Positions 1 to 64,000 of a stretch of 64,000 bases of DNA are shown here, piece by piece. Position 1 is the stretch's first letter; each line of letters opens with the position of its first letter. This DNA comes from Allobrachymonas chironomi DSM 19884 (lineage in GTDB: Bacteria; Pseudomonadota; Gammaproteobacteria; Burkholderiales; Burkholderiaceae_C), in assembly GCF_000374625.1 (NCBI RefSeq), contig NZ_KB894768.1, positions 109,232 to 173,231 of the forward strand, given 5' to 3'. The position numbers and the translations under genes are program-made. The notes below the pieces were generated by a model. It was not told the origin of the DNA and did no database searches. It saw only the letters and a program-made list of their open reading frames with translations.

Positions 1-29
1 TCCTCGCCATCATCGCTGCAGCGCAATAA
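1..29 (+). CDS. C-terminal tail of upstream gene, probably triosephosphate isomerase (partial)
   Basis: One frame runs in from the left edge and ends LAIIAAAQ-stop. The tail alone is too short to identify by sequence. A hydrophobic/Ala ending just before secG fits tpiA, which commonly precedes secG in betaproteobacteria. The name rests on neighbourhood only. Confidence 0.4.
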
Positions 30-36
30 AATAACG

Positions 37-65
37 GGTTTGCCGCCGGTGCGGCAAGCCTTTCT
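37..65 (+). terminator. Hairpin between the tpiA-like tail and secG
   Basis: A GC-rich stem of about 10 bp (left arm 37-46, loop 47-50, right arm 51-60, one G.T wobble) is followed by TTTCT. It has the shape of a weak intrinsic terminator, so secG may be expressed partly by read-through. It sits only 15 bases before the secG start. Confidence 0.45.
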
Positions 66-79
66 CCGGTAATGTTTTC

Positions 80-502
80 ATGAATATTCTTCTCAATCTC
101 CTGCTGGTCATCCAGGTGCTGTCGGCACTGGCCATGATCGGCCTGATCCTGGTTCAGCATGGCAAGGGTGCCGACATGGGCGCGGCCTTTGGTGCCGGCT
201 CCTCCGGCAGCCTGTTTGGGGCTTCCGGCAGTGCCAACTTCCTGTCGCGCAGCACCGCGGTGCTGGCCACCGTGTTCTTTGCCTCCACGCTGATCCTGGC
301 CTATTTCGGCAACCTGCCCAACACCGGTGGTTCCGGCAGTGTGCTGAGCGGTCTGGTGAACGCGCCGGCAGCCAGTGCTGCAGCGCCAGCTGCACCGGCT
401 TCCGTGCCGGCATCTGCTGCCGAATCGCTGGTACCAGGCGCTGCAGCCGTACCGGCAGTCGTACCGGCATCGCCGGCGGTTTCCGCTGCTTCTGCCGGCT
501 GA
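80..502 (+). CDS. secG: Preprotein translocase subunit SecG
   Basis: This small inner-membrane subunit of SecYEG assists protein export. The protein has 140 residues. A first membrane helix (about residues 3-22) is followed by the conserved loop with QHGKGADMGAAFGAGSS, then a second helix (about 53-75). That layout and motif are diagnostic of SecG. The C-terminal 60 residues are an Ala/Pro/Val-rich low-complexity tail, longer than in E. coli SecG (110 residues); such tails are common and probably unstructured. The ATG at the start is the first in frame and begins directly with the helix. It lies between a tpiA-like tail and tRNA-Leu, the usual betaproteobacterial order. Confidence 0.95.
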   Translation: MNILLNLLLVIQVLSALAMIGLILVQHGKGADMGAAFGAGSSGSLFGASGSANFLSRSTAVLATVFFASTLILAYFGNLPNTGGSGSVLSGLVNAPAASAAAPAAPASVPASAAESLVPGAAAVPAVVPASPAVSAASAG

Positions 503-513
503 TTGTTACAAGC

Positions 514-538
514 GTCTCCCGCAGGCAGGTCGGGAGAC
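514..538. repeat. Inverted repeat downstream of secG
   Basis: A perfect 8-bp stem GTCTCCCG / CGGGAGAC encloses a 9-base loop shortly after the secG stop. It is followed by A-rich rather than T-rich sequence, so it is not a canonical intrinsic terminator on the + strand. It may stabilise the secG mRNA 3' end. Confidence 0.4.
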
Positions 539-650
539 TAAGAAAAACCCTGCCTCAGGTGCCTCGCTCGTTGAATATGGTTACAATGAGGGGCTAACCC
601 GGGTAGGTGGGAAATTTCCTGCCTTCCATGCTCCGGGAAGAGACACGATT

Positions 651-735
651 GCCGTCGTGGTGGAATTGGTAGACACGCTATCTTGAGGGGGTAGTGGCGA
701 AAGCTGTGCGAGTTCGAGTCTCGCCGACGGCACCA
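651..735 (+). tRNA. tRNA-Leu (GAG anticodon)
   Basis: A complete class II tRNA. The acceptor stem is GCCGTCG (651-657) with CGACGGC (725-731), followed by A and an encoded CCA (733-735). The D-arm TGGTGGAATTGGTAGACACG is typical of tRNA-Leu. The anticodon stem CTATC/GGTAG encloses loop TTGAGGG with anticodon GAG, reading CUC and CUU. A long variable arm and the T-loop GTTCGAGTC follow. A TACAAT (582-587) upstream is a possible -10 element. nuoA starts only 42 bases after the CCA end, so the tRNA may be processed from the nuo leader transcript. Confidence 0.97.
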
Positions 736-777
736 GAATCACCTTTGGCCTCCGGCCGGATTTTTCTGCAGGAAAAC

Positions 778-1137
778 ATGGATCTCTCGCAATATCTTCC
801 CGTCATGCTGTTCGTGATCGTGGGCATCCTCGTGGGTGCTGCCTGTCTGGTCATGGGTCGGGGTCTGGGTCCCAATCGCCCTGATCCTGCCAAGAACTCC
901 CCTTATGAATGTGGCTTCGAGGCCTTTGAAGACGCGCGCATGAAGTTTGACGTGCGCTACTACCTCGTGGCCATTCTGTTCATCCTGTTTGACCTGGAAG
1001 TGGCATTCCTCTTCCCTTGGGCTGCTGCCTACAAGCAGCTGGGTCCGGTCGGCTTCTGGGCCGCCATGATTTTCCTGTTCATCCTGCTCATCGGATTCAT
1101 CTACGAGTGGAAGAAGGGCGCCCTGGATTGGGAATAA
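778..1137 (+). CDS. nuoA: NADH-quinone oxidoreductase subunit A
   Basis: This is a membrane-arm subunit of respiratory complex I at the junction with the quinone-binding arm. It has 119 residues with three membrane helices. The first-loop motif SPYECG and the acidic [11 protein letters not shown] in the second helix are the NuoA hallmarks. The ATG at 778 follows AGGAAA at a good distance; an earlier in-frame start would lie inside the tRNA and is rejected. It is the first gene of a colinear 14-gene nuo operon. Confidence 0.97.
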
Positions 1138-1195
1138 ACACAGGCTGAGGGTGGCTGGGTGCTAGTCCCGGCTGCTCGCACTTCTGGAGAGTCGC

Positions 1196-1678
1196 ATGTC
1201 GATTGAAGGTGTTTTCAAGGAAGGCTTCATCACCACCAGCTATGACGCGGTGGCGAACTGGGCCAAGACGGGTTCGATCTGGCCCATGACGTTTGGCCTG
1301 GCCTGCTGTGCCGTCGAAATGATGCACGCGGCCAGTGCGCGCTACGATCTGGCGCGTTTTGGTGCCGAGGTATTTCGTGCCAGCCCGCGTCAGTCCGATC
1401 TGATGATCGTGGCGGGTACGCTGTGCAACAAGATGGGGCCGGCCTTGCGCAAGGTCTACGACCAGATGGCCGAGCCGCGCTGGGTGCTGTCCATGGGCTC
1501 CTGTGCCAATGGGGGTGGCTATTACCACTACAGCTACTCCGTGGTGCGCGGTTGCGATCGCGTGGTGCCGGTCGATGTCTACGTGCCGGGCTGCCCGCCC
1601 ACGGCCGAGGCGCTGATCTACGGCATCATGCAGTTGCAGCAGAAGATCCGCCGTACCAATACCATTGCCCGCGCCTGA
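1196..1678 (+). CDS. nuoB: NADH-quinone oxidoreductase subunit B
   Basis: This peripheral-arm subunit carries the terminal [4Fe-4S] cluster N2, which hands electrons to quinone. The 160-residue protein contains the tandem Cys pair Cys37-Cys38 (LACCAVEMM), Cys103 (MGSCANGGG) and Cys133 (PGCPPTAEA), the four N2 ligands. CTGGAGAG precedes the ATG. It follows nuoA by 58 bases and is nearly coupled to nuoC. Confidence 0.98.
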
Positions 1679-1688
1679 GGAGATCCGC

Positions 1689-2297
1689 ATGACTGCATAC
1701 GCTGTAGATATCCAGGCGCTGTCCCAGACGGTGACGCAGCTGCTGGGTGACAAGATCCGTTCCTCCGTGGTGGCTCGCGGCGAGCTGACCATCGAGGTGG
1801 CTGCCGCCGACTATGTCGAAGTCGCACGCCAGTTGCGTGACGCCCCCGGTTGCCAGTTCGAGCAGCTGATTGACCTGTGTGGTGTCGACTATTCCGATTA
1901 CCGCGATGAAGTGTGGGAAGGTCCGCGTTATTGCGTGGTGCTGCATCTGCTGTCCATCACGCTGAACCAGCGCCTGCGCCTGAAGGTGTTTGCGCCTGAT
2001 GACGATTTCCCGGTCGTGGCCACCATCAACGATGTCTGGGCCGCTGCCAACTGGTTCGAGCGCGAGGCCTTCGACCTGTACGGCATCGTGTTCGAGGGTC
2101 ACCCGGATCTGCGTCGCATCCTGACCGACTATGGTTTCATTGGTCACCCGTTCCGCAAGGACTTCCCGCTGTCCGGCTACGTCGAGATGCGCTACGACGA
2201 GGAGCAGAAGCGTGTGGTGTACCAGCCCGTGACCATCGAGCCGCGCGAAATCACGCCGCGCATCATCCGCGAAGACAACTACGGGGGGCTGCACTGA
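1689..2297 (+). CDS. nuoC: NADH-quinone oxidoreductase subunit C
   Basis: This is the 30-kDa-type scaffold subunit of the complex I connecting arm, with no cofactor of its own. It has 202 residues. The signature region with [27 protein letters not shown] and the following [11 protein letters not shown] are present. It is a separate gene here, unlike the fused nuoCD of enterobacteria. The ATG at 1689 follows TGAGGAG at a normal distance; an in-frame ATG at 1665 would overlap nuoB and has no ribosome site. Confidence 0.97.
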
Positions 2298-2326
2298 TCG
2301 CCGGCTCCGGCGAGAAGGAATGACAT

Positions 2327-3577
2327 ATGGCTGAAATCAAGAACTACACCCTGAACTTCGGTCCGCAGCACCCAGCAGCGCACGGCGTGCTGCGTCTGGT
2401 GCTGGAGCTGGATGGCGAGGTGGTGCAGCGTGCCGACCCGCACATCGGTCTGCTGCACCGTGCCACCGAAAAGCTGGCCGAGCACAAGACCTATCTCCAG
2501 GCGCTGCCCTACATGGATCGCCTGGATTACGTGTCCATGATGTGCAACGAGCATGCCTACTGCCTGTCGGTCGAAAAGCTGCTGGGTATCGAGGTGCCGA
2601 TCCGTGCGCAGTACATCCGCGTCATGTTTTCAGAGATCACGCGTATCCTGAACCACCTGATGTGGCTGGGTTCGCACGGCAACGACTGTGGCAGCTCCAC
2701 CATCCTGATGTACACCTTCCGCGAGCGTGAAGACCTGTTCGACATGTACGAGGCCGTTTCCGGCGCGCGCATGCACGCAGCCTACTTCCGTCCGGGTGGT
2801 GTCTACCGTGACCTGCCGCACAGCATGCCGCAGTTCGCCAGCAAGTTGCGCAGCAGCAGCTCGGTCGACAAGATCAACAAGGCGCGTGGTGGTTCGTTGC
2901 TCGATTTCATCGAGGACTTCACCAACCGCTTCCCCAAGTGCGTCGACGAGTACGAGACCCTGCTCACCGAAAACCGCATCTGGAAGCAGCGCACCGTGGG
3001 CATCGGCGTGTTGACGGCAGAGCGTGCCATCAACCTGGGCATGACGGGTCCCATGCTGCGCGGCTCCGGCATCGCCTGGGACCTGCGCAAGACGCAGCCC
3101 TACGAGGTTTACGACCGTCTGGACTTCGATATTCCGGTGGGTACCACCGGCGATACCTATGATCGCTATCTGGTTCGCGTCAATGAAATGCGCGAATCCA
3201 ACCGCATCATCCAGCAGTGCGTGGAATGGCTGCGTGCCAACCCGGGTCCGGTCATCACCGACAACCGCAAGGTGGCGCCGCCGTCGCGCGCGAACATGAA
3301 GTCGGGCATGGAAGACCTGATCCACCACTTCAAGCTGTTCACCGAAGGCTTCCACGTCCCCGAGGGCGAAGCCTACGCCGCTGTCGAGCACCCCAAGGGC
3401 GAGTTCGGCATCTACCTGATCAGCGATGGTGGCAACAAGCCCTACCGCATGAAGATCCGCCCGCCGGGCTTCGTGCATCTGGCCGCGCTGGATGAACTCG
3501 CCACCGGCCACATGCTGGCTGACGCGGTGGCAGTGATCGGCACGCTGGACATTGTGTTTGGAGAGATTGACCGATGA
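2327..3577 (+). CDS. nuoD: NADH-quinone oxidoreductase subunit D
   Basis: This 49-kDa-type subunit, homologous to the NiFe-hydrogenase large subunit, forms the quinone pocket with NuoB. It has 416 residues. It begins with [14 protein letters not shown] and continues with [14 protein letters not shown], which holds the quinone-pocket His, and the Tyr of [13 protein letters not shown]. The C-terminus carries IRPPGFVHL and ends FGEIDR, as in the family. AAGGAATGACAT precedes the start. Its stop overlaps the nuoE start by 4 bases (ATGA). Confidence 0.98.
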
Positions 3578-4065
3578 TTTCTGAAGCTACCAAGGCGCGC
3601 TTCGCCAAGGAAGTGGCCAAGTACCCCGATGCGCAGAAGCAATCTGCCGTCATGGCCTGCCTGTCCATCGTGCAGCAGGAGCAGGGTCACGTGTCGGCCG
3701 AGAGCGAGCGCGAGATCGCCGAATACCTCGGCATTGCGCCGATGGCCGTGCACGAAGTCACGACCTTCTACAACATGTACAACCAGCAGCCGGTCGGCAA
3801 GTACAAGCTGGCCGTGTGCACCAACCTGCCGTGCCAGTTGCGCGATGGCGGCAAGGCGCTCAAGTACCTCGAAGACAAGCTCGGCGTGACCGCCGGCGAA
3901 ACCACGGCTGACGGCATGTTCACCCTGCAGCAGTGCGAATGTCTGGGTGCCTGTGCCGATTCCCCGGTGATGCTGGTCAACGATCGCAACATGTGCAGCT
4001 TCATGTCCGTCGAGCGCCTGGAGGCGCTGGTGGAAGGTCTGCGTAACGCGGAGGGCAAGGCATGA
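3574..4065 (+). CDS. nuoE: NADH-quinone oxidoreductase subunit E
   Basis: This 24-kDa-type subunit of the NADH-dehydrogenase module carries [2Fe-2S] cluster N1a, in a thioredoxin-like fold. The 163-residue protein has ligands Cys82 and Cys87 (VCTNLPCQL) and Cys123 and Cys127 (CECLGAC), with the family's 5/36/4 spacing. It is translationally coupled on both sides, overlapping nuoD and nuoF by 4 bases each, which suits fixed stoichiometry with NuoF. Confidence 0.97.
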
Positions 4066-5414
4066 GCGTGAGCAACATCCTGGCGCAATTCGCGTCCAGC
4101 GGTCAGGAAACCTGTTTCCATGGCCGCCATATCGAGCCGCAGATCTACAAGGATCTGAACGGCAGCAACTGGAGCCTGAAGGATTACGAGGCGCGTGGCG
4201 GCTATCAGGCGCTGCGCAAGATCCTGGGCAAGGATGACGGCACGGGCATGTCGCAGGACGATGTCATCGCCACCATGAAGGAGTCCGCACTGCGTGGACG
4301 TGGTGGTGCCGGCTTCCCGTCCGGCCTGAAGTGGAGCTTCATGCCGCGCAACTTCCCGGGCCAGAAGTACATCGTCTGCAACTCCGACGAAGGCGAGCCC
4401 GGTACCTGCAAGGACCGCGACATCCTGATGTTCAACCCGCATATCGTGATCGAAGGCATGATCATTGCGGGCTTTGCCATGGGTGCCAGCGTGGGATACA
4501 ACTACATCCACGGCGAGATCTTCGAGGTTTACGAGCGCTTCGAGGCCGCCCTGGAAGAGGCACGTGCTGCCGGTTACCTGGGTGACAACATCCTGGGCAG
4601 CGATTTCAGCTTCCAGCTGCATGCCCACCATGGTTTTGGTGCCTACATCTGTGGCGAGGAAACAGCGCTGCTCGAGTCGCTGGAAGGCAAGAAGGGCCAG
4701 CCGCGCTTCAAGCCGCCGTTCCCGGCCAGCTTTGGCCTGTACGGCAAGCCGACGACCATCAACAACACCGAGACCTTTGCTGCCGTGCCGTGGATCATCC
4801 GCAACGGCGGTCAGGCCTATCTGGAGTGTGGCAAGCCGAACAACGGTGGTACCAAGATCTACTCGGTGTCGGGCGATGTCAACCTGCCCGGCAACTACGA
4901 AGTGCCGATGGGTACGCCGTTCTCCACCTTGCTCGAACTGGCCGGTGGCGTACGCACGGGGCGCAAGCTCAAGGCCGTGATTCCGGGTGGCTCTTCGTCC
5001 CCGGTGCTGCCGGCAGACATCATGATGCAGTGCACGATGGACTACGATTCCATCGCCAAGGCCGGCTCCATGCTCGGATCCGGTGCCGTGATCGTGATGG
5101 ATGACAGCCGCTGCATGGTCAAGTCGCTGTTGCGCCTGAGCTATTTCTACATGCACGAGTCCTGCGGCCAGTGCACACCCTGTCGTGAAGGTACCGGCTG
5201 GTTGTGGCGCGTGGTGCAGCGCATCGAAAACGGTCAGGGCCGTCCGGAAGATCTGGACCTGCTCGACTCCGTGGCGGGCAACATCCAGGGGCGCACCATC
5301 TGTGCGCTCGGCGATGCTGCTGCCATGCCGGTGCGTGCCATGCTGAAGCACTTCCGCGATGAATTCGCCTACCACATCGAGCACAAGACCTGTCAGGTCC
5401 CTGCCTATATTTGA
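4062..5414 (+). CDS. nuoF: NADH-quinone oxidoreductase subunit F (NADH- and FMN-binding)
   Basis: This 51-kDa-type subunit oxidises NADH with FMN and passes electrons to [4Fe-4S] cluster N3. The 450-residue protein has the nucleotide/FMN loop GRGGAGFP (79-86), the [14 protein letters not shown] stretch, and cluster ligands Cys368, Cys371 and Cys374 ([12 protein letters not shown]) plus Cys414. Length and motifs are normal. It starts by overlapping the end of nuoE. Confidence 0.98.
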
Positions 5415-5426
5415 CGAGTGATCGCC

Positions 5427-7559
5427 ATGGTTGAAATCGAACTGGACGGAAAGAAGATCGAGGTACCGGAAGGCAGCATGATCATGCATGCTGCCGAAGG
5501 TGCCGGAACCTTCATTCCGCATTTTTGCTATCACAAGAAACTGAGCATTGCGGCCAACTGCCGCATGTGCCTGGTGGATGTCGAGAAGATGCCCAAGGCC
5601 GTGCCGGCTTGTGCCACACCGGTGGCCCAGGGCATGATCGTCCATACCAAGAGCCCGAAGGCGCTGGCGGCACAGCAGTCCGTCATGGAATTCCTGCTGA
5701 TCAACCACCCGCTGGATTGCCCGATCTGCGACCAGGGTGGCGAATGCCAGCTGCAGGATCTGGCCGTGGGCTACGGCAACAACACCTCGCGCTACGAAGA
5801 GGAAAAGCGTGTTGTCACACCCAAGGATGTCGGTCCGCTGATCTCCATGGAGGAGATGAGCCGCTGCATCCAGTGCACGCGCTGCGTACGCTTCGGTCAG
5901 GAAATCGCCGGTGTCATGGAGCTCGGCATGTCTAACCGTGGCGAGCACTCCGAAATCGAAACCTTTGTCGGCAGCACGGTGGATTCCGAACTGTCCGGCA
6001 ACATGATCGACATCTGTCCGGTGGGTGCGCTTACCAGCAAGCCGTTCCGTTACAGCGCCCGTACCTGGGAGCTGGGTCGCCGCAAGTCGGTGGCGCCGCA
6101 CGATGCGTCGGGTGCCAACCTGATCGTGCAGGTCAAGAACCACCAGGTGCTGCGCGTTGTGCCGTTCGAGAACGAGGCCGTCAACGAATGCTGGATTGCC
6201 GACCGCGACCGCTTCAGCTACGAGTCGCTGAATGGTCCGGATCGCCTGACGGCACCGATGATCAAGCAGGGCGGCAGCTGGCAGGAAGTCAGCTGGCAGA
6301 CGGCACTGGAATACGTGGCCAACGGTCTGAAGCAGATTGCCACCGAGCACGGTGCCAACAGCATCGGTGCCCTGGTCAGCCCGCACAGCACGCTGGAAGA
6401 GCTGACGCTGGCCGGCAAGCTGGTGCGTGGTCTGGGTAGCGACAATATCGATCACCGCCTGCGTCGCGCCGATTTCACGGCAACCCATGGCAAGGTGCGC
6501 TGGCTGGGCATGCCGGTGGCCGCCCTGAGCACGCTGCAGCGCGTGCTGGTGGTGGGCAGCAACCTGCGCAAGGACCATCCGCTGTTTGCCCAGCGTATCC
6601 GTCAGGCCGTGCGCCACGGAGCCCAGGTGAATGCGCTGGTCGAACAGCGTCAGGACTGGGCCATGACCCTGAAAAATGTGCTGCAGGCTGATGCCGCCGA
6701 CTGGACCCAGGCGCTGGCCAATGTGGCTGCCGCCATCGCCGAGCAGAAGGGCGTTGCCGCTCCTGCGGCCGGCCAGGCGGATGCAACGGCACAGGCGATC
6801 GCCAAGTCCCTGCTGGGCGGTGAGCGCAAGGCCGTGCTGCTGGGCAATGCGGCGGCACACCATGCCCAGGCCGAAAGCCTGCTGGCGCTGGCGCAGTGGA
6901 TTGCTGCACAGACCGGAGCCAGCTTCGGTTACCTGACCGAAGCCGCCAACACGGTGGGTGCCCAGTTCGTCGGTGCGCAGCCGCAAACCGGTGGTCTGGA
7001 TGCTGCCGCGATGACGGCTGGTGCGCTGAAGGCCGCGATCCTGCTGAATGTCGAACCCGAATTCGATACCGCCGCTGGCCAGCAGGCCGTGGCCGGTCTG
7101 AACCAGGCACAGATGGTCGTCACGCTGAGCCCGTTCAAGACCAACATGGCGATCAGCGATGTGCTGCTGCCGATCAGCCCGTTTACCGAAACTTCCGGTA
7201 CCTTCGTCAATGCCGAAGGCCGTGCCCAGAGCTTCCACGCCGTGGTCAAGCCGCAGGCCGATACCCGTCCGGGCTGGAAGGTGCTGCGTGTGCTGGGTAA
7301 CCTGCTGCAGCTGCCGGGCTTCGATGCGGAGTCCTCGCAAGATGTGCTGGCAGGCCTGGGTCTGGAACAGCGCGAAGCGGGCACTTTCGTCGCGCGCCTG
7401 GACAACAGTACGGATGCTGCCCTGACCGTGGCCAAGGCTGACGGTCGTCCGGTGGTGGCTTCCATTTATCAACTCGACAGTCTGGTGCGTCGTGCGCCAG
7501 CGCTGCAGGCCACGGTGGATGCCCGTGCTGCCGCGAGCACGCAGGGGGTGAGCGCATGA
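5427..7559 (+). CDS. nuoG: NADH-quinone oxidoreductase subunit G
   Basis: This 75-kDa-type subunit carries several Fe-S clusters that wire NADH dehydrogenase to the quinone arm. It has 710 residues. An N-terminal [2Fe-2S] domain has Cys34, Cys45, Cys48 and Cys62. A His/Cys region follows ([18 protein letters not shown]), then [10 protein letters not shown], then a molybdopterin-oxidoreductase-like domain without a visible molybdenum site. At this length it belongs to the shorter NuoG class. The ATG ([10 protein letters not shown]) is preferred; an in-frame GTG nine bases earlier is possible. The 3' end overlaps nuoH by 4 bases. Confidence 0.96.
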
Positions 7560-8632
7560 TGGACGCAATCTTTGCCGCAGGCGAAGGCCTGATCCAGGCG
7601 GCCTGGTGGATGGACGTGGTGTGGCCGGTGATCTGGGCATTGCTCAAGATCATCATCGTGGTCATTCCGCTGATGCTGTGCGTGGCCTACCTGACCTTGT
7701 GGGAGCGTCGTCTGCTGGGCTTCATGCAGCACCGCCGTGGCCCCAACCGCGTGGGTCCGCTGGGCCTGCTGCAGCCCATGGCCGATGGCCTGAAGCTGCT
7801 GACCAAGGAACTGATCAAGCCGGATCGTGCCCACACCTGGATCTACTACATGGGTCCGCTGATGGCCATCATGCCGGCCCTCGCGGCCTGGGCCGTGATG
7901 CCCTTTGGCCCGGATGTGGCGCTGGCCAACGTCAATGCCGGTCTGCTGCTGATCATGGCCATCACCTCGATCGAGGTCTATGGCGTGATCATGGCCGGCT
8001 GGGCTTCCAACTCCAAGTACCCGTTCCTGGGCGCACTGCGTGCGTCGGCCCAGATGATCTCCTATGAAATCGCCATGGGCTTCTGCCTGCTGGTGGTGGT
8101 ACTGGTGGCGGGCAGCATGAACATGGGCGAGATCGTTACCGGTCAGGCGCAGGGCATGTTTGCCGACAAGGGCATCAACTTCCTATCCTGGAACTGGTTG
8201 CCGCTGCTGCCGATCTTCATGGTCTACCTGATTTCCGGTGTTGCCGAAACCAACCGTCACCCGTTTGACGTGGTGGAAGGCGAGGCGGAAATCGTGGCCG
8301 GCCACATGGTGGAATATTCCGGCATGGGCTTTGCCATCTTCTTCCTGGCCGAATATGCCAACATGATCCTGTTCTCCCTGCTGGCAGTGGTCATGTTCCT
8401 GGGCGGCTGGCTGCCCCCGTTCGAGTTCCTGAGCTTCATTCCCGGCTGGATCTGGCTGTTCATCAAGACCTTTGTCGTGGTGAGCATGTTCATCTGGATC
8501 CGGGCCACCTTCCCGCGCTACCGCTATGACCAGATCATGCGTCTGGGCTGGAAGATCTTCATCCCGTTGACGCTGTTCTGGCTGGTGCTGGTGGCGGCAT
8601 GGATGCAGACCTCCTGGAATATCTGGCCGTAA
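7556..8632 (+). CDS. nuoH: NADH-quinone oxidoreductase subunit H
   Basis: This membrane subunit forms the quinone entry channel and the first proton-transfer element of complex I. It has 358 residues and about eight membrane helices. Conserved pieces are [23 protein letters not shown] and the loop [26 protein letters not shown], both typical of NuoH/ND1. It overlaps nuoG by 4 bases and is followed by a strong AGGAGG site for nuoI. Confidence 0.98.
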
Positions 8633-8645
8633 GGAGGAGTACGAG

Positions 8646-9164
8646 ATGTCTACTACTGCAACGAAAACCGAATCCGGCTTCAGCCTGAAGGACTTCCTCG
8701 GCAGTTTCATGCTGGCCGAGTTGTTCAAGGGCATGGCCCTGACAGGACGTTACGCCTTCAAGAGCAAGGTGACCCTGAACTACCCGGAAGAGAAGACGCC
8801 GCTGAGCCCGCGCTTCCGTGGTCTGCACGCCCTGCGCCGTTATGAAAACGGTGAAGAGCGCTGCATTGCCTGCAAGCTGTGCGAGGCGGTCTGTCCGGCC
8901 CTGGCGATCACCATCGAGTCCGACCAGCGTGATGACGGCAGCCGCCGCACCACGCGCTATGACATCGACCTGACCAAGTGCATCTTCTGCGGTTTCTGCG
9001 AGGAGAGCTGCCCGGTCGACTCCATCGTCGAGACCCACATCTTCGAATACCACGGTGAAAAGCGTGGCGACCTGTACTTCACCAAGGACATGTTGCTGGC
9101 CGTGGGTGACAAGTACGAAGCCCAGATCGCTGCCAACAAGGCGGCGGATGCGCCTTACCGCTGA
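8646..9164 (+). CDS. nuoI: NADH-quinone oxidoreductase subunit I
   Basis: This TYKY-type 8-Fe ferredoxin subunit holds clusters N6a and N6b next to NuoB. The 172-residue protein has two CxxCxxCxxxCP motifs: Cys73/76/79/83 ([12 protein letters not shown]) and Cys112/115/118/122 ([12 protein letters not shown]). A strong AAGGAGGAG ribosome site precedes the ATG, 13 bases after nuoH. Confidence 0.98.
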
Positions 9165-9193
9165 CAGGACCAGGGAATACATACGAGGACAAC

Positions 9194-9847
9194 ATGGACG
9201 TCAAAACTGGTCTTTTCTATCTGTTTGCTGTGGTGCTGATTTTCGCGGCCTTCCGCGTGATCACTGCACGCAACCCGGTCAGCGCTGTGCTGTACCTGGT
9301 GCTGTCGTTCTTCCAGGCATCCGCCATCTGGATGCTGCTGGAAGCCGAATTCCTCTCCATTACGCTGGTGCTGGTCTACGTCGGTGCCGTGATGGTGCTG
9401 TTCCTGTTTGTCGTGATGATGCTTGACGAGGATGTCGAGCGGCTCAAGACAGGCTTCTGGAAGCATTTCCCGGCGGCAGCCGTGGTGGGCGTGCTGGTCA
9501 TCCTGCAGCTGTCCATCATCCTGCTGAGCAACTTCACGGAAACGCAAGCCCTGCCGATGCGCGGCATGGATGGCGCTCCGCTGCCTGCGGATGCTTCCAA
9601 TACCACCGAGCTGGGCAAGCTGCTGTACACGCATTACCTGTACCCGCTGGAAATCGCTGCCATCATCCTGCTGGTAGCCATGATCAGTGCGATTGCCCTG
9701 ACCCTGCGCAAGCGCAAGGACAGCAAGGCCATTCCGCCTTCCGAGCAGGTGCATGTGCGCTCTGCCGATCGCGTGCGTATCGTGAAGATGGAGGCAACCC
9801 GTGCTGCACCGGCTGCCGAAGCTGCCACGGAGGAGAACAAAGCATGA
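9194..9847 (+). CDS. nuoJ: NADH-quinone oxidoreductase subunit J
   Basis: This membrane subunit lies between the quinone site and the antiporter-like subunits. It has 217 residues and five hydrophobic helices, including the conserved third-helix stretch [21 protein letters not shown] charged C-terminal tail of about 35 residues (rich in Glu, Ala and Arg) is an ordinary variable feature. Its end overlaps nuoK by 4 bases. Confidence 0.97.
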
Positions 9848-10152
9848 GTCTGACTATCGGCCATTTCCTGACCCTGGGCGGGATCCTGTTTGCGTTCGCG
9901 GCAGTGGGCATTTTCCTGAACCGCAAGAACCTGATCGTGCTGCTGATGTGCGTCGAGCTGATGCTGCTGGCAGTCAACATGAACTTCGTGACCTTCTCCC
10001 GTTTCTGGGGTGACCTGAACGGGCAGATCTTCGTGTTCTTCATCCTGACCGTGGCCGCTGCCGAAGCTGCCATTGGTCTGGCCATCCTGATGCTGCTGTT
10101 CCGCAACAAGTCCAGCATCGATGTGGAAGAACTCAACGTGCTGAAGGGGTAA
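9844..10152 (+). CDS. nuoK: NADH-quinone oxidoreductase subunit K
   Basis: This small MrpC-like membrane subunit has 102 residues and three helices. The membrane-buried glutamates needed for proton pumping are seen as Glu38 ([11 protein letters not shown]) and Glu74 ([10 protein letters not shown]), 36 residues apart as in E. coli Glu36 and Glu72. It is translationally coupled to nuoJ. Confidence 0.97.
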
Positions 10153-10159
10153 TCAGAAC

Positions 10160-12181
10160 ATGACACAAACGACCCTTTCCACGACGACCCTGGTCATCAT
10201 TGCCTTTCTGCCGCTGTTGACTGCCACCCTGGTAGGCATCTTTGGTACGGCAATCGGTGGCCGTATCCTGGGCAACAAGGCCTCGCACACGCTGACCATC
10301 GGCGGCGTGCTGGTCTCCTGCGTGCTGTCCGTGATGGTGCTGATGCAGGTGCTTGACGGTGCCCGCTATGACCAGACGCTGTACACCTGGCTGAGCATTG
10401 GTGGCCTGAACATGGAAGTCGGCTTCATGGTCGACAGCCTGACCGCCATGATGATGGTGGTGGTGACCTCGGTGTCGCTGATGGTGCACATCTACACCAT
10501 CGGCTACATGCAGGGTGATCCGGGCTACAACCGCTTCTTCTCCTACATCTCGCTGTTCACCTTCTCCATGCTGATGCTGGTGATGAGCAACAACTTCATG
10601 CAGCTGTTCTTTGGCTGGGAAGCGGTGGGCCTGGTGTCCTACCTGCTGATCGGCTTCTGGTACCAGCGTCCGACGGCGATCTTCGCCAACATGAAGGCGT
10701 TCCTGATCAACCGCGTGGGTGACTTCGGCTTCATCCTGGGCATCGGCCTGCTGCTGGCCTATACCGGCACACTGAACTACACCGAGTTCTTCGGCAAGGT
10801 GAACACGCTGGCTGGCCAGACCATGCCGGGTACCGGCTGGCAGATCGTGACCGTGGCGTCCATCTGCCTGTTCATCGGTGCCATGGGCAAGTCGGCGCAG
10901 TTCCCGCTGCACGCCTGGCTGCCGGACTCGATGGAAGGCCCGACGCCGATCTCCGCACTGATCCACGCGGCCACCATGGTGACCGCCGGCATCTTCATGG
11001 TGTCGCGCATGTCGCCGCTGTTCGAGATGAGTGATGTTGCGCTGAACTTCATCCTGATCATCGGTGCCATCACGGCCTTCTTCATGGGTATCCTGGGCAT
11101 CATCCAGAATGATATCAAGCGCGTGGTGGCGTACTCCACGCTGTCGCAGTTGGGTTACATGACCATGGCCCTGGGTGCCTCCGCCTACTCCGTGGCCGTG
11201 TTCCACCTGATGACGCACGCCTTCTTCAAGGCCCTGCTGTTCCTGGCGGCCGGCTCCGTCATCATCGGCATGCACCACAACCAGGACATCCGCTGGATGG
11301 GCAATGTGCGCAAGTACATGCCGATCACCTGGATCACTTTCCTGATTGGTACCCTGTCCCTGATCGGTACGCCGTTCTTCTCGGGCTTCTACTCCAAGGA
11401 AAGCATCATCGAGGCGCTGCACTTCAGCACGCTGCCCGCAGCCGGCATCGCCTACTGGGCGGCCCTGCTGAGCGTCTTTGTGACCTCGCTGTACAGCTTC
11501 CGCGTCTACTTCCTGGTCTTCCATGGCAAGGAGCGCTATGACCAGAATCCGGAGCCGCACCATGACGATCACCATGATGACCATGGCGACGGCAAGCCGC
11601 ACGAATCTCCGTGGGTGGTGACGCTGCCGCTGGTGCTGCTGGCGATTCCGTCGGTGATCATCGGCTACCTGGCTGTGGATGCCATGCTGTTTGGCGACTT
11701 CTTCAAGGATGCCATCCATGTGGATGCACGTCACCCGGCCATGGCAACCTACGCTGAGCACTGGGTCAACGTCTTCCACGGTGCCACCGGTTTTGCCCTG
11801 CACGCGGTACAGACCGTGCCGTTCTGGCTGACAGTGGCCGGCTTTGCCGTGGCCTACTTCCTCTACATGATGAAGAACAACGTGGCTGCCAGCCTGGCCA
11901 AGGCCTTTGCCCCGATCATCGCCGTGCTGGAAAACAAGTACTACGTCGACTGGGTCAACGAGAACATCGTGGCCCGTGGTGCACGCTGTCTCGGTACCGG
12001 CCTGTGGAAGGCGGGTGACCAGGGCCTGATCGATGGTGCCATCGTGAATGGTTCCTGGAAGGTTGTCGGCGGTATCGCTTCGGTGGTCCGGAAAGTCCAG
12101 ACCGGTTATATCTACCACTACGCCCTGGCCATGATCCTGGGTGTGCTGGTGATGGTGGCCTGGTTCGTCTGGTTCGCCTAA
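10160..12181 (+). CDS. nuoL: NADH-quinone oxidoreductase subunit L
   Basis: This distal antiporter-like subunit carries the long lateral helix. It has 673 residues and about 16 helices. Conserved pieces include FFGWEAVGLVSYLLIGFW with the key Glu, LPDSMEGPTPISALIHAATMVTAG, and the broken-helix region with KRVVAYSTLSQLGYMT. A His/Asp-rich cytosolic loop (residues 467-475) lies between helices late in the protein; similar loops occur in some proteobacterial NuoL. It starts 7 bases after nuoK. Confidence 0.98.
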   Translation: MTQTTLSTTTLVIIAFLPLLTATLVGIFGTAIGGRILGNKASHTLTIGGVLVSCVLSVMVLMQVLDGARYDQTLYTWLSIGGLNMEVGFMVDSLTAMMMVVVTSVSLMVHIYTIGYMQGDPGYNRFFSYISLFTFSMLMLVMSNNFMQLFFGWEAVGLVSYLLIGFWYQRPTAIFANMKAFLINRVGDFGFILGIGLLLAYTGTLNYTEFFGKVNTLAGQTMPGTGWQIVTVASICLFIGAMGKSAQFPLHAWLPDSMEGPTPISALIHAATMVTAGIFMVSRMSPLFEMSDVALNFILIIGAITAFFMGILGIIQNDIKRVVAYSTLSQLGYMTMALGASAYSVAVFHLMTHAFFKALLFLAAGSVIIGMHHNQDIRWMGNVRKYMPITWITFLIGTLSLIGTPFFSGFYSKESIIEALHFSTLPAAGIAYWAALLSVFVTSLYSFRVYFLVFHGKERYDQNPEPHHDDHHDDHGDGKPHESPWVVTLPLVLLAIPSVIIGYLAVDAMLFGDFFKDAIHVDARHPAMATYAEHWVNVFHGATGFALHAVQTVPFWLTVAGFAVAYFLYMMKNNVAASLAKAFAPIIAVLENKYYVDWVNENIVARGARCLGTGLWKAGDQGLIDGAIVNGSWKVVGGIASVVRKVQTGYIYHYALAMILGVLVMVAWFVWFA

Positions 12182-12199
12182 TAAGGGAGAAATAGAAAA

Positions 12200-13675
12200 A
12201 TGGGATTGTTGAGCCTGGCCATCTGGCTACCCATCGCGATCGGAGCCGTTCTGCTCGCCTTCAACGAGGATCGCCACGCCCGCATGGTGCGCTGGATTGC
12301 GTTGATCGGTTCCATCGCCAGCTTCCTGGTGACGATACCGCTGTACACCGGTTTCCAGCTGAACACGGCTGCCTTGCAGTTCGTGGAAAAGAATCCGTGG
12401 ATTCCGCGTTTCAACATCAACTACCACCTCGGTGTTGATGGCATCTCGCTGTGGTTCGTGCTGCTGACTGCCTTCATCACGGTTGTGGTGGTGATCTCGG
12501 CCTGGGAAGTGATTTCCCAGCGCGTGAACCAGTACATGGCTGCCTTCCTGATCCTCAGCGGGGCCATGATCGGCGTGTTTGCTGCCCAGGATGCGATGCT
12601 GTTCTACGTGTTCTTCGAGGCCACGCTGATTCCGATGTACCTGATCATCGGTATCTGGGGGGGGCCGCGCAAGATCTACGCCGCCTTCAAGTTCTTCCTG
12701 TATACGCTGCTCGGTTCGCTGCTGATGCTGGTGGCCCTGGTCTACCTGTACAACGTGTCCGGTGGCAGCTTCGACTTCCAGACCTGGTACAAGTTGCCCT
12801 TGGGAGCAACGGCGCAGACGCTGCTGTTCTTCGCCTTCTTTGCCGCCTTTGCCGTGAAGATCCCGATGTGGCCGGTACATACCTGGTTGCCCGATGTGCA
12901 CGTGGAAGCACCGACCGGTGGTTCCGCCGTGCTGGCAGCCATCATGCTGAAGCTGGGTGGCTACGGTTTCCTGCGCTTCAACCTGCCGATCACGCCGGAC
13001 GCTTCGCAAGAGTGGGCCTGGCTGATGATTGCGCTGTCGCTGATTGCCGTGGTCTACGTCGGTCTGGTGGCCCTGGTGCAAAAGGACATGAAGAAGCTGG
13101 TGGCGTACTCCTCGGTCGCGCACATGGGCTTCGTGACGCTGGGCTTCTTTGTCTTCAGCGACATGGGCGTGTCCGGTGCCATCGTGCAGATGATTGCACA
13201 CGGTTTCGTCTCTGCAGCCATGTTCCTGTGTATCGGCGTGCTGTACGATCGCGTGCATTCGCGTGAAATCGCCGATTACGGTGGCGTGATCAACACCATG
13301 CCCAAGTTTGCTGCCTTTGCACTGCTGTTCTCGATGGCCAATAGCGGCCTGCCGGCAACGGCCGGTTTCGTCGGCGAGTGGATGGTGATCCTGGCCAGTG
13401 TCGAATACGATTTCTGGATTGGCCTGCTGACGGCGACTGCCCTGATCCTGGCGGCTTCCTATACCCTGTGGATGTACAAGCGCGTCTATCTGGGTCCGGT
13501 GACCAACGACAATGTCCGCGCCCTGCAGGACATCAACTGCCGCGAATTCGTGATGCTGGCGCTGCTGGCCATCGCCGTGCTGGCCATGGGTGTCTATCCC
13601 AAGCCCTTCACTGACGTCATGGACGCTTCTGTTGCACACCTGCTGCAGCAAGTGGCTGCGACCAAACTGCCCTGA
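12200..13675 (+). CDS. nuoM: NADH-quinone oxidoreductase subunit M
   Basis: This is the second antiporter-like proton-pumping subunit. It has 491 residues. The family signatures FFEATLIPMYLIIGIWGG (key Glu), LPDVHVEAPTGGSAVLAAIMLKLGGYG and KKLVAYSSVAHMGFV are all present. AAGGGAGAAA precedes the ATG. It lies 18 bases after nuoL and 11 before nuoN. Confidence 0.98.
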   Translation: MGLLSLAIWLPIAIGAVLLAFNEDRHARMVRWIALIGSIASFLVTIPLYTGFQLNTAALQFVEKNPWIPRFNINYHLGVDGISLWFVLLTAFITVVVVISAWEVISQRVNQYMAAFLILSGAMIGVFAAQDAMLFYVFFEATLIPMYLIIGIWGGPRKIYAAFKFFLYTLLGSLLMLVALVYLYNVSGGSFDFQTWYKLPLGATAQTLLFFAFFAAFAVKIPMWPVHTWLPDVHVEAPTGGSAVLAAIMLKLGGYGFLRFNLPITPDASQEWAWLMIALSLIAVVYVGLVALVQKDMKKLVAYSSVAHMGFVTLGFFVFSDMGVSGAIVQMIAHGFVSAAMFLCIGVLYDRVHSREIADYGGVINTMPKFAAFALLFSMANSGLPATAGFVGEWMVILASVEYDFWIGLLTATALILAASYTLWMYKRVYLGPVTNDNVRALQDINCREFVMLALLAIAVLAMGVYPKPFTDVMDASVAHLLQQVAATKLP

Positions 13676-13686
13676 GAGAGCCTGCA

Positions 13687-15183
13687 ATGATTGACAAACT
13701 GAGTTGGATTGCCATCTATCCGGAAATTTTCCTGGCGGTGATGGCCAGTGTGATCTTGCTGGCCGACCTGTTCGTGAAGAGCCCGGGCCGCGTGCCGACC
13801 TACCTGCTGACGCAGCTGACGCTGCTGGCGCTGGTGGCGATCCAGGCCCTGTACGCACTCAACGGCTATACCATCTACGCCTTCGGCGATACGGTGGTGA
13901 GCGACACCATGGGCAGCTGGCTGAAGTGTTTTGCCGCCCTGGCCACTTTCGTGACGCTGGTCTATGCCCGTCCGTACTCCGAGCAACGCGGCATGTTCCT
14001 GCGTGGTGGCGAGCTCTACCCGCTGGTGTTGTTCAGCCTGCTGGGCATCTTCGTGCTGACCTCGGCCAACCATTTCCTGCTGATCTACCTGGGTCTGGAA
14101 CTGCTGACACTGCCGTCCTATGCCATGGTGGCGCTGCGTCGTGACAATGCCGAAGCCAGCGAATCGGCCATGAAGTACTTTGTGCTGGGTTCGCTGTCTT
14201 CCGGTTTCCTGCTGTATGGCATGTCCATGCTCTACGGTGCCACCGGTTCGCTGCTGCTGCCCGAAGTGCAGCATGTGATCGCCAGCGGCATGGCCAAGAC
14301 CCAGATCCTGGTGTTCGGCGTGGTCTTCATCGTGTCCGGCCTGGCGTTCAAGCTGGGTGCCGTTCCCTTCCACATGTGGATGCCTGACGTCTATCAGGGT
14401 GCGCCCACGTCGGTGACCCTGGTGATTGCCGCAGCGCCCAAGCTGGCCGCTTTTGCCATGGCGATCCGTCTGCTGGTCGAAGGCATGCTGCCAATGGCGG
14501 TCGAGTGGCAGCAGATGCTGATCATCCTCGCGGTGCTGTCGTTGCTGGTCGGTAACCTGGCGGCCATCATGCAGCAGAACATCAAGCGCATGCTGGCGTA
14601 TTCCACCATCGCCCAGATCGGCTTCGTGCTGCTGGCGCTGGCAGCTGGTTATACCAACAACAACTTCAGCAACGTGGTGGATGCCTACTCGGCAGGCATG
14701 TTCTATATCGTGACCTATGTGCTGACCACGCTGGTCAACTTCGGCGTGATCCTGCTGCTGGCACGTGACGGTTTCGAGTGCGACAACATCAATGATCTGG
14801 CTGGCCTGAACCAGCGCAGCCCGCTGTATGCCGGCGTGATGGCCATCAGCCTGCTGTCGCTGGCCGGTATCCCGCCCATGGTCGGCTTCTACGCCAAGAT
14901 GAGCGTGTTGCAGTCGCTGGTGTCTTCCGGAACAGTCTTCCACATCGGTCTGGCCGTGTTTGCGGTGGTCATGTCGCTGATTGGCGCCTTCTACTACCTG
15001 CGCGTGATCAAGGTCATGTACTTTGATGCCCCGAATCCGCGTCTGCCGGAAACCCTGCATGCCGGTCTGGACGTGCGTGCCGTGCTGTCCCTGAACGGTG
15101 CCCTGGTGCTGGTGCTGGGCCTGATGCCGGCTGGCCTGATGAGCCTGTGTGCCCACGCGATTTATCGCATGCTGTCGGCCTGA
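13687..15183 (+). CDS. nuoN: NADH-quinone oxidoreductase subunit N
   Basis: This is the third antiporter-like subunit and the last gene of the core nuo set. It has 498 residues and about 14 helices. The motifs IYLGLELLTLPSYAMVA (key Glu), MPDVYQGAPTSVTLVIAAAPKLAAFA and KRMLAYSTIAQIGF place it firmly in NuoN. With it, all fourteen complex I subunits are present and intact. Confidence 0.98.
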   Translation: MIDKLSWIAIYPEIFLAVMASVILLADLFVKSPGRVPTYLLTQLTLLALVAIQALYALNGYTIYAFGDTVVSDTMGSWLKCFAALATFVTLVYARPYSEQRGMFLRGGELYPLVLFSLLGIFVLTSANHFLLIYLGLELLTLPSYAMVALRRDNAEASESAMKYFVLGSLSSGFLLYGMSMLYGATGSLLLPEVQHVIASGMAKTQILVFGVVFIVSGLAFKLGAVPFHMWMPDVYQGAPTSVTLVIAAAPKLAAFAMAIRLLVEGMLPMAVEWQQMLIILAVLSLLVGNLAAIMQQNIKRMLAYSTIAQIGFVLLALAAGYTNNNFSNVVDAYSAGMFYIVTYVLTTLVNFGVILLLARDGFECDNINDLAGLNQRSPLYAGVMAISLLSLAGIPPMVGFYAKMSVLQSLVSSGTVFHIGLAVFAVVMSLIGAFYYLRVIKVMYFDAPNPRLPETLHAGLDVRAVLSLNGALVLVLGLMPAGLMSLCAHAIYRMLSA

Positions 15184-15198
15184 GGTACTGGCTGACAC

Positions 15199-15507
15199 AT
15201 GGGACTTGACCTGTCGATCTGGCTGGTGATTCTGGTGGCCCTGGTGGCCGCCAACCTGCCATTCCTGAACCAGCGCATTTTTGCGCTGGTTCCCCGCAAG
15301 AGCCCGCAGCGCAAGGGGATTGCGCTGCAGCTGGCCGAGTGGCTGGTGCTGTATCTGCTGGTGGGGCTGTTCAGCCTGACACTGGAGCGCAATGCCGGCC
15401 AGATTTATCCCCAGGGCTGGCAGTTTTATGCCACCACGCTGGCCATGTTTGCCACACTGGCGTTTCCGGGTTTTGTCTACAGCCATCTGATGCGCCACAC
15501 CGATTGA
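15199..15507 (+). CDS. DUF2818 family small membrane protein
   Basis: The 102-residue protein has about three hydrophobic segments: residues 7-27, a middle stretch EWLVLYLLVGLFSL, and a last one around FYATTLAMFATLAFPGFVYSH. I recognise the NLPFLNQRIFAL opening and YPQGWQFYATT from proteins annotated as DUF2818 directly after nuoN in betaproteobacteria. The function is unknown. The 15-base gap after nuoN and its fixed position suggest an accessory role in complex I assembly or stability (inference). The ATG lacks a strong ribosome site. Confidence 0.8.
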   Translation: MGLDLSIWLVILVALVAANLPFLNQRIFALVPRKSPQRKGIALQLAEWLVLYLLVGLFSLTLERNAGQIYPQGWQFYATTLAMFATLAFPGFVYSHLMRHTD

Positions 15508-15516
15508 GGAGGGCGT

Positions 15517-16140
15517 ATGGCGGTTCCTGCTTTTCCGACCCTGCACGAGCATCTGCAGTGCGAGCATGACGGCTTGCGCGAGCGTACCCAGTCCCGCGAA
15601 TTGCTGGTGGCAGGGCGTTTTCTGAAGGTGGTACGCGATCAGGTGATGTTGCCGGACGGCAAGCTGTCTTCACGCGAATTTGTCCAGCATCCGGGGGCAG
15701 TGGTGGTGGTTCCGCTGCTGGAGGGCGGCCGCCTGCTGCTGGAGCGCCAGTACCGCCATCCGGTGGAGCGCGTGATGATCGAGTTCCCTGCGGGCAAGCT
15801 GGATGACGGCGAGCCGGGACTGCGCTGCGCCCAGCGTGAACTGCTGGAGGAGACCGGTTGCGTGGCGCGGGAATGGGCGTTTGCCGGCACCATGCACAAC
15901 TGCATAGGCTATTCTGATGAGCACATCGATATCTGGTTTGCGCGCGGACTGGATTATCACCAGCAGCAGCTGGAAGAAGGCGAGCTGCTGGATCTGGTGA
16001 CTGCCACGCCGCAGGAATTGCTGCAGAGCATGCGGGACGGGCTGTTGACCGATGCCAAGACCATCACCTGCATGCTGTGGCTGCAACAGATGCTGGATGG
16101 CAGCTGGCAGCCTGATTGGCAGAAGGATGGGCAGACGTGA
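15517..16140 (+). CDS. NUDIX hydrolase, ADP-ribose pyrophosphatase type
   Basis: It probably hydrolyses ADP-ribose or related nucleoside diphosphate derivatives in the cytosol. It has 207 residues. The NUDIX box is complete: Gly, five residues, Glu, seven residues, REL, then EETG (GKLDDGE...RELLEETG). An RQYRHPVERVMIEFPAGKLD stretch before the box is typical of the ADPRase (NudF-like) subgroup. GAGGAGGGCGT precedes the ATG. Its stop codon overlaps the GTG start of the next gene. Confidence 0.88.
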   Translation: MAVPAFPTLHEHLQCEHDGLRERTQSRELLVAGRFLKVVRDQVMLPDGKLSSREFVQHPGAVVVVPLLEGGRLLLERQYRHPVERVMIEFPAGKLDDGEPGLRCAQRELLEETGCVAREWAFAGTMHNCIGYSDEHIDIWFARGLDYHQQQLEEGELLDLVTATPQELLQSMRDGLLTDAKTITCMLWLQQMLDGSWQPDWQKDGQT

Positions 16141-16583
16141 AGGTGTTCAATCTGCGCTGCGGCGCAGGGCACGATTTTGAAGGCTGGTTTGCGTCGGAGG
16201 AGGACTTTCTGTCGCAGCAGCAGGGCGGTCTGCTGTCCTGCCCTGAATGCGGTGACATGCAGGTGGAGAAAATGCTGTCGGCACCACATATCAACCTGGG
16301 TCATGGCAAGGCGCAGCCGTCAGCCGGCCAGCCGACCGAGCAGCAGCAGCGCCGTCGCGTGGTGCAGGCCATGTACGAGCGCATGGTGCAGCATGTGATC
16401 GAACATACCGAAGATGTGGGCGATGCCTTTCCGGAGCAGGCGCGCAAGATGCATTACGGAGAGCTGGACGAGGCCCCGATCCGTGGCCAGGCCAGCCCGG
16501 AAGAAACCGAAGCCTTGCGCGAGGAGGGCATCGATGTGGTGTCATTGCCGATTCCCAAGGTGTCCCAGGGCAAGCTGCAATAA
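16137..16583 (+). CDS. DUF1178 family protein
   Basis: The 148-residue cytosolic protein begins VKVFNLRCGAGHDFEGWFAS, followed by a CPECG pair and KMLSAPHIN. This is the recognised DUF1178 pattern: a zinc-ribbon-like N-terminus with CxxGH and CPxC. The C-terminal half is helical. The function is unknown. The GTG start overlaps the NUDIX stop (GTGA); an in-frame ATG at 16116 would add seven untypical residues. It is the last gene of the co-directional block that starts with nuo. Confidence 0.8.
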   Translation: MKVFNLRCGAGHDFEGWFASEEDFLSQQQGGLLSCPECGDMQVEKMLSAPHINLGHGKAQPSAGQPTEQQQRRRVVQAMYERMVQHVIEHTEDVGDAFPEQARKMHYGELDEAPIRGQASPEETEALREEGIDVVSLPIPKVSQGKLQ

Positions 16584-16654
16584 GGCCTGGTGACGGAGGT
16601 TGCGGCAGGTCTGCCGATGCTTGCCGCTCCTGTTTCCCGCTCTGCCGGAAGGGG

Positions 16655-17650
16655 TCAGTTCCTGCCCGGCCAGGCTGATGCTGGTTCCCTCTGCAGCGCA
16701 TCGGCGGCATGCCGGATGAGTTGTCCGATGGCGTCTGGCTGATCACAGGCAATGGTTTGCCGCCAGGGCATGCTGCGCAGCCAGGTGAGCTGGCGTTTGG
16801 CCAGCTGGCGGGTGGCGGCAAGCGCCTTCTCGCGCCAGATGGCGACCGGCTCGCCCTGGTCCATGCCTTCCCAGGCCTGGCGATAGCCGACACAGCGGAT
16901 CGAGGGCAGGGACACATCCAAATCGCCGCGCTGGCGCAGCTGGCGGACTTCCGCTTCAAAACCGGCTGCCAGCATGGCGTCGAAGCGCAGCGCAATGCGC
17001 TGGTGCAGCCAGCCACGGTCGGATGGCTCCAGGCTCAGCAGGGCCAGCGGCATGTGGCCACCGAGCCGGCTGTCCTGGCCGGCGTGCCAGTGTGACAGGG
17101 GCTTGCCGGTCTGGTGCCAGACTTCCAGTGCCCGGCCGATACGCTGGCTGTCGTTGGGGGCGAGGCGGTGGGCGGTGGTGGCATCGACTTGCTGCAGGCG
17201 CGCGTGCAGCGCCGGCCAGCCGTGGCGCAGGGCTTCCTGCTCGATCTGGGCCCGGATAGCCGGGTCGGTGGCGGGCATGTCGTTCAGACCCTCGAACAGA
17301 GCCTTGAAGTAGAGCATGGTGCCGCCGACCAGCAGCGGCAGGTGGCCACGGGACTGGATCGCCTGCATGGCGGCACGGGCGTCCTGGACGAAACGGGCGG
17401 CGCTGTAGCTTTCCAGCGGATCAATCAGGTTAATCAGGTGATGCGGGGCCAGGACCAGCTCTTCTGCGCTGGGCTTGGCAGTGCCGATATCCATCTGGCG
17501 GTAGACCAGGGCGGAATCGACACTGACGATTTCCACCGGCAGCTGCCAGTGCTGGTGTGCGTGCTCGGCCAGCGCCAGCGCTGCGGCGGTCTTGCCACTG
17601 GCGGTGGGGCCGGCAATCGCCAGATAGCGGGGGAGGCTGGCATCGGTCAT
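16655..17650 (-). CDS. miaA: tRNA dimethylallyltransferase
   Basis: MiaA transfers a dimethylallyl group to A37 of tRNAs reading UNN codons. The 331-residue protein has the P-loop GPTASGKT near residues 14-21, [17 protein letters not shown] (substrate Asp), and [25 protein letters not shown] follows in the C-terminal tRNA-binding part. The start [14 protein letters not shown] is chosen because it sits two bases after the mutL stop on the same strand, and reading further upstream runs into mutL. mutL-miaA is a common proteobacterial pair. Confidence 0.96.
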
Positions 17651-17652
17651 GG

Positions 17653-19521
17653 TCAGCGGCCACGCAGGAACAGGGCGTCGAGTTCGCGCATGCCGAGCTG
17701 ACGCCAGGTGGGGCGGCCATGGTTGCACTGGTCGGCGCGTTCGGTCGCTTCCATCTGGCGCAGCAGGGCGTTCATTTCTTCCAGGGTCAGGCGTCGGTTG
17801 GCGCGTACCGCGCCGTGACAGGCCATGGTGGCGAGGATCTCGTTGCGGGCGCGTTGCAGCACGGTACTGGCGTCGTGGCGTGCCAGCTCGTCCAGCACCT
17901 GGCGGGCCAGCTCCACCGGGTCGCTGCTGGCAAGCTGGGTGGGGACGGAGCGCACCGCCAGCGTGCGGGCGGCCAGCAGCGAGACTTCCAGCCCCAGTTG
18001 CGCCAGCACGTCGGCGTAGTCCTGGGCGGCGGCGATTTCCTGCGGCGTGGCGGCGAAGGTCGCCGGAATCAGCAGTGGCTGGCTGTGCAGCGTGGCCTGA
18101 TCGAGTTGCTGCTTGAGCTGTTCGTAGACGATGCGCTCGTGGGCGGCATGCATGTCGACCAGCACCATGCCGAAGGCGTTTTCGGCGATCACGTAGACGC
18201 CGTGGATTTGCGCCACGGCGCGGCCCAGTGGCCACTGGTCGTGGGTGTCGGGCAGCGGTTGCGGGCTGACGTCCGTGGTCGCTGCCGTGCCGATGGCCGG
18301 ACTGGCGGGGGTTGCCGGATCGGCCGGGGACAGCATGGCCCAGGGGGCGATGCCTTCCTGCAGCTGGTCGCGGTAGGGGCCGGAACGGGCATCGGGCTGG
18401 TAGGGGTTGAGCGGCATGCCCTGTTGTCGCCAGGCGGGCATGGCGCTGGTGCTCAGTGGCAGGCCGGGTGGCGGCGTGAGCTGCAGCGGGTTGCTGCCGC
18501 CATCGGCCTGACCGGCGCGAGACGGGGCGAGTGCCTGTTGCAGTGCCTGGCGCACGGCCTGGTGCACCTCGCGGCTGTCGCGGAAACGGACCTCGATCTT
18601 GGTCGGGTGCACGTTGACATCCACGCGCAGCGGATCAATCCCGATATGGAGCACATAGACCGGCTGGCGCTGGCCGTGCAGTATGTCCTCGTAGGCGTTG
18701 CGGGCGGCGTGCGCGATCACCTTGTCACGCACGTAGCGGCCGTTGACGTAGGCGTATTGCTGGTCGGCGCGCGAGCGGGCGTGGTCGGGCAGGCCGCAGC
18801 GGCCTTGCACGCGCAAGGGGCCACCCGGGGTCTGGATCTCGTAATCGACGGCCAGACTTTGTTCGATGAAGGCATCGCCGAGGACATCGGCCATGCGGCG
18901 TTCGGCGTCGGCGGCGCGCCACTGTTCCAGCAGTTTGCCGTCGTGCCAGAGCGTGAAGGCGACATCGGGACGCGCCAGCGCGTGGCGGCGCACGGCATCG
19001 AGGCAATGGGCGAGTTCGGTGGTTTCGCTTTTCAGGAACTTGCGGCGCGCCGGCGTGCTGAAGAACAACTCGCGCACCTCGACCGAGGTGCCGCGCTGGC
19101 GCGCTGCCGGCCGCACTTCGCCGCTGCGGGCATCGAGAAAATGCGCGTGTTCGGCATCGGCGGTGGCGGAGAGCAGGCTGAGTTCGGAGACGGAACCGAT
19201 GGCAGCCAGGGCCTCGCCGCGGAAGCCCATGGTTTCGACCGCTTCGAGATCGTGCAGGCTGCGGATCTTGCTGGTGGCGTGACGCTGGATCGCCAGTGGC
19301 AGCTGCGTGGACGGGATGCCGATGCCGTCATCCTCGACCGCGATCAGGCGGATGCCGCCAGCCTGCAGTCGCACGGTGATGTGGCGCGCGCCGGAATCGA
19401 GGGCATTGTCGAGCAGTTCACGCACGACGGCAGCCGGACGCTCGATGACTTCACCAGCGGCGATCTGGCTGATCAGTTCGTCGGGCAGGGCCTGGATGGT
19501 AGGGTGGGGGACAGCAGACAT
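17653..19521 (-). CDS. mutL: DNA mismatch repair protein MutL
   Basis: MutL couples MutS mismatch recognition to strand removal. The 622-residue protein has the GHKL ATPase motifs: [11 protein letters not shown] (Glu35, Asn39), VEDDGIGI (about 62-69) and GFRGEAL (99-105). A Pro/Gln-rich linker (about 335-420) leads to the dimerisation domain. That domain contains D456-MHA-x2-E-x4-E, the metal-dependent endonuclease motif, plus ACHGAVRA and CNHGRPTW near the end. This predicts a nicking MutL of the MutH-independent type. MSAVPHP is taken as the start because GGAC and A-rich sequence precede it; an upstream in-frame start has no family support. Confidence 0.95.
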
Positions 19522-19621
19522 GGAGGACAAAAAAGGTATCGGGGCATTGTAGCCAGCCTGTGTCGGGAAGGGGGCATGCTGCGATAATGCTGCATCGCCA
19601 CATACATTGCCGGACCCCAGC

Positions 19622-20293
19622 ATGGAAATCATCGGATTCCTGATCGACTTCATTCTTCATATCGACCGCCATATCTTCGAATTCGTGCAGCAGTACGGCA
19701 ACTGGGTCTATGGGCTGCTGTTCCTGATCGTGTTTGTCGAGACCGGGGTGGTGATCATGCCTTTCCTGCCGGGCGATTCGCTGCTGTTCATCGTGGGCGC
19801 GCTGGCCGGTACCGGCCATCTGGATCTGTGGATTGCCATGGCGGTGCTGTGGGTGGCAGCGGTGCTGGGGGATCAGTGCAACTACAGCATCGGGCGCTAT
19901 TTCGGGCCCAAGGTGTTCCAGTGGGAAGATTCGCGCCTGTTCAACAAGAAGGCGTTTGACAAGGCGCACAACTTCTATGAGCGTTATGGCGGCATCACCA
20001 TCGTGCTGGCGCGCTTCATGCCGTTTATCCGCACCTTTGTGCCGTTCGTCGCTGGAGTGGCCGAGATGAGCCGGGCCAAGTTCACCTTCTACAACGTGCT
20101 GGGGGCGACGATCTGGGTTGGCGGCATCGTGGTGGCAGGCTATCTGTTCGGCAATATTCCGTGGGTGCAGCAGAATCTGCAGATCATCATCTGGGGGCTG
20201 ATCCTGGTGCCGGGCCTGATCGCGCTGTACGGGGCCTGGAAAGCCGGGCGCGCCGAGAAGGCCCAGGTGACGCAGGCCGGCAGCACCCGGTAA
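19622..20293 (+). CDS. DedA/VTT-domain inner-membrane protein
   Basis: The 223-residue polytopic protein is of the DedA family, whose members act as lipid flippases or scramblases for undecaprenyl phosphate or phospholipids. Seen here are IVFVETGVVIMPFLPGDSLLFIVGALA (the DedA E-x-G...FLPGDSLL motif) and a second re-entrant motif ARFMPFIRTFVPFVAGVAEM (R-F-x-P-x-x-R). Both are typical of transport-competent members. The start is the ATG giving MEIIGF; an in-frame TTG 15 bases earlier is possible. GATAAT (19583-19588) is a likely -10. It is divergent from mutL. Confidence 0.9.
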   Translation: MEIIGFLIDFILHIDRHIFEFVQQYGNWVYGLLFLIVFVETGVVIMPFLPGDSLLFIVGALAGTGHLDLWIAMAVLWVAAVLGDQCNYSIGRYFGPKVFQWEDSRLFNKKAFDKAHNFYERYGGITIVLARFMPFIRTFVPFVAGVAEMSRAKFTFYNVLGATIWVGGIVVAGYLFGNIPWVQQNLQIIIWGLILVPGLIALYGAWKAGRAEKAQVTQAGSTR

Positions 20294-20406
20294 CAATCGT
20301 CTGGATCTTCATACAACTCTCACAATGCGGACATGCCGCTTCGTGGGATGATGGCTGCGTGCCGGTCGCAAGTGACTGGCAGCAACCAGAATAACAGGAG
20401 GGACTC

Positions 20407-20889
20407 ATGAAGATCACACAACGCAAGACCTGGATTGGCCTGGGCATCGCTGCCGCCAGCCTGACGCTGACGGCTTGTGGCACCGCCTACAACACGCCGC
20501 TGGGTGGCAACACCACAGGTGTGGGCGCGGGCAGCACGGTCACGCAGCAGTACGCCACGGTGACCGATGTGCGCTACTTTGCCCAGGGCACGCAAGCTGG
20601 TGGTGACGGCATTGCCGGCACCCTGATCGGCGGCCTGCTGGGCGGCCTGGCTGGTGACCAGATTGGTGATGGCCGTGGCAAGGATGTGGCGCGTGTGGCT
20701 GGCGTGATTGGTGGTGCGCTGATCGGCCGCCAGATTGACCGCAACAACGGTAACTGGGGCAGCCAGCCGATGTACCGCGTGACGGTGCGTCAGGACAACG
20801 GTGCTGTTCGCAACTTTGACTACAGCGTGGATCCGGGCGTGCGCAATGGCGACCGCGTGCGCGTGGTGGGCAACGAGCTGTATCGCTGA
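20407..20889 (+). CDS. Glycine-zipper outer-membrane lipoprotein (SlyB/17-kDa antigen type)
   Basis: The 160-residue protein has a lipoprotein signal peptide ending LTAC, with Cys24 as the lipidation site. The middle carries a glycine-zipper 2TM region (GTLIGGLLGGLAGDQIG...VAGVIGGALIGRQID), then a C-terminal beta domain with YRVTVRQDNG and GDRVRVVGNELYR. That architecture is the SlyB/Rickettsia 17-kDa antigen-like group, linked to envelope integrity. AGGAGGGACTC precedes the ATG. It stands alone and is followed by a strong terminator. Confidence 0.88.
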   Translation: MKITQRKTWIGLGIAAASLTLTACGTAYNTPLGGNTTGVGAGSTVTQQYATVTDVRYFAQGTQAGGDGIAGTLIGGLLGGLAGDQIGDGRGKDVARVAGVIGGALIGRQIDRNNGNWGSQPMYRVTVRQDNGAVRNFDYSVDPGVRNGDRVRVVGNELYR

Positions 20890-20928
20890 TACATCCGGGC
20901 CGGTGCTGCTGACCGGCTGAAGGAAACA

Positions 20929-20957
20929 GGCTTCTGCAGTGTGCAGAAGCCTTTTTT
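20929..20957 (+). terminator. Rho-independent terminator of the glycine-zipper lipoprotein gene
   Basis: A perfect 10-bp stem GGCTTCTGCA / TGCAGAAGCC with a 3-base loop is followed by six Ts. It lies directly before the stop codon of the convergent cyclo-ligase gene, so it may act in both directions. Confidence 0.9.
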
Positions 20958-20960
20958 CTG

Positions 20961-21560
<600 letters not shown>

Positions 21561-21569
21561 AATGGCCCC

Positions 21570-23696
21570 ATGCAAACCAGAACAATCCCTTCTTCCGCAG
21601 CCGATGCCCGCCGCCCGTTCCGGCTTATTGTGACATGCCTGGCCCTTGGCCTGGCATGCCATTCGTCGCAGGCGCAGTATCAGGACGAGAACATGGATAT
21701 TGCCGGCAGCGTGCGCGAAGGCAGTGGCCGCACGGTGCGCATTCCGTCGGCGCCGGCAGCGCTGGGCGTGGCCAGCGATGACGTGATTCAGCGCATGGCC
21801 AATGCCTTCCGCCGCAAGGACACGGCCACGCTGGGCAGCCTGTTGCCGCAGGCCATGGGCCACCCGCTGGAGCCCTGGGCGGCCTACTGGGAATTGAGCG
21901 CGCGCCTGCAGACGGCGCAGCCCTACGAGGTGGATGCCTTCCTGCAGCGCTATGCCGGCAGCTACCAGGAGGATCGCCTGCGCAACGACTGGCTGTTGCA
22001 GCTGGGCAAGAACCGCGATTTTCAGGCTTTCAACCGCTACTATCCGGCCTTCCGCATGCGCGATGACCGCAATGTGCGCTGTTATGCACAGGTGTCGGGG
22101 GCGGAGCGCGCTGCCTCGGCGGTGGAGATGCTGCGCGAGAACTGGTATCCGCAGCGGAATGATGAAGAGGCCTGCAATTTTGCAGCGGGCCAGCTCTACG
22201 CCAGCGGCACCGTGAAGGCCGAGGACATCTGGCATCGGGCGCGTCTGGCCACGGAAAACAATCGCCAGGCTGCGGCACGCAGTGCGGTCGCGATTGTCGA
22301 TCCGGCAGCGGCCAGCCAGCTGTCGGCGCTGTTTGCCAATCCGGCGGCTTTTCTGGCGACGCTGGACAGCAGTTCGCGCAGCGGTGGTGAGCTGGCCGTG
22401 CTGGCCCTGCTGCGCGTGGCCAACAGCACGCCGCAGCGTGCGGCCCAGCTGATGCACGAGGGCTGGTCCAGCCGGCTCAATGCGCGTCAGCGCAATACCG
22501 TCTGGGGCGAGATCGGCAAGCAGGCGGTGCTGGATCTGGACAGCCAGTCGATGAACTACTACAGCCAGGTGCGCGATCTGCATGACCTGCTGGATGACGA
22601 CCTGGAGTGGATGGCACGTTCGGCGCTGCGCACCGGCTACTGGCCGCAGGTGCGTCAGGCGATCGATGCGATGACGCCGGCCATGCGCGAGCAGCCGGTC
22701 TGGGTCTACTGGAAGGCGCGTGCGCTGCAGGGCGGCCTGCATGGCCGTGGTGCGGATCGCCAGTCCGAGCAGCTGTACCGCAGCATTGCCGGCAACCAGG
22801 GCTTTTACGAGATGCTGGCGACCGAGGCGCTGGGCGAACGCATCACGCGGCCGCGCGATGCCCGCCCGGGCAGCGCCGAGCTGGCGCAGGCACGCGCGAA
22901 TCCGAGCCTGCAGCGCGCCCAGTATGCGCGCAACATGGGGCTGACCAGCGAAGCCACGCGCGAATGGAACTACGCCACCAACCTGCACACGCCGGGCGGC
23001 ATGAACGACCGCGACCTGCTGGCCGCAGCCGAGCTGGCCTGCCAGCAGCAGTGGTGGGATCGCTGCATCAATACCAGCGACCGGACCAAGGGCGTGATCA
23101 ACATGGAACAGCGTTTTCCGATGCCGTTCCGCGAGGTGGTGGTACGCCGCAGCCGCAATATCGGGCTGGATCCGGCCTATGTCTATGGTCTGGTGCGCCA
23201 GGAAAGCCGCTTTGCCACCAACGCGCGTTCGCACGTGGGGGCCTCAGGCCTGATGCAGGTGATGCCGGCAACGGCGCGCTGGACCGCCAACAAGCTCGGC
23301 ATTTCGTATGCTCCTTCGATGATCAACAACCTGGAAACCAACGTCCAGCTGGGTACCGGCTACCTGAAGCTGGTGCTGGACGACTTCCAGGGCTCCTATC
23401 CGATGGCCACGGCGGCCTACAATGCCGGCCCGAGCCGCCCGCGCAGCTGGCGCAACGGCCCGGTGATGGAAGGCGCGGCCTGGGCCGAATCGATTCCGTT
23501 TGGCGAGACGCGTGACTACATCAAGAAGGTGCTGGCCAACAGCACCAACTACGCCATCCTGCTGACCGGCCAGCCGCAGTCGCTGCGCGAGCGCCTGGGG
23601 CAGGTCGGGCCGCTGCTTCCCGGCGTGTCCGACCTGTCACGTGAGTTGCCCTCGGGGACCGTGCGCGTGATCGAGAGCGAGGATGGTGGCGCATGA
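21570..23696 (+). CDS. Soluble lytic murein transglycosylase, Slt70-like
   Basis: This periplasmic enzyme cleaves peptidoglycan to 1,6-anhydromuropeptides. The 708-residue precursor has a signal peptide (basic N-region, hydrophobic LIVTCLALGLAC, cleavage near SSQA). A long alpha-helical superhelical ring domain follows, then a C-terminal SLT domain. The catalytic Glu is in LVRQESRFATNARSHVGASGLMQVMPATA, followed by GTGYLKLVLDDF and AAYNAGPSRPRSWR. Its stop overlaps the next ABC gene by 4 bases, so the two are translationally coupled. Confidence 0.94.
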   Translation: MQTRTIPSSAADARRPFRLIVTCLALGLACHSSQAQYQDENMDIAGSVREGSGRTVRIPSAPAALGVASDDVIQRMANAFRRKDTATLGSLLPQAMGHPLEPWAAYWELSARLQTAQPYEVDAFLQRYAGSYQEDRLRNDWLLQLGKNRDFQAFNRYYPAFRMRDDRNVRCYAQVSGAERAASAVEMLRENWYPQRNDEEACNFAAGQLYASGTVKAEDIWHRARLATENNRQAAARSAVAIVDPAAASQLSALFANPAAFLATLDSSSRSGGELAVLALLRVANSTPQRAAQLMHEGWSSRLNARQRNTVWGEIGKQAVLDLDSQSMNYYSQVRDLHDLLDDDLEWMARSALRTGYWPQVRQAIDAMTPAMREQPVWVYWKARALQGGLHGRGADRQSEQLYRSIAGNQGFYEMLATEALGERITRPRDARPGSAELAQARANPSLQRAQYARNMGLTSEATREWNYATNLHTPGGMNDRDLLAAAELACQQQWWDRCINTSDRTKGVINMEQRFPMPFREVVVRRSRNIGLDPAYVYGLVRQESRFATNARSHVGASGLMQVMPATARWTANKLGISYAPSMINNLETNVQLGTGYLKLVLDDFQGSYPMATAAYNAGPSRPRSWRNGPVMEGAAWAESIPFGETRDYIKKVLANSTNYAILLTGQPQSLRERLGQVGPLLPGVSDLSRELPSGTVRVIESEDGGA

Positions 23697-25510
23697 ACGG
23701 CACCCGCACGGCAGAGGTGGCCGAAGAGACGCTGCCTGATCCCTGGAGCGGCCCGGGCCGCAGCTGGGGCGTCTTCCTGAAAGATGCCTGGCGACTGGCC
23801 CGGCCGTATTTCCACTCCGAGGAAAAATGGCGGGCACGTGCCATGCTGGCGGTGATCGTGGCGCTGAACCTGGGCACGGTCTACATGAGCGTGCTGTTCA
23901 ACCAGTGGTACAACGTGTTCTACAACGCCTTGCAGGACAAGAATGTCGAGGTGTTCTGGAGCCAGATGGCCCGCTTCAGCTGGCTGGCGGTGATCGCCAT
24001 CATCCTGGCGGTGTACAAGTTCTACATCACGCAGCTGCTGGACCTGCGCTGGCGTGCCTGGATGACGCGCAACTACCTGGACAAGTGGCTCGGGCACTAT
24101 CGCTACTACCATCTGGAACTGGCGCGGCAAAGCGGGGGTGCCACGGTATCGGACAACCCGGACCAGCGGATCCAGGAAGACATTGCACGCTTTACCGGCA
24201 GCTCGCTCGGCATTTCCATGGGGCTGCTGAACTCGGTGGTGACGCTGGTGTCGTTCATTGGCATCCTGTGGACACTGTCGGGCAGCTTCAGCTTCAGCCT
24301 GGGAGGGCAGGAATGGACGCTGCCGGGGTATATGGTGTGGGTCGCGATCGCCTACTGCGCGATCGGCAGCGTGATGGCGCACTATATTGGCCGCATCCTG
24401 ATCCGGCTGAATTTCTGGCAGGAGTGGCGCGAGGCCGATTTTCGCTACAACCTGGTGCGCGTGCGCGAGTACAGCGAACCGATTGCGCTGGACCGTGGCG
24501 AACCGGCATCGCATGAGCAGCTGGACAACCGCTTCGGTGCGGTGCTGGGCAACTACCTGCGCCTGATCAAGGCGCAAAAGCGGCTGGTCTGGTTCACCTC
24601 CTTCTTTCAGCAGGCGGCCATCATCTTCCCGTTCCTGGTGGCGGCTCCGCGCTATTTTGCCGGTGCCATCAAGCTGGGGGACCTGATCCAGATTTCTTCC
24701 GCCTTTGGCAAGGTGCAGGATTCGCTGAGCTGGTTTGTCGATGCCTACCCGGCGCTGGCCAGCTGGCGTGCCACCACCGAGCGTCTGAACACCTTTGACC
24801 GGGGCGTGGCCGACAGCTGGCAGGTGACGACCGGGCTGCAGCCGACAGCACCGCGTGAACACGTGGTGGCCGGCAACCGGCTGGAGCTGCAGCATGTGCA
24901 GTGTCTGTTGCCCAGCGGCAAGCTGCAGGTGCAGGCCGATGGCCTGGTGTTGCAGCCTGGTGAGACGGTGCTGGTGCAGGGACCGTCCGGCAGCGGCAAG
25001 TCCACGCTGCTGCGCGCGATTGCCGGTATCTGGCCGCTGGCCTTTGGCCGTGTGCAGCTGCCCGAGCACAGCATGTTCCTGCCGCAGCGTCCCTACCTGC
25101 CGCATGGCAGCCTGCGTGCCGCGCTGGCCTATCCGGCGCAGGAAGATGCCTATGACGATGCCGAGATCCGCCGCGTACTGGCGATCGTGCGCATGCCGCA
25201 TCTGTCCGATCAGCTGGAACAGCGTGAAAACTGGGGGCACAAGCTCTCGGGTGGCGAACAGCAGCGCGTGGCGATTGCGCGTGCGCTGCTGCGCCAGCCG
25301 AAGTGGGTGTTTGCCGACGAGGCCACCAGCGCTCTGGATGCCCCGACCGAGGAGCTGCTTTATCACGAGCTGATCGCCATGGTGCGTCGCAATGGCGGTG
25401 GGCTGCTGTCGGTGGCGCACCGGCAGAGCGTGGCGGCTTTCCACGACGGCTTGTGGCTGCTGGAGCCGGCGGAGGAGGGCTTTGTCGTGCGGCAGGCTCG
25501 GGCCGGCTGA
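23693..25510 (+). CDS. ABC transporter, fused permease/ATPase of the SbmA-YddA/ABCD type
   Basis: The 605-residue half-transporter has an N-terminal membrane domain with about six helices (ABC_membrane_2/SbmA-BacA-like: NQWYNVFYNALQDKNVEVFW and WRAWMTRNYLDKWL). The C-terminal ATPase has Walker A GPSGSGKST, signature KLSGGEQQRVAIARAL and Walker B VFADEATSALD. Family members are homodimers moving peptides, cobalamin-like compounds or fatty acyl groups. The substrate is not evident. Coupling to an Slt enzyme hints at a cell-wall or periplasmic peptide (inference). Closest in style to E. coli YddA. Confidence 0.88.
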   Translation: MNGTRTAEVAEETLPDPWSGPGRSWGVFLKDAWRLARPYFHSEEKWRARAMLAVIVALNLGTVYMSVLFNQWYNVFYNALQDKNVEVFWSQMARFSWLAVIAIILAVYKFYITQLLDLRWRAWMTRNYLDKWLGHYRYYHLELARQSGGATVSDNPDQRIQEDIARFTGSSLGISMGLLNSVVTLVSFIGILWTLSGSFSFSLGGQEWTLPGYMVWVAIAYCAIGSVMAHYIGRILIRLNFWQEWREADFRYNLVRVREYSEPIALDRGEPASHEQLDNRFGAVLGNYLRLIKAQKRLVWFTSFFQQAAIIFPFLVAAPRYFAGAIKLGDLIQISSAFGKVQDSLSWFVDAYPALASWRATTERLNTFDRGVADSWQVTTGLQPTAPREHVVAGNRLELQHVQCLLPSGKLQVQADGLVLQPGETVLVQGPSGSGKSTLLRAIAGIWPLAFGRVQLPEHSMFLPQRPYLPHGSLRAALAYPAQEDAYDDAEIRRVLAIVRMPHLSDQLEQRENWGHKLSGGEQQRVAIARALLRQPKWVFADEATSALDAPTEELLYHELIAMVRRNGGGLLSVAHRQSVAAFHDGLWLLEPAEEGFVVRQARAG

Positions 25511-25526
25511 GCTCGCTGCCAGCACA

Positions 25527-25549
25527 ACGGGGAGCCGCTGGCTCCCCGT
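25527..25549. terminator. Hairpin between convergent ABC transporter and queC genes
   Basis: A perfect 10-bp stem ACGGGGAGCC / GGCTCCCCGT has a 3-base loop and outer AGCAC/GTGCT pairing around a two-base bulge. Only TTT follows on the + side. Its position between convergent genes supports a bidirectional terminator. Confidence 0.6.
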
Positions 25550-25567
25550 GCTGTTTCCGGCAAGCGA

Positions 25568-26323
25568 TCAGGCGGCGGCCTGTGCCTGCATCCAGAGCTG
25601 GTAGCCGCGCGCACGCAGCTCGCAGGCCGGGCAGCTGCCGCAGCCGTAGCCCCAGTCATGGCGATGCTCCCGGTCGCCCAGGTAGCAGGTGTGGCTGTGC
25701 TCGATGATCAGCTCCACCAGCTGCCGGCCGCCATCGGGCGTGCCGGAGCCTTCACCCAGATCGTGCGCCAGCTGCCAGGTCTGCGCCTTGTCGATCCACA
25801 TCAGCGGGGTGTCGATCAGCAGGCGCTTGTCCATGCCGAGCGAGAGCGCGATCTGCATCGCCTTCATGGTGTCGTCGCGGCAGTCCGGGTAGCCGGAGTA
25901 GTCGGTTTCGCAGACGCCGGTGACCAGCACATCGATGCCGCGCCGGTAGGCCAGGGCGGCGGCCAGGGTCAGGAACAGCAGGTTGCGGCCTGGCACAAAG
26001 GTATTCGGCAGGCCGCTGGCCTCCATGGCGAAGGCGGTATCGCGCGTGAGCGAGGTGTCGCTGATCTGGCCGAGGATGTTCACGTCCAGCAGGTGGTCAT
26101 CGCCGAGATGGCCGGCCCACTGCGGAAACTGCTCGCGGAAGGCACGCAGCACCTGCTGGCGCGCGTCCAGCTCGATGCGGTGGCGCTGGCCATAGTCGAA
26201 GCCGACGGTTTCGACGCGGCCATAGATGCGCAGCGCGTGCGCCAGGCAGGTGGCCGAATCCTGGCCGCCGGAGAACAGCACCAGGGCATTGCGATGGGAG
26301 AGGTTGGGAAGCCGGGAGCTCAT
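25568..26323 (-). CDS. queC: 7-cyano-7-deazaguanine (preQ0) synthase
   Basis: QueC makes preQ0 from 7-carboxy-7-deazaguanine, ammonia and ATP in queuosine biosynthesis. The 251-residue protein has the PP-loop [15 protein letters not shown] near residue 17. The zinc site is Cys then [10 protein letters not shown] near the C-terminus. [14 protein letters not shown] and [16 protein letters not shown] are typical. The start overlaps the stop of the upstream 5'-nucleotidase gene by 4 bases. queF, the next pathway step, lies about 23 kb away on the other strand. Confidence 0.96.
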
Positions 26324-27267
26324 GTCGAGGCAGGCAGGGAAACCACGGTCTCGCCGGAAATCATGTTGGCAATGCCGCTGCTGACATGGCCGGCCGGGAC
26401 ATGTGCGGCGGCGTTGTTGACATGGCCGGTCTGGTCGTCAAAGAAGAAATCGGGCTCGAATTCCTGCAGGAAGCCGCCCTTGGGCAGGCCGCCGAGGAAC
26501 ATGGCTTCGTCGACGGCGATGTTCCAGCTCATCAGGGTCCGGATCGCGCGCTCATGCGCTGGCGCGCTGCGTGCCGTGACCAGCGCGGTGCGGATATGCA
26601 TGGGCGCATCACTCTGGCGCGAGGCCTGCTGCAGCTGGTGCAGCGCGTCCAGGAACGGCTTGAACGGCCCGGGTGGCAGCGGCAGTTCGGCCTTGTCGAT
26701 CTCGTGGCGCTGGAAGGCAGGCAGGCCGTTTTGCTGGTAGACGCGCTCGGCCTCGTCGCTGAACAGCACGGCATCGCCGTCAAAGGCGATGCGGACTTCG
26801 TGCGGATGCCGGTCGCCGGCGCGCATGGACTCGGTGGAGACGCGCGCCGCCGGAAAGCCCAGTGCCAGCGCCTGACGCACATCGTGATCATTGGCTGAAA
26901 GAAACAGGTGGGCTCCCAGCGGGCGCAGATAGCGGAAGGGATCGGCTCCCTGGGTGAACACGCCGCGCTCGATAGTGCTCAGGCCATGCGCCTGTGCCGA
27001 GCGGAAGATGCGCATGCCGCTGACCGGGTCATTGCGCGACAGCAGCACGACCTCGACGCGGCGCTGCTCGCCCTGGTTGAAGGCGAGCAGTTTGCGTACC
27101 AGCGAGAAGGCCACGCCGGGCTCGGCAGTCTGTGTCAGGCGGTCCAGCTGGGCCTGCATGTAGCCCTGGGTGTCGCCGGATTCGAACAGGCGGTTTTCTT
27201 CTTCGAGATTGAACAGGGCGCGCGAGGAAATGGCAACGACGAGCTGGCCTTCGAGGGATGCGGGCAT
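26320..27267 (-). CDS. 5'-nucleotidase (PF06189 type)
   Basis: The 315-residue cytosolic protein resembles the 5'-nucleotidase family that includes eukaryotic cytosolic NT5C1 proteins. Supporting stretches are [22 protein letters not shown] at the N-terminus, [43 protein letters not shown] (Asp-rich HAD-like) and [24 protein letters not shown]. The likely reaction is dephosphorylation of a nucleoside monophosphate. It overlaps queC by 4 bases, so both are made from one mRNA. Confidence 0.85.
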
Positions 27268-27441
27268 GGGCGGAATCCTGGCAAGGAAATGAATGGTTGC
27301 ACGCGAAGCATGCAGCTTGTGCGATGATACCTGCAGCCGGCACTGGCAGGAGCATGCGCTCTTGTCTGACAGCCGGTGGCAGGCACCGGGCGTAAGGTAA
27401 GGCCATCAACAGGGCTAGGTCCGCACCTGCAGGAGAAGATC

Positions 27442-28071
27442 ATGAAAACGCCATTTCGCCAAGCATCCGGTACGCAGCAGCCTGCGGCATCCGATTCTGC
27501 CGACCACGCCGGCTGGGGCTGGCTGTGGGCCGTGCTGGCGGTCGCGACGATCGGTCTGGTCGGTTATGTGGGTGGCAACATGCTGGGCACGGGTATTTCC
27601 CAGGGGCCGCATGTGCGTGCCGAGTTTGACCAGGGCCTGGCCGGTGAAGCGCCGCTGCGAGCCGGCATGGATCAGCATGCGCAAAGCCGCGAGCTAGTCG
27701 GCAAGGGGACGTCTGTCAGCATGGGGGGCACAGGCCATTCCTATCTGGCGGAAGCCGCGGCGCGCAGCCAGATCGTGATTGACGAAGAAGGCCTGGTACA
27801 CGAGCTGGGACCGGACGGCAAGATCGTCGATCCGCTGGATGCCGGCATGGACCCGGAGCTGCAGGCCGAGCTGAATGCGCTTGATGAGCAGATCCGTCGC
27901 GATATGATGGCGCAGGAGCGGGGCATGCCGGAACGCCCGCTGCCGCCGCTGCAATCGGCCATGGACATCGCCGCCATGGACGCACCGCCGCCAGCGCTGG
28001 TGCGGACGCCGTCCCGCGCCATGCACACCAGCCGTGAGCCTGCGCAGGTGGATATCTTTTTTGGCAACTGA
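27442..28071 (+). CDS. Unknown single-pass membrane protein
   Basis: I do not recognise this 209-residue protein. It has a short cytosolic Ala/Gln-rich N-terminus and one strong membrane helix at about 27-47 (WLWAVLAVATIGLVGYVGG). A largely hydrophilic, probably periplasmic domain follows with many acidic residues, VIDEEGLVHELGPDGKIVDPLDAG, and Pro-rich ends. No catalytic motif is visible. CAGGAGAAG supports the ATG. A second single-helix protein follows 45 bases later, so the two probably form a small operon and may work together. Confidence 0.7.
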   Translation: MKTPFRQASGTQQPAASDSADHAGWGWLWAVLAVATIGLVGYVGGNMLGTGISQGPHVRAEFDQGLAGEAPLRAGMDQHAQSRELVGKGTSVSMGGTGHSYLAEAAARSQIVIDEEGLVHELGPDGKIVDPLDAGMDPELQAELNALDEQIRRDMMAQERGMPERPLPPLQSAMDIAAMDAPPPALVRTPSRAMHTSREPAQVDIFFGN

Positions 28072-28116
28072 AGGAGCCGGACAGGCGGGCTGACCCGCTG
28101 ATCCCGTACGAAACCC

Positions 28117-28536
28117 ATGCAATCCCGATCTTCCCGTTCTTCCCGTGGCCGCCTTCTTTTGCTGGCGGCTGTTGCCTTGGTGCTGTTTGCCGTGCTGGCC
28201 GGTATCTGGCTGGGCCGTGGTGCCGGCAGCGATGGCTCGCCGGTGCGTGAAGACGGGGCGGCCGAGTTGACCGTCCATGGCGGAGCGGCATCGGCAGCGG
28301 CGCTGGATGCCTCGGCCCAGACCGAGGAGCTGACCGGTCGTCCGCCGCTGCAGGGACAGGCGGATCCGGCGCGACAGCAGGAAGGGGCGATTGTGGCGCC
28401 GGGCGGGGTGGAGCTGCAGCGCCACCAGCCGGAAGCACAGCCCATGCCGCAGCAGGATGATGCCGCAGCGGAAGCGCCGCTACCGGATGCCAGCGAGGCC
28501 CTGCCGCCGCTGGAAGACGCTTCGGCAGCGCAGTAA
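28117..28536 (+). CDS. Unknown small membrane-anchored protein
   Basis: This 139-residue protein is not recognised. A Ser/Arg-rich N-terminus (MQSRSSRSSRGR) leads into one membrane helix (about 13-32, LLLLAAVALVLFAVLAGIWLG). The remainder is a low-complexity, Ala/Glu/Gln/Pro-rich, acidic and probably disordered tail. It looks like the companion of the preceding unknown protein: same topology, same strand. No ribosome site stands out. It converges on cobC with 13 bases between the stops. Confidence 0.6.
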   Translation: MQSRSSRSSRGRLLLLAAVALVLFAVLAGIWLGRGAGSDGSPVREDGAAELTVHGGAASAAALDASAQTEELTGRPPLQGQADPARQQEGAIVAPGGVELQRHQPEAQPMPQQDDAAAEAPLPDASEALPPLEDASAAQ

Positions 28537-28549
28537 AGACCTCAAAGAC

Positions 28550-29161
28550 CTAGATGCCCGCAGCGGGCTGGCCGATGCGCAGCCAGCCGCCCGGATCGGT
28601 CGCGCCCTGCCGGGGCCAGTCGTGCGCGTGATGCACGCGCAGCACACCGTGTTGCCACAGGTGCATGATGCGCATGACACCGGCGTGGGTGACCCAGACG
28701 GTGGGCGGGGCGCTTGCCAGGGACTGATGCTGGCGTGCGGCAGCCTGTACCCGTGCCATGAAATCGTGCAGGGATTCCCCATGGCCACCAGCGTGCCAGC
28801 CGCCGAAATCCGCCATCCAGTGCTCCCATTCGCGGGCGGGCAAGGCGCTCCAGGGGCGGCCTTCCCAGCTGCCGAAATGCATTTCCTGCAGGCGTGTATC
28901 GACGCGCGGCAGGGTGGCCATGCCGGCCTGCTCCGCCTGCTGCTGCAATGCCAGTGCCAGCTGCCGGCAGCGCCGTGCCGGTGAGGAGACGATGTGCAGC
29001 GGCTGTGACAGGGCTGGCAAGGCCGCCAGAAAGGCATGGGCGCTGCGCCGGGTTGCGGCGGCATCGGCCGGCACATCCAGCTGGCCGTAGCAGATGCCGG
29101 CATCCACCAGCGGCGTGGCGTGCCGCAACAACCACCAGGGCTGCTCAGGCAGCCGTGTCAT
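28550..29161 (-). CDS. cobC: Histidine phosphatase, alpha-ribazole-5'-phosphate phosphatase type
   Basis: The 203-residue phosphoglycerate-mutase-like phosphatase has the catalytic His loop WWLLRHATPL, then FGSWEGRPWSAL and a second His in VWVTHAGVMRIM. Family members dephosphorylate alpha-ribazole phosphate or adenosylcobalamin phosphate in cobamide assembly. That role is supported mainly by its start codon overlapping the stop of cobS by 4 bases. Histidine phosphatases are broad, so without that neighbour the call would be generic. Confidence 0.82.
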   Translation of the reverse strand: MTRLPEQPWWLLRHATPLVDAGICYGQLDVPADAAATRRSAHAFLAALPALSQPLHIVSSPARRCRQLALALQQQAEQAGMATLPRVDTRLQEMHFGSWEGRPWSALPAREWEHWMADFGGWHAGGHGESLHDFMARVQAAARQHQSLASAPPTVWVTHAGVMRIMHLWQHGVLRVHHAHDWPRQGATDPGGWLRIGQPAAGI

Positions 29162-30012
29162 GCGTGCGCCATCGCGTACAGCGTGGCCGTCAGGCTGGCA
29201 GCGTAGAACACCAGCTCGCAGACCTGCTGCGTGGCCCCCAGGCAGTCGCCGGTAAAGCCCTGCAGCCTGCGGCGGAACCACCAGCCCATCAGGGCGGCGG
29301 CGATGCCGCTGGCGATGGTGGCGCTGCCGAGAATGGCCAGCGTCCAGGCGCCCTGGCCGGTAACGTAGTAGAAAGCCGCCAGTGGCAGGCACCAGAGGGC
29401 GGCGCTCCAGACCGATACCTGCTGCAGGCCGCCGGTGATGCGCAGGGTCTTGGACTGCTGATCAAGGCCGATATGGGGCAGGGCGTTGATCAGCAGCAGC
29501 GGGAAGAAGCGCGACACCACATGGGCACACAGCAGGCTGGCCAGCACCACGCCGGGTTGCAGCACGCCCAGACTGGCCAGCAGCAGCACCTTGAGCAGCA
29601 GCGTCATGCCCAGCGTGATGACGGCATAGCTGCCAACGCGCGAATCCTTCATGATTTCGAGCGCGCGCGTCGGGCTGGCGTGACCGCCGAGGGCATCGGC
29701 CACATCGGACAGGCCATCTTCATGCAGCGCCCCGGTGAGCCAGATCGTGGCCAGGGTGCTGAGCAGGGCCGCCAGCGCCATCAGCAGGCTGGACGAGGCC
29801 ATCAGCATGACCGGAGAGCCCCAGAGCCAGAGCACGAGCAGATAGACCAGCACTGCCACCGAGCCGGTCAGCCAGCCGATGGCCGGAAAGTGCACCAGCG
29901 CGGCCCGCATGCGCGCCGGGCTGAAATCGGCCCAGGCAGCCAGGCTGGCCGGTAGCGGCAGCCGGGTGAAGAACTGCAGCGCCAGCAGCAGGTTGCGCGC
30001 AAACTCGCTCAT
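29158..30012 (-). CDS. cobS: Adenosylcobinamide-GDP ribazoletransferase (cobalamin synthase)
   Basis: CobS joins adenosylcobinamide-GDP and alpha-ribazole in the inner membrane. The 284-residue protein has several membrane helices and the family opening LLALQFFTRLPLP. The Asp-rich TGALHEDGLSDVADALGGH and KDSRVGSYAVITLGMTLLLK follow. It lies 12 bases after ilvA on the same strand and overlaps cobC. No other cobamide genes are in the window. Confidence 0.93.
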   Translation of the reverse strand: MSEFARNLLLALQFFTRLPLPASLAAWADFSPARMRAALVHFPAIGWLTGSVAVLVYLLVLWLWGSPVMLMASSSLLMALAALLSTLATIWLTGALHEDGLSDVADALGGHASPTRALEIMKDSRVGSYAVITLGMTLLLKVLLLASLGVLQPGVVLASLLCAHVVSRFFPLLLINALPHIGLDQQSKTLRITGGLQQVSVWSAALWCLPLAAFYYVTGQGAWTLAILGSATIASGIAAALMGWWFRRRLQGFTGDCLGATQQVCELVFYAASLTATLYAMAHA

Positions 30013-30024
30013 CGCCTCAGGTGC

Positions 30025-31602
30025 TCATGCCGGTTTGCGCAGGAACATCTGGTAGACCGGGTTCTGCGTTTCCTCGACATAGGGATAGCCCAGCGAATGC
30101 AGGAATTCCTGGAACGGGACGTTGTCCTCGGGCGGAGCCTGGATGCCGACCAGCACCTCGCTGTAGTCGGCGCCCTGATTGCGGTAGTGGAACAGGCTGA
30201 TGTTCCAGTCCGGGTTGAGCATGCTGAGAAAGCGCATCAGCGCGCCCGGACGCTCGGGGAATTCGAAGCGCAGCAGGCGCTCGTTGCCGGCGACCGAGCT
30301 CGGGCCGCCCACCATGTAGCGGATATGGCCCTTGGCCAGCTCGTTGTCCGTCAGGTCCAGCGTATCGAAGCCGTTTTCATGCAGCTTCTGCGCGATCATC
30401 TGGCTTTCGCCCTTGCCGTGGGTGGAGATGCCGATATACACATGCGCCTGCTGGCTGCTGTGCATGCGGTAGTTGAATTCGGTCACGCTGCGCGGACCGC
30501 CATCCAGGTTGTCGATCAGGGCGCACAGGCGGCGGAAGCTGCCGCGTTCCTCGGGGATGGTGACGGCAAACAGGCCTTCGCGTTCTTCGCCGATCTCGGC
30601 GCGCTCGGCGACAAAGCGCAGGCGGTCGAAGTTCATGTTGGCACCGCAGAGCACGGCGGCAAAGGTCTGGCCGCTGATCTGGTGCTGATCCACATACTGC
30701 TTGATGGCGGCCACGCCCATGGCGCCGGCCGGCTCGACGATGCTGCGGGTATCGACGAAGATGTCCTTGATGGCGGCGCAGACGGCATCGGTATCGACGA
30801 TCACGTAGTCGTCCAGCAGCTCGCGGCAGAGGCGGAAGGTTTCCTCGCCGACCAGCTTGACGGCGGTGCCGTCGGAGAACAGGCCGACATCGTCCAGCGC
30901 CACGCGCTCGTTGCGCTGCACCGATTGCCACATGGCATCGGAATCGTCCATTTGTACGCCGATCACCTTGATGCCGGGGTTGACCGCCTTGATGTAGCTG
31001 GCCACGCCGGCCGCCAGTCCGCCACCGCCAATGGCGACGAACACGGCATCGAGATCGGCATGGGGCAGGGTCTGCACCTGGCGCAGCATTTCCATGGCGA
31101 CCGTGCCCTGACCGGCGATCACATCGGGGTCGTCAAACGGGTGGATGAAGGTCAGGCCCTGCTCATCCTGCAGCTTGACGGCGTGCTGATAGGCATCGCT
31201 ATAGCTTTCGCCGGCCAGCACGACATCGCCGCCAAGCGCCTTGACGGCATCGATCTTGAGCTGTGGCGTGGTGGTGGGCATGACGATGATGGCGCGCGTG
31301 CCGAGCTTGCGTGCGCCGAGTGCCACGCCTTGTGCGTGGTTGCCGGCAGATGCGCAGATCACGCCCTTGTGCAGCTGCCCCGGGGTGAGCTGGGCCATCT
31401 TGTTGTAGGCGCCACGCAGCTTGAAGCTGAATACCGGCTGCTGGTCCTCGCGCTTGAGCAGCACGGTGTTGCCAATGCGGCGGCTGAGCACGCGCGCATG
31501 GTCGAAGGCGGTTTCGTGGGCCACATCGTAGACGCGGGCGTTGAGGATCTTGCGCAGATAGTCGTCAGGGCTCAGCGGAGCCGTGGGTTGGGGAGCAGTC
31601 AT
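30025..31602 (-). CDS. ilvA: Threonine ammonia-lyase, biosynthetic
   Basis: It deaminates threonine to 2-oxobutanoate, the first step to isoleucine, using PLP. The 525-residue protein has the PLP lysine in FSFKLRGAYNKM, AIGGGGLAAGVASYIK (phosphate-binding glycine loop) and SAGNHAQGVALGAR. Two C-terminal ACT-like regulatory segments follow (FAVTIPEERGSFRRLC and FRFEFPERPGALMRFL). That length and double regulatory domain mark the biosynthetic, isoleucine-inhibited form. The start MTAPQPTAPLSPDDYL is preferred over a Met 35 codons upstream, which has no family-like sequence. Confidence 0.96.
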   Translation of the reverse strand: MTAPQPTAPLSPDDYLRKILNARVYDVAHETAFDHARVLSRRIGNTVLLKREDQQPVFSFKLRGAYNKMAQLTPGQLHKGVICASAGNHAQGVALGARKLGTRAIIVMPTTTPQLKIDAVKALGGDVVLAGESYSDAYQHAVKLQDEQGLTFIHPFDDPDVIAGQGTVAMEMLRQVQTLPHADLDAVFVAIGGGGLAAGVASYIKAVNPGIKVIGVQMDDSDAMWQSVQRNERVALDDVGLFSDGTAVKLVGEETFRLCRELLDDYVIVDTDAVCAAIKDIFVDTRSIVEPAGAMGVAAIKQYVDQHQISGQTFAAVLCGANMNFDRLRFVAERAEIGEEREGLFAVTIPEERGSFRRLCALIDNLDGGPRSVTEFNYRMHSSQQAHVYIGISTHGKGESQMIAQKLHENGFDTLDLTDNELAKGHIRYMVGGPSSVAGNERLLRFEFPERPGALMRFLSMLNPDWNISLFHYRNQGADYSEVLVGIQAPPEDNVPFQEFLHSLGYPYVEETQNPVYQMFLRKPA

Positions 31603-31827
31603 CGTGGTGCTGTGATACAGGTAAAGAGCAAGGATAACGCCGAATGCCGTGGGGGTGTGCAGCGCAACAACGGTTGCAGCATGGCCTGCTGCAGTGCATG
31701 TTTCCAATTGTGCCTGTCAAAGTTATCATTATGGATTGGCCTGGGCAAGGCAGGGCGTTGTTCCTGTTGCCTTTTCGTGTGCGTGGGCACATGGTCAGGC
31801 CGGTTTTTCCGATCCGAGGTTTTTTCC

Positions 31828-32670
31828 ATGCAAGCAATTTTTACCCGTCGCACTGTCTTTGCCCTGGCCGTTTCCCTGGCGCTGGCGGCCTGTTCCAAGT
31901 CCGAGGCTCCGGCCGCATCGGCTTCTGCCGCAGCCCCGGCCGACAAGGTGATGGTGGCGGCGGCCAATGCCAACTTTGCCCCGTTCGAGTCCATGACGCC
32001 GGAAGGCAAGGTGCAGGGCTTTGACGCCGACCTGATCCAGGCCGTGGCCGAGAAGGGTGGCTTCCAGGTGCGCATGGTGAATACGCCATGGGAAGGCCTG
32101 TTCAACGGCCTGAACCAGGGTGACAGCGATCTGGTGATCTCTGCCGTGACGATTACTGATGCGCGCAAGCAGACGATGGACTTCTCCGAGCCGTATTTCG
32201 AGGCGAAGCAGCTGATCGCCGTGCGTGCCGATTCCGGCGTGGCCTCGCTGCAGGACCTGAAGGATCTGGCCGTGGGCGTGCAGACCGGTACCACCGGCGA
32301 CGAAGTGGTGTCCAAACTGCAGGGCAAGACCAGCGCCAACATCAAGCGCTTTGACACCACGCCGCTGGCCATGAAGGAGCTGGAATCGGGTGGTGTGGCT
32401 GCCGTGGTGGGTGACAACGGCGTGGTGGGCCACTACCTGAAGAACAACAGCACGACCCAGCTGCGTCTGGTTGCCGACGATACCGCCGTGCCGGAGCAGT
32501 ACGGCATCGTGGTGCGCAAGGGCAACACCGAGTTGCTGAACAAGGTGAATGCCGGTCTGCAGGCGATTCGTGCCGATGGCACCTACGACAAGATCTACAC
32601 CCAGTGGTTTGGTGATGCACCGGTGGCCGCTGCCGCTGCCAGCACGGCTGCTTCCGCGGCTTCCAACTGA
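31828..32670 (+). CDS. Polar amino-acid ABC transporter, substrate-binding lipoprotein
   Basis: The 280-residue precursor has a lipoprotein signal ending LAACSKSE. A bilobal solute-binding domain (SBP_bac_3) follows, with FAPFESMTPEGKVQGFDADLIQAVAEKGG, MDFSEPYFEAKQLIAV and a C-terminal YDKIYTQWFGD. The last 20 residues are Ala/Ser-rich. Family members bind glutamine, basic or other polar amino acids; which one cannot be read. GAGG before the ATG supports the start. The permease follows after 103 bases, but no ATPase gene is adjacent. Confidence 0.92.
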   Translation: MQAIFTRRTVFALAVSLALAACSKSEAPAASASAAAPADKVMVAAANANFAPFESMTPEGKVQGFDADLIQAVAEKGGFQVRMVNTPWEGLFNGLNQGDSDLVISAVTITDARKQTMDFSEPYFEAKQLIAVRADSGVASLQDLKDLAVGVQTGTTGDEVVSKLQGKTSANIKRFDTTPLAMKELESGGVAAVVGDNGVVGHYLKNNSTTQLRLVADDTAVPEQYGIVVRKGNTELLNKVNAGLQAIRADGTYDKIYTQWFGDAPVAAAAASTAASAASN

Positions 32671-32773
32671 GTTCTTCCTTCTTCTGCGGCAAGCCGGTGC
32701 CTGAGCGCCGGCCTGCCGGCCGATTTCTGCCTGGAGCAGCGCTTGCCGCCGCCGGGCACACACTGACACCACC

Positions 32774-33499
32774 ATGGATTTACGCTGGGAAATTCTGACG
32801 CCCTATGCGCCCCTGTTCGTCACCGGGGCCTGGATGACCGTGAAGCTGACGCTGATTGCGCTGTCGCTGGGGCTGCTGCTGGGGCTGGGCATCGGCCTGG
32901 TCAACGCGCGCCCGGCCAGCGGCCTGCGCCGCGTGCTGCGCTGGATTCTGCTGGGCTATGTCGGCTTTTTGCGCGGCACACCGCTGTTCGTGCAGATTCT
33001 GCTGGTGCATTTTGCGCTGATGCCGACACTGGTTCACCCGGAGCACGGTCTGCTGCTCAGCGGTGCCGCCGCGCTGGATTTCCGCCAGTCGCATGGCGCC
33101 TTCTTTTCCGGTGCACTGGCGCTGACGCTGAATGCCAGTGCCTATATTTCCGAGATCGTGCGTGCCGGCATCCAGTCGATTGCCCGTGGCCAGATCCAGG
33201 CCGCCGAAAGCCTGGGCCTGGACGAGGTGCAGACCATGCGCTATGTGGTGCTGCCGCAGGCGCTGCGCCGCATGGTACCGCCGCTGGTGAACGAGGCGGT
33301 GACGCTGCTGAAGGATTCCTCGCTGGTATCGGCGATTGGCCTGGCCGAGCTGGCGATGGCGGCGCGTACCGTGGCTGGCGCCCATTCGCGCTACTGGGAG
33401 CCCTTCCTGGCGATTTCGCTGATTTATCTGGTGATGACCAGCGTGATCACGCTGCTGGCGCGCCGGCTGGAGACGCCGGAGGCGCAGCGCGGGCGCTGA
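32774..33499 (+). CDS. Polar amino-acid ABC transporter, permease
   Basis: The 241-residue inner-membrane protein of the HisMQ/GlnP family starts YAPLFVTGAWMTVKLTLIALSLGL. The EAA loop is seen as QAAESLGLDEVQTMRYVVLPQALRRMVPPLVNEAV, where it docks with the ATPase, then LKDSSLVSAIGLAEL. It pairs with the lipoprotein upstream. The gene that would normally follow, a GlnQ-type ATPase, is absent; valS converges instead. Confidence 0.92.
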   Translation: MDLRWEILTPYAPLFVTGAWMTVKLTLIALSLGLLLGLGIGLVNARPASGLRRVLRWILLGYVGFLRGTPLFVQILLVHFALMPTLVHPEHGLLLSGAAALDFRQSHGAFFSGALALTLNASAYISEIVRAGIQSIARGQIQAAESLGLDEVQTMRYVVLPQALRRMVPPLVNEAVTLLKDSSLVSAIGLAELAMAARTVAGAHSRYWEPFLAISLIYLVMTSVITLLARRLETPEAQRGR

Positions 33500-33540
33500 G
33501 CGTATGGCATGCTGTCTGTCCGAGACCGCCTCTGCCCCAT

Positions 33541-33568
33541 GAAAAACGGCCACCCTGAGGTGGCCGTT
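33541..33568 (-). terminator. valS terminator
   Basis: A perfect 10-bp stem AACGGCCACC / GGTGGCCGTT has a 4-base loop. Read on the - strand after valS, it runs into TTTTTC, a canonical intrinsic terminator. On the + strand there is no T-run, so its effect on the permease gene is probably weaker. Confidence 0.85.
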
Positions 33569-33585
33569 GCTGTTGGTGGCCTGGA

Positions 33586-36579
<2,994 letters not shown>

Positions 36580-36742
36580 GGTGTGAAGGCTAGGTCTGGA
36601 GGGCCACGGCAGGCTGCCGGGCGGGATCACAAGGCAAAAGGCATGCGCAGCTTGTCTGGGCATGCCGGTAAAGGATTGATTTTACGTCCTGCGACAGGGC
36701 TTGCAGCAGGTACGCCGATTGCCGACTGTGCCGGTGCGCTCT

Positions 36743-37633
36743 TTACAGCACGTTGAGCGGAATCTTCAGGTAGTGCGTGCCGTTGTCTTCGGCGGGTGGC
36801 AGCTGGCCGGCGCGGATGTTGACCTGCACTGCCGGCAGGATCAGCTTGGGCATGTCCAGCGTTTCGTCGCGGGCCGTGCGCATGCTGACAAAGGCGTCTT
36901 CGTCGATGCCGTCGTGCACGTGGATATTGCCGGCCTTGTGTCGGGCCACGGTGTGTTCGCAAAAGGCGGCCGGGTTGTCGGCCACGCCATCGGCGTAGTT
37001 GTGGCACAGGAAGAGGCGGGTATCGGCCGGTAGCGAGAGCAGGCGGCGCACCGAGTAGAACATCTGGTGCGCATCGCCGCCGGGAAAGTCGCAGCGTGCG
37101 GTGCCGGCATCGGGCGCGAACAGGGTATCGCCGACGAAAACCAGATCGGCTTCGCCTGCGGCCGTGATGACGTGGTAGGCCATGTCGGCCGGGGTGTGGC
37201 CGGGTACGTGCATGGCCTCGATGCGCAGGCTGCCCAGGTCCAGCCCCTGGCCTTCGGACAGCAGCAGGTCGAACTGGCTGCCGTCTGCCGCCAGATCCTT
37301 CAGGTTGTAGATGCCGCGAAAGGTTTTCTGCACGGTGGTGATCGGCTGGCCGATGACGATTTGGCCGCCGAGCTGCTGGCGCAGCCAGGGGGCGCTGGAG
37401 AGATGGTCGGCGTGGGCGTGGGTTTCCAGGATGTATTGCAGCTGCAGCTGGTTGTCTTGCACGAAGCGGATCAGCTGTTCGGCGCTGTCGGTGCGGGTGC
37501 GGCCGGACTTGGGGTCATAGTCCAGCACCGGATCGATGATGGCGCAGGCGCTGCCCGGGCCCTGGTCCAGCACGTAGCTGAAGGTGCTGGAGTAGCTGTC
37601 GAAATAGGGGGTGATACGCACGGCGGCGGTCAT
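36743..37633 (-). CDS. MBL-fold hydrolase, persulfide-dioxygenase-like (Blh type)
   Basis: The 296-residue metallo-beta-lactamase-fold protein has metal motif THAHADH (His72, His74, Asp76, His77), then MHVPGHTPADMAYHV and FVGDTLFAPDAGTARCDFPGGDA. The ETHAHADHLSSAPWLR version and FDSYSSTFSYVL opening match the ETHE1/Blh persulfide dioxygenases, which oxidise glutathione persulfide to sulfite. It lies 18 bases after a TauE/SafE exporter gene on the same strand. That pairing suggests sulfide or persulfide detoxification with sulfite export. A generic glyoxalase-II-like hydrolase is the alternative. Confidence 0.82.
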   Translation of the reverse strand: MTAAVRITPYFDSYSSTFSYVLDQGPGSACAIIDPVLDYDPKSGRTRTDSAEQLIRFVQDNQLQLQYILETHAHADHLSSAPWLRQQLGGQIVIGQPITTVQKTFRGIYNLKDLAADGSQFDLLLSEGQGLDLGSLRIEAMHVPGHTPADMAYHVITAAGEADLVFVGDTLFAPDAGTARCDFPGGDAHQMFYSVRRLLSLPADTRLFLCHNYADGVADNPAAFCEHTVARHKAGNIHVHDGIDEDAFVSMRTARDETLDMPKLILPAVQVNIRAGQLPPAEDNGTHYLKIPLNVL

Positions 37634-37651
37634 GGCAATCTCCTTGGGGGA

Positions 37652-38470
37652 TCAGGACAGGGCGATCAGGCCCGGGGCAAAGGTCTTGAGCAGCAGCAGC
37701 ACGGTGGCCAGCAGCACCAGCACGGCAAATCCGCGCTTGCTCCACAGTGTGGGCACGCGCGCCACCACCATGCGGCTGAACACCATGCCGACACAGGTGG
37801 CGATGACAAAGATCCAGCCCGAAGGCACGATGTCGCTGTGGCCAGCCAGCAGCATCTGCAGCACGGTGGAGCCGGACACCAGGGCAATCACGGCGAGCGA
37901 GGTGACAACAATGCTTTGCTGGGTGAGATTGCTGTAGCGCTGCAGCATCGGCACGATGAAGAAGCCGCCGCCCACGCCCAGCATGCCGGTCATCAGGCCG
38001 GTGGTGGCACCGATGAGGCCCAGCGTGGTGAAATGGGCGGGTGTCCAGGAGAACTTGCCGGTGTCGGGGTTGAGCTTGCAGGGGACATCGCGTTCGTAGC
38101 TGTGGGCGGCTTGCGCCCGGGAGGGTTTTTTCCAGCTGCGCCAGGCCACCAGCAGCATGATGGCGCTGAACAGGATGGCGAGGAAGGCGGCCGGCACCTG
38201 ATGCGCCGCCCACTGGCCGATCGGGGAGAACAGGACTCCCAGTAGCACCATGTAGAGTGCGGCCTTGTAGCGCACATGGCCCAGGCGCAGGCCGTCAGCC
38301 GCGCCGATGGCCGAGCCGAGGCCGACGGCCGCCAGCGCCACCGGCTTGGCGGCCACCATGCCCATGCCGGTCCCCAGCACCAGGGCCGGGATCGACAGAA
38401 TGCCGCCGCCGGCACCGGTCAGGCCCATGACGATGCCAATAAGGAGTCCGAGGAAAATGCTGCTGGTCAT
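37652..38470 (-). CDS. TauE/SafE family sulfite/organosulfonate exporter
   Basis: The 272-residue inner-membrane protein has about eight helices and the twin TauE repeats: LLIGIVMGLTGAGGGILSIPALVLG at the N-terminus, and GATTGLMTGMLGVGGGFFIVPMLQ in the middle. Members export sulfite, sulfoacetate or similar anions. The ATG giving MTSSIFLG is preferred over one 14 codons upstream, because a TATAAT ends only three bases before that upstream ATG, which would leave almost no leader. It forms a unit with the downstream persulfide-dioxygenase-like gene. Confidence 0.85.
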   Translation of the reverse strand: MTSSIFLGLLIGIVMGLTGAGGGILSIPALVLGTGMGMVAAKPVALAAVGLGSAIGAADGLRLGHVRYKAALYMVLLGVLFSPIGQWAAHQVPAAFLAILFSAIMLLVAWRSWKKPSRAQAAHSYERDVPCKLNPDTGKFSWTPAHFTTLGLIGATTGLMTGMLGVGGGFFIVPMLQRYSNLTQQSIVVTSLAVIALVSGSTVLQMLLAGHSDIVPSGWIFVIATCVGMVFSRMVVARVPTLWSKRGFAVLVLLATVLLLLKTFAPGLIALS

Positions 38471-38512
38471 GCGGAGATGGAGATGCGCGGGGCGCAAACG
38501 GTCAAGGTCCAT

Positions 38513-38536
38513 TCATTATATGTAAAAATAAAATGA
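38513..38536 (-). promoter_or_regulatory. AT-rich promoter with imperfect inverted repeat before the TauE/MBL pair
   Basis: An island of A/T in GC-rich DNA contains, on the - strand, TATAAT (38520-38515) and a TGTACA 16 bases upstream as a weak -35. Two arms, 38513-38521 and 38528-38536, match at 8 of 9 positions as an inverted repeat around the -10. That is the layout of an ArsR-type repressor site such as those of BigR/SqrR sulfide sensors (inference). No regulator gene is adjacent. Confidence 0.5.
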
Positions 38537-38553
38537 TGTACAGAGACAGGAAA

Positions 38554-38593
38554 GCCGCTGTGCCGGACCATGGGCAGGTCTGGCAGCAGCGGC
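38554..38593 (-). terminator. Possible terminator after the OsmC gene
   Basis: Arms 38554-38564 and 38582-38593 (GCCGCTG-TGCC and GGCAGCAGCGGC) pair with one bulge. On the - strand they are followed by TTTCC. This would separate the osmC transcript from the TauE promoter. Confidence 0.4.
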
Positions 38594-38615
38594 TGGCATG
38601 GGGCAGCAACCGGAA

Positions 38616-39161
38616 TCAGTCTGCCAGACCGATCTCGAATTGCACCGGGTTGCGGATGGTGTTGGCCACGGGCGAGTAGTAGTTGGCATGCTGCACGATG
38701 GCGTCCAGCTCCTCGCGGCTGGCATCGCCCTCGATCACGACCTTGACGCGTACGGCCTGGAAGCCCATCTGGCCCGGCTCGCGCTCGGCACCGCCGGCAC
38801 CCCAGGCAGCGGAGTTGCCGATGTCGCCTTCCAGAAACACTTCCAGCTTGCTCAGGCGCACCTGACGGTGGGTGGCCACGGCCGTGATGCCCACGGCCAG
38901 GCAGCCGCCCAGACCGGACAGCACCACTTCGCCCGGGGCCGGGGCGGTGTTCTGGCCGAACAGGTGCAGCGGCTCGTCCACCACCACGGCCGGGTGCATC
39001 GGGTCCGGGTTGGTCAGATAGCTCAGCGTGCGGTACTGGCCCACGCAGATGGTGTGGATCTTGTTGGTGCCACGGCGGTCGGGGTTGTTGCGGCCGACTT
39101 CGGCGAATTTTTCCAGGCCTTCGCGATCGATCGGGGCGAGGTATTGGGTGGTTTCAGACAT
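38616..39161 (-). CDS. OsmC/Ohr family protein
   Basis: The 181-residue protein has the OsmC-fold core GEVVLSGLGGCLAVGITAVATHRQVRLSKLEVFLEGD, with Cys87 at the peroxidatic position. The second, resolving Cys expected near the C-terminus is missing: the site reads NYYSPVANT. It may therefore use another thiol (Cys39 is present) or not be a classical Ohr peroxidase. Members handle organic hydroperoxides or reactive sulfur. MSETTQYLAP is taken as start. It is divergent from an AraC-family regulator, which may control it. Confidence 0.85.
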   Translation of the reverse strand: MSETTQYLAPIDREGLEKFAEVGRNNPDRRGTNKIHTICVGQYRTLSYLTNPDPMHPAVVVDEPLHLFGQNTAPAPGEVVLSGLGGCLAVGITAVATHRQVRLSKLEVFLEGDIGNSAAWGAGGAEREPGQMGFQAVRVKVVIEGDASREELDAIVQHANYYSPVANTIRNPVQFEIGLAD

Positions 39162-39257
39162 GGCTGGGCTCCTTGGCAAGTGCAGTGAAACGGAATCGAT
39201 GGGTCCATCTTACGGCGAGGGGTAGAATTCATATCTAAAAATTCACCCAATTTATTG

Positions 39258-40340
39258 ATGAATCGGATCGACATGTCCCCTGACTCAGCCACTTCTGCCG
39301 GCGACATGCTGGCCCGCCTGCTGGCCTGGGCGCGTTTGCGCGGCAGCCTGGACCTGCGCTGCCGCATGCAGCAGCATTTCTGGTTGCCGCACGACCAGGC
39401 GCCGGCCGGGGTGGCGCTGTTTCACACGGTGCTGCGGGGCGGTTGCCGGCTGGGTCTGCCGGATGGCCGCTGGCTGGCCTTGCGGCAGGGCGAGATGGTG
39501 GTGCTGCCGCGCGGACTGGCGCATGCGCTGGCGCCGCTGGAGGGCGACTTGCACGCAACTGCGGGCGAGGACGACACGCAGCGGCCGCTGCAGACTGGTG
39601 ACTGGCTGCCCTTGCGTACCAATATGTCCGGCGCAGACCAGGCTTGTGCTGCCGACAGCATGGATCTGGTGTGCGGGCGTTTTGTCTATGAGGGCGAGGC
39701 AGGGCAATTGCTGCTGCAGGCCCTGCCGGATGTGCTGGTGCTGGGCGGAGAGCCGGAGGCTCCGCTGGCCCAGGGGCTGCAGGTGGTAAGGGTGCCGCTG
39801 GTCTGGCCGCAGGACATGCCGCACGCCGGGGAGGTGCTGCACCCGGTGCTGGCGCTGGTGCAACTGCTGCGCCAGGAAGCGATGGCAGCCCAGCCCGCCG
39901 CGCTGGCCATGGCCGATGTGCTGACGCAGGCGCTGCTGCTGTACATGCTGCGCGCCTATGCCCAGTCGCCGGATGCGCACCGTATTCCGGGGGTGTTCAA
40001 TATCCTGGCAGAGCCGCGTCTGCGCCCGGTAGTGCAGGCCATGTGGCAGCAGCCGGGCGAGGACTGGTCGCTGGACCGTCTGGCGGCGTTGGCCGCCATG
40101 TCGCGGGCCACCTTTACCCGGCATTTTGCAGCCCATGCCGGCATGTCTCCCTGGAATTTCCTGATCCAGTTGCGCATGCTGCAGGGCATGGAGTGGTTGC
40201 GTGACCGCCGCTACAGCATTGCCCGGATTGCCGCCATGACCGGCTACCGCTCGGAATCGGCCTTCAATGTGGCCTTCCGCAAGTACAGCGGCCAGACCCC
40301 GGCGCGCTACCGGCGGGAGCATGGTCTGGCGGAGTCCTGA
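39258..40340 (+). CDS. AraC-family transcriptional regulator with N-terminal cupin domain
   Basis: The 360-residue protein has an N-terminal cupin-like sensing domain (about 15-200; LRGGCRLGLPDGRWLALRQGEMVVLPRGLAHAL) and a C-terminal double HTH (WSLDRLAALAAMSRATFTRHF and YSIARIAAMTGYRSESAFNVAFRKYSGQTPARYR). The ligand is unknown. It may regulate the divergent OsmC gene or the operon downstream. The latter has a sigma-54 promoter, which AraC proteins do not activate, so control of osmC or of itself is more likely. The start is uncertain: ATG at 39258, or 39273 where GGA lies at a good distance. Confidence 0.88.
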   Translation: MNRIDMSPDSATSAGDMLARLLAWARLRGSLDLRCRMQQHFWLPHDQAPAGVALFHTVLRGGCRLGLPDGRWLALRQGEMVVLPRGLAHALAPLEGDLHATAGEDDTQRPLQTGDWLPLRTNMSGADQACAADSMDLVCGRFVYEGEAGQLLLQALPDVLVLGGEPEAPLAQGLQVVRVPLVWPQDMPHAGEVLHPVLALVQLLRQEAMAAQPAALAMADVLTQALLLYMLRAYAQSPDAHRIPGVFNILAEPRLRPVVQAMWQQPGEDWSLDRLAALAAMSRATFTRHFAAHAGMSPWNFLIQLRMLQGMEWLRDRRYSIARIAAMTGYRSESAFNVAFRKYSGQTPARYRREHGLAES

Positions 40341-40359
40341 GCGTCGTTGGTGGCGCTGC

Positions 40360-40374
40360 GCACCGGGCTGGTGC
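40360..40374. promoter_or_regulatory. NtrC-like enhancer palindrome
   Basis: The sequence GCACC-GGGCT-GGTGC matches the NtrC consensus GCACC-N5-GGTGC exactly in both arms. A further half-site GCACCA lies at 40389-40394. The palindrome is centred about 197 bases upstream of the start predicted from the sigma-54 promoter, a usual enhancer distance. Binding by NtrC is inferred. Confidence 0.55.
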
Positions 40375-40537
40375 GTTTTTGATGCACTGCACCAATCCGG
40401 CCCGCGTAATCCCTGATATGGAAATTTCGCATAAGCAAATAACTTTCCCGCATATGCCGATCCGGGCTGTCCATATGCTGCTCCAGTCAGTCGTTGCATA
40501 GGGAGAACGCGACGATGGCCTGACTTCACGGACAAGT

Positions 40538-40552
40538 TGGCACGGGGCTTGC
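40538..40552 (+). promoter_or_regulatory. Sigma-54 (RpoN) promoter of the cyanase operon
   Basis: TGGCACG-GGGC-TTGC matches the -24/-12 consensus (TGGCACG, 4 bases, TTGC) at every conserved position, with GG at 40539-40540 and GC at 40551-40552. Transcription would start near 40564. That excludes a start codon at 40553 for the first gene and supports the ATG at 40619. Such promoters need an enhancer-binding protein such as NtrC. Confidence 0.85.
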
Positions 40553-40618
40553 ATGACCCAGAGCAAGGACGCTGCAACCGGCATGCGTCCGCCGAACTTG
40601 CCTGGATGGAGGAATGTC

Positions 40619-41791
40619 ATGCAAATCACACAGGAACAGGCTGCGCAGTCAGAGCCGGCAGCAGCGGGCGGCGCGTGTTTTGACAGGAGCTGGACGGATG
40701 CGCAGGTGATGCAGGAGGTCGAGCGCATTGCCCAGGGACCGCTGGCCCGTGCGGCCTACAGCATCGATCAGGAGCATCTCTATCCCAAGGCCCTGATGGG
40801 TGAGCTGGGGCGTGCCGGGGCCTTTGCCGCGGCGCTGGATGCCGGTGGCCGGCGCTTTGCCCTGGGGCTGGATGCCATGCGCGCCATCAGCCGCTCTTGC
40901 GGTGCCACGGGTTTTCTGACCTGGGCCCACGATGTCTGCGGCATGTATCTGGAACAGTCCGGTAATCCGGCCCTGACGGGACGCCGGCTGCAGGACCACA
41001 TGCTGGGCCGTACCTTTGGTGGCACGGCCCTGTCGAATCCCATGAAGGCGCTGGCCGGTATCGAGCCGATGCAGCTCAAGGCCGAACCCGTGCGGGGCGG
41101 TTACCGCGTCAGCGGGGCGCTGCCCTGGGTCAGCCACATTGGCCAGGGACAGTACTGCGGCGCCATGGCCACCGTGTGCAAGCCGGGTGGCAGCCGTTCG
41201 CACGAGATCATGTTCCTGCTGGATATGGATGAACAGGTGGGGCTGCGCCCCTGCCCGGTGTTTTCGGGCATGGAGGGAACCAGCACCTGGGCGGTACGGC
41301 TGAACAACTACTTTGTGGGCCAGGATCTGCTGATTGCCGATCCGGTCCAGCCCCTGTTGCAGCGCATTCGTGCGGCGTTTGTCTTGTTGCAGGTAGGCAT
41401 TGCCGCAGGGGTGGCGCAGGGCGCCATCGATTCGATTCTGGAAGTGGAACCCATGCTGGGCCATGTGAACCAGTTTCTGGCGGACCGCCCCGACGTGCTG
41501 CAGGCCGAATACGAGGACCTGTGGCAGCGCGCCGCACGCCTGGCGCAAACGCCTTACGAGGAGAGCAGGGATTTTCTGCTGGAGGTGCTGGACCTGCGCG
41601 CCCAGGGTGGCGAATTTGCGCTGCGGGCTGCCAATTCGGCACTGCTGCACCAGGGCGCGCGCGGTTATCTGCTGCAGTCCCCGGTGCAGCGCCGGGTGCG
41701 GGAGGCGCAGTTTGTGGCGATTGTCACCCCGGCCATCAAGCACTTGCGCTGGGAAATGCACCGTCTGGGCCAGGAGGAGGTGCCGGCATGA
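40619..41791 (+). CDS. Acyl-CoA-dehydrogenase-fold flavoprotein, cyanase operon
   Basis: The 390-residue protein follows the acyl-CoA dehydrogenase plan: a helical N-terminal domain, a beta domain with [15 protein letters not shown] in place of the usual GY.LNG.K.WITN, and a C-terminal helical domain with [20 protein letters not shown]. At the position of the usual catalytic Glu (YEGT) it reads VTPA, with Thr370. FAD/FMN binding is expected from the fold. A dehydrogenase role is doubtful; ACAD-fold monooxygenases such as DszC are the closest functional analogy. The rubredoxin reductase gene overlaps its stop. GGAGGAATGTC precedes the ATG. It is about one third identical by eye to the protein at 58078. 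Confidence 0.8.
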
Positions 41792-43131
41792 GCGCGCAAG
41801 ACTGGAAGCAGTACATCTGCCGGGCCTGCGGCCTGATTTACGACGAGGAAGCCGGTGATCCGGACAGCGGTCTGGCACCGGGCACCCGGTTCGAGGCGAT
41901 TCCGGATGACTGGGTCTGCCCCTTGTGCGGCGTGACCAAGGCCGATTTCGATCCCTACGAGCGCGTGGTGGTGACGGCGGCGGCCGTGGCCGGCCAGCGG
42001 CTGCCGGTGCAGGGCGGGGTGGTGATCGTCGGGGCCGGACTGGCAGGCTGGTCGGTGGCCGAGGCACTGCGTGCGGCGCTGCCGGAAACCCCCATCACGC
42101 TGGTCAGCGCCTGCGCCGGAGACCGCTACCACAAGCCGGAACTGTCGCTGGCCCTGGGCAAGGGGCAGACCGCGGCAGATCTGGTAACCGAGACCGGCGC
42201 GGCTGCAGCAGGGCGATTGGGGCTGCGCTTGCTGGCGCACACGCAGATGGTGGGCCTGACGCCCGCGCTGCACCAGTTGCGTACCACACGCGGCCAGCTG
42301 CGCTACAGCCATCTGGTGCTGGCCCAGGGTGCCAGCCCGATGCTGCCGGACAGCCTGCCAGCCAGCCTGTGCTGGCGGGTCAACCACTTGCAGGGCTGGA
42401 GCGGCCTGCAGCAACGTCTGCAGGGCGGCCGCCGCGAGGTGCTGGTAATCGGTGCCGGCATGGTGGGCTGCGAACTGGCGGAAGACCTGGCACGCAGCGG
42501 CCATCAGGTCAGTCTGCTGGATCGCCAGTCCTGGCCGCTGGGCCAGCTGCTGCCCGAACTGGCAGGGCAGCGCCTGCGCCAGAGCCTGGAGGCGCAGGGC
42601 GTGCGCTACCTGGGTGCGGTGGAGGTGGCCAGCCTGCAGCAGCAGGGGGCACAGCGCCTGGTCACGCTGCAGGACGGCCGCCAGCTGCTGGCCGATGAGG
42701 TGGTGGCCGCCACCGGTCTGAAAGTGGCCTCGCGCCTGGTCCGCAGCGCCGGTCTGGCCTACGACAACGGGATCGTGGTGGATGCCGACACGCTGCAGAC
42801 CAGCGCGGCCGACGTGTTTGCCCTGGGCGACTGCATCAGCATCCACGGACGACCCTGCCGCTTCATCGAGCCGATTGCGCGCCAGGCGCAGGCCATTGCC
42901 CGGCAGATCGCCGGCCGGGGCAGCAGCGGCGCTGCCCACCAGCAGCCGGTGATCCGGCTCAAGACGCGGGCCCTGCCGGTGATCTTGCACGGTGTGCCGG
43001 TGGCCGGACGGGCCTGGACGGTCCTGGAAGACCGCGAGGGTTTGTTGCGCCTGCAACAGGCCCCGGAAGACGGCCGGCAACCGGTGCTGCTGCAACTGGG
43101 AGCAGGCCAGCCCATGCGGGCCGCAGCCTGA
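41788..43131 (+). CDS. Rubredoxin / NAD(P)H-rubredoxin reductase fusion
   Basis: The 447-residue fusion has an N-terminal rubredoxin domain with iron ligands Cys11, Cys14, Cys44 and Cys47 (CRACG...CPLCG). A pyridine-nucleotide disulfide-oxidoreductase domain follows: FAD loop [17 protein letters not shown] (about 78-94), a NAD(P)H loop [17 protein letters not shown], and the FAD-closing [11 protein letters not shown]. In one chain it can take electrons from NAD(P)H through FAD to rubredoxin iron. The start overlaps the flavoprotein stop by 4 bases, so the two are made together and it is the obvious electron donor. Normally these are two proteins, as in alkane hydroxylase systems. Confidence 0.9.
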
Positions 43132-43158
43132 CAGAGACGATTACAGAGGAATACCACC

Positions 43159-44556
43159 ATGCAGGATCACAACATCTATCGCCCCTACAGCCCGCTGGCA
43201 CGCCTGGGCGCATGCAGCTGCGGCGCCCATGCCAGCCAGCAAGCCCATGACGATGCCCTGACGCAACTGGCCGATGCCCGCCGCCGGCAGGACAGCGAGG
43301 CCTTGTCGCACGACTTCGTGGAGGCTGCCGCCGTGCAGGCCCTGTTCCCGGACCCGCAACTGCGCCGCAACTTCCTGCGCACCGTGGGCAGCGGCGTGGC
43401 CATGGCAGCCATTGGCAGCCTGCTGCCGCTGCAGGACCTTCAGGCCCGCGCCCTGGAACGCAAGGGCGGACTGGAAAAAACCGATCTGCGCATCGGCTTT
43501 GTCCCGATCACCTGTGCCACGCCCCTGATCATGGCCGGTCCGCTGGGCCTGTACCAGCAGCAGGGCCTGAACGTGCAGTTGCAGAAAACCGCAGGCTGGG
43601 CCCTGGTGCGCGACAAGCTGCTCAACCGCGAGCTGGATGCCTCGCACACCCTGTCGCCCATGCCGCTGGCGATTTCCATGGGGGCCGGTTCCAGCCCGCA
43701 GCCGATGCGGGTCATGGCGATCCAGAACATCAATGGCCAGGCCATCGTGATGGCACTCAAGCACCGCGAAAACCGCGATCCGCGCCACTGGAAGGGCTTC
43801 AAGTTTGCCGTGCCCTTCGAATATTCGATGCACAACTTCCTGCTGCGCTACTACCTGGCCGAGCATGGCCTGGACCCGGACCGCGACGTGCAGCTGCGCG
43901 TGACGCCGCCAGCCGAAATGATTGCCAACCTGCGCGCCGGCAATATCGACGGCTTTCTGGGGCCGGACCCGTTCTGCCAGCGGGCCGTGTACGACCGCGC
44001 GGGCTTCATCCACATCCTGACCCGCGACATCTGGGAAGGCCATCCCTGCTGCGCCTTTGGCGTCTCGCAGGCCTTCATCGACCAGCACCCGCAGACCTTT
44101 CTGGCCATGTACCGCGCCATCCTGCAGGCCACGGCGATGGCCAACAAGCCCGAAGAACGCCAGGCCATTGTCCAGGCCATCTCCGGGCCGGGCTATCTGA
44201 ACCAGCCGCCCATCGTGATCCAGCAGGTCTTGCGCGGCCGCTTTGCCGATGGCCTGGGCAAGGTCCGGGACGTGCCGGATCGCATCGGCTTCGATGCCAT
44301 GCCCTGGCATGCCATGGCCAGCTGGATGCTGACCCAGATGCAGCGCTGGGGCTACATCAAGGGCCAGGTGAACTACCGCCAGCTGGCCGAGCAGGTCTTT
44401 TTGATGACCGATGCCCGCCGCCTAATGCGGGAAGCCGGCTTGCCGCTGCCTCCCGGGGCCGACAGCGGCAGCCACCGCATCACGGTCATGGGCAAGGTCT
44501 TTGACCCGGCCAGGCCTGAAGCCTACCTGCGCAGCTTTGCCATCCGGCGCACTTGA
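43159..44556 (+). CDS. NrtA/CynA-type ABC transporter substrate-binding protein with Tat-like signal
   Basis: The 465-residue protein belongs to the nitrate/cyanate/bicarbonate binding-protein family (NrtA/CmpA-like): LRIGFVPITCATPLIMAGPLGLYQQQGLNV, HTLSPMPLAISMG, GFLGPDPFCQRAVYD. It has an unusual N-terminus of about 68 residues with ACSCGAHASQ (Cys19, Cys21, His24) before RRNFLRTVGSG and a hydrophobic stretch, a twin-arginine export signal set far inside. Cyanate is the most likely ligand because cynS is in the operon. A cyanate precursor, nitrate or another small anion cannot be excluded. Confidence 0.85.
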   Translation: MQDHNIYRPYSPLARLGACSCGAHASQQAHDDALTQLADARRRQDSEALSHDFVEAAAVQALFPDPQLRRNFLRTVGSGVAMAAIGSLLPLQDLQARALERKGGLEKTDLRIGFVPITCATPLIMAGPLGLYQQQGLNVQLQKTAGWALVRDKLLNRELDASHTLSPMPLAISMGAGSSPQPMRVMAIQNINGQAIVMALKHRENRDPRHWKGFKFAVPFEYSMHNFLLRYYLAEHGLDPDRDVQLRVTPPAEMIANLRAGNIDGFLGPDPFCQRAVYDRAGFIHILTRDIWEGHPCCAFGVSQAFIDQHPQTFLAMYRAILQATAMANKPEERQAIVQAISGPGYLNQPPIVIQQVLRGRFADGLGKVRDVPDRIGFDAMPWHAMASWMLTQMQRWGYIKGQVNYRQLAEQVFLMTDARRLMREAGLPLPPGADSGSHRITVMGKVFDPARPEAYLRSFAIRRT

Positions 44557-44582
44557 GAAACCCACAGGAAAGGAACTGCATC

Positions 44583-45473
44583 ATGTTGAACTCCCTACGA
44601 CTCCGTGCCGCGCTGCTGTCACTGCTGTTGCTGGCCGTGCTGGTGGGCATCTGGCACATCAGCACCAGCAGCCCGGCCCTGCAGACGCCTGTTGCCGGGC
44701 TGTCCATTACCGCCGAAGAGCGCGAATACGCGATCCTGATGGGCGATTTGCCGGCCGACGACGCTGCTGCCGACAGCAGCGCAGCCCGTCAGGACGGCTT
44801 CCCGACCCCGCTGCAATTTGCCACCAGCGCTGCCAGCAGCATCGCCGACCCGTTCTACGACAACGGCCCCAACGACAAGGGCATCGGCCTGCAACTGGGC
44901 TATTCGCTGGCGCGGGTCGCGCTGGGCTATGCCCTGGCAGTGCTGGTGGCGATTCCGCTGGGCTTCGTGATCGGCATGTCGCCGCTGCTGTACCGGGCGC
45001 TGGACCCCTTCATCCAGATCCTGAAACCGATCTCGCCACTGGCCTGGATGCCGATTGCGCTGTACACGATCAAGAATGCGAACATCTCGGCCATCTTCGT
45101 GATCTTCATCTGCTCGGTCTGGCCGATGCTGGTCAACACCGCCTTTGGCGTGGCCAATGTGCGCAAGGACTGGCTGAACCTGTCGCGCACACTGGAAGTG
45201 TCGCCGCTGCGCGCAGCCTTCCGGGTGATTCTGCCGGCTGCGGCACCCACCATCATCACCGGCATGCGGATTTCCATGAGCATTGCCTGGCTGGTGATCG
45301 TGGCAGCCGAAATGCTGATTGGCGGTACCGGTCTGGGCTACTACGTGTGGAACGAGTGGAACAACCTGTCGCTGTCCAACGTGATCTTTGCGGTCCTGCT
45401 GATCGGCCTGGTAGGCATGTTGCTGGACCAGATGTTTGCCCAACTCCAGAAGAAGGTGACCTATGTTGACTGA
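44583..45473 (+). CDS. NrtB/CynB-type ABC transporter permease
   Basis: The 296-residue inner-membrane protein has an N-terminal helix (about 9-27), a periplasmic stretch with acidic ADDAAADSS, and a core of about five helices. The EAA loop [36 protein letters not shown] and [23 protein letters not shown] are typical of NrtB/SsuC-like permeases. AGGAAAGGA supports the ATG; an in-frame ATG 30 bases earlier overlaps the previous gene. It overlaps the ATPase gene by 11 bases. Confidence 0.9.
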
Positions 45474-46425
45474 AGTCCTGCCCCCCCTGGCCAGCCCCGA
45501 GGCCCCCATGTCCCACGCGCGCTCCGGCCACCAGTCCTTTCTGCAGGTCGAAGGCCTGGCCAAGCGCTACCGCGCCGATCTGCCACCGGTGTTCGAGGAT
45601 GTCCATTTCGGCATCGACAAGGGCGAGTTTGTCTGCGTGATCGGCCACTCCGGTTGCGGCAAGAGCACTATCCTGAACGTGATGGCCGGTCTGGAAGAGG
45701 CCAGCGCCGGCATGGTGTTCATGGATGGTCGCGAGGTGGCCGGCCCCAGTCTGGACCGTGGCGTGGTGTTCCAGAGCCATGCCTTGCTGCCCTGGCTGAG
45801 CGCCGAGGACAACCTGGTGTTTGCACTGCGCTCGCGCCAACCGGACTGGAACCGCAAGGCGATTGTGGAGGAGGCCGGCAAATACCTGGACATGGTGGGA
45901 CTGGGCGCCGCCGCGCGCAAGAAGCCTTCCGAACTGTCGGGCGGCATGAAGCAGCGTGTCGGCATTGCCCGGGCCTTTGCCGTGGCTCCCAAGATGCTGC
46001 TGATGGATGAGCCCTTTGGCGCGCTGGATGCCCTGACGCGCGGCGTGATCCAGGACGAATTGCTGCGCATCTGCAAGGAAACCCAGCAAACCGTGTTCAT
46101 GATCACGCATGATGTGGATGAGGCCATTCTGCTGGCCGACCGCATCTTCCTGATGAGCAACGGGCCGTATGCCAATGTGGCCGAGGTGGTGGTCAATACC
46201 TTGCCACGCAGCCGGACTCGCGACACCATGATCCATGACCCGCAGTACTACCGCATCCGCAACCACCTGCTGGACTTTCTGGTGCACCGCTCCGGGCTGG
46301 CACAGCAACAGGCCGAGCAGCATGCGGGTCAGCGCAGCAGTGGCAGCCGTTCCGGCATCCGGACCCGGGTGGTCTACCCGGGACTGGCCGATCCGGAGCC
46401 CTTGCTGCAAGATCCGGCTATCTGA
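45463..46425 (+). CDS. NrtD/CynD-type ABC transporter ATPase
   Basis: The 320-residue ATPase energises the importer. It has Walker [11 protein letters not shown]-loop [17 protein letters not shown], signature [15 protein letters not shown] and Walker [13 protein letters not shown]. The switch His lies in [31 protein letters not shown] is typical of the nitrate/cyanate group. About 50 extra residues at the C-terminus (Gln/Ser/Arg-rich) have no visible domain. Confidence 0.9.
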
Positions 46426-46488
46426 AACCCTTGTCTTTTCCCCGTCTGTTTTTCTTTTCACTTCACTGTTACTTCAAGGAGCTTCACC

Positions 46489-46938
46489 ATGATTTCCGAC
46501 CGTTCCCAAGTTACCGCCATGATTCTGTCGGCCAAGGTGGCCAAGGGCATCAAGTGGGCCGATGTGGCCCAGGCCGTAGGCATGAGCAAGGAGTGGACCA
46601 CGGCAGGCTGCCTGGGCCAGATGACTTTCACCAAGCCGCAGGCCGAAACCATTGGTCAGCTGTTCGACCTCAGCGACGAGGCCGTGGCCTGGCTGCAGGT
46701 GGTGCCCTACAAGGGCGGACTGCCCACCGCCGTGCCCACCGATGCACTGCTGTACCGCTTCTACGAAATCATCAGCGTCTATGGCGGCAGCATCAAGGAG
46801 CTGATCCACGAGGAATTTGGCGATGGCATCATGAGCGCGATCGATTTCTCCATGGATATCCAGCGCGAAAACGACCCCAAGGGCGATCGCGTCAACATCG
46901 TGCTGTCCGGCAAGTTCCTGCCGTACAAGAGCTACTGA
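46489..46938 (+). CDS. cynS: Cyanate hydratase (cyanase)
   Basis: Cyanase converts cyanate and bicarbonate to ammonia and CO2 via carbamate, giving usable nitrogen and removing a toxic carbamoylating agent. The 149-residue protein has an N-terminal helix-turn-helix-like domain and the catalytic C-terminal part LLYRFYEIISVYGGSIKELIHEEFGDGIMSAIDF. The triad is Arg90, Glu93 and Ser116, with exactly the E. coli spacing (Arg96, Glu99, Ser122). AAGGAGCTTCACC precedes the ATG. It closes the operon. No carbonic anhydrase gene (cynT) is beside it. Confidence 0.97.
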   Translation: MISDRSQVTAMILSAKVAKGIKWADVAQAVGMSKEWTTAGCLGQMTFTKPQAETIGQLFDLSDEAVAWLQVVPYKGGLPTAVPTDALLYRFYEIISVYGGSIKELIHEEFGDGIMSAIDFSMDIQRENDPKGDRVNIVLSGKFLPYKSY

Positions 46939-47006
46939 TGAGTCAGGCCGGCACGCCGGCTGGCTGAAAGACAGGTGCATGGCTATAGTGGATGCTGTCT
47001 GCAGTG

Positions 47007-47037
47007 CAAGGCCTGTCCCGGTTGTCGGGCAGGCCTT
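47007..47037 (+). terminator. Strong hairpin between cynS and glycerate kinase
   Basis: CAAGGCCTG-T-CCCG and CGGGCAGGCCTTG pair as a 13-bp stem with one bulged T. No T-run follows. It may terminate the cynS transcript Rho-dependently, protect its 3' end, or sit in the glycerate kinase leader. Confidence 0.45.
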
Positions 47038-47076
47038 GTGCTTCAGGATCCGATGCCCGCAACCGGAGTCCTTGCC

Positions 47077-48363
47077 ATGTCCTTCTCCCACGCCTTGCCG
47101 CCCCGCCAGCTGTTGCGCCAGATGCTGGATGCCGCCATTGTCGCGGCCCAGCCCGCCGAGTGCCTGCCGCCGTTCCTGGCCCAGCTGCCGCCTGGCCGCC
47201 TGTTGGTCATCGGGGCCGGCAAGGCATCGGCCGAGATGGCGCGGGTGGTGGAACAGCACTGGCCGGGGCCGCTGAGCGGCCTGGTGGTGACCGCCCGGGG
47301 CCATGCGGCTGCCTGCCGCCAGATCGAGGTGGTGGAGGCAGCGCATCCGGTGCCCGATACTGCCGGCGAGCAGGCGGCGCAGCGCATGCTGGCGCTGGTA
47401 CAGAACCTGCAGCCCGATGACACCGTGCTGTGTCTGATCTCGGGTGGCGGCTCCTCGCTGCTGCCCTTGCCGCTGGACGGCATCACGCTGCAGCACAAGC
47501 AGGAACTGGGCCGGGCCTTGCTGCGTTCCGGCGCCAGCATCCGCGAAATCAATACCGTGCGACGTCATCTGTCGGCCATCAAGGGCGGGCGGCTGGCGGC
47601 GCAATGCCATCCGGCGCGGCTGCTCACGCTGCTGATCTCCGACGTGCCGGGCGATGATCCGGCCGATATCGCTTCCGGCCCGACGGTGGCCGATGCCAGC
47701 ACCTGTGCCGATGCGCTGGCGATTCTGCAGCGTTACGCCATCGCCATCCCTGATCCGGTACGTGCCGTGCTGGAAAGCGGCGCTGGCGAATCGGTCAAGC
47801 CGGGTGACCCGCGCCTGCAGGGCCAGCAGGTGCAGCTGGTCGCCACCGCGCAGCAGGCGCTGCAGGCGGCGGCGCAGGTGGCGCGTGCGGCCGGCATCAC
47901 GCCGTACATCCTGGGCGACAGCATCGAGGGTGAAGCACGCGAGGTGGCGCGGGTGATGGCCGGCATGGCGCAACAGGCGCTGCGCCATGGCGAACCGTTT
48001 GCGCCGCCCTGCGTGCTGCTGTCCGGCGGCGAAACCACGGTCACGGTACGTGGGGCAGGGCGGGGTGGTCGCAATGTGGAGTTTCTGCTGGCGCTGGGGC
48101 TGGCCTTGCGCGGGGCTGCGCAAGTGCATGCGCTGGCTGCTGATACCGATGGCGTGGATGGCCAGGAACCGATTGCCGGCGCCATGCTGGCCCCCGATAC
48201 GCTGGAGCGTGCCTGGGCCATGGGTCTGTCGCCGGTGGCGGCGCTGGACGCCAATGACGGCCACGGTTTTTTTGGTGCGCTGGGCGATGCCGTGGTCACC
48301 GGCCCCACCCGCACCAATGTGAACGACTTTCGTGCCGTGCTGGTGCTGCCGGCATCGGCCTGA
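47077..48363 (+). CDS. Glycerate 2-kinase (MOFRL family, GckA/TtuD type)
   Basis: It phosphorylates D-glycerate to 2-phosphoglycerate, feeding glyoxylate, tartrate or serine-derived carbon into glycolysis. The 428-residue protein has VIGAGKASAEMARVVE, CLISGGGSSLLPLPLDGITL, REINTVRRHLSAIKGGRLA and SDVPGDDPADIASGPTVAD. The C-terminal MOFRL part is seen as LLSGGETTVTVRGAGRGGRN and GDAVVTGPTRTNVNDFRAVLV. The ATG giving MSFSHALPPR is chosen for the GGAG nine bases upstream; another in-frame ATG lies 24 bases earlier. Confidence 0.93.
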   Translation: MSFSHALPPRQLLRQMLDAAIVAAQPAECLPPFLAQLPPGRLLVIGAGKASAEMARVVEQHWPGPLSGLVVTARGHAAACRQIEVVEAAHPVPDTAGEQAAQRMLALVQNLQPDDTVLCLISGGGSSLLPLPLDGITLQHKQELGRALLRSGASIREINTVRRHLSAIKGGRLAAQCHPARLLTLLISDVPGDDPADIASGPTVADASTCADALAILQRYAIAIPDPVRAVLESGAGESVKPGDPRLQGQQVQLVATAQQALQAAAQVARAAGITPYILGDSIEGEAREVARVMAGMAQQALRHGEPFAPPCVLLSGGETTVTVRGAGRGGRNVEFLLALGLALRGAAQVHALAADTDGVDGQEPIAGAMLAPDTLERAWAMGLSPVAALDANDGHGFFGALGDAVVTGPTRTNVNDFRAVLVLPASA

Positions 48364-48444
48364 CACTGTCCGCACCGGCCCGGAGGGAAAGCCGGAACTG
48401 GCAAAATGCAGGCTTGCTCTCCGAGTTCTGACCCTGGATTTGCC

Positions 48445-49227
48445 ATGTTATTTGTCCTGTCTCCGGCCAAGGCGCTGGATTACGAAAGCCCCTTGCCCAC
48501 CCAGACGCACAGCGCACCGCTGTTCGTGCCCGATTCTGTCGAACTGATCAAGGTGCTGCGCGATTTCTCGCCGCAACAGGTGGCCGAGCTGATGGGCCTG
48601 AGCGACAAGCTGGCCGTGCTGAACGTGGCGCGCTACGAAGCCTGGGAAAAGACCTCCACCCCGGACAACGCGCGCCAGGCCGTGCTCGCCTTCAATGGCG
48701 ATGTGTACGAAGGCCTGCAGGCCGCCTCGCTGAGCCAGCCGCAGCTGGACTGGCTGCAGCAGCACCTGTGCATCCTGAGCGGCCTGTACGGCGTGCTGCG
48801 CCCGCTGGACCTGATGCAGCCCTACCGCCTGGAAATGGGCACCCGCCTGCGCACCCCGCGCGGCGACAACTTGTACCAGTTCTGGGGCAGCCGGATTGCC
48901 GATTACCTGAACCAGCGTTTCGAGGAACAAGGCGCTGCCGAGCCGATCCTGGTCAACCTGGCTTCGCAGGAGTACTTCAAGGCGGTGGACCGCAAGACCC
49001 TGCAGGCACGCGTGGTGGAATGCGTGTTCGAGGACTTCAAGGGCGGCAAATACAAGATCATCAGCTTCAACGCCAAACGCGCGCGCGGCCTGATGATGCG
49101 TTTTGCCGTGGAGCAGGGCGTGGACAGCGTGGCCGGCTTGCGTGACTTTGCTGCCGAAGACTATCGCTACGCGGCCGATGCTTCCGGCCCGGATCGCCTG
49201 GTGTTCCGCCGCAACCGGGAGGCCTGA
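48445..49227 (+). CDS. yaaA: Peroxide stress protein YaaA (DUF328)
   Basis: The 260-residue cytosolic protein begins [16 protein letters not shown] and carries [26 protein letters not shown] and [18 protein letters not shown], the diagnostic YaaA stretches. In E. coli YaaA lowers free iron and so limits Fenton damage during peroxide stress under OxyR. The start is the ATG directly before LFVLSP. It is followed two bases later by queF, so the two probably share a transcript. Confidence 0.94.
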
Positions 49228-49229
49228 GC

Positions 49230-50081
49230 ATGACGCTGCAACCCGAACAATCGCAGCTGGGCAAGATCACCACCTACGCCAGCACATACGACGCCTCGTT
49301 GCTGTTTGCGCTGCCGCGTGCGCCCAAGCGCGCGGAAATCGGCATCCGTGAACCGCTGCCCTTCATGGGCATGGACTTCTGGACCGGCTACGAGTTGAGC
49401 TGGCTGAACCTGCGCGGCAAGCCGCAGGTGGCGATCCTGCAGGTGCAGATTCCCTGCGAAACGCCGAACATCATCGAAAGCAAGTCCTTCAAGCTCTATC
49501 TCAACAGCTTCAACAACACGTGCTTTGCCAGCGCGGAAGAGGTGCGCCAGCGCATTTTTGCCGATGTCAACGCGGCGGTCTGGCGCGGTGCCGAACATGT
49601 CATGGCCAGCATCGGCGTGAAGATCATCGCGCCGGACCTGTTCGAGCAGCAGCAGGTGGTGGAGCTGGCCGGACTCAGCCTGGACCGGCTCGATACCGAG
49701 TGCACGCACTACGAGCCGGCCCCGGAACTGCTGGTGACTTTCCCGGAAGAGGGCACCGTGACCGAGACGCTGAACAGCCGCCTGCTCAAGAGCAACTGCC
49801 TGGTGACCGGCCAGCCCGACTGGGGCAGCGTGCAGATCCAGTACACCGGCCCGCAGATTAGCCACGAGGGTCTGCTGCGTTACATCGTCAGTTTCCGCAA
49901 CCACAACGAATTCCACGAGCAGTGCGTGGAGCGCATCTACCACGACATCCGGCAGCGCTGCCAGCCGGTCAAGCTGAGCGTGTATGCACGTTACACGCGC
50001 CGTGGCGGTCTGGATATCAACCCGTTCCGCACCAGTCATCCGTGCGTCATGCCGGTGCAACAGCGTACTGCCCGCCAATAA
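49230..50081 (+). CDS. queF: NADPH-dependent 7-cyano-7-deazaguanine reductase
   Basis: QueF reduces preQ0 to preQ1 in queuosine synthesis. At 283 residues it is the long, two-domain form as in E. coli. Seen are [14 protein letters not shown] (NADPH-binding E-S-K-S-x-K-L motif) and the catalytic Cys in [41 protein letters not shown] is also typical. GGAGGCCTGAGC precedes the ATG. queC is elsewhere in the window. Confidence 0.96.
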
Positions 50082-50118
50082 GGCGAAATGTCGCTGGCAT
50101 GCCACTTCAGTTGCAAAT

Positions 50119-50139
50119 TTTCAGGGTTTATCCCTGAAA
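50119..50139. terminator. Hairpin downstream of queF
   Basis: A perfect 8-bp stem TTTCAGGG / CCCTGAAA has a 5-base loop, 38 bases after the queF stop. No clean T-run follows on the + strand. It may be a weak terminator or a site ahead of pntAA, whose possible -35 TTGACC is at 50147-50152. Confidence 0.4.
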
Positions 50140-50241
50140 TGCTCTCTTGACCTCCTGCCTACATCCTGTAACCCCGTGGCATACTGCACTTGAATGGGGC
50201 ATGCCGTGTCCGGCTTGCCCCGCCACCATCAAGGAGACAAA

Positions 50242-51372
50242 GTGCAGATTGGAATTCCACTGGAAACGGTGGCTGGCGAGACGCGAGTAGCGGCAACGCC
50301 GGAAACCGTGAAAAAACTCGTGGGTCAGGGTCACACGTTGCTGGTGCAGCACGGTGCCGGACTGCGAGCCGGCATCACCGATGCCCAGTTCGAAGCCGCT
50401 GGTGCCAGCCTGACCGATGCCGCCACGGCACTCGGCAGCGAAATGGTGCTGAAAGTGCGCTCCCCGCAAGCCGAAGAGCTGGCGCAGATACGCTCCGGCG
50501 CCGTGCTGGTCGGCATGCTGGATCCGTTCGATGCCGAAGGGCTGCAACGCCTGGCCGCTGCCGGCCTGACCTCCTTCGCACTCGAAGCCGCACCGCGTAC
50601 CACCCGCGCGCAAAGCATGGACGTGCTGTCCAGCCAGGCCAACATTGCCGGCTACAAGGCCGTGATGCTGGCGGCCGAGCACTATCCGCGCTTCTTCCCC
50701 ATGCTGATGACCGCTGCCGGTACCGTCAAGGCCGCCCGCGTGGTGATTCTGGGCGTGGGCGTGGCCGGCCTGCAGGCGATTGCCACCGCCAAGCGCCTCG
50801 GTGCCGTGATCGAGGCCTCCGATGTGCGTCCGAGCGTGAAGGAGCAGGTCGAATCGCTGGGTGCCAAGTTCATTGACGTACCCTACGAAACCGATGAAGA
50901 GCGCGAAGCCGCCGAAGGCGTGGGCGGTTATGCCCGTCCCATGCCGCAGAGCTGGCTGGATCGCCAGAAGGCCGAAGTGGCCAAGCGCGTGGCGGCTGCC
51001 GATGTGGTGATCACCACTGCGCTGATCCCGGGCCGTGCCGCGCCCACGCTGGTGACGGCCGAGATGGTGCAGTCCATGCGCCAGGGCTCTGTCATCGTGG
51101 ACATGGCGGCCGGCAAGGGCCCGCAAGGCCATGACGGCAACACGCCGCTGACGCAGGCCGATCAGGTGGTGCAGGCCGATGGCGTGACCATCGTGGGCCA
51201 TACCAATCTGGCGGCACGCGTGGGTGCCGATGCCAGTGCGCTCTATGCGCGCAACGTGCTGGACTTCCTCAAGCTGGTGCTGCCGGCCGAGAAGGGCCTG
51301 ACCATCGACATGGAAGACGACATCGTGGCGGCCTGCCTGATGACGCAAAACGGCGAAACCAGGAGGAAGTGA
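50242..51372 (+). CDS. pntAA: NAD(P) transhydrogenase subunit alpha, part 1 (NAD-binding)
   Basis: This is the soluble dI component of proton-translocating transhydrogenase, which makes NADPH from NADH using the proton gradient. The 376-residue protein has the alanine-dehydrogenase-like fold: IPLETVAGETRVAATPETVKKL at the start, the NAD loop VVILGVGVAGLQAIATAKRLGA and YARPMPQSWLDRQK. GTG is the start: AAGGAGACAAA stands just before it and VQIGIPLE matches the family N-terminus. It is the first gene of a three-gene operon. Confidence 0.95.
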   Translation: MQIGIPLETVAGETRVAATPETVKKLVGQGHTLLVQHGAGLRAGITDAQFEAAGASLTDAATALGSEMVLKVRSPQAEELAQIRSGAVLVGMLDPFDAEGLQRLAAAGLTSFALEAAPRTTRAQSMDVLSSQANIAGYKAVMLAAEHYPRFFPMLMTAAGTVKAARVVILGVGVAGLQAIATAKRLGAVIEASDVRPSVKEQVESLGAKFIDVPYETDEEREAAEGVGGYARPMPQSWLDRQKAEVAKRVAAADVVITTALIPGRAAPTLVTAEMVQSMRQGSVIVDMAAGKGPQGHDGNTPLTQADQVVQADGVTIVGHTNLAARVGADASALYARNVLDFLKLVLPAEKGLTIDMEDDIVAACLMTQNGETRRK

Positions 51373-51373
51373 A

Positions 51374-51691
51374 ATGGAACTCGTCTCTCCCACCGTCATC
51401 AACCTGATCATTTTCGTGCTGGCCATTTATGTGGGCTATCACGTGGTCTGGAACGTGACCCCGGCACTGCACACCCCCCTGATGGCGGTGACCAATGCCA
51501 TTTCCGCCATCGTGATTGTCGGCGCCATGATGGCTGCCGCCCTGACCGAAGGCTCCCTGGCCAAGATCATGGGCGTGCTGGCGGTGGCGCTGGCTGCCGT
51601 GAACGTGTTTGGTGGTTTCCTGGTAACGCGACGCATGCTGGAAATGTTCAAGAAGAAAGAGCGCAAGCCCAAGCAGGGAGGTGAAGCATGA
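51374..51691 (+). CDS. pntAB: NAD(P) transhydrogenase subunit alpha, part 2 (membrane)
   Basis: This 105-residue membrane component has three to four helices (VINLIIFVLAIYVGYHVVW, AISAIVIVGAMMAAAL, MGVLAVALAAVNVFGGFLVTRRMLEMF). It corresponds to the C-terminal part of E. coli PntA; the split form is common in alpha- and betaproteobacteria. It lies one base after pntAA and overlaps pntB by 4 bases. AGGAGG lies before the ATG. Confidence 0.95.
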   Translation: MELVSPTVINLIIFVLAIYVGYHVVWNVTPALHTPLMAVTNAISAIVIVGAMMAAALTEGSLAKIMGVLAVALAAVNVFGGFLVTRRMLEMFKKKERKPKQGGEA

Positions 51692-53124
51692 GTCTCAACC
51701 TCGTAACCCTGTTGTATCTGGTGGCCAGTATCTGTTTCATTCAGGCACTGAAAGGCCTCAGCCATCCCACCACCTCGATTCGCGGCAACCTGTTCGGCAT
51801 GATCGGCATGGCGATTGCCGTGCTCACCACGGCGGCCCTGATCGTGAAACTGGCGGCTTCGCCGATCGGCCTGGGCTGGGTGCTGCTGGGCCTGGTCGTG
51901 GGTGGCGGTGTTGGTACCATCATGGCGCAACGCGTCGAGATGACCAAGATGCCGGAACTGGTCGCCTTCATGCACAGCATGATCGGTCTGGCGGCGGTGT
52001 TCATCGCCGTGGCCGTGGTGACCGAGCCCTGGGCCTTTGGCCTGACGGCGCATCCGGCCAATGGCGTGCGTGAAGCGATTCCGCTGGGCAACCGCCTGGA
52101 GCTGTTCCTGGGTGCCGCCATTGGTGCGATCACCTTCAGCGGTTCGGTGATTGCCTTCGGCAAGCTGAGCGGCAAGTACAAGTTCCGCCTGTTCCAGGGC
52201 AAGCCGGTGGTGTTCCAGGGCCAGCAGATGCTGAACCTGGCACTGGGCCTGCTGACGATCGGCCTGGGTCTGGTCTATGCCTTTACCGAGAACTGGACGG
52301 CGTTCTACATCATGCTGGCACTGTCCTTCGTGATGGGTGTGCTGCTGATCATCCCGATTGGCGGTGCCGACATGCCGGTGGTGGTGTCGATGCTGAACAG
52401 CTATTCCGGCTGGGCCGCAGCAGGCATCGGTTTCAGCCTGAACAACTCCATGCTGATCATTGCCGGTTCGCTGGTGGGTTCGTCCGGTGCCATTCTGAGC
52501 TACATCATGTGCAAGGCGATGAACCGTTCGTTCTTCAGCGTGATTCTGGGTGGCTTTGGAGGTGAAGCCGGCACGGCAACCGGCGGCGAGCAGGAGCAGC
52601 GCAGCGTCAAGAGCGGCAGCGCCGACGATGCCGCCTACATGATGTCCAACGCCGACAGCGTGATCATCGTGCCCGGCTACGGCCTGGCCGTGGCCCGTGC
52701 CCAGCACGCCGTGAACGAGCTGGCGCAGAAGCTGACCGACATGGGCGTGACCGTGCGCTACGCCATCCACCCGGTGGCAGGCCGCATGCCCGGTCACATG
52801 AACGTGCTGCTGGCCGAGGCCGAAGTGCCGTACGACCAGGTGTTCGAGATGGAAGACATCAACGGCGAATTCCCGCAGACCGATGTGGCCATCATCCTGG
52901 GCGCCAACGACGTGGTGAACCCCGCAGCACTGGAAAAGGGCAGCCCGATCTACGGCATGCCGATTCTGGAGGCCTACAAGGCGCGCACCGTGATCGTGAA
53001 CAAGCGCTCCATGGCGGCAGGCTATGCCGGCCTGGACAACGAGCTGTTCTACATGGACAAGACCATGATGGTGTTTGGCGACGCCAAGAAGGTGGTGGAG
53101 GACATGATCAAGGCGCTGGATTGA
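51688..53124 (+). CDS. pntB: NAD(P) transhydrogenase subunit beta
   Basis: This 478-residue subunit has about nine membrane helices forming the proton path. A C-terminal soluble dIII domain binds NADP(H): VIIVPGYGLAVARAQHAVNEL, YAIHPVAGRMPGHMNVLLAEA, AIILGANDVVNPAA and MAAGYAGLDNELFY. All are standard PntB motifs. It ends the operon and is followed by a strong terminator. Confidence 0.97.
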   Translation: MSLNLVTLLYLVASICFIQALKGLSHPTTSIRGNLFGMIGMAIAVLTTAALIVKLAASPIGLGWVLLGLVVGGGVGTIMAQRVEMTKMPELVAFMHSMIGLAAVFIAVAVVTEPWAFGLTAHPANGVREAIPLGNRLELFLGAAIGAITFSGSVIAFGKLSGKYKFRLFQGKPVVFQGQQMLNLALGLLTIGLGLVYAFTENWTAFYIMLALSFVMGVLLIIPIGGADMPVVVSMLNSYSGWAAAGIGFSLNNSMLIIAGSLVGSSGAILSYIMCKAMNRSFFSVILGGFGGEAGTATGGEQEQRSVKSGSADDAAYMMSNADSVIIVPGYGLAVARAQHAVNELAQKLTDMGVTVRYAIHPVAGRMPGHMNVLLAEAEVPYDQVFEMEDINGEFPQTDVAIILGANDVVNPAALEKGSPIYGMPILEAYKARTVIVNKRSMAAGYAGLDNELFYMDKTMMVFGDAKKVVEDMIKALD

Positions 53125-53175
53125 GCGTGGCTTGATACGGCAGGGCGGCTGATGGGCTGGCCCTGACGGTCTCTA

Positions 53176-53219
53176 CCGTGGCCGGGAGCTCTGCGAGGGG
53201 TTTCCGGCCACGGTTTTTT
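53176..53219 (+). terminator. Rho-independent terminator of the pnt operon
   Basis: A perfect 10-bp GC-rich stem CCGTGGCCGG / CCGGCCACGG (53176-53185, 53204-53213) is followed by six Ts. It separates pntB from the convergent toxin-antitoxin operon. Confidence 0.92.
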
Positions 53220-53291
53220 CAAATAGCGTGCCAGATCTGGTGGCTACCGTGGGTGGGAGGAGCTACCGGGCTGGCATCATGATGCCTGGCT

Positions 53292-53576
53292 TCAGCCGTG
53301 CGCCACCGTTACCCGTAGCCCTAGAGCGCGTGTCACTTTCAGGATGGTGTCAAATCGTGGTGCAGCACCTGGAGTCAGTGCCTTGTACAGACTTTCGCGA
53401 CCCAGGCCGGCGTCCTTTGCCAATTGCGCCATCCCTCGGGCGCGTGCCACGTGACCGATGGCGCGCAGGATTTCGTCGGTATCACCATCTTCCAGCACCT
53501 GGCGCAGGTACTCGATCATGGCTTCCTCTGTATCGAGTTCGGTCACGATGTCAAACGGTACGGTCTTGATGGTCAT
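53292..53576 (-). CDS. Antitoxin, HI1420-type XRE-family addiction module antidote
   Basis: The 94-residue protein has an N-terminal segment VPFDIVTELDTEEAMIEYLRQVLEDGD and a helix-turn-helix MAQLAKDAGLGRESLYKALTPGAAPRFDTILKVTRALGL, the pattern of the HI1420-like antidote family (putative HigA-like). It would neutralise the upstream toxin and repress the operon. The gene follows the toxin by three bases, the toxin-first order of this family. Confidence 0.88.
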   Translation of the reverse strand: MTIKTVPFDIVTELDTEEAMIEYLRQVLEDGDTDEILRAIGHVARARGMAQLAKDAGLGRESLYKALTPGAAPRFDTILKVTRALGLRVTVAHG

Positions 53577-53579
53577 GAT

Positions 53580-53873
53580 TCAAATCTCCTGTGCCATGGC
53601 CTGTGCCTGGCGAATATCGGCGGCCTGGGTAGACTTGTTGCCGCCAACCAGCAAAAAAACCACACTACGTTCGCGAATCGTGTAGTACATGCGGTAGCCC
53701 GCACCTACATCTACCCGCATTTCACTGACACCCCCGCCCACAGCCTTGACGTCCCCGAGGTTACCGTGCTGCGCACGCTCAAGACGTCGGCGGATGGCAG
53801 TAGCTGCAACCAGATCCTTGATTCTGGCGCGCCAGCGCGCAAATGCCTCGGTTTGTTCTATGGTGTAGTGCAT
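53580..53873 (-). CDS. Toxin, HI1419-type RelE/ParE superfamily
   Basis: The 97-residue basic protein begins MHYTIEQTEAFARWRARIKD and contains RLERAQHGNLGDVKAVGGGVSEMRVDVGAGYRMYYTIRERSVVFLLVGGNKSTQ. This is the HI1419/phage-derived Gp49-like RelE-fold family. It probably cleaves ribosome-bound mRNA (family inference). MHYTIEQ is the family start. The predicted transcription start falls at or one base from this ATG, so the mRNA may be leaderless. No damage is visible, so the pair should be functional. Confidence 0.88.
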   Translation of the reverse strand: MHYTIEQTEAFARWRARIKDLVAATAIRRRLERAQHGNLGDVKAVGGGVSEMRVDVGAGYRMYYTIRERSVVFLLVGGNKSTQAADIRQAQAMAQEI

Positions 53874-53878
53874 GTCAT

Positions 53879-53906
53879 ATTGTATCCAATTGGATACTGT
53901 TGGCAA
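53879..53906 (-). promoter_or_regulatory. Promoter and operator of the toxin-antitoxin operon
   Basis: On the - strand, -35 TTGCCA (53906-53901) and -10 TACAAT (53884-53879) are 16 bases apart, each matching the consensus at 5 of 6 positions. A perfect 16-bp palindrome GTATCCAATTGGATAC (53882-53897) fills the spacer and overlaps the -10, the expected site for autorepression by the antitoxin. Confidence 0.85.
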
Positions 53907-53983
53907 GCGCTACATGGCGGCAGGGCAAAGTAGCTGTTGTTCTGTACATGATGCTCATGGCAAGGATTTGCCAAGGTCTTCCC

Positions 53984-55015
53984 TTACTCCCCAAACACCA
54001 CCAACCCCCGATCCTGCTGCAAACGCACCCCGATCATTTCCCCAGGCGTGTGCTGCAGCACCGCCGGCATGGTCGCCTGTACCGTGCTGCCATCGGCCAG
54101 TTCCAGCGTGTAGATCTGGTGGCTGCCCTGGTAGGAGCTGCCGAGCAGGCGGGCGTGGATCGGCGAGAGCGGGTCGTACTGCAGATCGTGGCTGCGCAGC
54201 AGCAGCTGGCGGCTGTTGGCGGCGTGCTGGCCGGGCAGGGCGCCCAGTGCCGATTGCAGCTGGCCGTTGGCATCGGCCTGGATGGGCAGCAGCATGCCGT
54301 GCCCGATGAAACGCGCTACAAATGGCGTGGCGGGGGCATCGTACAGGGTGCGGGCATCGGCCCATTGCTGCATGCGGCCCTGGTCCAGTACGCCGATGCG
54401 ATCGCCCATGGCAAAGGCTTCCTGCTGGTCGTGCGTGACAAGCAGGGTGGTGGTGCCGGTCTGCTTGAGCAGGGTGCGCAGCTCCTGCGCCAGGCGTTCG
54501 CGCAGGTTGATGTCGAGGTTGGAAAAGGGCTCGTCCAGCAGCAGCAGGCGCGGGTCCGGGGCCAGGGCGCGGGCCAGGGCGACGCGCTGTTGCTGGCCGC
54601 CCGAGAGCTCGTGCGGGTAGCGCTTGCCCAGATCGGCCAGGCCGACCAGTTCCAGCACCTCGGCGGTGCGTTGGCGCTGGCGTTCCGCCGGCTGGCCATG
54701 CAGGCCGTAGGCGATATTGCGCTCCACGCTCAGATGCGGGAACAGGGCGTAATCCTGGAACACCATGCCCATCTGGCGCTGCTCCGGCGGCGTGGTCTGG
54801 CCGGGGCGGCTCAGCGTCTGGCCGGCCAGCGTCAGCGTACCGCTGGCCAGCGGCTCCAGTCCGGCCACGCCGCGCAGCAGCGTGGTCTTGCCGCAGCCCG
54901 AAGGGCCCAGCAGCACGCCGATATCGCCGGCCGCCAGCCCGAAAGACACCTGATGCACGGCATCGACCGGCTGGCCGGAATAGCGGATGGAAACCTGGTC
55001 GAGGGACAGATGCAT
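53984..55015 (-). CDS. fbpC: Ferric iron ABC transporter ATPase (FbpC type)
   Basis: The 343-residue ATPase has Walker A GPSGCGKTT, Q-loop FQDYALFPHLSVERNIAYGL, signature LSGGQQQRVALARAL, Walker B LLLLDEPFSNLD and switch His LVTHDQQEA. A C-terminal TOBE-like regulatory domain (about 235-343) follows. The Q-loop/GL pattern and the C-terminal domain fit FbpC. It is divergent from a two-domain permease of the same system, with a Fur box between. MHLSLDQVSIRY is the start; sequence further upstream lies in the regulatory region. Confidence 0.9.
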   Translation of the reverse strand: MHLSLDQVSIRYSGQPVDAVHQVSFGLAAGDIGVLLGPSGCGKTTLLRGVAGLEPLASGTLTLAGQTLSRPGQTTPPEQRQMGMVFQDYALFPHLSVERNIAYGLHGQPAERQRQRTAEVLELVGLADLGKRYPHELSGGQQQRVALARALAPDPRLLLLDEPFSNLDINLRERLAQELRTLLKQTGTTTLLVTHDQQEAFAMGDRIGVLDQGRMQQWADARTLYDAPATPFVARFIGHGMLLPIQADANGQLQSALGALPGQHAANSRQLLLRSHDLQYDPLSPIHARLLGSSYQGSHQIYTLELADGSTVQATMPAVLQHTPGEMIGVRLQQDRGLVVFGE

Positions 55016-55051
55016 GGCGGAATATTCCTGAGGGTGTTCAGGTCGATGATT

Positions 55052-55070
55052 ATAAATGAATATAATTATC
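55052..55070. promoter_or_regulatory. Fur box between fbpC and fbpB
   Basis: On the - strand the 19-mer GATAATTATATTCATTTAT matches the Fur consensus GATAATGATAATCATTATC at 14 of 19 positions. A TATAAT (55061-55066) on the + strand lies inside it and could be the fbpB -10, so Fur-Fe would block both divergent genes. Confidence 0.8.
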
Positions 55071-55094
55071 AATACTCTTATGCCCATAGCCACC

Positions 55095-56780
55095 ATGTCA
55101 GCCACTCCCGAGAACCCTGTTGCCACCTCACCGGTTGATGTGGCCGCCGTGCCTGCGCCAGGGCGCGACTGGGGCCGTGGCTGGTGGTTGCTGCCGGTAG
55201 GCGTGGTGCTGCTGCTGCCGATCATCTCGGTGGTGCTGGCGGCGCTGCACTGGGATGCTGCCAGCGCCGATATCGTGCGTGAAATGCTGCAGACCGTGCT
55301 GCCAGACTATGTGCGCACCAGCCTGCTGCTGTGCCTGCTGGTGGGTATCGGCAGCTTGCTGCTGGGCGTGGGCAGTGCCTGCCTGGTCACGCTGTTCGAC
55401 TACCGGGGCCGGCGCACGCTCGAATGGCTGCTGTTGCTGCCGCTGGCCATGCCGGCCTATGTCAGCGCCTATGCCTATACCGATTTCCTGCAGTTCAGTG
55501 GCCCGGCACAGACTTGGCTGCGTACCTTTTTGCAGGCCGAAGGCCGCATGCTGCCCGAGATCCGCAATGTCTGGGGTGCGGCTTTCCTGCTGACGGTCAC
55601 GCTGTACCCCTATGTTTATCTGCTGGTACGCACTGCGCTGATGGACCGCGCCACGCACCTGATGGAAGCTGCCGCCATGCTGGGCGCACGCAGCATGCGC
55701 CGTATTTTCAGCGTGGCGCTGCCGCTGGTGCGGCCGTTTGTGGCCGGTGGGGTGGCGCTGGTGCTGATGGAAACGCTGGCCGATTTTGGCGTGTCCAGCT
55801 ACTTCGGCATCCAGACCTTTACCGCTGGCGTGATCAAGGCCTGGGTGGTGATGGATGACCGCATGGCGGCAACGCAGCTGTCGCTGGCGCTGCTGATCTC
55901 CGTGTCGCTGCTGGTCTGGCTGGAGCGCCGGGCGCGCCAGCGCATGCGCTTTGCCAGCACGCGCGGCCAGAACCGCAGTGCCATGATGACGCGCGTACCG
56001 CAGCTGCACGGCTGGCAGGCGCTGCTGACCTGGAGCCTGGGCATGATTCCGGTGCTGCTGGGCTTTATCCTGCCGGTGCTGATGATGCTGCGGCCGCTGC
56101 TGCTGGGCGTGGGCACGGAGCAGGAGGTGTTGTGGGAGCAATTCCTGCCCTGGGCCTGGAACAGCATCCAGCTGGGGGTGTCGGGCGCGCTGCTGGCCAC
56201 TGCGCTGGCGCTGTTGCTGGGCGGCGCGGCGCGGCTGCTGCCGGGGGCGATTTCGCGCGGTATGGCCTGGCTGGCCTCGCTGGGCTATGCGGTGCCGGGC
56301 GTGGTGATTGTGGTTGGCCTGCTGTTGCCGGTAGCGGCGCTGCAGCAGTGGCAGCCGGACTGGAGCATTGCCGGCTGGCTCACGACCACGGTGCTGGGCA
56401 TTCTCTGGGCCTATCTGGTGCGCTTTACGGCGGTGGCGCTGCAAAGCGTGCAGGGCGGTTACGCGCGCATTCCGGAAAGCCAGGATGAGGCGGCGCGCCT
56501 GCTCGGCAGCAATGCCTGGGGCGTGCTGCGTCGCGTGCATCTGCCGTTGCTGCGCGGCCCGGTGCTGGCCGGCCTGCTGCTGGTGTTCGTGGACGTGATG
56601 AAGGAGCTGCCGGCCACCATGGTGCTGCGCCCGTTCAACATGGACACGCTGGCGGTATCGGCCTACCAGCTGGCACGCGACGAGCGCCTGACCGAAGCGG
56701 CACTGCCGAGCCTGGCCCTGGTGCTGGCCGGGCTGGTACCGGTGATCCTGCTGAGTCGCTCGCTGCGCCGCAAGCGCTGA
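55095..56780 (+). CDS. fbpB: Ferric iron ABC transporter permease (FbpB type, fused double domain)
   Basis: The 561-residue inner-membrane protein has two permease halves of six helices each, as in FbpB/SfuB. Each half has an EAA loop: LMEAAAMLGARSMRRIFSVALPLVRPFV and SQDEAARLLGSNAWGVLRRVHLPLLRGPV. LLPLAMPAYVSAYAYTDFLQ is typical of iron permeases. The ATG giving MSATPEN is chosen because two earlier in-frame ATGs lie in or right after the Fur box. The cognate periplasmic protein FbpA is not encoded nearby. Confidence 0.9.
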   Translation: MSATPENPVATSPVDVAAVPAPGRDWGRGWWLLPVGVVLLLPIISVVLAALHWDAASADIVREMLQTVLPDYVRTSLLLCLLVGIGSLLLGVGSACLVTLFDYRGRRTLEWLLLLPLAMPAYVSAYAYTDFLQFSGPAQTWLRTFLQAEGRMLPEIRNVWGAAFLLTVTLYPYVYLLVRTALMDRATHLMEAAAMLGARSMRRIFSVALPLVRPFVAGGVALVLMETLADFGVSSYFGIQTFTAGVIKAWVVMDDRMAATQLSLALLISVSLLVWLERRARQRMRFASTRGQNRSAMMTRVPQLHGWQALLTWSLGMIPVLLGFILPVLMMLRPLLLGVGTEQEVLWEQFLPWAWNSIQLGVSGALLATALALLLGGAARLLPGAISRGMAWLASLGYAVPGVVIVVGLLLPVAALQQWQPDWSIAGWLTTTVLGILWAYLVRFTAVALQSVQGGYARIPESQDEAARLLGSNAWGVLRRVHLPLLRGPVLAGLLLVFVDVMKELPATMVLRPFNMDTLAVSAYQLARDERLTEAALPSLALVLAGLVPVILLSRSLRRKR

Positions 56781-56798
56781 AGCCGGCTTCAGGTCACT

Positions 56799-57176
56799 TC
56801 AGGCCTGCTTCTGTTCCTGTTCCAGATCGGACCAGATCGCCACTTCATTGCCGGCCGGATCGATGAAATGGAAGCGCCGGCCACCAGGAAAGCCGAAGAT
56901 CTGCTTGCTGATGCGGCCACCGGCGGCAATCACCCGGGCATGGCTGGCTTCCAGATCCGGAGTGTGCACGACGACCAGCGGCTGCTGCGGCGCATGGGCC
57001 GGATCGGCGTTGAAGCCACAGGACAGACCGCTGGAGAGGGTATCGGCATAGTCCTCGCCCCAGTCCCGGAAGGCCCAGCCGAAGACATCGGTATAAAACG
57101 TCTTGGCGGCAGCCACGGTGGCCGCGTCGCGGCCGGGAAATTCCACGAAATCGATGGGGTAGGCGGGCTGGGTCAT
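56799..57176 (-). CDS. VOC (glyoxalase/bleomycin-resistance) family protein
   Basis: The 125-residue protein is a single VOC module with paired beta-alpha-beta-beta-beta units: IDFVEFPGRDAATVAAAKTFYTDVFGWAF, VVVHTPDLEASHARVIAAGGRI and GRRFHFIDPAGNEVAIWSDL. The His and Glu positions suit a metal site. Members range from dioxygenases to isomerases and resistance proteins, so no function is assigned. GGGAG precedes the ATG. It converges on fbpB. Confidence 0.85.
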   Translation of the reverse strand: MTQPAYPIDFVEFPGRDAATVAAAKTFYTDVFGWAFRDWGEDYADTLSSGLSCGFNADPAHAPQQPLVVVHTPDLEASHARVIAAGGRISKQIFGFPGGRRFHFIDPAGNEVAIWSDLEQEQKQA

Positions 57177-57362
57177 GACGGCTCCCTGCAAGTCACTGGA
57201 CAGTACCCAGTGTAGCCCGTGCCAGGGCTGGCGGGGCAGGCTCCTACAGCGGAGGGCTGCCTTGGCTGACGCCTGCTGCACCGGTGGGCCGGCTACCATG
57301 GTGTGCAGCGGGGGTACCGTCGTGCCCCCTGGATGCGATCCGTATCGGAAAAAGGTCACCCC

Positions 57363-57914
57363 ATGAAAAAGACACTCCTGCTGGCTGCCTCCCTGGCCGC
57401 CGTGACTGCCCTGCTGCGATCCTCGTCCCGCCAGCGCGATCTGCCCGAGCTGCAAGCGGTGCCGGAGCTGGATCTGGAACGCTATGCCGGCACCTGGTAC
57501 GAGCAGGCACGCCTGCCGCTGGTCTGGCAAAGCCGCTGCAGCGGCAACAGCATGGCGCAGTACAGCCTGCGCGATGACGGCATGATCGATGTGCTCAACA
57601 GCTGTGAAGATGGCGATGGCCAGCGCATCGAGGCGCATGGCGTGGCGCGTCTGGCCGGCACGCACCCGGCTCAGTTGCAAGTGCGCTTCATGCCGGAACT
57701 GCTGGCCAGCTTGCCCATGGTCTGGGGCGATTACTGGGTGCTGGAGCTGGACCCGGATTACCGCTGGGCGGTGGTAGGTTCGCCAAACCGCAAGTACTTG
57801 TGGTTCCTGACGCGCGACAAGCATTTTCCCAAGGACCGGCTCGACATCCTGATTTTGCGCGCAGCCGAGCGGGGTTTTGACACGACCCGACTGAAGTACA
57901 CGCCGCAGTACTGA
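57363..57914 (+). CDS. Lipocalin family protein (Blc-like)
   Basis: The 183-residue protein has an N-terminal hydrophobic segment (about 4-18), then the lipocalin signature LERYAGTWYEQARLPLVWQ, YSLRDDGMIDVLNSCEDGDGQ, GDYWVLELDPDYRWAVVGSPNRKYLWFLTR. This is the order seen in E. coli Blc, an outer-membrane lipocalin binding lysophospholipids. Unlike Blc it has no lipobox Cys (the segment ends ALLRSSSRQR), so it may be periplasmic or membrane-anchored. Confidence 0.9.
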   Translation: MKKTLLLAASLAAVTALLRSSSRQRDLPELQAVPELDLERYAGTWYEQARLPLVWQSRCSGNSMAQYSLRDDGMIDVLNSCEDGDGQRIEAHGVARLAGTHPAQLQVRFMPELLASLPMVWGDYWVLELDPDYRWAVVGSPNRKYLWFLTRDKHFPKDRLDILILRAAERGFDTTRLKYTPQY

Positions 57915-57940
57915 TCTGTTGCCGGGAGGGAGAAGGCAGT

Positions 57941-57961
57941 CTTATTCGAAAATTGAATAAG
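57941..57961. promoter_or_regulatory. AT-rich inverted repeat ahead of the second flavoprotein operon
   Basis: CTTATTC / GAATAAG (7-bp perfect arms, 7-base centre) stands out from the GC-rich surroundings, 116 bases before the start codon at 58078. A TTGAAT (57953-57958) and TGTATT (57975-57980) spaced 16 bases could be -35 and -10, so the repeat would lie on the promoter. It may be an operator; the protein is unknown. Confidence 0.45.
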
Positions 57962-58077
57962 GAAACAAGAAAACTGTATTTCCCAGGCAGATAGGTGCGG
58001 ACTACCATGGTGTGTTTGATGGGCGCGGCCAGCTGTTGTGGCCCGCCAGATGACCGAATTGCAAGGAGTAGCGCCAC

Positions 58078-59199
58078 ATGGATGCCAGTTTCAACCCGAT
58101 CCACCTGCCTGCAGCCAGCCTGATCCAGGACACGGCTGCGCTGGCCAAGGTGGAGTTGCGGCCGCTGGTGGCGCAAATCGATCAGGAAGGCCTGTATCCC
58201 GAAGCCTTTCTGCGCACGCTGGGCGCCATTGGCGGTTTTGCCAGCATTGGCAGCGAAGCACAGGGCGGCACGGCGCTGGGGCTGGGCACACAAATCCGTA
58301 CCCTGGCCACGGTAGGTGCCGAGTGCGGCTCCACCGCCTTCCTGGGCTGGTGCCAGAGCGCCTGCGGCTGGTATCTGCGCCAGACACCGAATGCCGCAGT
58401 GCGCGAACGCTATCTGCCACAGGTGATGCGCGCCACGGCGCTGGCCGGCACCGGCATGTCCAACACCGTCAAGCACCTCAGCGGCATCGAGAAGCACCTG
58501 CTGCAGGCGCGCCCGGAAGGGGAGGGCTTTGTGGTCAACGGCAGCCTGCCCTGGGTGTCCAACCTGGGCGAATCGCATGTGTTTGCCGCCAGCGCCCAGC
58601 TGCCGGATGGCCGCTACATCATGTTCATGGCGCGTGGCGATGCCGCTGGCGTGACGCTCAAGCCCTGCCCGGAATTCTGTGCCCTGGAAGGCACGCGTAC
58701 GCTGAACGTACGCTTTGTCGATGTGCGCATCGAGCAGGCTGACCTGCTGGCCGATGCCGAGCAGTTCGAGGATTTCATCCGCAGCATCAAGCCGGGCTTC
58801 ATTCTGCTGCAGATCGGCATGGGTGCCGGCGTGATCGAGGCCTGCCTGAAGACGATTCGCGACAGCAACCTGGCCACGCCGAAGCCGAACGCCTATCTGG
58901 ACGACCAGTACGACACCTTGCGCGCCGAGCTGGATGCATTGCTGCTGCGCACGCAGGAACTGGCCGATCAGGCCGATGCCGGCACGGTGGCCATGCTGCC
59001 GGTACTGGAAGTCCGGCTGGCGGCCAGCGAACTGGCGCTGCGTGCGGCACAATCGGCCGCGCTGCATGCAGGCGCAAAAGGCTATCTGATGCGCCATGCA
59101 GCGCAGCGACACTCGCGCGAGGCGCTGTTCGTGGCGATCGTGACGCCGGCGATCAAGCACCTGCGCCTGGAAATCGAACGCCTGCGTGCGCAAGGCTGA
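58078..59199 (+). CDS. Acyl-CoA-dehydrogenase-fold flavoprotein, second module
   Basis: The 373-residue paralogue of the protein at 40619 has the same three-domain plan: VGAECGSTAFLGWCQSACGWYL, GEGFVVNGSLPWVSNLGESH, and a C-terminal [32 protein letters not shown]. Thr355 stands where acyl-CoA dehydrogenases commonly have the catalytic Glu; the [12 protein letters not shown] block is identical in both paralogues. It is the first gene of an operon with rubredoxin and a nitrate/sulfonate-type importer. CAAGGAGTAGCGCCAC precedes the ATG. A monooxygenase or desulfonation-type role in nutrient scavenging is inferred. Confidence 0.8.
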   Translation: MDASFNPIHLPAASLIQDTAALAKVELRPLVAQIDQEGLYPEAFLRTLGAIGGFASIGSEAQGGTALGLGTQIRTLATVGAECGSTAFLGWCQSACGWYLRQTPNAAVRERYLPQVMRATALAGTGMSNTVKHLSGIEKHLLQARPEGEGFVVNGSLPWVSNLGESHVFAASAQLPDGRYIMFMARGDAAGVTLKPCPEFCALEGTRTLNVRFVDVRIEQADLLADAEQFEDFIRSIKPGFILLQIGMGAGVIEACLKTIRDSNLATPKPNAYLDDQYDTLRAELDALLLRTQELADQADAGTVAMLPVLEVRLAASELALRAAQSAALHAGAKGYLMRHAAQRHSREALFVAIVTPAIKHLRLEIERLRAQG

Positions 59200-59217
59200 G
59201 CAACAAGGAAAGACAAG

Positions 59218-59379
59218 ATGAAATGGATGTGCGGCCCCTGTGGCTATATCTACGACGAGGAAGAGGGCTACGCCCCGGACGGTATCGAACCGGGTACGCC
59301 GTTCCACAAGCTGCCGGATGGCTGGGTCTGCCCCGATTGCGGTCTGGGCCAGGATGAATTTTTCGAGATCCCCGAGTGA
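59218..59379 (+). CDS. Rubredoxin
   Basis: This 53-residue one-iron electron carrier has ligands Cys5, Cys8 (CGPCG) and Cys38, Cys41 (CPDCG). [20 protein letters not shown] and [11 protein letters not shown] are diagnostic of rubredoxin, and the length is standard. AAGGAAAGACAAG gives a good ribosome site. It lies 18 bases after the flavoprotein gene, and its stop shares bases with the ATPase start (TGATG), so translation is coupled. It probably carries electrons to the flavoprotein. No reductase is in this operon; the fusion at 41788 could serve. Confidence 0.95.
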
Positions 59380-60200
59380 TGACAGCTGCCGATGCTGCTG
59401 CGCCCCTGTTGCAGGGACGCGATATTTCGCTGGGCTACGCACGTGCCGATGGCAGCACCCAGTGGGTGCTGGAAGGCTTTTCCATTGACGTGCAGCCAGG
59501 CGAACTGATTGCGCTGCTGGGCCCCAGCGGTGTTGGCAAGTCCTCGCTGCTGCGCGTGCTGGCCGGCTTGCAGCCGCCGCAGAAAGGCCAGGTGCGGCTG
59601 TTTGGCGAGCCGCTGACGGCGCCGCATCCGCGTGCCGCCTTCGTGTTCCAGAGCGCCTCGCTGCTGCCCTGGCTCACGGTGCAGGACAACGTGGCCTTTG
59701 GCCTGTCCTTCAAGCACCAGCCGGCCATTGGCAAGCAGGCCGAGCGCGAACGCGTGCGTCAGGCGCTGACCGAGGTGAACCTGCTGCATGCGGCCACGCA
59801 GCACCCGTCGCAGCTGTCGGGCGGCATGGCGCAGCGTGTGGCGCTGGCACGTGCCTTTGCGCGCCAGCCCGAGGTGCTGATGCTGGACGAGCCGTTCAGC
59901 GCGCTGGACGAGATCACGCGGGGCGAAATGCAGGTGCTGCTGCGCGACCTGGTGACACGCCACCAGACTGCGGCCATTCTGGTCACGCACGATATCGATG
60001 AAGCCCTGACCGTGGCCGATCGCGTGCTGCTGATTGGCAATACGCCGGGCCGTCTGCTGGCCGAATGGCGGCTGGAGCAGCCTTACCCGCGCGATGATGT
60101 CGCCCTGACCATGAACGAACAGCGTTTGCAGATCCTGCAATCGATGCGCAATGCGCGCCTGTTCCAGCAGGACATGCACAGTCTCGAATACGTTATCTGA
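59379..60200 (+). CDS. Nitrate/sulfonate/taurine-type ABC transporter ATPase
   Basis: The 273-residue ATPase has Walker A GPSGVGKSS, Q-loop FVFQSASLLPWLTVQDNVAFGL, signature LSGGMAQRVALARAF, Walker B LMLDEPFSALDE and LVTHDIDEALTVADRVLLIG. This is the SsuB/TauB/NrtD group. The ATG overlaps the rubredoxin stop by one base. The order ATPase, binding protein, permease differs from the first module (binding protein, permease, ATPase). Confidence 0.92.
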   Translation: MTAADAAAPLLQGRDISLGYARADGSTQWVLEGFSIDVQPGELIALLGPSGVGKSSLLRVLAGLQPPQKGQVRLFGEPLTAPHPRAAFVFQSASLLPWLTVQDNVAFGLSFKHQPAIGKQAERERVRQALTEVNLLHAATQHPSQLSGGMAQRVALARAFARQPEVLMLDEPFSALDEITRGEMQVLLRDLVTRHQTAAILVTHDIDEALTVADRVLLIGNTPGRLLAEWRLEQPYPRDDVALTMNEQRLQILQSMRNARLFQQDMHSLEYVI

Positions 60201-60271
60201 GCCGATCTTCCTGCATTTGCATTCATCTGCAGCCATCTGCACGATTTACCCGTTACTTCTGGAGAATTTCC

Positions 60272-61441
60272 ATGGTTTCACGCCGCGACATGCTGAAGCT
60301 GGCCTCGCTGTTCACCGCTGCCGGCAGTCTGCCGCTGCTGCAGGCCTGCCAGCGCCAGCAGGCCAGCCAGCCCGATGCGCCCCTGCGCATCGGCTATTTG
60401 CCGATTACCGATGCCACGCCGCTGCTGGTGGCGCACAGCCAGGGCCTGTTCCAGGCCGAGGGGCTGAATGTGGAGCAGCCCAGGCTGTTCCGCAGCTGGG
60501 CCCAGCTGGTGGAAGCCTTCATCAGCGGCCAGGTGAATCTGGTGCACCTGCTGACGCCCATGACGGTGTGGGCACGCTATGGCAGCGAAAGCCCGCTCAA
60601 GGTGCTGATGTGGAACCACATGGCCGGCTCCGCGCTGACCGTGCTGCCCGATGTCAACACGGTGGCGGATCTGGGTGGCAAGACCGTGGCGATTCCGTTC
60701 TGGTACTCGATCCACAACGTGGTGCTGCAGCATCTGCTGCGCGAGGGCGGCCTGGAAGTGACCGAGAAGGATCCCGGCCCGAAGCAGGTCAAGCTGACCG
60801 TGATGGCGCCGTCCGACATGGTGGCGGCGCTGGCAGCCAAAAGCATTGCCGGCTTCATCGTGGCCGAACCGTTCAATGCCGCGGCCGAGCTGCAGGGCGT
60901 GGGCAAGGTGCTGCGCTTTACCGGCGATGTCTGGCGTGACCACGCCTGCTGCGTCACGGTGGCGCATGCGGCCGATGTGGAGCAGCGCCCCGAATGGATG
61001 CAGAAGGTGGCGAATGCCATGGTCAAGGCGCAGCTGTGGTCACGCGAGCATCGTCCCGAGGTGGCGCAGCTGTTGTCGGCCGATGGCGCCGGCAAGTACA
61101 CGCCGCACCCGCTGCCGGTGCTGCAGAAGGTGTTGGCACCGGATGCTGCCGATCTGCAGCAGTATGTGCAAAGTGGCGCGATCCGCCATCCGGACTGGAG
61201 GCAGAACCGCATCGACTTCCAGCCCTATCCCTTCCCGAGCTATACCAGCGAGCTGGTAAAGCTGCTGCAGCAGACGCATATTGCCGGCGAACACCGTTGG
61301 CTGGCCAAGCTGGATCCGCAGCAGGTGGCGCAGGATCTGGTGGATGAGCGCTTTGTGCGCCAGGCCATCGAGAACACGCAGAGCCAGCAACTGTTCGGGC
61401 TGCCGGCCGATTACCGCCGCACCGAAACCATCGTGGCCTGA
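60272..61441 (+). CDS. ABC transporter substrate-binding lipoprotein, NrtA/SsuA-like
   Basis: The 389-residue precursor has a Tat-type SRRDMLKLA motif (residues 3-11) followed by a lipobox LQAC with Cys26, so it is probably exported folded and lipidated. The binding domain has LRIGYLPITDATPLLVAHSQGLFQAEGLNV, NLVHLLTPMTVWARYG, WYSIHNVVLQHLL and AGFIVAEPFNAAAEL, like nitrate/taurine-type binding proteins and the binding protein at 43159. The ligand is unknown. It lies 71 bases after the ATPase with GGAGAATTTCC before the ATG. Confidence 0.88.
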   Translation: MVSRRDMLKLASLFTAAGSLPLLQACQRQQASQPDAPLRIGYLPITDATPLLVAHSQGLFQAEGLNVEQPRLFRSWAQLVEAFISGQVNLVHLLTPMTVWARYGSESPLKVLMWNHMAGSALTVLPDVNTVADLGGKTVAIPFWYSIHNVVLQHLLREGGLEVTEKDPGPKQVKLTVMAPSDMVAALAAKSIAGFIVAEPFNAAAELQGVGKVLRFTGDVWRDHACCVTVAHAADVEQRPEWMQKVANAMVKAQLWSREHRPEVAQLLSADGAGKYTPHPLPVLQKVLAPDAADLQQYVQSGAIRHPDWRQNRIDFQPYPFPSYTSELVKLLQQTHIAGEHRWLAKLDPQQVAQDLVDERFVRQAIENTQSQQLFGLPADYRRTETIVA

Positions 61442-61461
61442 GCGCCAGCAGAAAGGATTGC

Positions 61462-62229
61462 ATGTCGTCGATCAAGCAGGGGCCGTGGCGCTCCGCAACC
61501 CTGGCACTGGCCGGACTGGTGCTGCTGGCGGTGGCCTGGCAGCTGGGCGTGATGCTGCTCAGGACCGGCATGCCGATTGTCGGCCGCTTTGCGCCGCTGC
61601 CGACGCTGGACAGCCTGCTGTTCCTGCTGGGCGATGCCGGCATTTACGGCCATATCCTGGCCAGCCTGCAGCGCGTGCTGATCGGTCTGGCGCTGGCCCT
61701 GCTGATCGGCGTGCCGGTCGGGCTGCTGCTGGGCCGTTCACGCCTGGCCGAGCAGCTCAGTGGCGGTGCCTTCCAGCTGCTGCGCATGATCTCGCCGCTG
61801 TCCTGGATGCCGATTGCGGTGATGGTGTTTGGCGTGGGCGATGCGCCGATCTACTTTCTGCTGACCTTTGCCGCTGTCTGGCCGATCATCCTGAACACCA
61901 GTGCCGGCGTGAAGGCGATAGACCGCCACTGGCTGCAGCTGGGGGCATCGCTCAGCGCCACCCGCTGGGAGGCACTGCGCAGCATCATCTTCCCGGCGGT
62001 GGTCGGACATATCCTGACCGGCCTGCGGCTGGCGATTGGTGTGGTCTGGATCGTGCTGGTGCCTTGCGAAATGCTGGGCGTGAATGAAGGCCTGGGCTAT
62101 TTCATCCTGGATACGCGGGATCGGCTGGCCTATTCGGAGCTGATGGCGGCGGTGCTGCTGATTGGCCTGATCGGCTGGCTGCTGGATGCACTGGCGCGCT
62201 GGCTGCACCGGCGCTGGGCGATGGCCTGA
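61462..62229 (+). CDS. Nitrate/sulfonate/taurine-type ABC transporter permease
   Basis: The 255-residue inner-membrane protein has about six helices and the family blocks LIGVPVGLLLGRS, ISPLSWMPIAVMVFGVGDAPIYF and the EAA loop LQLGASLSATRWEALRSIIFPAVVGHILTGLRLAIG. It closes the second flavoprotein-rubredoxin-importer operon and is followed by a strong hairpin. Confidence 0.92.
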   Translation: MSSIKQGPWRSATLALAGLVLLAVAWQLGVMLLRTGMPIVGRFAPLPTLDSLLFLLGDAGIYGHILASLQRVLIGLALALLIGVPVGLLLGRSRLAEQLSGGAFQLLRMISPLSWMPIAVMVFGVGDAPIYFLLTFAAVWPIILNTSAGVKAIDRHWLQLGASLSATRWEALRSIIFPAVVGHILTGLRLAIGVVWIVLVPCEMLGVNEGLGYFILDTRDRLAYSELMAAVLLIGLIGWLLDALARWLHRRWAMA

Positions 62230-62230
62230 C

Positions 62231-62266
62231 GACAAAGCCCCGTGGTTTGCACCACGGGGCTTTGTC
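62231..62266. terminator. Bidirectional terminator between the importer operon and the TerC gene
   Basis: A perfect 16-bp stem with a TTGC loop (core AAAGCCCCGTGGT / ACCACGGGGCTTT) lies between two convergent genes. A-rich and T-rich ends let it act on both strands. Confidence 0.85.
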
Positions 62267-62302
62267 ATTGCAGGGCAGGGCGCGGTGGAGCGCCCCTGGG
62301 CT

Positions 62303-63580
62303 TTACTGACCCTCTTCGCCATTTGTCTGGCGGTAGCTGGCGGTATCCAGCCGCGCCTTGCCGGCCAGCGGATCGCCATTCGGGTAGCGCGTCGGGTTGT
62401 CGGCCATATAGCGGTCGTGCATCTGGTGCGCATCGTCCAGCAGGTCCAGCAGCTTCTGCTCGTCGCTCAGCAGGTGCTTGTAGTCTTCCGGAATGGCCAG
62501 CAGGGCCTGTTCCTCTTCCATCAGCTGGCGGTAATTCTGCTCGCGCAGGGCCGGATCGGCTTCGTAGTCCATGTCCAGATACTGCCTGGCATGGCGGCGC
62601 ACGCTGGAGATGACGGTCAGGATCTTGCCCTTTTGCGACATCAGCGAGGCCACCACGGTGATGACCAGGATCACGCAGATCACGATCAGCGACTGGCCGG
62701 TGGTGACCTCGATCACGCTGACCGGGTTGCCGTCGTTGATGATGGGCACGTTGTTCTCGTGCAGCGCGTGCAGGATCAGCTTGGCACCGATGAAGGCCAG
62801 GATGATGGCCAGGCCGTACTTCAGGTACACCAGGCGCTCCAGCAGGCCGTCGATCAGGAAGTAGAGCTGGCGCAGGCCCATCAGCGAGAAGGCGTTGGCC
62901 GTGAACACGATGAAGGCGCTGTCGGTCAGGCCGAAGATGGCCGGGATGGAGTCGAGCGCAAACAGGATGTCGGTGGCACCGATGACCACCATCACCAGCA
63001 GCATGGGCGTCAGCGCGCGCTTGCCGTTCTGCAGGGTGAACAGCTTGTCACCGTCGTAGTAGTCGGTGGTGTGGAACATCTTGCGCGTCACGCGCACCAC
63101 GATGTTCTGGTCCAGGCTTTCCTCTTCCTTTTCGGGGGCGAGCTGCTTGCCGGCCAGCATCAGCAGCAGGCCGCCAAAGATGTAGAACATCCAGGCAAAG
63201 GAGTTGAGCAGGGCGGCACCGGCCAGAATGAAGACTGCACGGGCAAAGATGGAGAACAGGATGCCGAACAGCAGCACTTTCTGCTGGTAGGCGTGTGGCA
63301 CCTTGAAGCCCGCCATGATGATCAGGAACACGAACAGGTTGTCCACGCTCAGGGCTTTTTCGGTGATGTAGCCGGCAAAGTACTCCACGCCACGCTGGTG
63401 CCCGAAGGCGACCCAGACAAACACGCCGAACAGCAGGGCAATGGCCACGAACAGGATCGACCACATGGTCGATTCCTTTAGCGTTGGCGTGTGGGCCACG
63501 CGCACGTGGAAGAAGTAGTCATACAGGAACAGTCCGCCGATCAGGACGATCGTGACTATCCATGCCCAGGTGGGGATCAT
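62303..63580 (-). CDS. TerC family membrane protein (Alx-like)
   Basis: The 425-residue inner-membrane protein has about nine helices. The TerC core motifs are GYITEKALSVDNLFVFLIIM and ALDSIPAIFGLTDSAFIVFTANAFSLMGLRQLYFLI, whose Asp residues line the presumed metal path. A long acidic C-terminal tail of about 100 residues follows. Alx-type members export manganese and help metalloprotein maturation at high pH. GGACCCCTGC precedes the ATG (MIPTWAWIVTIVL). I see no yybP-ykoY manganese riboswitch in the leader. Confidence 0.92.
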   Translation of the reverse strand: MIPTWAWIVTIVLIGGLFLYDYFFHVRVAHTPTLKESTMWSILFVAIALLFGVFVWVAFGHQRGVEYFAGYITEKALSVDNLFVFLIIMAGFKVPHAYQQKVLLFGILFSIFARAVFILAGAALLNSFAWMFYIFGGLLLMLAGKQLAPEKEEESLDQNIVVRVTRKMFHTTDYYDGDKLFTLQNGKRALTPMLLVMVVIGATDILFALDSIPAIFGLTDSAFIVFTANAFSLMGLRQLYFLIDGLLERLVYLKYGLAIILAFIGAKLILHALHENNVPIINDGNPVSVIEVTTGQSLIVICVILVITVVASLMSQKGKILTVISSVRRHARQYLDMDYEADPALREQNYRQLMEEEQALLAIPEDYKHLLSDEQKLLDLLDDAHQMHDRYMADNPTRYPNGDPLAGKARLDTASYRQTNGEEGQ

Positions 63581-63601
63581 GCAGGGGTCCTTTCAGAAGC
63601 G

Positions 63602-63623
63602 GCAAGCCTGACGGCAGGCTTGC
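63602..63623 (-). repeat. Stem-loop in the TerC leader
   Basis: GCAAGCCTG / CAGGCTTGC form a perfect 9-bp stem with a 4-base loop, 21 bases upstream of the TerC start codon on the - strand. No T-run follows. It could affect translation or be the remains of another element. Confidence 0.45.
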
Positions 63624-63735
63624 ATGGGTATCAAAGGAATAATTAGAACGCAAAAACCGGACAGTTGCATGACGGCGACCGATTTCCGGAGACTGGAAGC
63701 AGGCAGCCGCTACAACGCTTCACGCTGGTGCGGAA

Positions 63736-64000
63736 TGAACCGCCCCGGGTTTCGAGGAGGCTGGTTGGTTTAAGTGGACACCTCTGCCAAGGTGTTGCTG
63801 TCGGCAAGTTGCCTCCAGTAGTTTGCCTCAGCTTCTGCCGGCGGGATACCCCCGATCGGCGTGAGCAGTCGGACGTGGTTGAACCAGTGCACCCATTGCA
63901 GGGTCGCCAGTTCCACGGCTTCCCTGGTCTTCCAGGGGCCCCGGCGATGAATCAGTTCGGCCTTGTATAGCCCGTTGATGGTCTCGGCCAGCGCGTTGTC
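63736..64000. mobile_element. End of an IS3-family insertion sequence (partial)
   Basis: The terminal sequence TGAACCGCCCCGGGTTTCGA at 63736 onward looks like an IS3-type inverted-repeat end, and a transposase 3' end lies 34 bases inside. The element runs out of the window, so its length and the second end cannot be seen. It lies about 155 bases upstream of the TerC start. Confidence 0.85.
63770..64000 (-). CDS. IS3-family transposase OrfB, C-terminal part (runs off the right edge)
   Basis: The last 76 codons are visible on the - strand: DNALAETINGLYKAELIHRR, GPWKTREAVELATLQWVHWF, then LLTPIGGIPPAEAEANYW and the stop. This is the C-terminal end of the rve/DDE integrase domain of IS3-family OrfB. 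DNALAE-x-x-N is the stretch around the last catalytic acidic residue. The reading frame is intact as far as it is visible. Confidence 0.93.
   Translation of the reverse strand, partial: DNALAETINGLYKAELIHRRGPWKTREAVELATLQWVHWFNHVRLLTPIGGIPPAEAEANYWRQLADSNTLAEVST

Follow-up and report, generated by a model that had tools for sequence, protein, structure and literature searches.

Six colinear genes downstream of one exact sigma-54 site in Allobrachymonas chironomi DSM 19884 (40538–46938, plus strand), together with a divergent neighbouring set of genes that probably handle sulfur, may form a nitrogen-starvation operon by which thiocyanate is turned into cyanate and this into ammonia, a reading to which we give about as much credence as doubt. 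The window, by which we mean the whole stretch of DNA analysed, comprises 64,000 nt of assembly GCF_000374625.1 (contig NZ_KB894768.1, positions 109,232–173,231, forward strand). We propose that the central enzyme is a nitrogen-controlled thiocyanate monooxygenase that depends on O2 and receives electrons from rubredoxin, its substrate being suggested by the gene neighbourhood.

Operon, promoter and adjoining candidate sulfur genes

The operon begins with an ACAD-fold flavoprotein, the proposed thiocyanate monooxygenase (40619..41791; PF02771), followed by a rubredoxin domain fused to a NorW-like NAD(P)H/FAD reductase (41788..43131; PF00301, 76.6 bits; PF07992, 147.3 bits), an NrtA/CynA-type substrate-binding protein with a Tat-like signal (43159..44556; PF13379, 272.9 bits; TIGR01409, 17.6 bits, cut-off 16.7), an NtrB-type ABC permease (44583..45473; TIGR01183, 229.7 bits, cut-off 209; PF00528), an NtrCD-type ABC ATPase (45463..46425; TIGR01184, 296 bits, cut-off 291.8; PF00005) and the cyanase CynS (46489..46938; TIGR00673, 170 bits, cut-off 113.3; PF02560, PF21291). 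The fusion also exceeds the cut-off of the rubredoxin model NF045768 and reaches 249.5 bits with the NorW model, under its cut-off of 392. With TIGR00673, TIGR01183 and TIGR01184 over cut-off, the cyanase gene adjoins an NrtABC-type importer in a CynABDS-type arrangement. Family searches agree with the original prediction of six colinear genes behind a sigma-54 promoter, all on the plus strand, but the genes, described there as mostly overlapping, overlap at only two of five junctions (−4 and −11 bp), the other three being gaps of 27, 26 and 63 bp. Pfam and NCBIfam family searches found no ETF gene among the six. ATG 40619, preceded by GGAGG, is the likely flavoprotein start; ATG 40553 falls at the end of the sigma-54 −12 element.

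The promoter, TGGCACGGGGCTTGCA (40538..40553, plus strand), matches TGGCACGNNNNTTGCW exactly, and no other place in the window does so; allowing at most one mismatch gives three matches against 1.9 expected by chance, so that looser matches mean little. Exact matches number six in the 2.5-Mb genome and zero in the reversed control, and one of the others lies upstream of a gene read by eye as glnA. Among relatives, 56 of 76 testable loci have a site with at most two mismatches in the 250 bp preceding osmC, against a background of 2.9% of 1520 random 250-bp stretches from the same loci, coding sequence included. A sigma-54 activator lies beside the module in 59 of 80 relatives' loci; this genome has no ortholog of that dedicated activator, only NtrC and one other protein at 44–45%, and since NtrC is encoded here it probably drives the promoter. 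An exact NtrC-like dyad, GCACC-N5-GGTGC, is a candidate enhancer (40360..40374, plus strand) and is enriched (three in the window against 0.3 expected; 29 in the genome against three in the reversed control), but the corresponding promoter of same-genus L044 lacks it. We therefore rejected it as proof of NtrC control, of which it is suggestive only.

The unit extends beyond these six genes: a divergent set adjoins on the minus strand. It encodes an OsmC-family protein (38616..39161; PF02566, 72.3 bits), a TauE/SafE (TSUP) exporter proposed to export sulfite (37652..38512; PF01925, 129.7 bits) and an MBL-fold, persulfide-dioxygenase-like protein (36743..37633; PF00753, 68.3 bits), which scores 337.5 bits with NF040641 (Blh) over the dioxygenase half only of that two-domain model (cut-off 625). 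The OsmC protein has one invariant cysteine, Cys87 counted from ATG 39161, whose equivalent is kept in 80 of 80 sequences and which we propose as a sulfur acceptor. OsmC proteins are peroxidase-like, and the MBL, TauE and rhodanese families handle reactive sulfur. We rejected an AraC-type regulator (39255–40340) as a component; with five cluster members in four loci, window included, it is probably a genus-level feature.

The initial gene inventory was right about the operon and missed both the divergent set (36743–39161) and a paralogous module (58078–62229, plus strand). The latter comprises a second ACAD-fold flavoprotein, ACAD2 (58078..59199; 41% identical), a stand-alone rubredoxin with a CxxCG...CPxCG motif (59218..59379) and an ABC ATPase, SsuA-like binding protein and permease (59376..62229). 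ACAD2 falls in a separate clade of a tree that kept 52 of 53 rows (the dropped outgroup row had 21 residues), for which 22 of the 80 loci were chosen by hand; its bootstrap had not converged, and one outgroup row, with an end branch of 6.6, was placed among the ingroup. Two modules within one window provide a built-in comparison of two specificities.

Conservation of the flavoprotein core and its link to cynS

Relatives were taken as the best-scoring 80 of 449 loci, which is not a random sample, and counts come from tblastn passes (L031 and L044 share a contig, and only L044 is among the 80). Loci with the flavoprotein core are found among alpha-, beta- and gammaproteobacteria. In 80 of these best 80 loci a rubredoxin and then a reductase lie directly 3' of the flavoprotein, bearing out the claim that it has its own rubredoxin reductase, and OsmC stands beside them in 79, the exception (L076) beginning at a contig end. 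The importer is of another (SBP2) type in 13/80; the OsmC–flavoprotein–rubredoxin core is thus more constant than the importer, a point missed in the original interpretation. Persulfide-dioxygenase-like relatives lie near in only 30/80 loci and TauE/SafE relatives in only 17/80, which speaks against the thiocyanate reading, and a rhodanese is near in 11/80; in L044, of the same genus, the rhodanese is immediately 3' of cynS.

Co-occurrence with cynS likewise supports the original reading. The gene lies inside the locus in 44/80 and elsewhere in 31 of the remaining 36 genomes, one copy being a mere fragment with a stop, giving 75 of these best 80 of 449. In a survey confined to 200 genomes from a single order (cynS background 46/200), 9 of 14 genomes with the flavoprotein have cynS, as do 37 of 186 without it (p = 0.0007); with the window's own genome removed the former count is 8 of 13 (p = 0.002), and in six of the 14 cynS lies at most 11 kb away. 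The five without cynS, which count against the reading, are G079 and G222, of the paralog lineage, G044 and G169, which have OsmC, and G108, which has the fused rubredoxin-reductase type and in which no OsmC was found. Within the window's genus, both genomes with the operon-type flavoprotein have cynS, and the three with the paralog only have none, one of them being 76% complete.

We compared 51 of the 80 flavoprotein loci (at least 17 kb) with 20 of 37 flavoprotein-less cynS genomes, two sets that differ in taxa and centring. OsmC is present in 51/51 against 0/20, MBL in 27/51 against 0/20 (p = 8e-6) and TauE in 15/51 against 0/20 (p = 0.007); rhodanese is not significantly enriched (p = 0.18), and the importer shows no difference between the sets (34/51 against 11/20, p = 0.42). 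Since the 20 plain cynS loci have no sulfur genes and 11 of them have the importer, cynABDS stands on its own as a cyanate system, to which the flavoprotein/OsmC/sulfur set is an addition that would produce cyanate and liberate sulfur. Loci with cynS and importer and no flavoprotein were originally named as grounds for refutation; they are common, comprising those 11 of 20 and cynFABDS of Pseudomonas pseudoalcaligenes CECT5344 as described (PMC6627978), which makes the flavoprotein set an add-on and does not sink the idea.

Flavoprotein chemistry, proposed pathway and alternatives

The flavoprotein is a member of the ACAD fold. At the MCAD-Glu376 position it has Thr370 in 81/81 sequences; the IVD-Glu254 position depends on the alignment, being Leu257 with SCAD or Val255 with 8i4p, and residues 250–262, which span it in either HMMER alignment, contain no Glu or Asp in 81/81. 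We take these two positions to be those of the catalytic Glu of acyl-CoA dehydrogenases. Because neither holds an acidic residue in any sequence, the protein is probably no ordinary dehydrogenase, as first suggested. Among the 50 matches listed for each of two fold searches, most structures are named as acyl-CoA dehydrogenases or near relatives of these, 3-sulfinopropionyl-CoA desulfinase (5af7) also appears, and none is named a monooxygenase, which proves nothing. The best NCBIfam match is that same desulfinase, weakly (28.3 bits, cut-off 600), and the HsaA model is likewise weak (18.1 bits, cut-off 450). The adjacent redox partner is the rubredoxin-reductase fusion, not a separate flavin reductase. 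Fold and nearest listed structures would suit a genuine acyl-CoA dehydrogenase with an uncommon specificity, which gives its electrons to rubredoxin and is linked to cynS incidentally. Electrons could in principle pass from substrate to rubredoxin, though onward reduction of NAD+ by rubredoxin is uphill. The substituted catalytic positions, the lack of an ETF gene among the six and a cynS linkage spanning distant proteobacteria nevertheless make such an enzyme highly improbable.

In the pathway that we propose, the CynABD-type importer would take up thiocyanate and/or cyanate; as it resembles the cyanate importer found at loci lacking the flavoprotein, thiocyanate uptake by it is only a tentative proposal. 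The fusion's domains and its constant pairing suggest that it passes NAD(P)H electrons via rubredoxin to the flavoprotein FAD. Reduced flavin and O2 would give a flavin hydroperoxide that transfers oxygen to the SCN- sulfur, forming OSCN-, and a thiol, probably OsmC Cys87, would accept the sulfur as RS-SCN. Attack of water on its nitrile carbon would release cyanate and leave a persulfide. CynS, as is established for its family, converts cyanate and bicarbonate to ammonia and CO2, and by family the MBL-fold protein may oxidise persulfide sulfur to sulfite, which the TauE/SafE protein may export. The oxidative step feeding cyanate to CynS that was originally envisaged fits this scheme, which adds the overlooked sulfur genes as hints to the substrate; of the candidates then listed they point to the thiocyanate-like ones, and thiocyanate is the simplest substrate that the neighbourhood suggests. 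More tentatively, with doubt somewhat the stronger, this could be a third enzymatic thiocyanate route, in which a rubredoxin-fed, O2-dependent monooxygenase on the ACAD fold and an OsmC-type Cys protein split an S-oxygenated intermediate into cyanate and persulfide, a widespread proteobacterial nitrogen-starvation pathway that would explain heterotrophic use of thiocyanate nitrogen.

The same machinery might instead act on another S–N substrate (an isothiocyanate, thiocarbamate, thiourea-like compound or thiocyanate ester), again giving cyanate and sulfane sulfur. The cyanase and sulfur genes would fit equally, and the importer superfamily includes SsuA-like proteins, with the SBP2-type importers already mentioned. 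Most such substrates, however, would need an extra enzyme to reach cyanate and none is seen in the conserved core, and thiocyanate is the one candidate that should, on chemical grounds, yield cyanate by a single S-removal step; we regard the alternative as unlikely, though worth keeping. Less likely again, the importer and CynS would serve plain cyanate assimilation, with OsmC, flavoprotein and rubredoxin as an add-on against oxidative or reactive-sulfur stress, or for detoxification, that makes no cyanate. The 11 control loci with importer and cynS alone and the peroxidase-like and sulfur-handling families are in its favour, but it leaves unexplained both cynS in 75/80 flavoprotein genomes and the colinearity of flavoprotein and cynS behind one conserved nitrogen-type promoter. 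Cyanide was rejected as substrate since the sulfur genes would stay unexplained; a cyanide monooxygenase is called undemonstrated in PMC11049912.

For the thiocyanate reading we also considered known enzymes and phenotypes. The nitrile-hydratase-alpha family (PF02979) has no match in this genome, the same search being positive in two of four other genomes, and a thiocyanate hydrolase of that family is therefore absent. A search for the copper thiocyanate dehydrogenase (PF18764), presumably a nosZ-like beta-propeller, matched neither here nor in any control genome. Methylorubrum thiocyanatum, which carries the module at L101, reportedly has a thiocyanate phenotype (so the title of Wood et al.). 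We rejected this as proof because the same genome has a thiocyanate hydrolase gene that explains the phenotype without the module: its gamma subunit scores 360.5 bits with TIGR03887 (cut-off 291.45), is closest to 2dd4 and adjoins a beta/alpha-like partner. A heterotroph-rich consortium is reported to degrade SCN- in oxic and not in anoxic cultures, with inhibition by ammonium (PMC6440457), which the monooxygenase model predicts and known aerobic routes predict equally. The main texts of the CECT5344 proteomics papers (PMC5333837, PMC10433974) make no mention of acyl-CoA dehydrogenase, OsmC or rubredoxin.

Comparison with known systems

The ACAD-fold flavin monooxygenases HsaA and DszC share with the window protein both the fold and the lack of the dehydrogenase Glu, and for the window protein oxygenation is likewise proposed. 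They receive free reduced flavin from a flavin reductase, in whose place the window has the adjacent rubredoxin-reductase fusion. 3-Sulfinopropionyl-CoA desulfinase is also an ACAD fold repurposed for sulfur chemistry, in its case a non-redox acyl-CoA desulfination, and we know of no rubredoxin partner for it. If our reading is true, the window protein would be another ACAD-fold enzyme turned from dehydrogenation to heteroatom chemistry, and this flavoprotein-linked OsmC subfamily would gain a role.

Gold mining and other industries are described as yielding thiocyanate as a toxic by-product, and two mechanisms of thiocyanate degradation, the COS and cyanate pathways, are named in PMC5778177 and PMC5328954; heterotrophs of several genera are there said to use it as nitrogen source, with no gene set given in those accounts. 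The module, if correctly read, would supply a concrete gene set and a new enzyme type for such use, tied to nitrogen control and oxygen, and a third microbial way of breaking down a common cyanide-related pollutant.

As described in PMC6627978, cynFABDS of CECT5344 resembles the window in combining an NrtABC-type importer and CynS in one unit with a putative sigma-54 promoter, and it is repressed by ammonium; unlike the window operon, it is described without flavoprotein, rubredoxin reductase or OsmC. It shares with most module relatives a sigma-54 activator, whereas the window genome lacks an ortholog of the activator of those relatives (the comparison being with theirs, not with CynF). Thiocyanate hydrolase of the COS pathway likewise makes thiocyanate a nitrogen source, but belongs to the nitrile hydratase family, without a PF02979 match here, and makes COS and ammonia. 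The cyanate pathway of Thioalkalivibrio has the net chemistry that we propose, thiocyanate giving cyanate and sulfane sulfur before cyanase acts; its thiocyanate dehydrogenase is a copper protein that works with cytochrome c for energy, whereas the window enzyme is a flavoprotein for which we propose electron supply from NAD(P)H via rubredoxin, O2 dependence and a role in nitrogen supply (PMC5328954, PMC5778177).

Gene content and control of the operon

Both the sigma-54 site and the six genes of the original prediction are present in the window; the genes, described there as mostly overlapping, do overlap at two of the five junctions but not at the other three. For the flavoprotein gene, ATG 40619 is the most likely start codon, as ATG 40553 overlaps the -12 element of the sigma-54 promoter. 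Upstream of the operon and divergent from it lies a minus-strand set that encodes an OsmC-family protein (38616–39161), a TauE/SafE exporter (37652–38512) and an MBL-fold, persulfide-dioxygenase-like protein (MBL, 36743–37633) that, among NCBIfam models, best matches Blh, in its dioxygenase part. The two are separated by the gene for a Cupin_6/HTH AraC-type regulator (39255–40340), whose best NCBIfam model, RclR, scores 129.5 bits, far below the cut-off of 400. RclR senses reactive chlorine and hypothiocyanite. A regulator of this type adjoins the operon in the same-genus locus L044 too.

A sigma-54 site (at most two mismatches, no more than 250 bp upstream of osmC) was found in 56 of the 76 testable loci of flavoprotein relatives, against a background of 2.9% of 1520 random stretches from the same loci. 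Six exact sites occur in the window's genome, one at the six-gene operon and another preceding a gene read as glnA. No ortholog of the relatives' sigma-54 activator was found in this genome; it encodes NtrC (TIGR01818, 656 bits), and an NtrC-like dyad, not found in L044, lies ~165 bp upstream of the operon's sigma-54 promoter. We infer that the window's lineage moved the operon under NtrC. Further exact GCACC-N5-GGTGC dyads are located at 54655–54669 and 59455–59469, the latter inside the ATPase gene of a paralogous module.

Genes that accompany the flavoprotein

A scan of one genome per species across 84,980 species yielded 449 relatives of the flavoprotein, the best 80 of which were taken as named loci. 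The original prediction had proposed a joint search for co-occurrence of the proteins other than CynS; an OsmC-family gene is present in 79 of these 80 loci (in 78 on the same strand and no more than 400 bp upstream), and the SBP1-type importer of the window in 40. Among the same 80 loci a GAF-AAA-Fis sigma-54 activator is found in 59, CynS in 44, a different, SBP2-type importer in 13, MBL in 30, TauE/SafE in 17 and rhodanese in 11. Where CynS is not nearby (36 loci), 31 genomes carry cynS at another site (one of them just a stop-containing fragment), and the gene is therefore present in 75 of the 80 flavoprotein genomes; the five lacking any cynS are draft MAGs.

At 14 MAG loci, whose titles mostly indicate Alcaligenaceae or betaproteobacteria, the OsmC-flavoprotein-reductase core stands beside an Ldh_2-family dehydrogenase, mostly with a cupin (L052, L054, L058, L063, L067, L071, L072, L078, L081, L082, L084, L086, L087 and L093); all but one of the 14 genomes have cynS at another site, once as a fragment only. 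Two of these contigs, L081 and L087, are titled Bordetella parapertussis, and their genes are arranged as in the environmental Alcaligenaceae MAGs. Both titles appear to be taxonomic mislabels.

As a control, 20 of 37 available cynS loci from genomes without the flavoprotein were read in the same way and compared with the 51 flavoprotein loci that are at least 17 kb long. OsmC, MBL, TauE, rhodanese and the activator had no match in any of the 20 control loci, while the flavoprotein loci contained OsmC in 51, the activator in 46, MBL in 27, TauE in 15 and rhodanese in seven; rhodanese alone does not differ significantly (p = 0.18), p-values here being indicative, because taxa and centring are not the same in the two sets and the probes came from flavoprotein loci. 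Absent from all control loci and present in flavoprotein loci, the sulfur genes thus accompany the flavoprotein rather than cynS. The importer is shared by both kinds of locus (34 of 51 flavoprotein loci for SBP1; adjoining cynS in 11 of 20 control loci). That of the window is indistinguishable from one for cyanate, a point against the thiocyanate reading given below.

Thiocyanate as candidate substrate

With cyanase as the outlet and sulfane sulfur as the likely by-product to be handled, the genes point to a substrate with a cyano group and a sulfur that must be separated by oxidation, namely thiocyanate. An oxygenating flavoenzyme feeding cyanate to CynS, as originally predicted, remains the best reading, and the sulfur genes, which the prediction did not report, now narrow the substrate to thiocyanate. 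In the favoured chemistry, reduced flavin and O2 would form a hydroperoxide, and this would oxygenate the sulfur of SCN-; the resulting OSCN- would be captured as RS-SCN by a thiol, for which the single Cys of the OsmC partner, invariant in 80 of 80 sequences, is a natural candidate. The flavoprotein has invariant cysteines too, Cys94, Cys107 and Cys212, which may lie along its flavin pocket. Hydrolysis of RS-SCN at the nitrile carbon would give cyanate and a persulfide, which MBL would oxidise to sulfite for export by TauE/SafE, and CynS would convert cyanate to ammonia and CO2. The CynS reaction is the sole established step, by family; we infer the roles of the importer, the flavoprotein, OsmC, MBL and the exporter. 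The gene set itself is real and under-described.

A survey of 200 genomes from the same order as the window, chosen irrespective of whether they encode the flavoprotein, found cynS in 46 and a flavoprotein match in 14 (E <= 1e-60, a threshold that takes in the paralog lineage too). cynS is present in 9 of the 14 flavoprotein genomes versus 37 of the 186 others (Fisher p = 0.0007), or in 8 of 13 with the window's own genome left out (p = 0.002), and six of the nine have both genes within 11 kb. Within the genus, both genomes with the operon flavoprotein (G000, the window's own, and G006) carry cynS, and those with the paralog only (G002, G004 and the incomplete G007) do not; four further genomes of the family (G010, G013, G019, G022) have flavoprotein and cynS. 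The absence of cynS from 5 of the 14 counts against the thiocyanate reading. Among genomes without it, G108 has a fused reductase and no OsmC, and G044 and G169 have OsmC, with no rubredoxin found nearby.

Related modules and known thiocyanate routes

A paralogous set at 58078–62229 comprises a flavoprotein (58078–59199) 41% identical to that of the operon, a rubredoxin that stands alone, and an ABC importer whose binding protein is SsuA-like; reductase, OsmC and cynS had no match inside it. Close relatives occur in four same-genus genomes (L037, L038, L040, L041), and the three of these without the first flavoprotein are also without cynS. The paralogous set probably serves to scavenge some other small compound of sulfur or nitrogen. 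More distant ACAD homologs (29–31%) lie beside the same SsuA-like importer type at L042 and L043, with no rubredoxin found near them, which suggests that importer-linked ACAD-fold enzymes form a broader class.

In a 52-row flavoprotein tree, rooted for drawing only, with bootstrap not settled and one outgroup row on a very long branch, L124–L127 (OsmC, separate rubredoxin and divergent cynABDS) fall outside the fused-reductase clade. The window's paralog is in another clade, with rubredoxin, no OsmC and, in its own genus, the SsuA-like importer. One gammaproteobacterial clade, of marine genera (5 rows, 100/100), is distinguished by the SBP2-type importer together with cynS; an importer of this type recurs elsewhere in the tree, in L134.

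By name and description, only Methylorubrum thiocyanatum among the organisms in the set suggests a link with thiocyanate. It proves nothing for the module, because its genome has a thiocyanate hydrolase gene: in L138 873–2522 one protein matches the gamma subunit over cut-off, and a neighbouring protein, its first half matching the beta subunit and its second the alpha, is an apparent beta-alpha fusion. By contrast, PF02979 had no match in the genome of L085, Stutzerimonas stutzeri 24a75.

According to the available text of PMC6440457, a heterotroph-rich consortium degraded thiocyanate in oxic and not in anoxic cultures, with inhibition by ammonium, and titles cited there report degradation by Burkholderia phytofirmans and by a Pseudomonas putida/P. 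stutzeri association; the genera with the module, among the best 80 of 449 relatives, include Paraburkholderia, Burkholderia, Pseudomonas and Stutzerimonas. These data are consistent with the module but are no proof, since known thiocyanate routes are, from the accessible part of PMC5778177, aerobic too. A further point against the thiocyanate reading is that cyanase next to thiocyanate genes has been a misleading sign in the past: the portion of PMC5328954 available warns that cyanase activity by itself is insufficient to identify the cyanate pathway. In literature represented by titles and abstract starts, most subscription papers and preprints lying outside it, we found no description of a flavoprotein-rubredoxin-OsmC-cyanase set, and no occurrence of 'thiocyanate monooxygenase' or 'thiocyanate oxygenase'. 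The module's described relatives, as far as the accessible parts of these sources go, are cynFABDS (PMC6627978), copper thiocyanate dehydrogenase and thiocyanate hydrolase (PMC5328954, PMC5778177).
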